A stretch of DNA of 42,740 nt from positions 1 through 42,740 of the forward strand of contig NZ_LMAK01000077.1 in the NCBI RefSeq assembly GCF_001439665.1, given 5' to 3'. The notes under the pieces were generated by a model that did not search any database, was not told the DNA's origin, and saw nothing but the letters and a program-made list of their open reading frames with translations. This DNA comes from Formosa algae (lineage in GTDB: Bacteria > Bacteroidota > Bacteroidia > Flavobacteriales > Flavobacteriaceae). A program made the translations under genes and the position numbers. Shown here piece after piece: positions 1 through 42,740 of this stretch. The stretch's first letter is position 1; every line of letters begins with the position of its first letter.

Positions 1-402
1 CGTTACGACGATTTAACCGGGATATTTGGTCTTAACGATGTGAGTGGCGTAGGAATTAGTTTTGGACTTGACCGTATTTATTTGGTCTTAGAAGAATTAG
101 AATTATTTCCAGAGGCTGTAAATAAAAACGTAAAAGTTTTGTTTATCAATTTTGGAGATACTGAAGCTTTATATAGTTTAAAGGCTATTCAGAAATTGAG
201 AGCAGCAGGTATTAATGCTGAATTGTATCCTGACACAGCTAAAATGAAAAAGCAAATGAATCATGCTAATAAACGTGCGATTCCTTTTGTTGTTTTAGTA
301 GGTGAGGAAGAAGTGAAATCTGAAGTATACACCTTAAAAGATATGATTAAAGGTGAACAGGATAAATTAGACCTTGATGCCCTTATAGCTGCCGTTAAAT
401 AA
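1..402 (+). CDS. hisS: Histidyl-tRNA synthetase, C-terminal part (5' end outside window)
   Basis: This is the last 133 codons of a class II aminoacyl-tRNA synthetase that charges tRNA-His in the cytoplasm. The frame is open from the first base. It begins with RYDDLTGIFG and runs into GISFGLDRIYLVL, which matches class II motif 3 of HisRS (GxGxGLDRL type). The remaining ~95 residues (NVKVLFINFGDTEAL through VGEEEVKSEVYTLKDM) look like the alpha/beta anticodon-binding domain that ends HisRS. A GTG at 40 could be mistaken for a start, but the reading frame continues upstream and the catalytic motif straddles it, so the gene simply enters from the left. It ends at a TAA and is followed by a strong palindromic terminator. 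Confidence 0.95.
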   Translation, partial: RYDDLTGIFGLNDVSGVGISFGLDRIYLVLEELELFPEAVNKNVKVLFINFGDTEALYSLKAIQKLRAAGINAELYPDTAKMKKQMNHANKRAIPFVVLVGEEEVKSEVYTLKDMIKGEQDKLDLDALIAAVK

Positions 403-447
403 TAATTAATAAAAGATAAGTATAACAGCTTATTAAGTTATATACAT

Positions 448-477
448 AAAAAGTCCCGAAATATTTCGGGACTTTTT
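448..477. terminator. Bidirectional intrinsic terminator, perfect 30-bp palindrome
   Basis: Five A, then a ten-base arm (GTCCCGAAAT at 453-462), its exact reverse complement at 463-472, then five T. It has a T-run on either strand and lies between the convergent ends of hisS and the giant gene, so it can serve both. Confidence 0.9.
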
Positions 478-501
478 GTGTTTAGCTATTTGAAGAAACG
501 A

Positions 502-3500
502 TTAATATTTAATACTAATCTTTTTAGTCGTACTACCTTTATCTGTTTCTACTTTTACAATGTAATTTCCTTCAGAAACGTATTTCACTGGAATCTTACT
601 GGTGTTAGAGAATGTTGCATTTGTTGTATTCCACACGAGAACTGTCTGTCCTAAAGTGTTTATTAAATAGACTTGCTTAATGTTTATGTGACTAGGTGTT
701 GCAATGTAAACCTCGTCTGTTTTACTCAAATAATTTACAGAAATATTACTTAATTCATTATCTACAATATCAAGTCTGCTATCTTCATTAAAAGCTAGGA
801 AGTAGCGGTCTGAATAGTCACCTTGATCTAAATGCATTTGGTATTTAGAATTATTTATTTGTGTGTAAGTATCTGTATAACTATCGTAAATAAAGACATC
901 TATATTGGTTTCAAAATTTTCTAAAGCATTTAAACTAATTTCAATGTTCCCATCTTTTCCAATAAATAGAGCTAAAGGATATTGCTTGGTTTCATCGAAC
1001 TCGCCGACACCTTGAATAACATAAGTTTTATCTTTAATTAAAAATAGCATATCGCTAGATAGTGACTCAAAATTTGTAGCATCATAACCAAAGTCTACAT
1101 CATCTGTTGCCGCATTATCAGGTGTAAACCCTAATAATAATTGTCTTGTTGCGTTATCAGGATTTTTAAAACTAAGTCTAATACGTTGAATATCATTAGT
1201 GCTTTCCTCGTTTGTTTCATCAGTTCTAAGGAATGTAGAACTACCACTAGCTTCGGTTTTAAAAATACGCTGACTGTTATTAAACATAATATTTCCTGTT
1301 TGTCCAGCTGTAATAAAGAATCCTTGCGCAACCGGAATGTAACGTTGAGGAATATAATTATCGGCATCTCCTGTTCCTGATATATCTTCTGGTGCTACAG
1401 CAGGATTTCCTCCAGTTAAGTTTAATGAGGCATAACCTCCTAAATATTCTTTAGCAACATGAGTATTATTTGTTGTGGATTGTTTCCAGAAGCGAATTTC
1501 TCCGTTGTTACCACCATCATCAAGCATATTTCGGTTATCGGTTATAAACGCATTTGCATCTATAGCTGAAGGATAAGGGTTACCAACTAAAGCATCATAA
1601 CCAGCAGACACATTCACTAAATAATCTCCATTATTTGGCTGACCAATAAAGGTGTAATCGGCATTAGATGTTCCTTTCATTAAATACCCTAAACCAACAT
1701 TAATATCATAATTTTCGTCAATCTTATGCCAATTTGCATAATCTGAAGTATAGTTTTCAAATAAATATAACCATCGCGTGCTAATAGAAGGTGGATTTCC
1801 AGGAGCTCCATCGTGGTTTGCTGTCCAACCAACAGGTGTATTACCCACATGTAATACTTCACTTAGCTTATAAGTTCTTTCGCTATCTGGACCTGTAGTA
1901 CTTACAGGAGATGACCAATAGTTGTAGTTATACACATTCGTTGTTCCTTCTTGATCACGTAATAAACCACCTGTTCCGGTATAATCTACAATACTATTTT
2001 CTGATTGAATTAATTGCGCTTCGCCTTCAAGTTTAAGGTTACCATCTAATTTTAAATATTTAGACACGTAAAGCGGAGTATTATTTGGCACTGTTAAAGT
2101 GTTATCTTCAACAATTAGACCGAGTACGGTAGTTGTTTTGTCTAAAGTAATATTATTTTTAATTTTCACAATATTCCAAGTAATATCTCCAGAGTTTGGT
2201 AATTGATTCACATCAGCATTCATCCAAGCAGCAGCAGTATCCCAATCGGAGTCTCCATTACTTTCATATGGAAGTGGTGCGGTTTCCTGCTGTGTTGAAG
2301 TCATGTTTCTTAACACTCCAGACGTTGCTCCGTTAGCAGAGGCCAGCGTACCATTTGCAATATTTGATCCCATTTGGTAGTAGCCTACTAGATTTGTATT
2401 CCAATCTAAACTTCCAGTAATATCTACAGGAATTATAGAGCCTCTAACGTTACCTCCGTTATTTTGAATTTCTTGATTCATCATTTCTTGAATTTGTTGA
2501 GCCGATAATGCCGTATTCCAAATTCTTAATTCATCTAACCAACCATCAAAATAATTGGTAGGTAATAGAGAGGATTGTACAGCTCCTAAAAGCGCCAAAC
2601 TTGTATTCGATTGTGGACCATCCCCGTTCTGAGACGTTTTAAGAACACCATCTATATATAGATTATAAGCAGACCCGTTATAGGTTACTGCAATATGATA
2701 CCAACGGCTAGTTGATAAACCAGAAGCAGAAATGCTATTCCCGTTATTCCAATTGAATGCAATCGTGTTACCATTATTTATGGTTAAATCGTAACCAGAA
2801 GCAGCATTAGAAGCACTACGTTTTGAGAATAGTGTTTGTTGCCCTGTTGATGAATTTGGTTTCGCCCATATTTCAATACTAAAAGGACCATTTAAATTAT
2901 ATGCATTTCCAAAATTCACACTGGTATTTGTTCCATTAAAATCGAAATCAGTTCCTGTACATGCTGGAATATTTACAGCTACGGTAGTACTACTCTCCCC
3001 ACAAAGCCCTTCATTTACAACAGTCCATGTTAACGTATAATCTGTTCCGCTTTCTCCAGTAAATGTTGCATTAGGGTCTGTAACATCAGAGAATACTCCG
3101 CCTAATGGTAACGCGGTCCATGTTCCTGAAATATTACTATTAGCTTGTAAAGTAACTGTTGTATCGTCGCAAGAATCAATCGTACTAACAAGACTCGCAG
3201 CTGCTTCAATAAATGGCTGAACAATTATATCGTAAGTTACAGGAGTTCCAGAACTACAACCTGTTGTAGATTTTGGTGTAATAGTATAGGTCACAGTTTT
3301 TGGAGAACTTGTAGTATTTGTTAATATATTACTTAAAGTAAATGTTGAATTTGCAGCTATACTACTCGAATTACCATTAGTTGCTCCTGTAACCCCAGAA
3401 GGTGTCGTTCGTGTCCAACTAAATTCCATTGGATTATCTGTAATATTTCCATTTACAATAATGTCTGCGCTAGAACCACTACAAATTTCAGCCTCTGCTG

Positions 3501-6500
3501 CGGTTACACTCAGAACTTTAGGAGTTGGGTAGATTTTTAAAGGAAACTCAATCGGGTCTGAATTACAGGAACCTGAAAAATTAGAGAATATAGGTGTTAT
3601 GTATAAACTTGCTGTAACGGTAGCATTTGTATTATTTTTTAAAGTTGTAGATACCGTAGTACTTGTGGTGCTAGTAAACCAACCGGAATTTGTAGACCCA
3701 TTAGTGCTTCCTGTTGCATTTGAAAAATATGTTGCATTTGATGACCAAGAGTAGTCGACATTAGAAAGGTTTGTATGGCGGATACTGACTTGTGGACTAA
3801 TTGTAGCTCCGGGACAGTATGGAGTAGTGTTATTCGGAACATTACTAATTGTTGGGCTCCAAAAAGAACCACCAAACCCCCCAATTAAATTTATAACAAC
3901 AGTATTACTAGTAATTGTATTATTACAAAAACTATCATTAACTATTAATTGATAATATCCTTCATTAGAATCACTAGGGCTATGGTTTAAACCAGTTCCA
4001 ACATTTGTCCAAGAATCATTTGTTTCTTCTCTATATTGCCATTGGTAAGTATAATTTCCAGAACCACCAGATATAGCTTCGGTTATATATAAATCAGAAG
4101 GATCTTCTCCCCAACACACATCTTGATCATCTCCAATTACAGGTACTGTTAAAGGCGCATACACTTCTACAGTTGCAGTTGTGGTTGTACTACAGCCTTG
4201 TCTGGTTGCTGTTACTGTAAATGTTACGGTTTGAGTTTCTGTTGTTGAATTGGTTAACGTTCCAGAAATAGAACTTCCTGATCCAGACGACGCTACGCCG
4301 CTTACATTAGATGTGTTATCTCGTGTCCAACTGTAAGTTGTGTTATTGGTATTGTATGTATTACTAATAGCCATGGAGAAAGAACTTCCGTCGCAGACCA
4401 TTTGTTCTTTAGGTGTTACTATAACTTGAGGTGTTGGTGTAACTCGAATTCGTATGTCTTCTATAACATTACTTTCACAACCATTTGCAACTGCCCAAGC
4501 TTTAATTCTAATAATCCTATTAGAAGAATGTGTACTTGTTAATATTCCTGAAATACTAGATCCTGTACCGCTTTCCATACCAGAAACAGTATTAATATTA
4601 TCTGTACGTTCCCAATAGTACTCAACATTTTCGAGGTTATTATCGTTTAATATCGCTATCGGAGAAATCTCTGTGTCGCTGCAAACAACTTCATTTATAT
4701 TAGGTCTAGAATCAGGATCTATCGAAATTACAAGTTGCGGATATACCGTAATAGTCGCTGTAGTGATGTCGCTAGTACAGCCATTAGCAGATGTTGTTAT
4801 TGTAAACGTAGTAGTTTGCGGCGTATTAGTTGTATTCACTAGAGCTCCAAAAATAGTGTTAGCTGAACCATTTTCTAACCCTGTAATTCCTGTCGTATTA
4901 TTACGGGTCCAACTATAAGTTATGCCAGAAATGTTATTAGGATTGCTAATAACAATAGGAGTGATGTCTTCTCCATAACAAATATCTTGTAATGTGTTAG
5001 TCGCTGAAACTGTAGGTGTAGGATTAACAATAACATCTATCATAAAAGGTTCTGAAATACAGCCGTATTCTGAATTTGCTGTAATTGTAAACGTGGTTGT
5101 TTGCGGTGAATTACTTGTGTTTGTTAAATTTACATTGATAGTATTACTATCTCCTGTTGCAGTTCCTGAAACACCTGATGTATTGTTTCTAGACCATATA
5201 TATGTTAATGTTTTATCGACATTGTTTTCGTCTATTATTGTAATATCTGTGGTCTCACCAGAACATATTTCATCTGTAAATGTTGCACCTGGGTCTAAAA
5301 TAAGTTCAGGTTTTGGATTCACCGTTACCGTTGCCGTAGTTACACTTGTACATCCGTTAGCAGTTGCTGTAATAGTAAACGTTGTTGTTTGTACAGTTCC
5401 TGTGGTATTGGTTAATGTTCCAGAAATCGGAGTTCCACTTCCGCTAGCACTTATACCTGTAATATTAGAAGTGTTATTACGTGTCCAAGTGTAAGAAATC
5501 CCACTTACACTATTATCATTTAAAATATTGATAGGAGAAATCGTGTCATCACTACACACCGTTTGACTTGGTTGATTTACTGAAATAATAGGTTCTGGAT
5601 TCACCGTTACCGTTGCCGTAGTTTCACTTGTACATCCGTTAGCAGTTGCTATAATAGTAAACGTTGTTGTTTGTGCAGTTCCTGTGGTATTGGTTAATGT
5701 TCCAGAAATCGGAGTTCCACTTCCGCTAGCACTTATACCTGTAATATTAGAAGTGTTATTACGTGTCCAAGTGTAAGAAATCCCACTTACGCTATTATCA
5801 TTTAAAATATTGATAGGAGAAATCGTGTCATCACTACACACCGTTTGACTTGGTTGATTTACTGAAATAACAGGTTCTGGATTCACTGTTACCGTTGCTG
5901 TAGTTTCACTTGTACATCCGTTAGCAGTTGCTGTAATAGTAAACGTTGTTGTTTGTACAGTTCCTGTGGTATTGGTTAACGTTCCTGAAATTGGCGTTCC
6001 ACTTCCGTTAGCACTTATACCCGTTAGATTAGAGGTGTTATTACGTGTCCAAGTGTAAGAAATCCCACTTACACTATTATCATTTAAAATATTTATAGGA
6101 GAAATCGTGTCATCACTACACACCGTTTGACTTGGTTGATTTACTGAAATAAAAGGTTCTGGATTCACCGTTACAGTTGCTGTAGTTTCACTTGTACATC
6201 CGTTAGCAGTTGCTGTAATAGTAAAGGTCGTTGTTTGTACAGTTCCTGTGGTATTGGTTAACGTTCCTGAAATTGGCATTCCATTTCCACTAGCACTTAT
6301 ACCTGTAAGATTAGAGGTGTTATTGCGTGTCCAAGTGTAAGAAATCCCACTTACACTATTATCATTTAAAATATTGATAGGAGAAATCGTGTCATCACTA
6401 CACACCGTTTGACTTGGTTGACTTACAGAAATAACAGGTTCTGGATTCACTGTTACCGTTGCTGTAGTTTCACTTGTACATCCGTTAGCAGTTGCTGTAA

Positions 6501-8871
6501 TAGTAAACGTTGTTGTTTGTACAGTTCCTGTGGTATTGGTTAACGTTCCTGAAATTGGCGTTCCATTTCCACTAGCACTTATACCCGTAAGATTAGAGAT
6601 GTTATTGCGTGTCCAAATGTAAGAAATCCCACTTACGCTATTATCATTTAAAATATTGATAGGAGAAATCGTGTCATCAGTACACACGGTCTGACTCGGT
6701 TGACTTACAGAAATAACAGGTTCTGGATTAACCGTTACAATATAATTTGCAGATAAAGGACCCGTTCCACAATCATTTTCTCCTTGTACTGTAATAGTAC
6801 CAGATACAGCAGTTGAAATGTCGTAGTTGACTTCAATTGTATTTGTGCCAGCTCCAGAGATTATGCTTGCTCCTGTTGGTAAGCTCCAAATATAAGTGGT
6901 AGCATTCGTTATAGAAGGGACTGTATATTCCACATTCGTTTCTCCTTGACAGACTATATTTGTTCCCGTTATTGTTCCGGCAGCAAGAGGTAAAGGATCT
7001 ACATTAATCGTTACAGACGTACAAGCAGTCGTATTACATGTTCCTTTATATCTCGCATAATAGGTTGTTGTAATTGTAGGAGAAACAACAAGATTGTTTC
7101 CTGATCCTGCAGGCGTTCCATCACAACTACCAGTGAACCACTCTACAGATGCATCTGTTCCTAAAGCTCCTCCAGAAACATTTAGTGTAGTAGAAGTTCC
7201 TTCGCAAATAGTTGAGGTGTTTGATGATGTAATTGTAGTTGGTGCAATAGATGCATCATTTAAGTTAATTTGTAATTCCGAAGCAGTAACACTTTTTCCA
7301 CAGTCATTAACACCAACCACAGAAATTGTGAAATCAGATAAAGGTGTATTCGAAATATCTAAAGCAATAGCGTTGGTATTCGATGTACCGTTAAAAGTAG
7401 CAGAACCATTAGAAATTGTCCAGTTGTAAGATGTTGTATTAGATATACTAGGAATTGTATATTCTACCATAGTGTCTCCAGGACATACTACCAACGGTCC
7501 GCTTATATCTGTTGGGTTAGTAGGAACTGTATTAAATGATAGGGGCAAAGAAGTGCTCGCTCCAGTTCCACAGGCATTTACAGCTTCTACAGTGATAGCA
7601 CCACTACTAGCAGTGTTAAAATCGACAGTAATTGAGTTGGTGCCAGCTCCAGAGACTATGCTTGCTCCTATAGGTAATGTCCAATTATAAGACGTTGTAT
7701 CTAAAATGTTAGAAACCGTATAGGTCTCTGTAGCTCCAGAACAAATATCTGAAATTGGATTTATGAAGCTTGGAGCGCTTGGAACGTCTATGACGTTAAC
7801 AGCAAGACTGGCCTGATTTGAAGTTCCTCCACATTCACCCTCACCATTAGCAACTACAGTTATGTTTCCTGAAGATGCATTTGTGTAATCTACAGTAATA
7901 CTATTGGTAGAGGTTTCTAAAGTACCTGAACTAGGTGTTACACCATTAGGTAAAGTCCAAGTATAGCTAGTAGCATTGGTTACTTCAGGAACTGTATAAG
8001 TGATATTGTTTACGTTTTCACATAGCTCTTGTGGGCCAGAAATAGATCCTATAGAACTTCCATCTACAGAACCGCCTCTTGAAACTGTTACTTTAATACA
8101 CGCTGTAGTGTTACAAGTCCCTTCATAATTAACATAATATGTTTTAGATTCTCCTTGATTTAAAGAGACTCCTAGGTCGTTTCCTTCTTTTAAATACGTA
8201 CCATTACAGCTTCCCTCATACCATTTTGGTCTAGCATTATCACCTAAAACACCACCACTAACATTTAAATTTATATTATTATTACTACCCGTATGGTTGA
8301 TACAAATAACAGAACCTATATAATCATTATTATCAAATCGTATGGTTGTTGGGACTTCAGACAGTCTTTTTATATCGATGGTTTTCTGTCTATCTTGACT
8401 TGTTTCAGTTTCATTATAAGCTACAACTTTAATATTGTTTTGTCCAGTTGGAGCTGTAGTTTCAATACTTACAGAAATACTAGTAGTTCCTTGTCCAGAT
8501 GTTATTGTAACACCAGATGGTACTGTCCATGTGTATCCGGTTGCATTAGCAACAGGGTTAATAGAATAGTTTTCAGTAGTTCCAGGACAGATATCTCTGT
8601 TTCCTGTGATATTACCTGGCTGAGCTAATTGAATAGGTTTTAGTCCTCCATTAGTATTTAAAGTCTCCATAGTGTTATTCACTGCACTATAATTTTTTAC
8701 AATAGGAGAGGAAGTTAATACAGTTGTTTTACCAAATACAGTATAAGAATTAAAGGTAAATAGACTACAAAAGAGTATAAATAATCCTGCGGAATGAATT
8801 GAAAAGCTTTTCCTTTTGCTTGTGAAAAAATGCGTTTGTTGTAAGAAATTTTGCAATGTAGAGTTATGCAT
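502..8871 (-). CDS. Giant secreted surface protein with PKD/Ig-like repeats, LamG-like domain and T9SS type A sorting domain
   Basis: A 2789-residue exported protein. Residues 1-48 form a long signal peptide (basic start, hydrophobic core FILFCSLFTF). From about 85 to 1950 there is a chain of beta-sandwich PKD/Ig-like modules. Most have a conserved Cys in 'ICSG/VCPG/VCSDD', a central 'YxWT' and a closing Cys in 'NGCTS'. Residues 718-1188 are five nearly identical 94-residue copies. Around 1972-2130 is a LamG/concanavalin-type domain (FSIEIWAKP, DGWLDELRIWNTAL). From about 2205 there is a region with the YNYWSSPVS motif common in flavobacterial T9SS cargo. The last ~80 residues, ending GNYIVKVETDKGSTTKKISIKY-like, fit a type A Por/T9SS sorting signal. 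It is probably surface-anchored or released and may act in adhesion or glycan binding; the ligand is unknown. It stands alone transcriptionally. Confidence 0.9.
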   Translation of the reverse strand: MHNSTLQNFLQQTHFFTSKRKSFSIHSAGLFILFCSLFTFNSYTVFGKTTVLTSSPIVKNYSAVNNTMETLNTNGGLKPIQLAQPGNITGNRDICPGTTENYSINPVANATGYTWTVPSGVTITSGQGTTSISVSIETTAPTGQNNIKVVAYNETETSQDRQKTIDIKRLSEVPTTIRFDNNDYIGSVICINHTGSNNNINLNVSGGVLGDNARPKWYEGSCNGTYLKEGNDLGVSLNQGESKTYYVNYEGTCNTTACIKVTVSRGGSVDGSSIGSISGPQELCENVNNITYTVPEVTNATSYTWTLPNGVTPSSGTLETSTNSITVDYTNASSGNITVVANGEGECGGTSNQASLAVNVIDVPSAPSFINPISDICSGATETYTVSNILDTTSYNWTLPIGASIVSGAGTNSITVDFNTASSGAITVEAVNACGTGASTSLPLSFNTVPTNPTDISGPLVVCPGDTMVEYTIPSISNTTSYNWTISNGSATFNGTSNTNAIALDISNTPLSDFTISVVGVNDCGKSVTASELQINLNDASIAPTTITSSNTSTICEGTSTTLNVSGGALGTDASVEWFTGSCDGTPAGSGNNLVVSPTITTTYYARYKGTCNTTACTSVTINVDPLPLAAGTITGTNIVCQGETNVEYTVPSITNATTYIWSLPTGASIISGAGTNTIEVNYDISTAVSGTITVQGENDCGTGPLSANYIVTVNPEPVISVSQPSQTVCTDDTISPINILNDNSVSGISYIWTRNNISNLTGISASGNGTPISGTLTNTTGTVQTTTFTITATANGCTSETTATVTVNPEPVISVSQPSQTVCSDDTISPINILNDNSVSGISYTWTRNNTSNLTGISASGNGMPISGTLTNTTGTVQTTTFTITATANGCTSETTATVTVNPEPFISVNQPSQTVCSDDTISPINILNDNSVSGISYTWTRNNTSNLTGISANGSGTPISGTLTNTTGTVQTTTFTITATANGCTSETTATVTVNPEPVISVNQPSQTVCSDDTISPINILNDNSVSGISYTWTRNNTSNITGISASGSGTPISGTLTNTTGTAQTTTFTIIATANGCTSETTATVTVNPEPIISVNQPSQTVCSDDTISPINILNDNSVSGISYTWTRNNTSNITGISASGSGTPISGTLTNTTGTVQTTTFTITATANGCTSVTTATVTVNPKPELILDPGATFTDEICSGETTDITIIDENNVDKTLTYIWSRNNTSGVSGTATGDSNTINVNLTNTSNSPQTTTFTITANSEYGCISEPFMIDVIVNPTPTVSATNTLQDICYGEDITPIVISNPNNISGITYSWTRNNTTGITGLENGSANTIFGALVNTTNTPQTTTFTITTSANGCTSDITTATITVYPQLVISIDPDSRPNINEVVCSDTEISPIAILNDNNLENVEYYWERTDNINTVSGMESGTGSSISGILTSTHSSNRIIRIKAWAVANGCESNVIEDIRIRVTPTPQVIVTPKEQMVCDGSSFSMAISNTYNTNNTTYSWTRDNTSNVSGVASSGSGSSISGTLTNSTTETQTVTFTVTATRQGCSTTTTATVEVYAPLTVPVIGDDQDVCWGEDPSDLYITEAISGGSGNYTYQWQYREETNDSWTNVGTGLNHSPSDSNEGYYQLIVNDSFCNNTITSNTVVINLIGGFGGSFWSPTISNVPNNTTPYCPGATISPQVSIRHTNLSNVDYSWSSNATYFSNATGSTNGSTNSGWFTSTTSTTVSTTLKNNTNATVTASLYITPIFSNFSGSCNSDPIEFPLKIYPTPKVLSVTAAEAEICSGSSADIIVNGNITDNPMEFSWTRTTPSGVTGATNGNSSSIAANSTFTLSNILTNTTSSPKTVTYTITPKSTTGCSSGTPVTYDIIVQPFIEAAASLVSTIDSCDDTTVTLQANSNISGTWTALPLGGVFSDVTDPNATFTGESGTDYTLTWTVVNEGLCGESSTTVAVNIPACTGTDFDFNGTNTSVNFGNAYNLNGPFSIEIWAKPNSSTGQQTLFSKRSASNAASGYDLTINNGNTIAFNWNNGNSISASGLSTSRWYHIAVTYNGSAYNLYIDGVLKTSQNGDGPQSNTSLALLGAVQSSLLPTNYFDGWLDELRIWNTALSAQQIQEMMNQEIQNNGGNVRGSIIPVDITGSLDWNTNLVGYYQMGSNIANGTLASANGATSGVLRNMTSTQQETAPLPYESNGDSDWDTAAAWMNADVNQLPNSGDITWNIVKIKNNITLDKTTTVLGLIVEDNTLTVPNNTPLYVSKYLKLDGNLKLEGEAQLIQSENSIVDYTGTGGLLRDQEGTTNVYNYNYWSSPVSTTGPDSERTYKLSEVLHVGNTPVGWTANHDGAPGNPPSISTRWLYLFENYTSDYANWHKIDENYDINVGLGYLMKGTSNADYTFIGQPNNGDYLVNVSAGYDALVGNPYPSAIDANAFITDNRNMLDDGGNNGEIRFWKQSTTNNTHVAKEYLGGYASLNLTGGNPAVAPEDISGTGDADNYIPQRYIPVAQGFFITAGQTGNIMFNNSQRIFKTEASGSSTFLRTDETNEESTNDIQRIRLSFKNPDNATRQLLLGFTPDNAATDDVDFGYDATNFESLSSDMLFLIKDKTYVIQGVGEFDETKQYPLALFIGKDGNIEISLNALENFETNIDVFIYDSYTDTYTQINNSKYQMHLDQGDYSDRYFLAFNEDSRLDIVDNELSNISVNYLSKTDEVYIATPSHINIKQVYLINTLGQTVLVWNTTNATFSNTSKIPVKYVSEGNYIVKVETDKGSTTKKISIKY
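5309..6718. repeat. Five tandem 282-bp repeats inside the giant surface-protein gene
   Basis: The same landmark (GGTTCTGG or GGTTTTGG) recurs at 5309, 5591, 5873, 6155, 6437 and 6719, always exactly 282 bp apart. That gives five head-to-tail units of 94 codons each. Units differ only by scattered substitutions (for example TCT/TGT choices and a few Ala/Ser/Asn swaps) with no indels. Each encodes one PKD/Ig-like module ending ATVTVNPEP. More diverged copies of the same fold follow and precede the block. Confidence 0.95.
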
Positions 8872-9812
8872 GTTTGGTTAGGTATTGAGTTTGTTTAATA
8901 GGAATTTGAAATAATTGACAATTTTAAATGATGCAGTCCTCCTTAATAGAGACTAATTCATCTAGTTGTTACGAAATTATATCGGGTTTAATTGTGTGGT
9001 TCTTTGGAATACACTGAAATGAAATAGTATATCAAAAACAGTCTGCGCTGCTTCAATTAATTTAGACATTGAAGCGTGATTTGCTTTGTAAGTTAAAAGC
9101 AGTTCTATGTTAATAAATAACTGTGTAATATTGGCACGTAAAAATTGCATCATAAAATTTTAAATAATTATGAGTTAGTAAATTTTTGTATTCGCGCTAT
9201 TAGTAAACACTTTAAAAGTGAGTAAAAGGGTATGATAAAAATAATAATAATATTCGGTAATAGACAAATTTAATCGATGAGTGGTTTTCTTGAAGTAAAT
9301 GTTTTACAAAAAAATATGTTTTAATTACATTTTTTATTTAACGATTTAAGATTATTTCTAATAAATTATGCTTGAATTTAACTCAAAATTTATGAATTTA
9401 TTTTCATGCAATTATGCGTTTCAGCTTTTAGAAATTATTGCAAATTTTTAGGCAGTGAGGTTCGCTTTAAATTCTATTGCAATAAAAAATGTACATTATT
9501 GTGATCATGGCACATAGTCTATTGTTTTAAAAAGAGAACTTAAATACATAGCATCTTAAAAAATACTATCTGAAGGAACAGTGTGTTTCAAATCTGAAAA
9601 ACACAATGGTTTTAAAATTAAAAAAAGGTGTAATTAGAACTTTTAAAACCAAATTATTAACAACTTTAATAGTCAAAATTCAAATATTTAAAAAAATTTT
9701 TGAAATCAAAAGGTCATAAAATCGATGGAAAGGTAGGTATTTACAGCGCACGAGAGTCAAATATGGCAATGTTAGGTGTGTAAATAAGCACTTTTTTATA
9801 AAAATTTAGCTG

Positions 9813-9832
9813 TTTTACGGGTTTCAGTAAAA
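9813..9832. promoter_or_regulatory. Inverted repeat, possible operator
   Basis: TTTTAC and its reverse complement GTAAAA are separated by eight bases (GGGTTTCA). A second compact inverted repeat, GTAGTA-TT-TACTAC, follows at 9877-9890. Neither is followed by a T-run, so they look more like protein-binding sites than terminators. Function is inferred only from symmetry. Confidence 0.35.
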
Positions 9833-9898
9833 TTTAAATAACTAGGTTTCATATATTTGGGCAGCTATTAGTTGGAGTAGTATTTACTACTTATTTAT

Positions 9899-9932
9899 AA
9901 AGAGGCTGTTTGGGAGGGCAGCCTCTTTTTTT
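9899..9932. terminator. Intrinsic terminator downstream of the peroxiredoxin-like gene
   Basis: A ten-base arm AAAGAGGCTG (9899-9908) pairs with CAGCCTCTTT (9919-9928) around a ten-base loop. The long T-run is on the plus strand (9925-9932). The minus strand has only a short one, so for the minus-strand gene it works less well, while a plus-strand transcript would stop here efficiently. Confidence 0.75.
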
Positions 9933-9937
9933 ATGTC

Positions 9938-10600
9938 CTATTTTAAGGTCTTTAAAACTGAAATAATTTCTGATGGTTCTGCTCTATTTCGATAGTCTAC
10001 ATCTAAGAAATCGTATATAATTTCTCCATCTTCATTAATCACATAAGTTGCTGCTAGAGGTAGTTCATCACTATCATCTCCATTATAACTATGCATGTCA
10101 AAACTGTCTTGGTAGCGTTTAGCCACATCTTCTGTAAGTTTAAAAATAATACCGTAGTCTTTCCCTACTTTATTACCAACATCACTTAAAACTTCAAATT
10201 TTAGTTCGTTCTTTTCTGTAGTGTTCAAAGATTGGTCTGGTAACTCTGGAGTTAAAGCTAATAAGTTTGCACCTGCGGCCTGAAAATGACTTAATTCTTG
10301 TTGTAGTCTTTGTAATGTTAAGTTGCAATACGGACACCAACCACCACGATACCAAGTTAACACTACAGGTCCTTTTATAAGGTAATCACTTAAAGATACC
10401 GCTTTACCCATAGCATTTTGTAATGTGAAATTAGGTGCTAAGTCTCCAATATGTTTTGCTTTTTGAAGCACACCACTTTTTTCTACAGCGTCTAAGCCCT
10501 TAGCATACATGGTTTTTATTTCTTCAGGAGCTTTGGCATTAAAATCGTCTTTTTTGGCGTCTAATATACTTTGAAGCGATGGTGTTATATTTTCTGTCAT
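9938..10600 (-). CDS. AhpC/TSA-family peroxiredoxin-like protein with CxxC
   Basis: A 220-residue thioredoxin-fold protein. The segment from about 50 (GDLAPNFTLQNAMGK, then VVLTWYRGGWCPYC) is the AhpC/TSA signature, with Cys89 and Cys92 forming a CPYC motif as in the PRX-like2 group, which commonly reduces peroxides or acts as a thiol oxidoreductase. The ~45 residues before it are a charged helical extension. No signal peptide is seen, so it should be cytoplasmic. It is monocistronic: a terminator follows and 187 bp separate it from the next gene upstream. The exact substrate cannot be read from the sequence. Confidence 0.85.
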   Translation of the reverse strand: MTENITPSLQSILDAKKDDFNAKAPEEIKTMYAKGLDAVEKSGVLQKAKHIGDLAPNFTLQNAMGKAVSLSDYLIKGPVVLTWYRGGWCPYCNLTLQRLQQELSHFQAAGANLLALTPELPDQSLNTTEKNELKFEVLSDVGNKVGKDYGIIFKLTEDVAKRYQDSFDMHSYNGDDSDELPLAATYVINEDGEIIYDFLDVDYRNRAEPSEIISVLKTLK

Positions 10601-10787
10601 TTTTCTTAATTATTTTATTCAAATTCAATTTAAATCAATCTGTTTTTTTCAAGTAAGATTGAAGTCTACATAGCAATACATAATTACTTGTATGAGGTAT
10701 GTCGGAAGAATATTAAAAACTTGACATTAGATGTTACTCTAAATTATTTTAGAATATAATTAGTCGATTTAAAGCTTCTAAATACGT

Positions 10788-11375
10788 TTAAGATATTTCT
10801 AAATCTAGTTTGAAATGTACAGTAACTTCATCGTCTATTTTAATTAAACCTAATGCTTTCTTTGGGTTTTCTAAATTAAAATCTCTGATGTCTAAACTAA
10901 TGTTTCCGTTAACAGTAAGATTTTGGTCTTGTGTAACAGATATCGGAATCTTATAGTGTTTAGTAACTCCAGCAATAACAAAATCGACTAGAGCGGTGGC
11001 GTTGTTGGATGCTTCATTATTATATTGTACTTCTTTTAATAAAATAGCTATTTCTGGATGGATTTCAGTTTTTAAAAGCGATCTAAAATCTTTATTAATC
11101 ATGCGTTTACCGCAATCAAATTCTTTGTTTTCTAAAACCAGTTTAGCTTCTTTAAATATAATACTATGTTCTTTTGTAATGTAAGTGATAGGTGTTTTTT
11201 CGTTTAATGCAACCGAATTAAAAACACACGAAAAATCGGTGATATTTGTCTCTCCATAAATGGTAAGTGTACTGCTAGGTTTTATACTAATATCTGCCGT
11301 CTTTTTAGTATATATACCGATAAATGACAAGTTAATAATCACAATTAAGAAGAGAGTTATTTTTTTTAACATCAT
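10788..11375 (-). CDS. YceI family protein (first copy)
   Basis: A 195-residue exported protein. Residues 1-24 are a hydrophobic signal or anchor segment (LKKITLFLIVIINLSFIGIY). The rest resembles the YceI fold, a lipocalin-like barrel that in characterised members binds isoprenoid chains: SSTLTIYGETNITDF at the start, the central FRSLLKTEIHPEI block (family: D/NK-hP-I), and a closing 'V.DFVIAGVTKHYKIPI' then KALGLIKIDDEVTV. It diverges more from the family than the copy at 12960. It likely acts in the periplasm or on the inner membrane. It lies downstream of the porin gene, beyond a terminator, so it is probably expressed separately. The ligand is unknown. Confidence 0.75.
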   Translation of the reverse strand: MMLKKITLFLIVIINLSFIGIYTKKTADISIKPSSTLTIYGETNITDFSCVFNSVALNEKTPITYITKEHSIIFKEAKLVLENKEFDCGKRMINKDFRSLLKTEIHPEIAILLKEVQYNNEASNNATALVDFVIAGVTKHYKIPISVTQDQNLTVNGNISLDIRDFNLENPKKALGLIKIDDEVTVHFKLDLEIS

Positions 11376-11485
11376 AATTAATTCTGTTTATAGTGTATTA
11401 TAATTTTAATAGCGTAATTGTTTAAATATAAAATAAGTGTTAACCATTACTGAAGTATTGGATGTTATTAAATTTAAAAATATAA

Positions 11486-11517
11486 AAAAATCCTTACTAG
11501 TTACTGTAAGGATTTTT
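11486..11517. terminator. Intrinsic terminator after the yceI-porin operon
   Basis: AAAAATCCTTAC (11486-11497) pairs with GTAAGGATTTTT (11506-11517) around an eight-base loop. It ends in a T-run in both directions. It lies 130 bp downstream of the porin stop. Confidence 0.85.
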
Positions 11518-11645
11518 ATGGAAAAATACAATCTAATAACAAGGTTTTAATCCACTTTTTTAAAGATTTATAAGATTTGAAAATTTATAAATGACACACC
11601 TTAAAACAGCTTCTTAAAACCTTTTTTTATAACTCTAAATTAGGA

Positions 11646-12926
11646 TTAGAAACTAATTACAGCTTCAAACATTACACCATCAAATTTAGCATCTTCGTAT
11701 TGTCCTGTGTATCCATCGTAAGACTGTGTAACGTATTCTAATTTAGCTAAGATATTTTTTGTCATAAACCAACCCATACTTGCTTGGAATCTTTCAATAG
11801 TAACATCATCTGTTCCGTCATATTGAGAATCAACAAGATTGTAACGTCCGCCTAAGTAAAAGTTTTCATTTTGTCCGAAACGGTAAATTAATTCTCCAGC
11901 ATATTGTTGTGTTTCACCATCTAATGCTTCACTTGTAGTTGTTGCATTTGTAGTTCCTTGGTTCATTTCAATTGTTCCGAAAAATTCTAATCCTTTGTAT
12001 TTTACAAAAGGGTTAATCATTACAGCAGTAATACTATTTTTAAAGCTTGGAGCGAAACGTCCAGATCTAAAGTTGTCGCTTTCTGCGCTTTCAGCTTGTA
12101 ATACGTGGTAGTATCTAGACCCAGCTCTATCTGCGTTGTATAAATAAACACTTGGAATAAAACCTGTATTGTATAAAGATCCTGTTAAACGTACTCTTAA
12201 GTCACTGTTTAATTGTTTGTCGTATCCAAGTTTAGCTAAGAAAGACGCTCCACCAGATTTTCCGTTAGCATTTTCTTCAACAGATTGGTTTAATTTACCA
12301 TTAGTAAAACCTACCATTCCAATAAAACCATCTCTTTGGTAGTACACTTCTGCACCAATTTCAGTAGTAAAAGAATCCATGATTAAGTTCCCTACAAATG
12401 GGTTGAAAATTGCTTGAGCATTATCAGATCTTCTAAAGTGTGCATCACCATAGTTGTTCTCCATTTGTCCAATTCTAATGGTTGTGTATTTCATGATGTC
12501 GTCTAAGAATCCTTCTTTAATAAAATCTAATTTATCTACTTGAAAAAATCCACCTTTTACATAAGGTTCGTTGTGGTGACGAGAAGATAAATACGTTCTT
12601 AAGTGCATTCTTACACCAGGAGCTAAAGCGACATCTAAATCTAAGTTTGCCGTAGGTAAGTTAAAGTTTGGTGTGATTCCTGCTAAAGCAACATCTCCAG
12701 AATTTTCATGATCCAAACCTTGAAATTGTAAAGCGAAAGATCCGCCCATTCTTACATGAAGATTATCGAAAGACGAAATAGTATCTTTAGGATCTTCAAA
12801 GACATTTACTCCTCTTTTATCAGGTTGTCTGTAGTTATCAATATTTCTACTGTCTTGTGCAAATGTGTTAGCTGTTGTCCCAACTAAGATTAATGCAATG
12901 AGTAATGTGTTTATATACGTTTTCAT
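11646..12926 (-). CDS. Outer-membrane porin-like beta-barrel protein
   Basis: A 426-residue protein with a clear signal peptide (MKTYINTLLIALILVGTTANTFAQ) and then alternating amphipathic strands with many aromatic girdle residues. The very C-terminus is FEAVISF, with the terminal Phe typical of a BAM-recognised barrel. Segments such as RIGQMENNYGDAHFRRSDN, GELIYRFGQNENFYLGGRYN and MGWFMTKNILAKLEYV resemble the phosphate-selective porin (OprP/OprO) or DcaP-type barrels of Bacteroidota. It presumably lets small, perhaps anionic, solutes cross the outer membrane; selectivity cannot be told. It starts 33 bp after the yceI gene at 12960 on the same strand, so the two are probably one transcript driven from the promoter near 13650. 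Confidence 0.75.
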   Translation of the reverse strand: MKTYINTLLIALILVGTTANTFAQDSRNIDNYRQPDKRGVNVFEDPKDTISSFDNLHVRMGGSFALQFQGLDHENSGDVALAGITPNFNLPTANLDLDVALAPGVRMHLRTYLSSRHHNEPYVKGGFFQVDKLDFIKEGFLDDIMKYTTIRIGQMENNYGDAHFRRSDNAQAIFNPFVGNLIMDSFTTEIGAEVYYQRDGFIGMVGFTNGKLNQSVEENANGKSGGASFLAKLGYDKQLNSDLRVRLTGSLYNTGFIPSVYLYNADRAGSRYYHVLQAESAESDNFRSGRFAPSFKNSITAVMINPFVKYKGLEFFGTIEMNQGTTNATTTSEALDGETQQYAGELIYRFGQNENFYLGGRYNLVDSQYDGTDDVTIERFQASMGWFMTKNILAKLEYVTQSYDGYTGQYEDAKFDGVMFEAVISF

Positions 12927-12959
12927 AATTTAATATTTTTTTGTTTGTAATAAGTCTAG

Positions 12960-13550
12960 TTATTGTAATACCGTATTAAAATCTATTTTTAGTTCATCTC
13001 CAGTTGTAATGGTTCCAAACATGGCTGTAGGTGGATCTATTTTAAATTGTGTCATTTTAAAAGTGTAAGATCCTTTTAGTTTTGCGTTGTTGTCTGTAAG
13101 AGTTAATGTGAAATTTAAAGGTATAGAATTTGTTGTTCCAGCTATGGTTAAGTTGCCAGTAGATTTTACATTGTAAACCCCATTCCCGTTTGCAGTGATA
13201 GCATTCACTTTTGTAAGTTTAAAATCTATGGTTTTGTACTTATCTGTATTTAAAGCTTTGTACGTGTTTTTGTTCATTCCAGATTTCCCACTCTCTAAGC
13301 TCTCTGCAATAACTTTAAAGTTAAGTGATGAAATTGATGGTGTTTCACCAGTGTTTTCTAAAATTATTTTACCACTTTGTTCTTCTGCTACAACTTCCCA
13401 ATCGTGTAAACTAGACGTTCCAAATACGCTTAGTTTTGATGCTTCATTGTTCACCGAATAGGTCTGTGAAAAACCTACAGAAGTACATAAAAAAGTGAAT
13501 AAAATAATTAGAATTTGGGAAACTTTTAATTGATGATTTTCAGTTTTCAT
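12960..13550 (-). CDS. YceI family protein (second copy)
   Basis: A 196-residue secreted protein with signal peptide LIILFTFLCTSVGFSQ, cleaved after about residue 29. The mature part is a textbook YceI domain: YSVNNEASKLSVFGTSSLHDWEV, then 'MNKNTYKALNTDKYKTIDF', 'STGNLTIAGTTNSIPLNFTL', and a final 'DPPTAMFGTITTGDELKIDF'. YceI proteins bind polyprenyl or fatty chains in the periplasm of studied bacteria. It is the first gene of a likely two-gene operon with the porin. A canonical promoter lies 83-114 bp upstream of its ATG. Confidence 0.85.
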   Translation of the reverse strand: MKTENHQLKVSQILIILFTFLCTSVGFSQTYSVNNEASKLSVFGTSSLHDWEVVAEEQSGKIILENTGETPSISSLNFKVIAESLESGKSGMNKNTYKALNTDKYKTIDFKLTKVNAITANGNGVYNVKSTGNLTIAGTTNSIPLNFTLTLTDNNAKLKGSYTFKMTQFKIDPPTAMFGTITTGDELKIDFNTVLQ

Positions 13551-13632
13551 AAGTTAAAAATTAGGGTTAATAGTTTGATTTAATTTAGCATAAAACAGAT
13601 TGTGTTTTGTATGCTGATATTGATTTGTTTTG

Positions 13633-13664
13633 CAAAGATATGATGCAATTTTTGTAGAAAACAA
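13633..13664 (-). promoter_or_regulatory. Bacteroidota-type promoter for the yceI-porin operon
   Basis: On the minus strand, TTG (13664-13662) is followed after 21 bases by TATCTTTG (13640-13633). This matches the flavobacterial -33/-7 pattern TTG...TAnnTTTG. Transcription would start near 13626, giving a leader of about 75 bases before the ATG at 13550. Confidence 0.75.
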
Positions 13665-14210
13665 CTCCCAAACAGCTAGGGTTATTAGCCTAAAAAAGTG
13701 AAATAACGCTAAAGCGGTGTCAACGTTGGGATTAAAGACTCTTTTATCTCTTGATATTAACATAATTTTAACATATATTTAACAATAAGTGTGTTGCGAT
13801 ATATTCTGATTAACGTTTGTTATTTTGATTAATATGTAAAAAAATATGACTTTTGTCATGTTTAATTATAAATAAACTAAAAAAATGAAAATTATTATAA
13901 AATGGTGTTTATGTTATTTTAAGACTATTTTTGACCAATTTTAGTTAAAAATTTAGGTTAATTAGATGTCTGTTTTTGTCTGATAAATGTGTTTTTTTAT
14001 GCCGTTGAAATAGACATAAAATGTTGTGTTTTTTTAATTCTAGAACATGTATTATAATTACTTTTTTTTGAGCTTATATGATTCTTGAAAAGCACCTAAA
14101 ATGAACTTAAACTAGATTGATTTAATTATTAAACCATACAATAATTCGATAGACTTATATATTATTAATTCCGTATCTTGAACGTTATAAATTAAAAAAC
14201 AAAAACACCA
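13665..14210. other. AT-rich intergenic region between divergent genes
   Basis: About 550 bp rich in T and A runs. No credible gene or RNA was recognised. It must contain the promoter of the gene at 14211, but no full TTG...TAnnTTTG pair is visible; TATCTTGA at 14174 is only a near match to a -7 element. Confidence 0.5.
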
Positions 14211-14726
14211 ATGAATAAATTAGAACAGTATTCTGATGAAGAATGGAATAAAATCGCAGTATTGCCACAGTTGGTAGGAGCAATTATTGCGGCGGCAGAA
14301 AGTAGTGGATTAGTAGGCTCTACAAAAGAAATGATGGCAACAGCTAAAAGTTTTTTAGGTGCGAAAGAAAAATATCCTAATAATGCTTTAATTCAGGCCA
14401 TAATCCCACAAACCAAAGATGTAGATGTTGTAATGGAAGATGTTTCTGAGGAAAAAACACGTTTTGAAAATAAAATTAAAGAATATGAAGTAAAAACTAA
14501 AGATGAATTAACTGCAAAAGTATTAGAAGACTGTAAGTCGGCTATGGTTATTTTAAAAGATAAAGAGTCTGAAGCTACTATTAGCGAATATACGACTTGG
14601 TTGTTAGAAATAGCTCAAAATGTAGCTAATGCAGGCACCGAAGGTGATTTCTTAGGTTTTGGAGGTGTTAAGTATAGTGATAATGAAAAAACGATAGTAG
14701 AGGCGTTGAAAGAAGCTTTAAGCTAA
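14211..14726 (+). CDS. Hypothetical helical protein of unknown function
   Basis: I cannot name this 171-residue protein with confidence. It has no signal peptide, is acidic and looks largely alpha-helical. The N-terminal ~45 residues (WNKIAVLPQLVGAIIAAAE) read as amphipathic helices rich in Ala. The middle (RFENKIKEYEVKTKDELTAKV) is charged and could be coiled coil. Near the C-terminus is a distinctive Gly-rich turn, EGDFLGFGGVKYSDNEK, of a kind I associate with unannotated conserved bacterial proteins that have 'FLGFGGV' near the end. It is probably soluble and cytoplasmic. It stands alone between a long intergenic region and a strong terminator. Confidence 0.8.
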   Translation: MNKLEQYSDEEWNKIAVLPQLVGAIIAAAESSGLVGSTKEMMATAKSFLGAKEKYPNNALIQAIIPQTKDVDVVMEDVSEEKTRFENKIKEYEVKTKDELTAKVLEDCKSAMVILKDKESEATISEYTTWLLEIAQNVANAGTEGDFLGFGGVKYSDNEKTIVEALKEALS

Positions 14727-14744
14727 TTTAGCGTTTTTAAATAG

Positions 14745-14779
14745 AAAGCGCGACTTATATATGTATAAGTCGCGCTTTT
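14745..14779. terminator. Bidirectional intrinsic terminator
   Basis: A perfect 15-bp stem, AAAGCGCGACTTATA (14745-14759) against its reverse complement (14764-14778), with the tetraloop TATG. It separates the convergent ends of the gene at 14211 and murA. Confidence 0.9.
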
Positions 14780-14803
14780 GATTTGTATAGAACTGATAAT
14801 CTA

Positions 14804-16114
14804 TTAATTTAATCGTGTAATTTTTGCTCCTATGGCACGTAAACGTTCGTCTATGTTTTCGTAACCACGATCTATTTGTTCAATATTATGAATTGTAGAT
14901 GTGCCTTTGGCAGATAATGCTGCAATTAATAATGATACACCTGCACGAATATCTGGAGAGCTCATGGTTGTTGCTTTTAAACTCGATTTAAAATCGTGAC
15001 CAATAACAGTTGCTCGGTGCGGATCGCAAAGAATTATTTTTGCACCCATATCAATTAATTTATCCACGAAGAATAAACGGCTTTCAAACATTTTTTGATG
15101 AATAAGCACACTTCCTCTTGCTTGTGTAGCAACTACTAAGATAATACTTAATAAGTCTGGAGTAAATCCAGGCCACGGAGCATCAGAAATAGTAAGGATA
15201 GAACCGTCAATAAAGTTCTGAATTTCATAACCCTCTGTATGTGCTGGAATATGTATATCGTCTCCTTGTTGTTCAACGGTGATACCTAGTTTTCTAAAAA
15301 CGTTAGGGATTAATCCTAAATCGTTCCAACTCACATTTTTAATGGTTAGCTCGCTTTTAGTCATCGCTGCTAACCCAATCCAACTTCCAATTTCAATCAT
15401 ATCTGGAAGCATACGGTGTTCAGTTCCGCCTAATTCATCTACACCATCAATAATTAACATGTTAGACCCTATACCGCTAATTTTAGCACCCATACGGTTT
15501 AACATTTTACAAAGTTGTTGTAAATACGGTTCGCATGCAGCGTTATATATTGTGGTACGACCTTCTGCTAAAACGGCTGCCATTACAATATTTGCTGTTC
15601 CGGTAACCGATGCTTCATCGAGAAGCATATAGGCTCCTTTTAGTTTTTTAGCTTCAACACCATAAAAATGGTCTTCTTTATTGTATCTAAAAGAGGCGCC
15701 TAGATTTATAAACCCTTCAAAGTGGGTGTCTAATCTACGACGACCAATTTTATCTCCACCTGGTTTTGGAATATAACCTTTACCAAAGCGAGCTAAAAGG
15801 GGGCCAACAATCATGATGGAACCACGGAGTCCTTTTCCGTCTTGTTTAAAAGCTTCAGATTCTAAATATTTTAAATTTACGTCGTCTGCTTTAAACGTAT
15901 AAGAACCTTTTTCTAATTTATTAATTTTTACGCCTAATTTGCGTAAGAGGTCTATAAGTTTATTAACATCAACAATATCTGGAATGTTGTTAATTGTAAT
16001 TTCTTCTGCAGTTAAAAGTACTGCACATAAAATTTGTAAAGCTTCGTTTTTCGCGCCTTGAGGTTGGATGCTACCTTTTAATTGGTGTTGTCCTTCTATA
16101 ATAAATGTAGCCAT
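14804..16114 (-). CDS. murA: UDP-N-acetylglucosamine 1-carboxyvinyltransferase (MurA)
   Basis: The first committed enzyme of peptidoglycan synthesis: it transfers enolpyruvate from PEP to UDP-GlcNAc in the cytoplasm. At 436 residues it has family length. The EPT fold landmarks are present: GAKNEA with Lys22, LRGSIMIVGPLLARFG with the PEP-binding Arg at 97, and DIRAGVSLLIAAL near 400. The residue equal to Cys115 of E. coli MurA is Asp121 here (KPGGDKIGRR), the form that fosfomycin cannot alkylate in other bacteria. Upstream on the same strand are DUF4290 (five bases away) and DUF493, a likely operon. Confidence 0.97.
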   Translation of the reverse strand: MATFIIEGQHQLKGSIQPQGAKNEALQILCAVLLTAEEITINNIPDIVDVNKLIDLLRKLGVKINKLEKGSYTFKADDVNLKYLESEAFKQDGKGLRGSIMIVGPLLARFGKGYIPKPGGDKIGRRRLDTHFEGFINLGASFRYNKEDHFYGVEAKKLKGAYMLLDEASVTGTANIVMAAVLAEGRTTIYNAACEPYLQQLCKMLNRMGAKISGIGSNMLIIDGVDELGGTEHRMLPDMIEIGSWIGLAAMTKSELTIKNVSWNDLGLIPNVFRKLGITVEQQGDDIHIPAHTEGYEIQNFIDGSILTISDAPWPGFTPDLLSIILVVATQARGSVLIHQKMFESRLFFVDKLIDMGAKIILCDPHRATVIGHDFKSSLKATTMSSPDIRAGVSLLIAALSAKGTSTIHNIEQIDRGYENIDERLRAIGAKITRLN

Positions 16115-16119
16115 AGCTA

Positions 16120-16779
16120 TTAGTAGCGTTTTCTATTACGGTTAGAATTTGTATTTGTGTTCTTTTTATAAGTCTTTTTGGTATTCGAAGACGAGTTGTA
16201 TTTCTTTTTATTACGCAATAAACTGGTTGCATCAGAAAGATCTTCGTCTGTATTTTTTAAATTTATTTTACCGTCAGACAGCTCGTATAAATGATTAAAA
16301 ATAACATTATCGTCTACCGTGTCTTTATTCCAATTTAAAAAACACTTTTTCATGTGGTTGGCAATACTGTAAATTAGGGCTTCTTTAAGATCGCCTTCTT
16401 CCCAAGTATTTGCAACATCAATCATGGTTTTAATATTGTTCCCGTAGAAACGATATTTAGGAAAATTTTGAGGATAATCTAAAGAATCTGGCTTTTTTTC
16501 TAATAACTCTTTATCTGGAACTCCGTAAGGCGAGTCTACATCTAATTCGAAATTAGCAATGATAAAAAGCTGATCCCAGAGTTTATGCTGAAAATCGGGA
16601 ACGTCTCTTAAATGAGGTTGTAAATTTCCCATTACAGCAATTATAGCGTGAGCTTCTTTGTTCCTGTCGTCTCTATTTTCAATGGTTTTGGCATGATTAA
16701 CCATTTTTTGAAGATGTCTTCCGTATTCAGGAATAATCAAATGTTCACGCTCGGTGTTGTATTCTATGTTATCTATCAA
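16120..16779 (-). CDS. DUF4290 domain-containing protein
   Basis: A 219-residue soluble protein matching the Bacteroidota-specific DUF4290 family: it starts IEYNTEREHLIIPEYGRHLQ-like and continues with LQPHLRDVPDFQHKLWDQL and a YRFYGNNIKTMIDVA segment. Residues 1-180 are the domain. The last ~35 are a low-complexity basic tail of Asn, Lys, Ser and Arg (ending NRNRKRY), which could touch nucleic acid. Its function is not established. It lies five bases upstream of murA and 63 bp after DUF493, so it is probably co-expressed with cell-wall synthesis. Confidence 0.9.
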   Translation of the reverse strand: MIDNIEYNTEREHLIIPEYGRHLQKMVNHAKTIENRDDRNKEAHAIIAVMGNLQPHLRDVPDFQHKLWDQLFIIANFELDVDSPYGVPDKELLEKKPDSLDYPQNFPKYRFYGNNIKTMIDVANTWEEGDLKEALIYSIANHMKKCFLNWNKDTVDDNVIFNHLYELSDGKINLKNTDEDLSDATSLLRNKKKYNSSSNTKKTYKKNTNTNSNRNRKRY

Positions 16780-16842
16780 AATATAAGTGTAGTATTAAAA
16801 TGTGCATGAAGTTATTATGCCCTCGCAAAATACAAAAAAATA

Positions 16843-17136
16843 TTAAAGACTTATAACGCCTTCAATGTTTTCTGTAACTTCTTTATATTTTTCTATAACG
16901 GTTTCAGGATCTTTTAATTTTACACTTATAGAAATACTAGTGTATTTTCCGTTTTTAGAAGGTTGTGTGCTAATTACTGCACCCAAATCGTTAAATATAC
17001 CTTCAATTTCTGCAATTTTTTTAGGATCAGATTTTACAATAAACTTGTATAAATATTCAGAAGGCCATACCGTAGTATCGTATAATTGTGTCTTTAATTT
17101 ATCGTAAAATTCGTTAGGATTTTCTGCTTTACTCAT
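16843..17136 (-). CDS. DUF493 family protein (YbeD-like)
   Basis: A 97-residue small protein of the DUF493/YbeD family, which adopts an ACT-like ferredoxin fold: FYDKLKTQLYDTTVWPSEYLYKFIVKS, then a helix (IAEIEGIFNDL) and strands (YTSISISVKLKDPE). In E. coli the family member sits next to lipoate synthesis genes, but its role is not settled and no such link is seen here. It is the first gene of the run toward murA and is divergent from the ATPase gene at 17227, with only 90 bp between them. Confidence 0.88.
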   Translation of the reverse strand: MSKAENPNEFYDKLKTQLYDTTVWPSEYLYKFIVKSDPKKIAEIEGIFNDLGAVISTQPSKNGKYTSISISVKLKDPETVIEKYKEVTENIEGVISL

Positions 17137-17226
17137 AATTATTTTTTAAGTTGCTAATATACTATTTCATTAGCATTTTTTATTTCTGATTAAAATCACG
17201 AATTTTACAGCCAAAACCTTGCCAAA

Positions 17227-17769
17227 TTGAACACGAAGAAAATTGTTATAACAGGAGGACCTGGAACAGGAAAATCATCGATAATACATGAATTACAAAA
17301 AAAAGGGTACTCATGTTTAGAGGAAATATCTAGGCAAGTAACCTTGCAGGCCAGAGAAGACGGGGTAGAGCAGATGTTTTTAACAGAACCTTTGTTATTT
17401 AGTGAACGTCTTTTAAAAGGAAGAGAGTCTCAGTTTTATGAAGCGAATACCATTGTAAAACCTTACGTTTTTATTGATCGCGGTGTGCACGACGTTTTGG
17501 CATATATGGATTTTATTGGAGATGTATATCCGGAAACCTTTAAAAATGTTTGCGATTCTTTAGCTTACGATCATATTTTTATATTAAAACCATGGAAAGA
17601 AATTTATAAAAGCGATACAGTGCGTTACGAAAGTTTCGAACAAGCTTTAAAAATTCATGAGTGCTTAGTAAACACTTACGAAGGGTTTAATTATACTTTA
17701 ATTGATGTGCCTTTTGATACGGTTGAAAATAGAGCCGATTATATTTTAAATGAAATACAATCGCTGTAA
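17227..17769 (+). CDS. AAA_28-type small P-loop ATP-binding protein
   Basis: A 180-residue nucleotide-binding protein. The P-loop GGPGTGKSS covers residues 10-18 (Lys16), right at the N-terminus, and a VFIDRGVHDVLAYMDF segment near residue 82 supplies a Walker-B-like Asp. The pattern fits the AAA_28 group of kinase-like NTPases; the substrate is unknown. The start must be the TTG at 17227: an in-frame stop lies twelve codons earlier and no ATG or GTG falls between that stop and the P-loop. Its TAA overlaps the ATG of recQ by one base (TAATG), implying translational coupling. Confidence 0.85.
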   Translation: MNTKKIVITGGPGTGKSSIIHELQKKGYSCLEEISRQVTLQAREDGVEQMFLTEPLLFSERLLKGRESQFYEANTIVKPYVFIDRGVHDVLAYMDFIGDVYPETFKNVCDSLAYDHIFILKPWKEIYKSDTVRYESFEQALKIHECLVNTYEGFNYTLIDVPFDTVENRADYILNEIQSL

Positions 17770-19682
17770 TGCAGCATCCAGTAAAAATACTTGAACGCTA
17801 TTGGAATTTTACTGAATTTCGTCCGTTTCAAGAAGAAGCCATTCAGGCTGCTATAGACGGTGAAGATGTTTTTGTATTGATGCCCACTGGAGGCGGAAAA
17901 TCTATGTGTTTTCAAATTCCTGCATTAGCTAAAGATGGTATTTGTATTGTAATTTCGCCATTAGTGGCACTTATGAAAAACCAAGTGCAGGTGCTTCAAG
18001 ATAAAGGCATAAAAGCGATGGCACTTACTAGCGGACTTTCATACAGTCAGTTAGATACCATGTTAGATAACTGCATTTATGGAAAATATAAATTCTTATA
18101 TATTTCTCCAGAACGCCTACAACAAGAGCTTGTACAAGAACGTATTAGACAAATGAATGTAAACCTTATCGCTATAGATGAGGCGCATTGTATTTCGCAA
18201 TGGGGAAACGATTTTAGACCCGCTTATAAAAACATTACCACTTTACGCGAGTTACATCCAACAGTAAACTGTATGGCTTTAACAGCCTCGGCAACGCCTT
18301 TAGTGGTTGAAGATATAGTCTCTGAATTGGACTTTATTCAGCCTAAAGTATTTAAACAGTCGTTTTTTAGGCCTAATTTAGCCTATATGGTGTTTCATGA
18401 AGATGATAAATATTATAGGATAGAAACCATTTTAAAAAAATATACAGCATCTTCTATTATATATGTGCGCAGTCGGAAACTGACTCTAGAAATTGCTAAT
18501 TTTTTAGAATCTAAAGGTATAAAAGCTTCTTCATTCCATGGCGGATTAAGTAATCATGAAAAAGATGAACGTTTAAACGATTGGTTGGCTAACAAAATTC
18601 AGGTTATGGTAGCGACTAATGCGTTTGGGATGGGCATAGATAAACCCGATGTTAAAACCGTTATTCACTTAAATTTACCCGATAGTTTAGAAAGTTATTT
18701 TCAAGAAGCTGGACGTGCAGGACGAAATGGGGACAAAGCATTTGCTGTTATTTTAAAGAATAAAAGTGATGATTTGTTGGTTAAAAATCAGTTTTTAGAT
18801 GTTTTGCCTAACATCAGTTTTATAAAACAAGTCTACAGAAAATTATCAAATTATTGTCAGATTTCATACGGAGAAGGCGCTTTAACCACTCACGATTTTA
18901 ATTTCAATCAGTTTTGTAAAGCATATAAGTTTAATGGAATATTGGCTTTTAATGCGCTTCAAATATTAGATAGAACGAGTATTATTACACTTTCTAAGCA
19001 ATTTCAAAATAAAACTCTGGTACAGTTTGTTGTATCTAATAAATCGTTATTTCATTATTTAGATACTCATAATGAATTACAACTTATAGTAAAATCGTTA
19101 CTAAGAACCTATGGCGGTATTTTTGAACATGCTACTAAAATAAACACCACTTTGGTTTCAGACAAAGCGTCTATACAAGAGCATGTGCTTTTACGTGCTT
19201 TAGAGACTTTAGCAAAAGATGAAATTATTACCTTACAGCAAACCAAAACAGATGCTCAAGTGACGTTTTTAGAACCTCGAGAAGACGATAAAACAATAAA
19301 TAGAATAGCGTCTATTATAGAGCAACAAAATAATTTAAAACAAAAGCAAGTACAAAGTGTTTTAGATTATGTGAATAATGATAGTGTTTGTAAAACGGTT
19401 CAATTATTAAACTACTTTGGAGAAAAAGAGGCCAAACCTTGTGGGGTGTGTTCGGTTTGTATTGGAGCTGTAAAACCATCTAAGTCACCAAAGACAGTAG
19501 ATTTTACATCCATAAGAAAACAAATCATCACACATTTAGAGCACGGGCATTTATCCTCTAGAGATTTAGCAAATGCCGTACATTGTACAGAAGCAGATGT
19601 ATTAAGTGTGCTTAAATTATTATTAGAACATCAAATTGTCGCAGTTACAAAAACAAATACATATAAATTATATCACACTTAA
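17769..19682 (+). CDS. recQ: ATP-dependent DNA helicase RecQ
   Basis: A 637-residue 3'-5' superfamily 2 helicase used in recombination and replication repair. Helicase motifs are in order: PTGGGKS (residues 40-45, Lys44), DEAH around 137 in IAIDEAHCISQWG, ALTASATP, then motif VI 'QEAGRAGRNG' near 315. The RQC zinc site follows at about 540-565 (CKTVQLLNYFG then CGVCSVC). After it comes a winged-helix segment (LSSRDLANAVHCTEADVLSVL). It lacks a recognisable HRDC domain, as is common in shorter RecQ forms. It is coupled to the upstream ATPase gene and followed 42 bp later by fmt. Confidence 0.96.
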   Translation: MQHPVKILERYWNFTEFRPFQEEAIQAAIDGEDVFVLMPTGGGKSMCFQIPALAKDGICIVISPLVALMKNQVQVLQDKGIKAMALTSGLSYSQLDTMLDNCIYGKYKFLYISPERLQQELVQERIRQMNVNLIAIDEAHCISQWGNDFRPAYKNITTLRELHPTVNCMALTASATPLVVEDIVSELDFIQPKVFKQSFFRPNLAYMVFHEDDKYYRIETILKKYTASSIIYVRSRKLTLEIANFLESKGIKASSFHGGLSNHEKDERLNDWLANKIQVMVATNAFGMGIDKPDVKTVIHLNLPDSLESYFQEAGRAGRNGDKAFAVILKNKSDDLLVKNQFLDVLPNISFIKQVYRKLSNYCQISYGEGALTTHDFNFNQFCKAYKFNGILAFNALQILDRTSIITLSKQFQNKTLVQFVVSNKSLFHYLDTHNELQLIVKSLLRTYGGIFEHATKINTTLVSDKASIQEHVLLRALETLAKDEIITLQQTKTDAQVTFLEPREDDKTINRIASIIEQQNNLKQKQVQSVLDYVNNDSVCKTVQLLNYFGEKEAKPCGVCSVCIGAVKPSKSPKTVDFTSIRKQIITHLEHGHLSSRDLANAVHCTEADVLSVLKLLLEHQIVAVTKTNTYKLYHT

Positions 19683-19724
19683 AATTTAGTTTTAAGCAGA
19701 TGTTATTTCAAAATATATAACAAA

Positions 19725-20672
19725 ATGAAAACATTAAACATTGTATTCATGGGAACGCCAGATTTTGCTGTTTCCACTTTAAAAACATTAGTAGAGCATA
19801 ACTATAATATTGTCGGGGTTATTACAGCTCCAGATAAACCTGCAGGTCGCGGACGAAAATTAAACGAAAGTGCGGTAAAGCAATATGCAGTGTCTCAAGA
19901 TTTAAAAGTGTTGCAACCTACAAATTTAAAAGATGAAGCTTTTTTGGCTGAGTTGAAAGCATTGAATGCCAATTTAAATATTGTTGTGGCATTTAGAATG
20001 TTGCCAAAGGTGGTTTGGAACATGCCAGAATTGGGAACGTTTAATTTACATGCATCATTACTTCCAAATTACAGAGGTGCTGCGCCTATTAATTGGGCAA
20101 TAATTAATGGAGAAACTAAAACGGGAGTCTCTACATTCTTTATAGATGAAGAAATTGATACAGGAGAAATGATTCTGCAAGAAGAAATTGAAATTGAAGC
20201 GAACGAAAATGCTGGACAATTACACGATAAGTTAATGCATTTAGGAAGCGAATTGGTTTTAAAAACGGTAAAGCAAATTGAAGCAGAAGCGGTTAAAACC
20301 TCACCTCAAATTGAAAATTCTGATTTAAAAACAGCTTATAAATTAAATAGGGATAATTGTAAAATAGATTGGTCAGCAGATATACAGGCCATTCATAATA
20401 AAATCCGTGGTTTAAGTCCATATCCTGCAGCATGGTGTGTGTTACAAAACGGAGATGATGCTTTAGATGTTAAAATTTATGAGGCGACTATGGAATTAGA
20501 ATCTCATGAATTTGAAACTGGAACGATTCAGAATACTAAAAAAGAAATTAAGGTAGCTGTTAAGGGCGGATTTATAAATATTCATTTTATGAAACTTCCA
20601 GGAAAGCGAAATATGCAAGCAAAAGACCTATTAAATGGTTACGAATTTAAAAGTGAAGCAAAAATGCTGTAA
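19725..20672 (+). CDS. fmt: Methionyl-tRNA formyltransferase
   Basis: A 315-residue enzyme that formylates initiator Met-tRNA using 10-formyl-THF. The N-terminal domain starts VFMGTPDFAV and has the catalytic signature FNLHASLLPNYRGAAPINWA (Asn and His) and EIDTGEM (Asp). The C-terminal OB-like tRNA-binding domain starts near residue 205 (DWSADIQAIHNKIRGLSPYPAAW). Length and motifs are standard. It is probably read through from recQ across a 42-bp gap, with no terminator between them. Confidence 0.97.
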   Translation: MKTLNIVFMGTPDFAVSTLKTLVEHNYNIVGVITAPDKPAGRGRKLNESAVKQYAVSQDLKVLQPTNLKDEAFLAELKALNANLNIVVAFRMLPKVVWNMPELGTFNLHASLLPNYRGAAPINWAIINGETKTGVSTFFIDEEIDTGEMILQEEIEIEANENAGQLHDKLMHLGSELVLKTVKQIEAEAVKTSPQIENSDLKTAYKLNRDNCKIDWSADIQAIHNKIRGLSPYPAAWCVLQNGDDALDVKIYEATMELESHEFETGTIQNTKKEIKVAVKGGFINIHFMKLPGKRNMQAKDLLNGYEFKSEAKML

Positions 20673-20720
20673 ACCCGTATCATAGCTCATTTTTGGAATA
20701 AATCGATGAAATGCACATTC

Positions 20721-20763
20721 GTTATTAACAAAAGTTCGAAGTTATTAACAAATACGCGTATTT
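20721..20763. promoter_or_regulatory. Paired GTTATTAACA repeats and a 14-bp palindrome upstream of the HU promoter
   Basis: GTTATTAACA occurs at 20721 and again at 20741, exactly 20 bp apart, and its first nine bases form a small palindrome. Directly after the second copy is the perfect palindrome AAATACGCGTATTT (20750-20763), ending 13 bp before the -33 element. Two full helical turns of spacing suggest one protein binding cooperatively. Function is inferred from position. Confidence 0.4.
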
Positions 20764-20776
20764 CCCTTGCTATTAC

Positions 20777-20806
20777 TTGCTCGGTTGACTAATAGGTATA
20801 AATTTG
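20777..20806 (+). promoter_or_regulatory. Bacteroidota-type promoter for the HU gene
   Basis: TTG at 20777-20779, a 19-base spacer, then TAAATTTG at 20799-20806. Transcription should begin near 20813, leaving a ~45-base leader before the ATG at 20860. Confidence 0.8.
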
Positions 20807-20859
20807 TATTGGATTTAAAAGTTTAACCAACGATTTATTAATTAATTAAATTTAAAATT

Positions 20860-21132
20860 ATGAACAAAACAGATTTAATCGATGCAATGGCAGAACAAGC
20901 AGGAATTTCAAAAGCTGCAGCTAAAAAAGCATTAGAATGTGCACTTACTGAAATAGGAGGAGCTTTAAAAGAAGGAAAAAGAGTATCTTTAGTAGGATTT
21001 GGTTCTTTTTCAGTGTCTGAAAGAGCAGCAAGAGAAGGAAGAAACCCTCAAACAGGAAAAACAATCCAAATTGCAGCTAAAAATGTAGTAAAGTTTAAAG
21101 CTGGATCTGAATTATCAGGTGCTGTAAACTAA
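20860..21132 (+). CDS. hup: HU family DNA-binding protein
   Basis: A 90-residue nucleoid protein that bends DNA as a dimer. The helical N-terminus (MNKTDLIDAMAEQAGISKAA) is followed by SLVGFGSFSV and the beta-arm motif RNPQTGKTI, whose Pro intercalates into DNA in studied HU proteins. Length and charge are typical. It has its own promoter and terminator, so it is a single-gene unit. Confidence 0.97.
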   Translation: MNKTDLIDAMAEQAGISKAAAKKALECALTEIGGALKEGKRVSLVGFGSFSVSERAAREGRNPQTGKTIQIAAKNVVKFKAGSELSGAVN

Positions 21133-21156
21133 TCATTTACTCCATACATATTATTT

Positions 21157-21185
21157 AAAGCCTTCTATTTTAGAAGGCTTTTTTT
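21157..21185 (+). terminator. Intrinsic terminator of the HU gene
   Basis: AAAGCCTTCTA (21157-21167) pairs with TAGAAGGCTTT (21171-21181) around TTT, followed by a T-run to 21185. Confidence 0.9.
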
Positions 21186-21255
21186 ATTATATTTTCATCA
21201 AATATTGGATTTTAACAAAAATAATATTAGATTTAGTTATAAATTCCTATGAAAT

Positions 21256-21816
21256 ATGATTACAATTAAACCAAAAAAAGGTAGTTTGTTAATCGCAGAA
21301 CCATCAATTATAGGAGATGTATCTTTTAATCGATCAATAGTTCTACTAGCAGATTACACCAATGAAGGTTCTATAGGTTTTATTTTAAATAAACCTTTGG
21401 ATTATACAATTAAAGACCTAATTCCTGAAATTGACGCTAACTTTAAAGTTTACAACGGGGGACCTGTAGAGCAGGATAATTTGTACTTTATACATAAAGT
21501 ACCAGATTTAATTCCAGACAGTATTGAGATTTCTTTAGGTATTTTCTGGGGAGGCGATTTTAATGTCGTGGCAGATCTTATTGCTAATAACCAAATTGAA
21601 GAAAAAGATATTAGATTTTTCTTAGGGTATTCTGGATGGGACAGCAATCAGTTAGACGAAGAATTAAGTGTTAACTCTTGGGTTGTTACCGAAAATGTAT
21701 ACCAAAATACGATTATAGAGAAAAATTACGAATCGTTTTGGAAAGAAAAAATGCTAGAGTTTGGTGGCGAATATAGTATTTGGTCTAATGCACCCGAAAA
21801 CCCTAGTTATAATTAA
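21256..21816 (+). CDS. YqgE/AlgH family protein
   Basis: A 186-residue protein matching the YqgE/AlgH fold: KGSLLIAEPSIIGDVSFNRSIVLLADYTNEGSIGFILNK at the start, then YNGGPVEQDNLYFIH and the FFLGYSGWDSNQLDEEL signature. AlgH was linked to alginate regulation in Pseudomonas, but the molecular function of the family is unproven. It is cytoplasmic by sequence. Its stop codon overlaps the stop of the convergent aminotransferase gene by four bases, with no terminator between them. Confidence 0.93.
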   Translation: MITIKPKKGSLLIAEPSIIGDVSFNRSIVLLADYTNEGSIGFILNKPLDYTIKDLIPEIDANFKVYNGGPVEQDNLYFIHKVPDLIPDSIEISLGIFWGGDFNVVADLIANNQIEEKDIRFFLGYSGWDSNQLDEELSVNSWVVTENVYQNTIIEKNYESFWKEKMLEFGGEYSIWSNAPENPSYN

Positions 21817-22655
21817 TTTAATCTCATTTTTACATTCAATTTCTGAATCAGTGATTTAGAAACCGTATTCGTAAAATTCTTTTTACGATATTTTGTTACG
21901 GGTTGTATTCCCACAATAGTATTACTTATAAAAATTTCGTCTGCTTTTTGCAATTCAAATGCAGATATAGATGCCTCTACAAGCTCATATTCAGGCATAG
22001 TTTTAATAATGCCCAAAAGTTGTGTGCGCATTACACCTTTTAAACAACCGTCGCTTAAAGGGGCTGTTTTAATCGTATTTCCTTTTACAACAAATACATT
22101 CCCATTTAATGCTTCAATTACATTTTTGTTGGTGTTTAATGTTAAACAATTTTGTAAATTATTTTCTTTCGCAAAAATGCTTCCTACAACATGTAACGCT
22201 TTGTTATTGGTCTTTAAGGTAGACAATAGGCTAGGAGAGATGTAATAATCTTTAAATAAATCAACTTCGTAAGTGGCTTCAGAAATCATGTAGAAATCGT
22301 CTGCCAAAGGTTTAACATCTATAATAAAAGAGATATCGTTTGTTTCTGGTAAATATAGTCCGCCTTCGTTTCTGTAAACTGTAAGTTTTACACGTGCAGA
22401 AGCTGCAGCTAAATGATTTGCTTCAAGCGTATTTTTAATTTCATCTTCAAGAAACTCCATGTTAAAGTGCATAGGGATTTCCATACGTAAAATACGCATA
22501 GATGCCATTAAACGGAAATAGTGATCTTCCCAAAATAGAATTTTTCCGTATGAGGTTTTAATGGTTTCAAATAAGGCATCACCATAAGCAAAACCTCTAT
22601 TGTTAGACTTTAAAACTGTATTGTTCTCTTGAATTGTACCGTTAAAATTAATCAT
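21813..22655 (-). CDS. Aminotransferase class IV (PLP-dependent)
   Basis: A 280-residue fold-type IV PLP enzyme, the group containing branched-chain aminotransferase, D-amino-acid aminotransferase and aminodeoxychorismate lyase (PabC). Seen are NNRGFAYGDALFETIKTSYG at the start, LKTNNKA with the likely PLP Lys, and VIEALNGNVFVVKGNTIKTAPLSDGCLKGVMR near 195-225. The specific reaction cannot be fixed from motifs; a PabC-like role is possible. The ATG at 22655 is preferred to an in-frame TTG at 22682, because the nine codons between are a terminator hairpin and the family starts at MINFNG. Confidence 0.88.
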   Translation of the reverse strand: MINFNGTIQENNTVLKSNNRGFAYGDALFETIKTSYGKILFWEDHYFRLMASMRILRMEIPMHFNMEFLEDEIKNTLEANHLAAASARVKLTVYRNEGGLYLPETNDISFIIDVKPLADDFYMISEATYEVDLFKDYYISPSLLSTLKTNNKALHVVGSIFAKENNLQNCLTLNTNKNVIEALNGNVFVVKGNTIKTAPLSDGCLKGVMRTQLLGIIKTMPEYELVEASISAFELQKADEIFISNTIVGIQPVTKYRKKNFTNTVSKSLIQKLNVKMRLN

Positions 22656-22681
22656 AAAAAATGCCCGAATAGTTTCGGGCA
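22656..22681 (-). terminator. Intrinsic terminator whose T-run touches the aminotransferase ATG
   Basis: On the minus strand TGCCCGAA (22681-22674) pairs with TTCGGGCA (22669-22662) around a four-base loop, then six T (22661-22656), then at once the ATG of the next gene at 22655. It can end transcription of the START-like gene (stop at 22710). Confidence 0.8.
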
Positions 22682-22709
22682 AATATACTTTAAAATATAT
22701 AAAAAACGT

Positions 22710-23096
22710 TTATGCTGAGCCTAAGACATGCTTTAAATCTGAAATTTGATTTTCCCAAAGCATTTTAGTTTCGCTAACTTCATCTTCATCAGAAAAGTCT
22801 ACAATTATAAGTGACACATCCTTAGTGATTTCGTCTACTTGAATACGAAGTTCGAAGAAATAAGGTTCGTCTTCGTCATGTAACCATTTGAATTTAATAC
22901 GTTCACCACTTTTTTTACTTAATACTTTAGCTTGTTCTTCTGCACCGTCCCAAATAAATTTATAAAGTTCACCTCTAGAATTTACATTGTCAGCAAACCA
23001 TTCAGATAATCCAGAAGGAGTAGAAATATATTGGTATAATAGGGCTGGAGAGGCGTGAATTGGGAATTCAAGTTCAAATTTTATTTTATCTTCCAT
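22710..23096 (-). CDS. START-like (SRPBCC/AHSA1-type) domain protein
   Basis: A 128-residue single-domain protein of the helix-grip fold: KFELEFPIHASPALLYQYISTPSGLSEWFADNV is the usual SRPBCC opening, followed by YKFIWDGAEEQAKV and a long C-terminal helix (ETKMLWENQISDLKHVLG). The fold has a hydrophobic pocket for lipids or other apolar ligands; here the ligand is unknown. It is cytoplasmic. A terminator separates it from the downstream aminotransferase gene. Confidence 0.88.
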   Translation of the reverse strand: MEDKIKFELEFPIHASPALLYQYISTPSGLSEWFADNVNSRGELYKFIWDGAEEQAKVLSKKSGERIKFKWLHDEDEPYFFELRIQVDEITKDVSLIIVDFSDEDEVSETKMLWENQISDLKHVLGSA

Positions 23097-23188
23097 GTGT
23101 TAATTCAAAAATTATTGGGCTCAATATATACATTAATTAGATACTTTCTTGATAAATTAAATAAAAAATAACTTTTATTAAAAAATGT

Positions 23189-23218
23189 TTGTACATATTG
23201 AAAATGTTGTTATATTTG
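23189..23218 (+). promoter_or_regulatory. Bacteroidota-type promoter of the tRNA-Met gene
   Basis: TTG at 23189-23191, a 19-base spacer and TATATTTG at 23211-23218. The predicted start is about 8 bases before the mature tRNA, as expected for a stable RNA. Confidence 0.85.
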
Positions 23219-23232
23219 CACCCTCAAAATAT

Positions 23233-23306
23233 GGCGAGGTAGCTCAGTTGGTTAGAGCGTTGGATTCATAACCCAGAGGTCACGAGTTCAAATCTCGTTC
23301 TCGCTA
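23233..23306 (+). tRNA. tRNA-Met (anticodon CAT)
   Basis: A full 74-base cloverleaf. The acceptor GGCGAGG pairs with TCTCGCT (ending in G-U pairs), the D-stem is GCTC/GAGC, the anticodon loop TTCATAA has CAT at 34-36, the T-arm is ACGAG-TTCAAAT-CTCGT, and the discriminator is A. The CCA tail is not encoded. The G1-U72 pair and the lack of three G-C pairs at the base of the anticodon stem argue against the initiator form. Elongator Met is most likely, although an Ile tRNA with lysidine at C34 cannot be ruled out by reading alone. Confidence 0.93.
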
Positions 23307-23316
23307 CTAGAATTAT

Positions 23317-23350
23317 AATAGGCTTCACAGAAATGTGAAGCCTATTTTGT
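23317..23350 (+). terminator. Intrinsic terminator of the tRNA gene
   Basis: AATAGGCTTCACA (23317-23329) pairs perfectly with TGTGAAGCCTATT (23334-23346) around GAAA, followed by T-rich sequence. Confidence 0.9.
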
Positions 23351-23743
23351 TTGTGTATAATAGAGTGAATAAAATGAAATTAGTATTGCTTTTGCATGCT
23401 TATTTATTTTGATTTTAATAGGCATGATTTGAGGTTAATAATTTATCAAAAAAATGAGGGAGTTCGCACAGTTAAACGATATAACAAGGCTAGGTTCCCG
23501 CTTCTGCTACTTTTGGAGATTAGTTGTTGGCTTAATAGCCACAGACAGATCTTATTATAAATGTTCCAAAATCAAGTGTGATTGTAGCAATAAGACCTAC
23601 TAACTATGCTTATAGGTTAAGTTATAAAACTCCAATTTTTAGAATTATGTAACTTACTTTATCACTAAAACGTAAGTATTGAAACTATAATTTAATACCT
23701 GTTTTTGATTAGAGACAGTAAAGTAGTTTTGTAATCCGTTTAA
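23351..23743. other. Intergenic region with no recognised feature
   Basis: About 390 bp without a credible reading frame. One pair of imperfect inverted segments around CTTATTA (near 23553) and AATAAGACCT (near 23591) is too loose to interpret. Confidence 0.5.
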
Positions 23744-24193
23744 TTAATTATTTACAATAAATTTGTCGAATAATACTATTTTTTTATTACAATAAGATTC
23801 TAAATAATCTAGGCTATGACGTAGTGTTGATACCAATCTATCGAAGGAATTTGGTTTCACTAAATAGAGATTCGCGCCATTATTTTGTAATTGATCTATC
23901 ACTGAACTATCTATAGTACTAGAGTAAATAAAAATAGGAATATTTTGAAGTTTTATTTCGTTCTTGATGTCACTTAAACACTCTATGCCATTCATCAATG
24001 GCATGTTTAGATCTAAATAAATGGCTTGTGGAAGCGGATTGTTTTCATTTAAAAGATTGTCCATTAAAGTCACCCCATTGTCAAAACTAATGACATTTAT
24101 ATCGGAAATGATAGTATCAAAAGCCTCTTGAAAAAACGTGCGGTCAGTTTCATCATCATCAGCTAAATATAGTAACAATTGTTCCTGAAACAT
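23744..24193 (-). CDS. Receiver-only (CheY/Rcp1-like) response regulator
   Basis: A 149-residue single receiver domain. The acidic pocket is ADDDETD near residue 11, the phosphoacceptor Asp lies in YLDLNMPLMNG near 60, the switch residues are in IFIYSSTID, and the conserved Lys is in LVKPNS. There is no DNA-binding or enzymatic output domain, so it must signal through another protein. It lies 11 bp after the lmo0937-type gene on the same strand and downstream of the large PAS kinase. It shares its layout and many residues with the regulator at 29069 on the other side of that kinase. Confidence 0.92.
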   Translation of the reverse strand: MFQEQLLLYLADDDETDRTFFQEAFDTIISDINVISFDNGVTLMDNLLNENNPLPQAIYLDLNMPLMNGIECLSDIKNEIKLQNIPIFIYSSTIDSSVIDQLQNNGANLYLVKPNSFDRLVSTLRHSLDYLESYCNKKIVLFDKFIVNN

Positions 24194-24204
24194 AGCTATT
24201 AAAT

Positions 24205-24372
<168 letters not shown>

Positions 24373-24509
24373 TCAAGTTTTTAAATTAATATAACACACA
24401 CATTTTGGATGTTACATTACAAATCTAAATGGAATTAAATTTTCTATTTAATCCATATGATGGGTTTTATTAACTCAATCCATTACATCCCAAAATAAAC
24501 GTGTTTTTA

Positions 24510-24528
24510 ATAAGTAAATACTACTTAT
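24510..24528. promoter_or_regulatory. Inverted repeat upstream of the lmo0937-type gene
   Basis: ATAAGTA and TACTTAT flank five bases. On the minus strand it lies about 140 bp upstream of the lmo0937-type ATG and 40 bp after the kinase stop. It shares the 13-mer AGTAGTATTTACT with the site at 9876-9888. A regulatory role is a guess. Confidence 0.3.
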
Positions 24529-24566
24529 CTTTTTATTAGATATTGCAATACTTTAAATAAGCAGTT

Positions 24567-27500
24567 TTATGCAGGTATATAAATATCAAATCTAGCGCCT
24601 TGTCCTAATACTCCAGTGGCTGTAATGATACCATTATGATTATCTACAATTTTTTTAACAATTGCAAGGCCTATACCTGTACCGCTATATTGTTCTTTGC
24701 CGTGTAAACGTTGAAAAACTTCAAATATCTTACTACTGTATTCTGGATCGAAACCAATACCGTTATCTGAAAAAATAATATGGCAATATTTTTTTCTTGG
24801 CAATTTCATTTCAATTTTCAGCTTTTTTGCTTTTACAACTTCACAGCTTATACTTAATTGAGGAGGTGTATCCTTTTTAGAAAACTTAAGAGAATTACTT
24901 ACGAGATTCAATATTAACTGTCTGAATTGAAAATGGATTACTTTTATGTCACACACTTGCCCCAAGTTAAATGTGGCATTTTTAAGTTTCAGATCTTCTT
25001 TCAAATTTTCTTCGACTTCTTCAATAATAGATTTTAGGTTTACCGTCTCGAATTTGCTGTCTTTAATATCTGTACGAGAATACAAAAGTAAATCTTGAAT
25101 CAGCGTTTGCATCCGATGAGCTGATTTTTGCATCCGATGAAATTTATCTTTTACATGGTCTGAGAGATATTGCTCTTCTCTGTCCATTATCTGAGAGGCC
25201 AAGATTTGAATTTTACGTAAAGGTTCTTGTAAATCGTGGCTAGAAATATAGGCGAATGATTGTAGCTCTTTATTCATTTTTTCTAGAGCTGAGTTTTTCT
25301 CGTTGAGCTCTTTTGTTCTTTGAAATACCTGATATTCAAGTTCATTTGTGAACATTTTTTGATCTTGGATATCTGTACTCGTACCTACCCACATTGTTAT
25401 TTCGCCTTCTTTATCTCTTTGTGGTATGGCGCGACTTAACTGCCATCTGTATGTTCCGTCATATCGTCTAAAGCGATGTTCAAACAAATAATCTGTGCCA
25501 GTATTAATTGCATTTAACCAAGCTTTAATATTTTCTTCTTGGTCATCTGGATGGATAATTTGTAACCAATTAGAATTAATCTGTTCTGGTGTTAAGCCTG
25601 TATAGTCAAATACGGATTGATTAAAATAATTTACTAGCCCTTTTGCATCGGCAGTCCATATGTGTTGAGGCATGGAATCTGCGAGTAATCTAAATTTAAG
25701 TTCACTTTCACTAAGTGCTTGCTGATGCTGTTTTTCTTTAGTAATATCACGTAATGTTCCAAATTTTTTAATAGGTCTTTTCTGGTCATCATAAAACACT
25801 TTTCCTTGGGTTCTAATCCAACAGAAGGAATGGTCTGGTTTTATTAGCCGAGCTTCGTAAATGTAAATCCCAGTGATTAAGGCCTCTTCAAATGCCTTTT
25901 CGACGACAGCATGTAAATCTTCAGGATGTATCTGATCGCGCATTTGTTGGTGGGTAAGTTTGGTAGACTCGTCATGTCCGAAAATGACAGACAATCTCGG
26001 TGAATGGATTATATTACGGGTGTTTAAATCTAATTCCCATGTCGCCAGATTGGTCGCTTCGGCTGCTAAACGGGATCGTGCTTCTGCTTCCTCAACCTTT
26101 TGGCGTGCTTCCACTTTGTCGGTTACGTCGTTTACAGTAATCATTATACCAGATGTTTCTCCATCAGGCTCTAACAATGCTTTGTATTCAAAATCGAAAT
26201 AAATTCTTCTCATACCATCATCTCCCATAACGAAGGCCATAGATTCTTTTTCGGTATGGGAAATACCTAAATTATAAACGGTGTTCAATAATTCTGGGTA
26301 TTTTTGTGCTTTCAATTCTGGAAAGACATCTAAAATAGATCGTCCAATAAGGTCCTTTTCTTTTTTGCGCCATACGTTTTCAAACATGGCAATGTTAGCC
26401 GATTCTATAATATGATATTTTCCTTTTAATATAGTCATTGGAATAGGAGATTGCATGACCATATTTCTAAAATGCCTTTCACTTTCTTCAAGCAAATGTT
26501 TGGCTTTTACAGTCGATGTAACTTCTGTTGCGACAACCATAATACCAGAAATTCCGCCGTTTTCTTCTTTTAGAGGATGATAAATCAAATTGAAATACAC
26601 ATCTTCCATTTTTCCATTACGCTTTAAAGACACAAGCAACTCAGAAGAATAAAATGGATTACCTGTTTGTATGGTTTCAGCAAATAAAGGGGCGACCAAA
26701 TCTTCTACTTCTGGTAGTGTTTCGAAAAGGGGTTTGCCAATAAATTCCGCTTCTGTTTTGTCTACAAGTAATAAATAATTTTGATTGGCCATTTCGGCAT
26801 TAAAATCTGGGCCTCTAAAAATGGCTATACCTAAAGGGGCTTGTTCCACAGAATTTCGGAACCGCTTTTCACTTTCTTCTATCTTTAGTTTCGCAAGGTT
26901 AAGTTCTGTAACCTCTGCCGCTGTATTCATAACACCATATACATTTCCGTCGGCATCAAATAAAGGTGTGAAGCTATAATTATAATAATAGGATTTTAAA
27001 ACGCCATTTGTATCTAAATCAATACGCTTATTCTTTACATGAAAGGCTTTACCTGTATTAAGGACCTCTTGTAGTTGCTCAAAAATATGTTGATTTTCGA
27101 ATTCAGGTAAAATATCAGTATATAATTTACCAACAACATCATTGCCTTTCCCCCAAGCATCCATTATGGATTGATTAGCAAAAGTGATACGTAGTTCTTT
27201 ACCTGTGTAAACCCCAATAGGAAATGGAGTGTTTTCCACTAATGCCCTAACACTTTGCTCGCTTTCTTCAATTATCTTTCTGGCTTCTACTTGGTTGGTT
27301 ACATCCACTCCTATAGCCATAACACCATTTATTTTTCCATCGCCGTCATATAATGCTTCATAAGAAAAACTAATATAAACCGTTTCCAATTTTCCATTTC
27401 TCATTATTTCAACAGGCAGTTCATCAATATTAAATCGTTCACCAGTGGTTCTTACCCCATCAAGAAACTCCATAATTCCCTGCGATTTAAGTTCGGGCAT

Positions 27501-28547
27501 CGCAGTAAATAAGTTTATATTTAATATTTCTGATTCTCTTCTTCCCCAAAGTTCCAAAGCCTTGGTATTCGCAATTTCAACCAAGTAATCAGGTCCACGA
27601 AAAATAGCTATGGCAACAGGTGCCTGCAAAATCATTAGGCGTAGGTTTCTTTCGTTTTCTTCTTTCTGTTCACGAGCAATAACTTCTTCGGTAATGTTTT
27701 GCAATGTACCTGTAAAGGTTATAGGCTCTTTATCTGCATTATAGATAACTTGTCCTTTGGCTCTTACAACTCTTAATTGATTGTTAGTTGGGGTGATGAT
27801 GCTGAATTGATGATCTAATTTTCCTCCTGTTGAAAATTCTAAAGCAGTTTCAATAGCAATTATTAAGGATGCTCTATCATTTTTTATTACCATGTTATAC
27901 CCCGTTTCTAAACTACATTCAGCACCTGGAGGTAAGCCATGCCATTCGTTAAATATATCATTTCCAGTGAATTTTTTCGTCACAGGGTTTATAGACCAAG
28001 TAGCGAGACCAGTAGCCTCAATAGCAAATTGAAGTTGATTTGCACTTAGTTTATATTTATTTTCGGCGCTCTTTGTATTAGTTGTGTCAGTAACTGTAAT
28101 TAAAATGCCTCCAACGTCTCCGTTTTCAATGCGTATGGGACTGTGGGTAAAATCGAAATAACACTCTACTATACATCCGTTTCGGTTAATAGGTAGCATC
28201 TGATCTGAAATTCGTACAGGATGACCATCCATTACACGATCGAATATGGGTTTTGTATTGTGCCAAGTCTCTAAAAATGTCTCTTTAGAACTTAAGCCTA
28301 AGGCATTGGGGTGCTTTGTTCCTAATATTGGCAGGTAGGCATCATTGTAGAGTTGAGTATAGTCTCTACCCCAAGCAATGTACATTCCAATTGGATTTTC
28401 CAACATTACAGAGACCATAGTTTTTAAACTTATTGGCCAATCTCTTGCGTCACCCAAAGGTGTTTTGCTCCAATCTTTTGCTCTAATATGTTTTCCCATA
28501 TCTCCACCTTCGTTTAGGAAATAGAGCGGTGCGTTTTTGTTATTCAT
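24567..28547 (-). CDS. Soluble multi-PAS sensor histidine kinase
   Basis: A 1326-residue kinase with no membrane segment. I count eight PAS units, several introduced by the phrase EESExxFRxxVxQxP: about 1-150, 165-290, 295-420, 425-550, 555-680, 685-810, 815-940 and 945-1065. A coiled linker (FTNELEYQVFQRTKELNEKN) follows, then a HisKA domain with SSHDLQEPLRKI (His near 1104), then a HATPase_c domain with NLVSNSLKF, DNGIGF and GTGIGLAIVKKIV. No receiver or output domain is fused, so the phosphate must go to separate proteins, plausibly the two receiver-only regulators next to it. PAS 3 to 6 are close relatives, suggesting internal duplication. The signal is unknown; it must be intracellular or membrane-permeant. 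Confidence 0.93.
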   Translation of the reverse strand: MNNKNAPLYFLNEGGDMGKHIRAKDWSKTPLGDARDWPISLKTMVSVMLENPIGMYIAWGRDYTQLYNDAYLPILGTKHPNALGLSSKETFLETWHNTKPIFDRVMDGHPVRISDQMLPINRNGCIVECYFDFTHSPIRIENGDVGGILITVTDTTNTKSAENKYKLSANQLQFAIEATGLATWSINPVTKKFTGNDIFNEWHGLPPGAECSLETGYNMVIKNDRASLIIAIETALEFSTGGKLDHQFSIITPTNNQLRVVRAKGQVIYNADKEPITFTGTLQNITEEVIAREQKEENERNLRLMILQAPVAIAIFRGPDYLVEIANTKALELWGRRESEILNINLFTAMPELKSQGIMEFLDGVRTTGERFNIDELPVEIMRNGKLETVYISFSYEALYDGDGKINGVMAIGVDVTNQVEARKIIEESEQSVRALVENTPFPIGVYTGKELRITFANQSIMDAWGKGNDVVGKLYTDILPEFENQHIFEQLQEVLNTGKAFHVKNKRIDLDTNGVLKSYYYNYSFTPLFDADGNVYGVMNTAAEVTELNLAKLKIEESEKRFRNSVEQAPLGIAIFRGPDFNAEMANQNYLLLVDKTEAEFIGKPLFETLPEVEDLVAPLFAETIQTGNPFYSSELLVSLKRNGKMEDVYFNLIYHPLKEENGGISGIMVVATEVTSTVKAKHLLEESERHFRNMVMQSPIPMTILKGKYHIIESANIAMFENVWRKKEKDLIGRSILDVFPELKAQKYPELLNTVYNLGISHTEKESMAFVMGDDGMRRIYFDFEYKALLEPDGETSGIMITVNDVTDKVEARQKVEEAEARSRLAAEATNLATWELDLNTRNIIHSPRLSVIFGHDESTKLTHQQMRDQIHPEDLHAVVEKAFEEALITGIYIYEARLIKPDHSFCWIRTQGKVFYDDQKRPIKKFGTLRDITKEKQHQQALSESELKFRLLADSMPQHIWTADAKGLVNYFNQSVFDYTGLTPEQINSNWLQIIHPDDQEENIKAWLNAINTGTDYLFEHRFRRYDGTYRWQLSRAIPQRDKEGEITMWVGTSTDIQDQKMFTNELEYQVFQRTKELNEKNSALEKMNKELQSFAYISSHDLQEPLRKIQILASQIMDREEQYLSDHVKDKFHRMQKSAHRMQTLIQDLLLYSRTDIKDSKFETVNLKSIIEEVEENLKEDLKLKNATFNLGQVCDIKVIHFQFRQLILNLVSNSLKFSKKDTPPQLSISCEVVKAKKLKIEMKLPRKKYCHIIFSDNGIGFDPEYSSKIFEVFQRLHGKEQYSGTGIGLAIVKKIVDNHNGIITATGVLGQGARFDIYIPA

Positions 28548-29068
28548 TTACGTGTTCATTATAAGATTGGAGCATACAGGTTTCTCTTTTTGCTTTTTAG
28601 ATTATTAGAACCTTTTGTATTACTAGCCTCAAGCATACTATATTTAAATAAACAGGAAACACTACGTTTTTGTATGTGATAGTGTACTCCTAAATCATAA
28701 AACAAGTCTACAATTAACTTAAAAAAAACAGACAATTTCCCTCGACCTTATCTGCAATAAAAATATGCAGTATGTTAAGGATGTTATATTTGTTTACTTT
28801 TATATAGCTAATTTAAAGAAAATTTAAGTCAGTTATTTTTTTTATTTAATTAAAAAGCGTGCATCTCTTGCTGTATAGATTAAGCGAAAAAATGATAGTT
28901 ATAAGAGAAATTTGAACTCTTTAAATTTTTCATATAGAAATAAGACTCCTGTAAAGTTTAGGGTGGTGATGGTTTGTATTACTATTTTGAGAAGTGAATA
29001 TAAAATAAGGTCAAACAATTATTAAAGAAAAAATCTTACATTTATCAGAACTAAAATTTCCTTTCTCA
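28548..29068. other. Intergenic region between divergent kinase and response-regulator genes
   Basis: About 520 bp, AT-rich, expected to carry both promoters. A TATATTTG at about 28780 fits a -7 element but lacks a TTG at proper distance. A short inverted repeat CTGCA...TGCAG lies near 28752. No gene was recognised. Confidence 0.45.
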
Positions 29069-29515
29069 ATGAGTGATCATTTATGTAATATTATATTAGT
29101 GGACGATGATGAGGATGACAGAATGCTTTTTAGTGAAGCCTTGGATGAATTAGTTGTAAAAGCTAATGTATTACTCTTTAAAAACGGACAGGAATTGATT
29201 GATTATCTGTTTCAAACAGACATTATATTTCCTGATTTAATATTTCTTGATGTTAATATGCCTATAAAAAATGGAATGGAATGTTTACGAGATATTCGTA
29301 ATCATCCGAAATTAAAGGATATACGAATAGCGATGTATTCTACCTCTAAGGCGGATAAAGATATTAATGAATCTTTTTCTAACGGAGCTAGTATTTACGT
29401 GAATAAGCCAAATAGTTATACTGTATTAAAAAAGACTTTAGAAAAAATTATTCAGTTTAATTGGCAAAGCCATATTGAACATTTAAGCAAAGACACTTTT
29501 CTATTTCGTATTTAA
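29069..29515 (+). CDS. Receiver-only (CheY/Rcp1-like) response regulator
   Basis: A 148-residue single receiver domain: ILVDDDEDDRMLFSEAL supplies the acidic pocket, the phosphoacceptor Asp is in IFLDVNMPIKNGMECLRDI near residue 58, AMYSTS supplies the switch Ser/Thr, and VNKPNS the conserved Lys. No output domain. It is divergent from the PAS kinase and clearly paralogous to the regulator at 23744 (shared DVNMP/DLNMP, MECL/IECL, KPNS). One may act as a phosphate sink or as an alternative output for the same kinase. Confidence 0.92.
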   Translation: MSDHLCNIILVDDDEDDRMLFSEALDELVVKANVLLFKNGQELIDYLFQTDIIFPDLIFLDVNMPIKNGMECLRDIRNHPKLKDIRIAMYSTSKADKDINESFSNGASIYVNKPNSYTVLKKTLEKIIQFNWQSHIEHLSKDTFLFRI

Positions 29516-29578
29516 TGTGTCTAGCAATACATAAAAGTCACAGTTTCCCAATACATTATATCTCAATTTCATTAATCT

Positions 29579-30154
29579 CTATCGCTTAACATCATTAATA
29601 ATCCAATGATCAATAGCATCATTATCTTTTTTATGAAGGACGACAAGATCTCCTGTGGTTTCAAAAATTACGGCTTTAATTTCAGAGAGTTTAGTTACAT
29701 TTGCTTCTCTAAGCTTTGATCGTAAGTCGCCTTCTGTTAAACGTACCGCTTCCAAGTTTTTCTTAAGAATTGTTTGCCCATCCATTATTAGTGTAGGTTG
29801 GTTATCTATTTGTTTTTCAAACCAGCTATATCTGCGTAAATATGCTGCTACTAGTTGAAGAATATAAACCATTAATAATCCTACAGCGCCTTCAAATAAA
29901 CTTACAGTTTCAGATAATATGGTAGTTGCGATAATAGAACCAACAGCCACAGTCATTGCAAAATCGAAACTGGACATTTTAGAGAAACTTCGTTTCCCGA
30001 AAATTCTAGTATACACAATTACGGCTAGATAAATACCCGTGCTGGATAAAAGTATTAAAAGAATAGACTGAAAATCGGAATCAAAAAGTCCAGTTGCTTT
30101 TTTTGCAGATTGATTAGCGATACTAGATAAATATAATAAGTTTGATGTATTCAT
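29579..30154 (-). CDS. DUF421 (YetF) family membrane protein
   Basis: A 191-residue protein. Three hydrophobic helices (about 30-50, 62-80 and 85-107) contain the family phrase SFDFAMTVAVGSIIATTIL. A cytoplasmic domain follows with QPTLIMDGQTILKKNL and LREANVTKLSEIKAVIFETTGDLVVL, characteristic of DUF421/YetF. In spore-formers, relatives act with germination or stress proteins; the biochemical role is not known. It starts 11 bp after ligD on the same strand, so it is probably the third gene of a ku-ligD operon. A second family member is at 35491. Confidence 0.9.
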   Translation of the reverse strand: MNTSNLLYLSSIANQSAKKATGLFDSDFQSILLILLSSTGIYLAVIVYTRIFGKRSFSKMSSFDFAMTVAVGSIIATTILSETVSLFEGAVGLLMVYILQLVAAYLRRYSWFEKQIDNQPTLIMDGQTILKKNLEAVRLTEGDLRSKLREANVTKLSEIKAVIFETTGDLVVLHKKDNDAIDHWIINDVKR

Positions 30155-30165
30155 AAGGTATTCAT

Positions 30166-32598
30166 TTAAAATTTTGTCTGCGTTAGATTATCTAATGCTT
30201 TTTCCATATCAATGCCTTTATCCAGAATATTTAAAAAAGTATCAGGTTTATTTTTGAACAATTTGGGCACAGTGGTTATGGTATAATCTTCAATTTTTAG
30301 TTTGGTATTCACATCTTTCCAGTCTATTGGAGTCGATACTGTAGCATTTGCTTTGGCTCTTAAGCTAAACGCTGATGCTATAGTTTGTCCTTTTCGGTTT
30401 TGTAAATAATCTAAATAAATTTTAGGACCTCTTTTTTTTATTGCACGTTCTAATGTGGTTAATCCGGGGAGTTGTTCTTGGATATAATAGCACAGCAGTT
30501 TAGTGAAATCTCGTGCTTCCTTATACGTGTATTTTCCACCTAAAGGAATATAAATATGGAGTCCAGATGCACCAGAAGTTTTACAATACCCTTTAATATG
30601 AGCGCTGTCAAGTACCAATTTTGCAGCTTGGGCCGTTTCAACAATCTGTTCAAAAGTGTTTTGATCTGAAGGGTCTAAATCGATAATGGTATAGTCTGGA
30701 TAATCTAATTGGTAAATTGTGGAATGCCAAGGATGTAATTCAATACAACCCAAGTTATTCATATAGGTTAACGTAGCCTGATCTTGGCACAGTAAATAGT
30801 TGATATCACGTTCGGCCGACTTGGAATGGATTTTAAAAGTATCTATCCATTCGGGTAAATGGGTGTTATCTTTTTGGTAAAAAGAAGATCCGTTAATACC
30901 ATTGGGATGCCGATGTAAACTTTGAGGTCTGTCTTTTAAATAGGGCAGGATATAATCCGACATTTTTATATAATAATCCAACACGTCAAATTTGGTCAAT
31001 TGTGCATCGGGCCAATACATTTTATCAAGATTAGAAACCGGTACCTGAATAGAATCAATCTCTAACGTCGTGTCAGAAGAGGGAGTCGTTTTTTTGAGCG
31101 GGAGCTCTTGGTGTTCTTTGTGACTTTTAACCGGAACAGACTTATTTTCTCGCATCCGTAAAAATACAGGATGTCTCATCACACCGCTTTTTGTCCATGC
31201 CGTAAATTTTACTTCGCATATTAATTTGGGAATCATCCAATGCGCGATTCTGCCTTTTAAATGTTGTAAAATTTTAAATGTGGCTGTATCCGTTAAATAG
31301 GGCTCAAATTGTTGATGTAACGCCTTAATTTGTTGGGATGAAAATCCAGAGCCACACGTCCCCACATAGATTAATTCTTCATCTTCAATCATTCCCAAAA
31401 TTAAGGATGCAAACTGTCTAGAGCTGTTTTTAGATTCTGTATACCCACAAATAAGGGTGTCAATAGTTTCAATATTTTTAAATTTAAGCCATTCTGGGGT
31501 TCTAAGGTTTGTATAATATTTAGAGGTTGCCTTTTTAGCCATAACACCTTCCATTCCAAGCTTTATTGCTCTGTCGTACACTGTTTTCCCCATTCCAACA
31601 ATATGGTCGCAGTAGGTTATATGATTAGACTCTGGTAATAATGCTTTAAGTAATTTCTTTCTATCTAGTAACGGTAAGTCTGTTGTACTATGACCGTTAA
31701 GGTATAACAAGTCGAAAACAAAGTAATTAAGATGACCCTTCGTTGTTTTTGGATCGTAATTTTGAAGGGCGTTAAATTGAGGAATACCCTCGCTATTTAA
31801 TATAACGATTTCTCCATCCAAAATAGCGGTATGCTCGATCGCTTCTAACTCGTCATGAATGATTTTAAAAGTTGAATTTAAAGATATTCCGTTTCGTGAA
31901 TAGAGTGAGACTGTATCAGAATCTACATTGGCCAAAGCGCGATAGCCATCATACTTTAATTCGTAAATCCAGTTCTTATCATTAAAGACGTCCTTTGCTG
32001 GTGAGGCCAGCATTGGTTTTATAATGGATTTTAAATGGGGTTCGGACGTGTTCTTGGTGACATGTGGTTTAAAATTTTCAACGACATAATCTTCAGCATC
32101 ATAAAGTAAGTTTGTAGCGTACTCATCTTTATGCTTAATAAACAACCACTGATTTTGTTTGTGCGTGGAGCTAGAGCGAACCAATGTAAACATACCCTTT
32201 ATTTTGTCTCCTCTAAAAACAAGTTTCAATGTCCCTTTTAAATAATCCGAAGTCAGGTTGTCATTATCGTATAAACTTTCAAAAGTGCCTTCATCCCAAA
32301 TAGTCATTTTACCAGCACCATAATTGCCCTTTGGTATTACGCCTTGAAAAGAAAGATAAGATACCGGATGGTCTTCCGTGTGAATTGCCAATCGTTTCGC
32401 TTCAGGATTCATAGAAGGGCCTTTGGGAATAGCCCAACTTTTTAGGACACCCTCCATTTCTAGTCTTAAATCATAATGTAAATGACTTGCGCGATGTCTT
32501 TGTATTACAAATCTGTATTTGTTTTCAGAATTGTAAACATCTTGAGGTTCTGGCGTGTTTTTAAAAGTGCGCTTTTTTCTATATTCATCAAGACTCAT
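30166..32598 (-). CDS. ligD: ATP-dependent DNA ligase D (NHEJ), PE-ligase-polymerase order
   Basis: An 810-residue end-joining enzyme with three catalytic modules. Residues ~25-160 are the 3'-phosphoesterase (RHRASHLHYDLRLEMEG, AIPKGPSMNP). Residues ~190-500 are the ATP-dependent ligase with nucleotidyl Lys near 214 in LKYDGYRA, plus the OB domain (MIPKLICEVKF). Residues ~520-800 are the primase-like polymerase with DLDPSD near 638 and SGLHIYIPL. With Ku it repairs double-strand breaks without a template, trimming and filling ends. It starts six bases downstream of ku. The PE-LIG-POL order is that seen in Pseudomonas rather than in mycobacteria. Confidence 0.96.
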   Translation of the reverse strand: MSLDEYRKKRTFKNTPEPQDVYNSENKYRFVIQRHRASHLHYDLRLEMEGVLKSWAIPKGPSMNPEAKRLAIHTEDHPVSYLSFQGVIPKGNYGAGKMTIWDEGTFESLYDNDNLTSDYLKGTLKLVFRGDKIKGMFTLVRSSSTHKQNQWLFIKHKDEYATNLLYDAEDYVVENFKPHVTKNTSEPHLKSIIKPMLASPAKDVFNDKNWIYELKYDGYRALANVDSDTVSLYSRNGISLNSTFKIIHDELEAIEHTAILDGEIVILNSEGIPQFNALQNYDPKTTKGHLNYFVFDLLYLNGHSTTDLPLLDRKKLLKALLPESNHITYCDHIVGMGKTVYDRAIKLGMEGVMAKKATSKYYTNLRTPEWLKFKNIETIDTLICGYTESKNSSRQFASLILGMIEDEELIYVGTCGSGFSSQQIKALHQQFEPYLTDTATFKILQHLKGRIAHWMIPKLICEVKFTAWTKSGVMRHPVFLRMRENKSVPVKSHKEHQELPLKKTTPSSDTTLEIDSIQVPVSNLDKMYWPDAQLTKFDVLDYYIKMSDYILPYLKDRPQSLHRHPNGINGSSFYQKDNTHLPEWIDTFKIHSKSAERDINYLLCQDQATLTYMNNLGCIELHPWHSTIYQLDYPDYTIIDLDPSDQNTFEQIVETAQAAKLVLDSAHIKGYCKTSGASGLHIYIPLGGKYTYKEARDFTKLLCYYIQEQLPGLTTLERAIKKRGPKIYLDYLQNRKGQTIASAFSLRAKANATVSTPIDWKDVNTKLKIEDYTITTVPKLFKNKPDTFLNILDKGIDMEKALDNLTQTKF

Positions 32599-32604
32599 AG
32601 TTTA

Positions 32605-33378
32605 TTAAGATGCTTTCTTTTTCTTTTGTTCTAGACTCGCTTTTAATTTAGCCATTAAATCTTTTGCGGCGGTTGGTTCTGTTTCAACTTTTTCAGATTT
32701 AATTGTTTTACCGGTGGCTTTAGATTCTATAATTTTTAGTAATTGCGAATTATAGATGTCTTTGTACTTAGTAAAATTGAATGTAGTCGTGTAATTTTCA
32801 ATAAGAGATTCAGCCATTGCAATTTCTTTGGCCACATTTTTTGTTTTCGGTACTTTAATTCCTTTAGTGTCTCTTATTTCATCATCGAACCTTATAACAT
32901 GAAGCACCATTACATTTTTATACACACCAATTAAACACAAATTTTCCTTTTGGCGCATTACAAAAGTTGCAACGCCTAATTTACCCGTCTTTTTCAAGGC
33001 TTCACGAAGTAAATTATAAGCTTTGCCACCTTCCTTTTGAGGTTCTAGATAGTAGGGTTTTTTAAAAAGTACATCGGCTACCTCCGTTTCTTCAACAAAT
33101 TCTTCGATATCTATAGTCTTACTTTTTTTTACATTGGCATTTTCAAAATCTTCTTTTTCAAGAACCACATAGCCTTCATCCTTTTTATAGCCTTTTACAA
33201 TGTCTTTCCATTCGACTTCCTTACCTGTTTTTTCATTGACGCGCTTGTAGCGAATGCGTTCGCCATCATGTTTGTCAAGCATATCCAGATCCAAGGCTCT
33301 ATCCTCTGAAGCAGAATACATTTTTATAGGTATTGATACTAGGCCGAAGCTTATTGATCCATTCCATACTGACCTCAT
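32605..33378 (-). CDS. ku: Ku protein, non-homologous end joining
   Basis: A 257-residue bacterial Ku. It opens with the signature SVWNGSISFGLVSIPIKMYSA and has RIRYKRVNEKTGKEV and the ring-forming core (YVVLEKEDFENANVKKSKTIDIEEFV). A Lys-rich C-terminal tail (LMAKLKASLEQKKKKAS) is typical and helps recruit LigD or DNA. It forms a dimeric ring on DNA ends. It is the first gene of the ku-ligD-yetF run; the 308-bp region upstream is shared with the divergent DUF892 gene. Confidence 0.96.
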   Translation of the reverse strand: MRSVWNGSISFGLVSIPIKMYSASEDRALDLDMLDKHDGERIRYKRVNEKTGKEVEWKDIVKGYKKDEGYVVLEKEDFENANVKKSKTIDIEEFVEETEVADVLFKKPYYLEPQKEGGKAYNLLREALKKTGKLGVATFVMRQKENLCLIGVYKNVMVLHVIRFDDEIRDTKGIKVPKTKNVAKEIAMAESLIENYTTTFNFTKYKDIYNSQLLKIIESKATGKTIKSEKVETEPTAAKDLMAKLKASLEQKKKKAS

Positions 33379-33686
33379 AATGTTATGTTTTTTATTAATA
33401 TATAAATCATTAATTGAATTTTATAGCATCATATATAGCGCAAAGTCACGCTAATATTATGGTGTATACCTATGGTTTTTCAATGTGTTATTCTCCTTTT
33501 AAAATTAGAATATGGAAGCATTTTAAATTAACTCAACTGATTTTTTTTATATCGGTATCGGATTTCTAATGATTTGATTTAGTGTGTGCTGAGGTAAAAT
33601 CATTTGAGTTAAGAATTTTATTTTTGAGATTAATGGAGACGTCTTTTTGAAAATAATTTTACAGTATTAATTAAAAACAAAAAACC
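33379..33686. other. Divergent intergenic region between ku and the DUF892 gene
   Basis: 308 bp, AT-rich, should hold both promoters. TATTTTTG at 33619-33626 matches a -7 element for the plus-strand gene, but the nearest TTG is only 12 bases upstream, so it is not a full match. A short inverted repeat TAGCG...CGCTA lies near 33437. Confidence 0.4.
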
Positions 33687-34172
33687 ATGAAGACATTAAA
33701 AGATTTATTCGAACACCAGTTAAAAGATTTATATAGTGCAGAAAGCCAATTAATTGAAGCACTCCCTAAAGTCGCGAAAAAAGCAAATGACAGTAAGTTA
33801 AAAGAAGCCTTTGAAAGCCATTTAGAAGAAACTAAAGGTCATAAAAAAAGACTTGAGGAAATTTGTGATGCATTAGACATTTCTGCTACGGGAGAAACGT
33901 GTAAAGCCATGAAAGGCTTAATTAAAGAAACTGAAAGTTTTATGGATGAAGCAGATGCCAAAGAGGTAATGGATGCAGGTCTTATAGCAGAAGCGCAACG
34001 TGTAGAACACTATGAGATTTCTGGTTATGGTACTGCGGTTCGTTATGCTAAAGAATTGGGGTATAATGATATTGCTTCAAAATTGCAAAAAACACTAGAC
34101 GAAGAGTATGACGCAGATAATAAGTTAGATAAATTAGCAGAAAGTAGACTTAATGAAAAAGCGATGAGCTAA
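33687..34172 (+). CDS. DUF892 ferritin-like protein (YciE/YciF type)
   Basis: A 161-residue all-helical protein of the YciE/YciF (DUF892) family, a four-helix ferritin-like bundle. Seen are LKDLFEHQLKDLYSAESQLIEALPKVAKKA, ESHLEETKGHKKRLEEI and AEAQRVEHYEISGYGTAVRYAKELG, with the Glu and His residues that line the putative metal site. Members are induced by osmotic or oxidative stress in enterobacteria; the catalytic role is unproven. It is divergent from ku and lies upstream of the SDR gene, consistent with a stress cluster. Confidence 0.93.
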   Translation: MKTLKDLFEHQLKDLYSAESQLIEALPKVAKKANDSKLKEAFESHLEETKGHKKRLEEICDALDISATGETCKAMKGLIKETESFMDEADAKEVMDAGLIAEAQRVEHYEISGYGTAVRYAKELGYNDIASKLQKTLDEEYDADNKLDKLAESRLNEKAMS

Positions 34173-34190
34173 TTTAATGCGTAGACATAT

Positions 34191-34245
34191 GGCCTATAAT
34201 TAGATACTGTTTACCTCAGTTTATCATTAAATAGGCCGTTTTTTT
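34191..34245 (+). terminator. Possible long-loop terminator of the DUF892 gene
   Basis: GGCCTAT (34191-34197) can pair with ATAGGCC (34231-34237), followed by G and eight T. The 33-base loop makes it weaker than the hairpin at 34260. Confidence 0.45.
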
Positions 34246-34259
34246 TAAATACATTATTT

Positions 34260-34291
34260 ATTAACCGCTTAAATCTAAGCGGTTAATTTTT
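34260..34291 (+). terminator. Intrinsic terminator downstream of the DUF892 gene
   Basis: TTAACCGCTTA (34261-34271) pairs with TAAGCGGTTAA (34276-34286) around AATC, followed by a five-base T-run. Confidence 0.8.
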
Positions 34292-34616
34292 GCGTTTTGA
34301 AGAGGTGTTTATTTTAAATCAGCTTCATTATTAATATTATTAATTACATAGTTCTATTTTAAAGCAGGAGGTAAGGAGCTAAATAAGGTTTTTAAGTTAA
34401 TTGTATGAAATTCAGTTTATTATATTTTGCTTTATTATTCCTTGTTTTTTGTATAGTCGTTTAATCGTTATAATTAAAGCGTTTGATAAGTCAAGTGTAT
34501 TTCTAGTTCATCTATTAGATTGTGGGTGGCAGTTTTTGAGTTAATTTTTAATTTGAAAAGGTTCGTGTGTATTTAGTTTAAGTTTTTAATTTGAAAAAAC
34601 CATAAATTTAAAAGCT
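34292..34616. other. Intergenic region upstream of the SDR gene
   Basis: About 325 bp. It holds a purine-rich stretch with two AGGAG-like motifs (34365-34380), a 19-codon hydrophobic frame starting at ATG 34405, and two similar AT-rich blocks containing TTTTTAATTTGAAAA near 34541 and 34584. None is convincing as a gene or a complete promoter. Confidence 0.4.
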
Positions 34617-35462
34617 ATGACTAAAAAGGATTTTCCAGAGCAAGACCAAACACAACCTGGTGAAGCACATAAAATGATGCCGCAGCCTACTCTGATACGA
34701 CAAAATTATAAAGGTTCGGGTAAGTTAAAAGATAAAGTCGCCTTAGTTACTGGTGGCGATAGTGGAATAGGGGCTAGCGCTGTATTGCACTTTGCAAAAG
34801 AAGGCGCTAATATTGTTATTGTGTATTTAGAAGAAACAAAAGACGCAGAAGCAATTCATGCGGAAGTCGAGAACATGGGGCGTAAATGTTTACTCATTAA
34901 AACGGATGTATCTGATGCCGTTAATTGTGAACATTGCGTTCAAGCCTGTATTGAGGAATATGGTCAATTAAACATAGTGGTTAATAATGCGGCCATGCAA
35001 TTTCCACAAGATGCTTTACAGGATATATCCAAAAATCAATTACATAAAACATTCGAGACCAATATTTATCCATATTTCTATTTAACTAAAGCCGCTTTAG
35101 ATCACTTAACGGCAGGCGATACCATTATAAATACCAGTTCGGTTACAGCCTATAGAGGGAGCCAACATTTGGTAGATTACGCTAGTACGAAAGGGGCAAT
35201 AGTAGGTTTTACCAGATCGTTGTCGGCACAATTGGCTCCTAAAAATATCCGTGTTAATGGTGTGGCTCCTGGTCCGATTTGGACACCATTAATCCCTTCG
35301 AGTTTTGATGATGTATCTGAATTTGGACAAGATACGCCTTTAGCTAGAGCAGGGCAACCCAGTGAAGTTGGTCCCGCATATGTATTCTTAGCTAGTGAAG
35401 ATAGCAGTTATATTACGGGGCAATTCATTCACGTTAATGGGGGTGAAATTATAGGGGGATAA
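34617..35462 (+). CDS. Short-chain dehydrogenase/reductase, YghA-like
   Basis: A 281-residue NAD(P)-dependent oxidoreductase. An N-terminal extension of ~40 residues (MPQPTLIRQNYKGSGKLKDK) is typical of the YghA/YhdF-like stress SDRs. The Rossmann motif TGGDSGIG is near 45, the NNAAMQ motif near 125, catalytic Ser in INTSSVTAY, and YxxxK in YASTKGA near 187. It reduces a carbonyl or oxidises an alcohol; the substrate cannot be named. It starts after a terminator and a long leader, and is followed 28 bp later by a YetF-type gene on the same strand. Confidence 0.93.
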   Translation: MTKKDFPEQDQTQPGEAHKMMPQPTLIRQNYKGSGKLKDKVALVTGGDSGIGASAVLHFAKEGANIVIVYLEETKDAEAIHAEVENMGRKCLLIKTDVSDAVNCEHCVQACIEEYGQLNIVVNNAAMQFPQDALQDISKNQLHKTFETNIYPYFYLTKAALDHLTAGDTIINTSSVTAYRGSQHLVDYASTKGAIVGFTRSLSAQLAPKNIRVNGVAPGPIWTPLIPSSFDDVSEFGQDTPLARAGQPSEVGPAYVFLASEDSSYITGQFIHVNGGEIIGG

Positions 35463-35490
35463 CAATCATTAATTTAATACATGGTGTATT

Positions 35491-36075
35491 ATGATGGATT
35501 CAAATGACTATTCGTTTGATATATTAAACATGTTATTTGGGGATTATGACTTGCTGATATATGTCGAAATTATAATCCGCGTTCTTATCATTTTAAGCTA
35601 TACCATGCTTATTATCAATTGGATAGGGAAGCGTGTTGTGGGCGGTTTAGGTAGTGCCGACACTTTAATAGTTGTAGGTATGGGAAGTGCTGTTGGAGAT
35701 AGCATGTTTTATCCATCTATTCCATTAACGGTGGCTTTGTTGGTTATCACTTTAATTGGTGGCTTACAAAAGCTATATGTTCATTTATCCATTAAATCTG
35801 AATCGGTTAGAAAAAAAACACATCCAAAAGTTATGAAACTTGTAGAATCAGGCGCATTACTTTACGATAACTTTTCCGATGATCAGATTGATAAATTCGA
35901 AGTGTATATGCTGTTAAGAGAAGCAGGAATTAAATATTTGTCAGAAGTCGAACATGCCTATTATGAACAATCAGGGAATCTGAGTATCTATAAATATGAG
36001 AACCCTAAATTAGAGCACTCCATTCTGCCTGAGGATTTACCTAATCATGAAAAATTCCCCCACAATAAATTCTAG
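35491..36075 (+). CDS. DUF421 (YetF) family membrane protein, second copy
   Basis: A 194-residue protein with three N-terminal helices (about 23-45, 58-72 and 76-94) carrying GSADTLIVVGMGSAVGDSMF, which corresponds to the DUF421 phrase DFAMTVAVGS in its paralogue at 29579. A cytoplasmic domain follows (KVMKLVESGALLYDNFSDDQIDKFEVYMLLREAGIKYLSEVEHAYYE). It is more divergent than the first copy. It is probably co-transcribed with the SDR gene 28 bp upstream. Confidence 0.87.
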   Translation: MMDSNDYSFDILNMLFGDYDLLIYVEIIIRVLIILSYTMLIINWIGKRVVGGLGSADTLIVVGMGSAVGDSMFYPSIPLTVALLVITLIGGLQKLYVHLSIKSESVRKKTHPKVMKLVESGALLYDNFSDDQIDKFEVYMLLREAGIKYLSEVEHAYYEQSGNLSIYKYENPKLEHSILPEDLPNHEKFPHNKF

Positions 36076-36142
36076 GCCTATTTTCTGTTCTAGTGAAGCA
36101 TTAGTCTCTATATAAAGAGAGAATATTCTTATTTCTAAAGTA

Positions 36143-36256
36143 ATGAGTGGCCATATTCTATACCAAAAAGAAAACACAAAGTATGAAGTTTTAGGTTGGT
36201 TAGTACACTTTTTTATAGGAGGATTCTTTTTAATAATTTATACCACTAAAAGTTGA
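36143..36256 (+). CDS. Possible 37-residue single-span membrane protein
   Basis: ATG at 36143 and TGA at 36254-36256. The product begins MSGHILYQKENTKYEVLG, then a hydrophobic stretch WLVHFFIGGFFLIIYT, ending TKS. The polar N-terminus plus one plausible membrane helix looks protein-like, and it follows the YetF gene on the same strand at 67 bp. It is short enough to be chance, and no family is recognised. The rest of the 36076-36479 gap shows nothing else. Confidence 0.35.
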   Translation: MSGHILYQKENTKYEVLGWLVHFFIGGFFLIIYTTKS

Positions 36257-36479
36257 TGAGACTATATTTTCAAAAGTAATTACTGCATCATCGATGAGCA
36301 TAACGTTACGTACACAAACTATTAAATAAAACATAAATTACTTAGTAATAATGTTGTGTCAATCACATGATATTTATATGGTTACACAGGGTGTTAGCGT
36401 ATCGTGTACTAATGAAAGGTTATACCAATTTAGCCTATTTTAATTCCATTTAATTAAGTGAAAATCACCTGAATTTTCA

Positions 36480-37373
36480 TCATTCAATACTTTCAATTAC
36501 AAAAAAGCCATCATTTCCTTTGGCTTGGTATAAAGGCATAAAGATGAATGCATCCCAAGTACTATAAATTTCTGTACCATTTAAGGTAGCTAAATGTTGT
36601 CCGTTATAAATTGGTTGAAAGTTCTCAAATCCGGACTGCATCTTAAAATTGTCTTTTGGAGTTAGTCCAAAGCGATGAATAATTTTAAATGTGCGTTGCT
36701 TGTTAGTGCTCTTAACTGTGGCTTCAATAGTTGATGGAGTTGATTCTAAATCCTTTACATATAAATTACACGCCTTTTCAAGTAGCATCCAAATCATGCC
36801 TTCGTGATAGATTTTACTCGTTTCACTGTCGTGCTGACCAGCTTCTATTGTAAAACCTGTAATTTCTTTTTTACTAAAATACCCGTCGATAGTACCTTCA
36901 ACAATATCTGAAAATCCTTTAATTATATGAAGCGGGAACTGTTGAGCCCATTTTAAATTTTGTCCAACATCCTGCACAGACATGTACGGTAAACTATCCG
37001 AAGATGTGGTATGACAATCCATAAAATAATGATTGGTAAAATTAGTGTCATTCAGCGATTCTAAAACTTCAATGAGCTGAAACATTTCTCGTTTCTCACT
37101 CGTATCATTATTTCTCTGTTTTAAATTTTTGTCAGTCCATGTGCGGTTAAGATCCTCGTCTATAAATCTCACACCATTTTTTGCTGCTGCTGTATTTGCT
37201 AGTATCCCAATAAACGTACCGTTTATAATAGGATGCTCCCTATGTAATTTCTCAAAAACAGCTTTCAAAGCCTGTATTCCGCTAGGTTCATTTCCATGTA
37301 CTCCAGCCGTTACGATAAGTAACGGCCCCTTGTTGTTACTTGTATATTGCCCTATAATTCTATTGGTTTCCAT
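36480..37373 (-). CDS. Succinylglutamate desuccinylase/aspartoacylase-family zinc deacylase
   Basis: A 297-residue M14-like metal hydrolase of the AstE/AspA family. Zinc ligands read as GVHGNEPSG (His26, Glu29) and DCHTTSSDS (His near 120); the general-base Glu is in FTIEAGQHDS near 175. Family members hydrolyse the amide of an N-acyl amino acid. The true substrate is unknown and nothing around it suggests arginine catabolism. It is the third gene of a likely operon with the ATP-grasp ligase (42 bp upstream) and the DUF1704 metallopeptidase, so a role in processing their product is more likely. Confidence 0.88.
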   Translation of the reverse strand: METNRIIGQYTSNNKGPLLIVTAGVHGNEPSGIQALKAVFEKLHREHPIINGTFIGILANTAAAKNGVRFIDEDLNRTWTDKNLKQRNNDTSEKREMFQLIEVLESLNDTNFTNHYFMDCHTTSSDSLPYMSVQDVGQNLKWAQQFPLHIIKGFSDIVEGTIDGYFSKKEITGFTIEAGQHDSETSKIYHEGMIWMLLEKACNLYVKDLESTPSTIEATVKSTNKQRTFKIIHRFGLTPKDNFKMQSGFENFQPIYNGQHLATLNGTEIYSTWDAFIFMPLYQAKGNDGFFVIESIE

Positions 37374-37414
37374 TGTTTCTTAATTTTATTGAAATAATAT
37401 ATTTATTACAGAAC

Positions 37415-38467
37415 TTAATCCATGGTCGCGAGTACTTTATTGGAAATTTTATTTTTATAGAGTTTTTTATATTCAACTTTACGCTCAATCGCTTCAATAA
37501 TTGTAGTGGTAAAGGTTGGCATTCCAATTTCTTCACAATGATCTAATCCACCAGGACTTAAAACATTTATTTCGATAAGTTTATCATCTACAATATCTAA
37601 GCCTACAAAAAATAACCCGTCTTTGATTAGTTTAGGAGCTGTCACTTCAACTATATGTTGCATTTTCTTGGTGTATTTTGCTTTTTTAGCAGTAGCACCT
37701 AAGGATAAATTACTCCTAAATTCATCTTTGTCTTTATTAAGACGACGAATCACAGCTTTTTCTCCATCTTCTTCTAAAATCTTTCCATTCATGAGAATTA
37801 CACGGACATCGCCTTTTGATACTTCTGGTAAAAATTCTTGAGCAATAACGTACCCTTGACTGATTAAGGTTTCGAAAATCTGATGTATATTTTTCTTGTC
37901 TTCTCCAATAAGATATACATTCTGTCCGCCAGACCCTTCTAAAGGTTTTAAAACCATTTGTTTTCCTACGGATTCCCAAAACTGAAGTAAATCGTTTATA
38001 TCGCGAGTAATTAGGCTGTTGGGTTTTATTTCTGAAGGTAATTCTTCAAAATACAGTTTATCTATATAGGCATGAGACATGGCAAATGCATCGTTCAAGA
38101 CCAAAACATCTTCTTGCTGAACCATCCGAGCAAAAGCTATAGCACTATGCTCAGCCCATTTTCTATCGTCCGTCTCTTCGGTAGGGTTATTTCTTAAAAA
38201 TAATACATCTAAGTCTTCGCTGGTAATAACTGTTTTTTTGTTGGCGTCTTCTTGTACTTGAGTCCAAAACTCTTCAACAGTTTTATATTTTAAATTTTTC
38301 TTTACATGTGTACACCTAAAACTCATTGGTGCATCCTGCTTAAAAATAAAATCGCCTACACCCATTACATATAAGGCATGTCCTCTCTCGTACGCTTTTT
38401 TCATAATAACTACTGAAGTCCCAATGGCTTCGGTTTCTATGGCACTAATAACAAAACAAATTTTCAT
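37415..38467 (-). CDS. Glutathione-synthetase-like ATP-grasp ligase
   Basis: A 350-residue ATP-grasp enzyme with the layout of bacterial glutathione synthetase (GshB). The N-terminal substrate domain begins KICFVISAIETEAIGTSVVIM. LFLRNNP is present near 90. ATP-grasp motifs are VLKPLEGSGGQNVYLI near 190, FLPEVSKGDVRVILMNGKIL near 225, and metal ligands in GLDIVDDKLIEINVLSPGG near 305. Such ligases join a carboxylate to an amine via acyl phosphate. No gshA is seen nearby, so a non-glutathione product is plausible. It begins two bases after the stop of the DUF1704 gene, indicating tight coupling. Confidence 0.9.
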   Translation of the reverse strand: MKICFVISAIETEAIGTSVVIMKKAYERGHALYVMGVGDFIFKQDAPMSFRCTHVKKNLKYKTVEEFWTQVQEDANKKTVITSEDLDVLFLRNNPTEETDDRKWAEHSAIAFARMVQQEDVLVLNDAFAMSHAYIDKLYFEELPSEIKPNSLITRDINDLLQFWESVGKQMVLKPLEGSGGQNVYLIGEDKKNIHQIFETLISQGYVIAQEFLPEVSKGDVRVILMNGKILEEDGEKAVIRRLNKDKDEFRSNLSLGATAKKAKYTKKMQHIVEVTAPKLIKDGLFFVGLDIVDDKLIEINVLSPGGLDHCEEIGMPTFTTTIIEAIERKVEYKKLYKNKISNKVLATMD

Positions 38468-38469
38468 AA

Positions 38470-40320
38470 TTATATCATTTTAGATATGGGCAAGCCCTTC
38501 TTAAGTTTATCTATTTTAAAGTTGAAATCATCATTGTTTAAATATCTAGGGGTTATTTTAGGAGGTAAAACGAGACCCCGATCTCGAAGATCTTGAATTA
38601 CATCGATGTGATGCAGTGCAAATTTTCCGCTCAATAAAGGTTCTAATTCACCACCTTCCATAAGAAAATTGCGAAGACGCACTAAGCCTTCTAAATAAAT
38701 AATATCTTTAAGAAAGCCTCCGCCTTGAAACATTCTTGAGGTAATATTAAAGGCTCGTTCTTTAGTAAAATCGTATTGTGAATACAGCTTGAAAAACATC
38801 TCGTGAAACTCGGCTCCATTCATTAAGGCTGCACCAGCTACAACACGGCCGGCTAAAATTCGTAACCGATTTCCAGACAATCCGCCCGACAAATATTCAC
38901 TTAATACGGCTATACCTTCTTGTAAAGCATCGTAATTAGCAAGTCCTGAAGCCATTTGTGTTAACGGTTGTTGTGATCCGTTGTAGTAGGTTAGGGCATG
39001 TGTGCCAATTTCATGCTGTATAAGTGCCTTTGCATCATTTTTACTCATGGTGTAGTCTGATGGTAAATACAGTTCTCCCTTAGACACCATCATGATGTTT
39101 ACATCGTCTCGAATATGAATTTTGGAATTAAAATGGGAGTCCTGATCTTTAAAATAATCAAACTCTTGTTTTGCTAATTTTCCAAATTCGGAAGTATCAA
39201 TTAGAGCGTGTTGACTTTCATTATGATTTTCAGGTATATTCTGAAGAATCAATTCAGCTTCTGCTAACAAAGCTTTATCCAGTCCGCTATATAGGCGAAT
39301 ACTGCTGTAGAAAAAGTTTTTAGCACCACGTTCTTTTAGCATTGTAAGCTCTTGATCTATTTCTGCTCGTTTTTCATCGAATAAAAAAGATATAGCAGGA
39401 TCGTCTATTTCGTCGATACGTAAGTCGTATAATTTTCGTTTAAGAATATCAGGATCTACGGGAAGCAGACGATAATGATACCGGTCTAATTTTTTAAATT
39501 GGGAATCGAAAAACTGTTGGCGTAGCACTTGTATGTTAACCGGCGCGACTAATAATAAAAATTGGTAACTATTTTCAATTTCGGTTAGCTGTTTGTCTAT
39601 TTTAAATACTTCTTCATGAATAGAACGTTTCCCTAGGGCGTGATAGTTGGTAAGGCTAGAGGTGGTTTGTACTCTTACGAATTCGAATACTGCACGTTGT
39701 ATTGCTGTAATAAATTGATCCTGAAAGTCTCTAAAGTACAATGGAAACACCTGCCCGTGCTCGTCTCTAAAAACAGGCGGGACTTCTAAGCCGATAAGCG
39801 TTGCTCCACGTTGTTTAATATGAGAAATTTCTAACAACGGCTTTTCACTTACAGTTTGTCGTGTTTTTGTTTGTTCAACACACACATCTAAATTTACATT
39901 ATACTGTCTGGATTTTATTTTAAGTAATTCATTTTTTAATACTTGCAAAGACACTGGTAATTTATGCGACGGTCCTCTTACTTTAAACATTTGGCTTCCC
40001 GTGTTGCCAGAAAAAATTTCTAACAGTATAAACGAGCCAAAATTATCCGACATTAATGTGGTAAGATCTTCGATAAAGGTTTTATAATACTGAAATGATT
40101 CTGAGCCAACAATAAGGTAAGATGCTCCTGCACGTATTAATCTGTCGGTGCCAGAATCGTTTTCTTTTTTCCGATAAATAAGTAATGAGGGTACATCATG
40201 TTCTAAAAATAGAAATCCGCCATGGGGTAATCTAGTAACAGTTTTTGCACCACATTCTAATTTAGGAATGAGTTGTTTTACTGTTGGCATACTTTCTGGA
40301 GATACCTCTGTGTTGATCAT
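38470..40320 (-). CDS. DUF1704 / QEGLA-motif metallopeptidase
   Basis: A 616-residue protein of the 'flavohemoglobin expression-modulating QEGLA motif' family (DUF1704, TIGR02421 type). The likely zinc site is HEIGTH near 434-439 (HExxxH), with the family motif as QEGIAVLSEYLSGG near 465 supplying a third ligand Glu. The N-terminal half (residues 1-330) is family-specific, with no signal peptide. The eukaryotic DUF1704 protein MATCAP is a carboxypeptidase that removes C-terminal tyrosine from tubulin, so peptidase activity is expected; the bacterial substrate is unknown. It is the first gene of a three-gene operon with an ATP-grasp ligase and a zinc deacylase. Confidence 0.9.
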   Translation of the reverse strand: MINTEVSPESMPTVKQLIPKLECGAKTVTRLPHGGFLFLEHDVPSLLIYRKKENDSGTDRLIRAGASYLIVGSESFQYYKTFIEDLTTLMSDNFGSFILLEIFSGNTGSQMFKVRGPSHKLPVSLQVLKNELLKIKSRQYNVNLDVCVEQTKTRQTVSEKPLLEISHIKQRGATLIGLEVPPVFRDEHGQVFPLYFRDFQDQFITAIQRAVFEFVRVQTTSSLTNYHALGKRSIHEEVFKIDKQLTEIENSYQFLLLVAPVNIQVLRQQFFDSQFKKLDRYHYRLLPVDPDILKRKLYDLRIDEIDDPAISFLFDEKRAEIDQELTMLKERGAKNFFYSSIRLYSGLDKALLAEAELILQNIPENHNESQHALIDTSEFGKLAKQEFDYFKDQDSHFNSKIHIRDDVNIMMVSKGELYLPSDYTMSKNDAKALIQHEIGTHALTYYNGSQQPLTQMASGLANYDALQEGIAVLSEYLSGGLSGNRLRILAGRVVAGAALMNGAEFHEMFFKLYSQYDFTKERAFNITSRMFQGGGFLKDIIYLEGLVRLRNFLMEGGELEPLLSGKFALHHIDVIQDLRDRGLVLPPKITPRYLNNDDFNFKIDKLKKGLPISKMI

Positions 40321-40660
40321 AATATTGTATTCTTATAATTAATTTTATATGATAAAATATGCACTCATCAATCTTCTGCGTTCAAGCAAGTCTTAATTAT
40401 ATGTTTAATGTTAGCTTGTGCTTTAGAAGCGCATAAAGATTTCACTTAAATGAGCTTGACTAAAATACTGTCTATCTATAGGCTAGTTTAGCCTAAAGCA
40501 AAGATTTATTAACTCTAAAGACTGGAATTGTCTGAGGGATTTATATTGTTAAAAAATTACAATTCAATTGATTACGTTAATTAAATTTGTGTTTGCAATT
40601 ATGATTCATTATTAGTTCTTTTAAATTGAACAGATAGAACTAACTCAAAAATATTGCTTT
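40321..40660. other. Divergent intergenic region with a short perfect hairpin
   Basis: 340 bp between the DUF1704 operon and the small membrane-protein gene. TAGGCTA-GTT-TAGCCTA (40479-40495) is a perfect seven-bp inverted repeat without a T-run, a possible operator. No complete -33/-7 pair was found; TAAATTTG at 40582-40589 has a TTG only 11 bases upstream. Confidence 0.4.
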
Positions 40661-40849
40661 ATGACTGTTTTAAAATTTTTACTTATTAATACAGTAGCTG
40701 TAGTACTCATGACAGGGTTTTCGTATTTAATCTCTCACGCTCTCAATGTTAATTTTAGTGAACCTAATCGTTTAAAACAATTGGTAAATCGGGCAAGTAT
40801 TATTAAAAAATCTGATTTTGGTATATGGATTGGATGGTGTTTTTATTAG
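40661..40849 (+). CDS. N-terminal half of a small membrane protein (apparent frameshift)
   Basis: A 62-residue frame with a hydrophobic helix (FLLINTVAVVLMTGFSYLISHAL), a polar stretch rich in Asn and Lys, and then IWIGW followed at once by a stop. The next frame, starting at 40825, overlaps by 25 bases and continues in a hydrophobic, protein-like way. Joining the two by a single added base at GGATGG gives a smooth product of about 136 residues with three or four membrane helices. No family was recognised. It may be a broken gene, a sequencing error, or two overlapping genes. Confidence 0.5.
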   Translation: MTVLKFLLINTVAVVLMTGFSYLISHALNVNFSEPNRLKQLVNRASIIKKSDFGIWIGWCFY

Positions 40850-41070
40850 GATATTTTCTTTTTAAAAACATTATTCATGTGCTTCCAGAATTTTTATATG
40901 CTTTAGTCTTTGGTTTTTTAGCAGGGCTATTTGGTGCGATGGGATGGAAACTTATGTTTACTATACATGACAATCCGCCAAAACTTCCAAAGTTTCCATT
41001 TTATGTTCAGCTTGTCGGAGCGCATATAGTGTTTAGTGAAACGGTGGCAGCGATGCTACAAATAGTATGA
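40825..41070 (+). CDS. C-terminal half of a small membrane protein (apparent frameshift)
   Basis: An 81-residue frame: MDWMVFLLGYFLFKNIIHVL, a second and third helix (FLYALVFGFLAGLFGAMGWKLMF), a Pro-rich loop (DNPPKLPKFP) and an amphipathic tail with HIVFSETVAAML. The ATG lies inside the end of the previous frame in a -1 register. If independent it would be a two- or three-helix membrane protein; more likely it is the continuation of the frame from 40661. Function unknown. Confidence 0.5.
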   Translation: MDWMVFLLGYFLFKNIIHVLPEFLYALVFGFLAGLFGAMGWKLMFTIHDNPPKLPKFPFYVQLVGAHIVFSETVAAMLQIV

Positions 41071-41533
41071 GAAAAGTAATTCGAGAGTAGTTTCAAGAAA
41101 GGCTATTTCTATTTTAAAGGATATTATGTATTGCGAAGTACTGGGGTTACTTTATTTCCCTAATAATTTATACTAGATTGTTAACTATATGAAAAGCTTT
41201 TCTCCATGGTTATACTTCTCCTAAAGCGAACTTAGTTTTTGTAATTATTATCAAATAAACGCATAAAAACAGGAGTTGTTTTTTTGTTTTATATAAAAAT
41301 TAAAGCTTTAGTATCTTTTTTTAGCAAAAGTGTATACTTATTTCTGAAATGAATATTTATTAGCCTAGATTTAACCTTGATAATGAATTGATTTAAATAG
41401 AAATATAATGGATGTTACACTAGTTTAATTAGATCAAGAATTAGTGATTCCAAACTATAAACTTATACTTCCAATTCTATTATCAGAGATTAATTCAAAT
41501 CCAAATATTGAACCATAAAACTCTGGTTATTAG
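41071..41533. other. AT-rich intergenic region
   Basis: About 460 bp upstream of the epimerase gene. A frame from 41408 reads MDVTLV, a stop, then about 29 residues (LDQELVIPNYKLILP...), which could be a remnant but is too short to assign. Nothing else is recognised. Confidence 0.45.
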
Positions 41534-42562
41534 ATGATATCAATTGAAGTTAAACCGTACGTTTTACTTAAAAAGCACGTGTTTAGAATAGCAGGAGGAG
41601 CTCGAACGAGCACTCCTCTTGTATTAGTCAGATTAAAATATAACGATTTTGAAGGTTATGGGGAAGCATCTATGCCTCCTCTTTATGGCGAAACTATAGC
41701 GTCGGCACAAGCCTTTATTAAAACCTTAGATTTTAGTACGATTTCTTATCCGTTTAATTTAGAAAGCATTTCAGAATATTTAGATTGTCGTGCCAAAGGT
41801 AATACAGCGGCTAAGGCGGCTATAGATATGGCGTTACATGATCTTATAGGGAAAATAGAAAATGTGCCTTTATATCAGTATTTTGATTTGCCAAAAGCAG
41901 AATTGAAAACCAGTAAAACAATAGGAATAGATAGTGCTAAAATTATTGAACAACGAGTAGCAGAAGCCGATGCATTTCAGTTTTTAAAAATTAAACTGGG
42001 CGGAGATAATGATGAAGAAATTATTAAAGCTGTAAGACATGTGACTGATAAACCAGTGTTTGTAGATGCCAATCAAGGCTGGACAAATAAAGAAGAAGCA
42101 CTTGATAAAATAGAATGGCTAGAGGACGAAAATATAGTGTTTATCGAACAACCTATGCCAAAAACAGCATATTCAGATATGGAATGGTTGGTCTCGAGAA
42201 GTCCGTTGCCTTTAATTGGAGATGAAGGAATACAACGGTTAGAAGAGGTGAAAACGGCTAGTCGTTTTTATCATGGTATTAATATTAAATTAATGAAATC
42301 GACAGGGTTACATGAAGCTTTTAAAATGGCTAAAATGGCCAAATCTTTAAATTTAAAAATAATGTTGGGATGTATGTCTGAAACCTCATGCGCAATAGGT
42401 GCTGCTGCACATTTAGGAGCTATGGCAGATTGGATCGATTTAGATGGTAATTTAGGTGTGGCTAACGATCCTTACCAAGGTCATGATGTTAAAAACGGAA
42501 TCATTCATCTTAACGATACCAGCGGAATTGGATTAATAAATCCCAATTGGGATAATATTTAA
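41534..42562 (+). CDS. Dipeptide epimerase (L-Ala-D/L-Glu epimerase type), enolase superfamily
   Basis: A 342-residue enolase-superfamily enzyme of the muconate-lactonizing subgroup. The capping domain comes first (GGARTSTPLVLVRLKYNDFEGYGEASMPP). The barrel has the catalytic Lys in FLKIKLGG near 153, metal ligands Asp (DANQGW), Glu (IEQPMP) and Asp (IGDEG), the second Lys in NIKLMKSTG and a closing DLDGNLG motif as in Ala-Glu epimerases. These interconvert L-Ala-D-Glu and L-Ala-L-Glu during recycling of murein peptides. The specificity is inferred from motifs. The next gene, a lipoprotein, starts four bases later. Confidence 0.9.
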   Translation: MISIEVKPYVLLKKHVFRIAGGARTSTPLVLVRLKYNDFEGYGEASMPPLYGETIASAQAFIKTLDFSTISYPFNLESISEYLDCRAKGNTAAKAAIDMALHDLIGKIENVPLYQYFDLPKAELKTSKTIGIDSAKIIEQRVAEADAFQFLKIKLGGDNDEEIIKAVRHVTDKPVFVDANQGWTNKEEALDKIEWLEDENIVFIEQPMPKTAYSDMEWLVSRSPLPLIGDEGIQRLEEVKTASRFYHGINIKLMKSTGLHEAFKMAKMAKSLNLKIMLGCMSETSCAIGAAAHLGAMADWIDLDGNLGVANDPYQGHDVKNGIIHLNDTSGIGLINPNWDNI

Positions 42563-42566
42563 AGTT

Positions 42567-42740
42567 ATGTATAAGACATGTCAGTTTATTATTCTTGTGT
42601 TTTTAGTACTTACACTAAGTCATTGTAAGGAAGAAAATCAGAAGTTTGTACATCTAAGTGATAAGGTACAAAACGATACTTTAGATCAGTATTTTACAAA
42701 ACTATATGAAGCTAAAATGTTTAACGGTGCAGTGGCGGTT
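42567..42740 (+). CDS. Lipoprotein, N-terminal part; possibly a beta-lactamase-family serine hydrolase (runs off window)
   Basis: The first 58 codons of a gene that continues past the right edge. The product begins MYKTCQFIILVFLVLTLSHC, a lipoprotein signal peptide with the lipobox Cys at 20, then a charged linker (KEENQKFVHLSDKVQ). Its visible end, FTKLYEAKMFNGAVAV, resembles the start of class C beta-lactamase/esterase domains (usually '...FnGsvlVa'). It is four bases after the epimerase gene, so the pair may hydrolyse and epimerise cell-wall peptides. The hydrolase call rests on few residues. Confidence 0.6.
   Translation, partial: MYKTCQFIILVFLVLTLSHCKEENQKFVHLSDKVQNDTLDQYFTKLYEAKMFNGAVAV

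Follow-up and report, generated by a model that had tools for sequence, protein, structure and literature searches.

Organization of the operon

The window, i.e., the whole 42,740-nucleotide stretch of Formosa algae contig NZ_LMAK01000077.1 that was analyzed, carries three ORFs arranged head to tail on the minus strand, encoding a MATCAP/DUF1704 metallopeptidase, a GshB-like ATP-grasp ligase, and an AstE/AspA-like deacylase (Table 1). All three lie where the original prediction had placed them. The 2-bp gap that it gave between the MATCAP and ligase genes (38468–38469) was recovered, but the gap between the ligase and deacylase genes, given as 42 bp, measured 41 bp (37374–37414). The motifs that it named (HExxxH plus QEG, ATP-grasp, and an HxxE...H zinc site) proved invariant in alignments of 56, 35, and 20 rows, respectively. 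A scan for sigma-70-type promoters found 21 against 25.8 expected, i.e., no excess. A dipeptide epimerase-like gene (41534–42562) was considered as a fourth member and rejected; it is encoded on the opposite strand at a distance of 1.2 kb, and the identified loci had no neighbor annotated as such.

Table 1. Positions of the operon genes and of their domains and motifs in the window
Feature	Position	Strand	Basis
MATCAP/DUF1704 (QEGLA) metallopeptidase gene, long form, 616 aa	38470..40320	-	PF08014
FGase-like N-terminal domain, residues 1-240	39601..40320	-	hhalign, Foldseek; lacks the two invariant FGase histidines
MATCAP peptidase domain, residues 268-596	38533..39519	-	PF08014
HEIGTH zinc/catalytic motif, residues 436-441	38998..39015	-	aligned with human MATCAP HEIGTH
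QEG motif, residues 467-469	38914..38922	-	invariant in 56 rows
GshB-like ATP-grasp ligase gene, PRK12458-like branch, 350 aa	37415..38467	-	PF02955, PF02951
ATP-grasp domain of ligase, residues 136-312	37532..38062	-	PF02955
AstE/AspA-like zinc deacylase gene, 297 aa	36480..37373	-	PF24827

The MATCAP protein and its predicted FGase-like domain

The window MATCAP matched Pfam family PF08014 at 272.6 bits (cut-off 27), with H436, E437, and H441 of the HEIGTH motif and the QEG motif invariant across the 56 long MATCAPs aligned. Human MATCAP 7z5g was matched at the profile level (E 1.2e-15), and the AlphaFold2 model (pLDDT 91.8) had 7z6s as its best Foldseek match (E 6e-9). Score and motifs together assign the predicted protein to the MATCAP family, and QEG probably supplies the third zinc ligand, a role that we take over from MATCAP structures. 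On TIGR02421 (QEGLA protein), the window protein scored 301, under the cut-off of 338.65, which was exceeded by a rhizobial module member (L162, 352.9) and by Vibrio HDW18 (470.3).

The peptidase part stood as originally read, but an extra N-terminal domain had been missed. When this domain was compared with N-formylglutamate amidohydrolases (FGases), hhalign returned 92% and a score of 53.7 over 203 columns, against a best score of 26.4 for 80 column-shuffled control profiles. Modelled separately (pLDDT 87.1), the domain retrieved the poly-gamma-glutamate hydrolase YndL at Foldseek rank 1 (E 4.7e-5) and the N-formylglutamate amidohydrolase 2q7s at rank 5 (E 1.5e-4), with nucleoside phosphorylases ranking between the two and TM-scores of only 0.35–0.52; HMMER found no Pfam match for it at E 0.01. 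Judged by sequence profile and modelled fold, the domain resembles FGases. In the window protein, E and F occupy the positions of the invariant FGase histidines H26 and H140 (L116 numbering), and residues 1–240 of the long MATCAPs hold no invariant or near-invariant His. The window MATCAP therefore appears to carry a dead FGase-like domain.

The deacylase and the exchange of the third gene

The deacylase matched PF24827 (AstE_AspA_cat) at 74.7 bits (cut-off 25), and HGNE 26–29, DLNR 74–77, H121, and E177 were invariant in an alignment of 20 rows. Both the score and these zinc/catalytic residues point to an AstE/AspA catalytic domain in the predicted protein. Its scores on the named-enzyme equivalogs were below the cut-offs (AstE, 45.6 vs. 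305.65; AspA, 55.1 vs. 180), as was that of the FGase of locus L143 on the HutG model (24.4 vs. 278.75).

The original identification of the third gene as AstE/AspA held for part of the Bacteroidota; elsewhere, both in the loci and on rhizobial plasmids, an FGase takes the slot. Among the 80 closest long-MATCAP loci, 37 had an AstE/AspA gene and 33 an FGase gene, and none had both. The ligase was present without either hydrolase in nine of the 80, including two loci that begin at a contig end (L142 and L149). On the MATCAP tree, which came from a quick search and has long branches on rows L165, L051, L164, L147, and others, the same-strand AstE appears as a single change.

Both AstE/AspA and FGase enzymes hydrolyze small N-acyl acidic amino acids. 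A shared AstE–FGase profile was attempted and set aside, the two profiles not aligning together. Since there is no such alignment and the named-enzyme models were missed, the preference for Glu or Asp is borrowed from distant relatives. Removal of an N-acyl cap, the role first suggested for the deacylase, fits these families and may apply here.

The GshB-like ligase and the question of glutathione

The ligase matched PF02955 (GSH-S_ATP) at 159.5 bits (cut-off 23) and PF02951 at 38.8 (cut-off 21.3), with K174, P175, L176, G178, G180, and G181 invariant in the 35-row alignment. On NF009110 (PRK12458 subfamily), it scored 404.4, just below the cut-off of 408, and four module relatives scored 434 to 486. 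A role in the synthesis or turnover of glutathione or gamma-glutamyl peptides, with the gamma-glutamyl ligase encoded elsewhere in the genome, would suit this two-family architecture and the residues R222, R242, R251, N253, E299, and N301, which the window ligase has in common with E. coli GshB, but also with RimK. However, the window ligase fell under both glutathione-synthase equivalog cut-offs (TIGR01380, 178.5 vs. 299.05; PRK05246, 195.6 vs. 272), on which E. coli GshB scored 464.4 and 496.2. In favor of a glutathione role, one short-form ligase passed PRK05246 (287.3), although it failed TIGR01380 (245.1 vs. 299).

Genome searches bore on the same question. PF04262 (GshA) had no match in any of the 36 module-bearing host-family genomes, the window's own included, while controls gave matches; PF08886, searched in the own genome, and PF03074, searched in the 36, also had none, but no control matched either, and these two results carry no weight here. 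GCS2 matches occurred in 10 of the 36, which favors a gamma-glutamyl ligase elsewhere; the single GCS2 gene of the own genome (96 bits) belongs to a separate cassette, L076 (ATP-grasp, GCS2, and FGase), and a search with one GCS2 query found none near the module at any of the 80 loci. With the ligase under both cut-offs, no classical gshA found, and bshC present, an ordinary glutathione operon is unlikely and was set aside, and we regard the broader glutathione or gamma-glutamyl-peptide reading as very unlikely. The original prediction had reached the same view from the lack of a gshA gene nearby, which is correct, with the addition of the one GCS2 gene in another cassette; the outcome that it had named as refuting, an ordinary GshB with gshA elsewhere, is unlikely.

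Conservation of the module

We followed the gene neighborhood in two partly overlapping sets: a host-family sample with 19 other long-form MATCAP loci (L032–L050), and an independent genome scan of the 80 closest long-MATCAP loci, with neighbors counted by tblastn and some contigs common to both. The ligase adjoined MATCAP in 19/19 host-family loci, and 14 of these also carried AstE, with the three genes ordered as in the window (the L038 AstE spans 79% of the query). In the scan, the ligase was present at 79 of the 80 loci, directly downstream on the same strand in 77, and one locus was cut at a contig end. A strong GshB-like match, with the threshold placed at 130 bits once scores were seen to jump from 82 to 138, was found in 52 of 54 host-family genomes with MATCAP and in 0 of 45 others. 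Vibrio HDW18 and Pseudoalteromonas CF6-2 had MATCAP without a ligase within 6 kb.

By record titles, mostly of MAG contigs, the ligase–MATCAP pair occurs in Bacteroidota, Acidobacteriota, Gemmatimonadetes, Verrucomicrobia, Planctomycetota, Calditrichaeota, Poribacteria, and several proteobacterial groups. On rhizobial plasmids, an FGase, a QEGLA protein, and a 'glutathione synthetase' stand together, and in Photobacterium the ligase gene overlaps an FGase–MATCAP fusion of 662–665 aa, whose FGase part has all its motifs. With MATCAP in 16 of 296 genomes of a phylum-wide sample, the module is patchy. A match to Pseudomonas phage Y1 covered 28% of the query.

Related Flavobacteriaceae account for about half of the 80 loci, and MATCAP and ligase distances correlate (r 0.92, 70 pairs, uncorrected for shared descent or the host tree), as would be expected of genes that are neighbors by chance or through recent common descent. 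Retention of the pair across the phyla above and on rhizobial plasmids, the varying gene order between module forms, and the fusion make this explanation exceedingly improbable. The co-occurrence check proposed for the operon thus found its families joined far beyond the window, and, by gene content, the window operon reads as one form of a wider module. Our literature search returned no description of the module as such, a 2009 amidoligase survey lying outside the comparison; the constituent families are already known.

Other neighbors varied. An SDF-family symporter, best matched by the glutamate/aspartate symporter GltP at a score below the cut-off, was seen in 20 of 21 short-form loci and only there, and an amino acid permease lies close to the module in L145. 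Along with the two hydrolases per ligase, these transporters would suit a salvage or catabolic operon, in which scavenged peptides or N-acyl amino acids would feed the hydrolases, and the ligase would recycle the fragments or tag them. We consider this distinctly unlikely, given that the constant pair is ligase plus MATCAP (79/80), whereas transporters and third enzyme vary. Upstream of the short-form operons lies aroC (19/21), and upstream of six related loci asnB (PRK09431, 937 bits in the one tested), both ordinary enzymes that we read as local synteny. The own genome has two further neighborhoods of ATP-grasp and acyl-amino-acid-hydrolase genes, i.e., RimK with an AstE-like gene, and cassette L076.

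A candidate amide-making and amide-breaking cycle

We propose, with a probability of roughly 0.45, that the three genes work together as a single module in which an acidic amino acid is coupled by the ligase and removed by the hydrolases. Using ATP, the GshB-like ATP-grasp enzyme would join Glu or Asp, through its amino group, to a carboxylate that probably belongs to a small peptide or a metabolite resembling one. The two zinc hydrolases would trim or undo the product, the AstE/AspA-like enzyme (an FGase in most other lineages) by cleaving the amide at the acylated nitrogen of the acidic amino acid and MATCAP by carboxypeptidase action at the C-terminal residue. The amide would be made and broken cyclically, with a salinity switch in some bacteria. 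That the amino acid is acidic and the substrate a small molecule, which way each step runs, and what the cycle is for are all inferred. In favor of the proposal stand the conserved neighborhood and co-occurrence, the replacement of AstE by FGase, the Photobacterium fusion, the GltP-like symporter of the short-form loci, and the two further ATP-grasp/hydrolase neighborhoods of the own genome; against it count the nine loci with neither hydrolase, the two genomes with MATCAP but no nearby ligase, and the short-form ligase that passed PRK05246. Of the writer/eraser reading first given to the operon, the kinship of the families and the unlikelihood of glutathione were upheld, while the third-gene identity and the MATCAP domain content were altered.

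The main rival is modification of a protein tail, in which the ligase adds residues to a protein C-terminus or side chain, MATCAP removes them, and the third enzyme handles the released acyl-amino acids. Among the same-strand neighbors of 80 + 20 loci, no recurrent small target protein was found (about 20 of 98 extra ORFs identified), and the small N-acyl substrates of the AstE/AspA and FGase families also speak against it. In its favor, published work describes human MATCAP-family enzymes as carboxypeptidases acting on acidic tubulin tails (PMC10499314) and ribosomal protein S6 as glutamylated by RimK, with RimB removing the glutamates (PMC11957791). On balance, we find a protein tail somewhat unlikely.

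A salinity response was seen in Photobacterium damselae, where two genes named like those of the module rise strongly together when salt is low: an RNA-seq table published for 1% versus 3% NaCl has GshB up 38.4-fold and QEGLA up 27.5-fold (PMC10308900). Their tags, RS17020 and RS17025, are neighbors, and we matched them to the module by name. The same table has RimK up 52-fold, which would also suit a protein tail; other genes in its low-salt list are unrelated to the module, and the accompanying low-salinity virulence study discusses 'GshB' as glutathione synthesis (PMC10308900).

Comparison with known systems

The window ligase has the domain architecture and ATP-grasp core of glutathione synthetase GshB, but it misses the equivalogs, has no gshA partner by PF04262, and is accompanied by hydrolases. 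If our module reading is right, many glutathione synthetase annotations would be misleading, including the P. damselae 'GshB' (PMC10308900). The 'flavohemoglobin expression-modulating QEGLA motif protein' of TIGR02421 is of the same family as the window MATCAP, which scores below its cut-off, and that name carries no information on chemistry; bacterial MATCAP members are named by motif only, and their ligase neighbors are annotated as glutathione synthetase.

Iyer and co-workers reportedly surveyed ATP-grasp/GCS2/FGase amidoligase neighborhoods in 2009; these likewise set ATP-grasp enzymes beside N-acyl-amino-acid hydrolases, and the own-genome cassette L076 is of that kind. RimK/RimB, acting on S6, resembles the module in pairing an ATP-grasp ligase with a hydrolase that undoes its work, as published (PMC11957791). 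RimB is, however, a retropepsin-like aspartic protease, RimK/RimB works without MATCAP, and the host RimK has its own AstE-like neighbor.

The tubulin tyrosination/detyrosination cycle (TTL; MATCAP/TMCP) is likewise built from an ATP-grasp ligase, TTL, and an opposing zinc peptidase of the MATCAP family, in which the HEIGTH motif recurs. The bacterial module differs in its GshB-type ligase, its third enzyme, and the absence of tubulin, and its reaction is a prediction. Since one member is a bacterial cousin of the human tubulin-tail trimmer, the module may reveal the original substrates of the MATCAP family, and, if our reading holds, it would provide a bacterial system, complete with a dedicated ligase, for working out what chemistry the tubulin-editing peptidases first carried out. 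Three small soluble enzymes that can be combined with ATP and candidate substrates make this chemistry directly testable. A further idea, which we rate as unlikely, is that tubulin-trimming MATCAP arose from the peptidase half of an ancient, osmotically switched bacterial writer/eraser module with an ATP-grasp ligase, which reversibly adds and removes terminal residues on a peptide or protein; the tubulin code would in that case rest on a ligase/carboxypeptidase pairing that predates its use on tubulin.

A MATCAP-Ligase Pair with an Exchangeable Third Enzyme

The three products encoded by the operon-like run, i.e., MATCAP/DUF1704, a GshB-like ATP-grasp ligase and an AstE/AspA-like deacylase, all scored well over their Pfam cut-offs, and their genes are separated by 2 bp (MATCAP/ligase) and 41 bp (ligase/deacylase). 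In sequence comparisons with solved structures, MATCAP matched human MATCAP (7z5g; E 1.2e-15, using a 15-row profile), the ligase matched E. coli glutathione synthetase (1gsa; E 5.6e-30) and the deacylase matched succinylglutamate desuccinylase (1yw6; E 1.9e-7). Winogradskyella wichelsiae was the nearest named relative among the matches listed (92% in the best segment). Elsewhere in the window, two overlapping membrane-like ORFs between the operon and an epimerase-like gene may be the two frames of a single small membrane protein. A 2789 aa ORF, in which a repeat of ~100 residues recurs several times almost unchanged, is, judged by eye, probably a secreted adhesin-like protein.

Features in the window and at compared loci
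Feature	Position	Strand	Size	Basis
Three-gene operon-like run	36480-40320	minus		ORF calls
MATCAP/DUF1704		minus	616 aa	Pfam
GshB-like ATP-grasp ligase		minus	350 aa	Pfam
AstE/AspA-like deacylase		minus	297 aa	Pfam
Two overlapping short ORFs	40661-41070	plus	62 + 81 aa	
Two adjacent ORFs resembling ATP-dependent DNA ligase (LigD) and Ku	30166-33378	minus	810 + 257 aa	by eye
Repeat-containing ORF	502-8871		2789 aa	by eye
RimK, AstE/AspA-family gene (own genome)	G000:C67, L081:2964-4817			
RLAN/RimK-like ATP-grasp, GCS2, short FGase (own genome)	G000:C78, L076:4649-8005			
FGase, introns, QEGLA (Sinorhizobium medicae plasmid)	L163:2017-5175			
MATCAP, three tandem ligases (Phycisphaerae)	L157:8872-14425			

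MATCAP was present in 54 of 99 other host-family genomes. A strong GshB-like gene (≥130 bits, a threshold fixed once a gap between 138 and 82 bits had been seen) occurred in 52 of these 54 genomes, the exceptions being G056 and G066, versus none of the 45 genomes lacking MATCAP. Two forms of MATCAP were found, a long form (~610-650 aa) and a short form (~385-390 aa). The ligase adjoins MATCAP in all 19 other long-form loci of the host-family sample, with AstE arranged as in the window in 14 but not in five; one of these five (L033, taken as the same contig as L136) has an N-formylglutamate amidohydrolase (FGase) gene upstream, and the remaining four genomes additionally carry a short-form MATCAP. 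The 21 short-form loci contain an SDF symporter (20), the ligase (19), aroC (19), FGase (18) and a mercaptopyruvate-sulfurtransferase-like rhodanese (5). At several of the loci L032-L036, L135 and L146, the MATCAP-ligase pair adjoins bshC or guaA (assigned by Pfam in L036 and by BLAST in L135/L146), with synteny or a thiol link as alternative explanations.

MATCAP is rare phylum-wide (16 of 296 sampled genomes). From named genomes of bacteria and archaea that were scanned, we analyzed the best 80 of at least 564 confirmed MATCAP relatives, these being the closest relatives, so that long forms are over-represented, and scored neighboring genes by tblastn. The ligase was detected at 79 loci, directly downstream of MATCAP on the same strand in 77; at L153 it adjoins MATCAP on the opposite strand, and at L158 it lies ~3.5 kb away, also on the opposite strand. 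The sole ligase-less locus, L099, runs into a contig edge. AstE was present at 37 loci (34 downstream on the same strand, three downstream on the opposite strand) and FGase at 33 (32 upstream, one downstream), but the two never occurred together; 10 loci had neither, including L099 as well as L142 and L149, which start at a contig end. Among these 80 loci, those with AstE are Bacteroidota throughout, and those with FGase, many of them metagenome-assembled, include Acidobacteriota, Verrucomicrobia, Planctomycetota, Calditrichaeota, Poribacteria and proteobacterial groups (taxa by record title). Rhizobial plasmids likewise carry FGase, a QEGLA protein and a "glutathione synthetase" together, adjacent in Shinella and Aminobacter; on the S. 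medicae plasmid, two reverse transcriptase ORFs of group II introns separate FGase from QEGLA. In the Phycisphaerae locus, MATCAP is followed by three tandem GshB-like ligases and then by a gene for an MscS-type mechanosensitive channel, which overlaps the last of them by 4 bp.

When 98 MATCAPs were placed on a tree by a quick maximum-likelihood search, a single branch (SH-aLRT 99) separated the 35 sequences with same-strand AstE from all others, so that this state needed one change, and the AstE/FGase state required two changes when the three opposite-strand AstE sequences were counted as AstE and the 11 with neither gene were excluded. Both families hydrolyze N-acyl acidic amino acids, a similar chemistry; profile alignment gave no match between the two enzyme groups. 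The sequences thus indicate replacement by an enzyme of similar chemistry, not simple divergence.

FGase-MATCAP Fusions and a Probable Loss of the FGase Metal Site

On two Photobacterium plasmids, a 342 aa ligase gene overlaps a 662-665 aa FGase-MATCAP fusion gene by 23 bp. The FGase part is 37-43% identical to stand-alone FGases over ~270 residues and keeps the AIH, EEDP, DLNR and D-x-H-x-YN motifs; the MATCAP part has HE(M/L)GVH and QEGLA. Vibrio HDW18 carries the same fusion with no ligase within 6 kb, and here the His of D-x-H-x-YN is replaced by Tyr. Profile comparison also matched residues 1-240 of the window MATCAP to FGases (92%, score 53.7), against a top score of 26.4 among 80 column shuffles and ~15 for reversed controls. 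The predicted structure of this domain (pLDDT 87.1) retrieved, among solved structures and with modest TM-scores, poly-gamma-glutamate hydrolase YndL at rank 1 and N-formylglutamate amidohydrolase at rank 5, with nucleoside phosphorylases between them. The positions of the two invariant FGase histidines are E and F in the window MATCAP, and the alignment revealed no conserved His in the N-terminal 240 residues of long MATCAPs. Together, these results suggest that the long form goes back to an old fusion of an FGase with a MATCAP, and that the metal site of the FGase part was later lost. In the clade to which the window belongs, AstE/AspA appears to have supplanted the separate FGase.

Proposed Function and the Glutathione Alternative

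Co-inheritance, motifs, third-slot exchange and fusion can all be read from the sequences. We propose that the ligase would attach an acidic amino acid, the deacylase would take it off again, and MATCAP would trim a C-terminus. As the probable substrate we favor a small peptide or metabolite over a protein, since small N-acyl amino acids are the substrates of the third-enzyme families and no target-protein gene was found among the identified part of the neighbors. The literature searched on MATCAP in bacteria and on ATP-grasp neighborhoods yielded no description of the module; a 2009 amidoligase survey lies outside that search. PMC4431377 mentions "glutathione synth" and makes no mention of zincin, peptidase, formylglutamate, aspartoacylase or GshB.

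According to a transcriptome table in PMC10308900, Photobacterium damselae RM-71 at 1% versus 3% NaCl up-regulates "Glutathione synthase GshB" RS17020 38.4-fold, QEGLA protein RS17025 27.5-fold and RimK 52-fold. The first two have consecutive tag numbers and were matched to the module by gene names, the ligase and QEGLA fusion being adjacent in two other Photobacterium; the module may be under salinity control.

There, "GshB" was treated by the authors as a glutathione synthetase (PMC10308900). The window ligase fell under the glutathione synthase cut-offs of TIGR01380 (178.5 vs. 299.05) and PRK05246 (195.6 vs. 272), for which E. coli GshB scored 464 and 496, and barely under that of the subfamily model PRK12458 (404.4 vs. 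408). In favor of glutathione, the short-form ligase of L052 exceeds PRK05246 (287.3), yet remains under TIGR01380 (245.1), and the core residues R222, R242, R251, N253, E299 and N301 are common to the window ligase and E. coli GshB, but to RimK too. GshA (PF04262) was detected in none of 36 module genomes, with controls detected; PF08886 and PF03074 gave no matches, their controls giving no signal either. GCS2 was present in 10 of the 36 genomes, and one GCS2 query found none near MATCAP at the 80 loci. The own genome has bshC, a pointer to bacillithiol.

The own genome's GCS2 sits in a cassette with an RLAN/RimK-like ATP-grasp protein and a short FGase, and L077-L080 have the same three ORFs. 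Elsewhere in this genome, a RimK over the S6-glutamate-ligase cut-off (PRK10446, 366 vs. 331 bits) has immediately behind it a gene of the AstE/AspA family (PF24827, 123.7 bits), possibly an eraser of S6 glutamylation. From these two arrangements, ATP-grasp ligases adjoining this kind of hydrolase are a repeated pattern in the genome.
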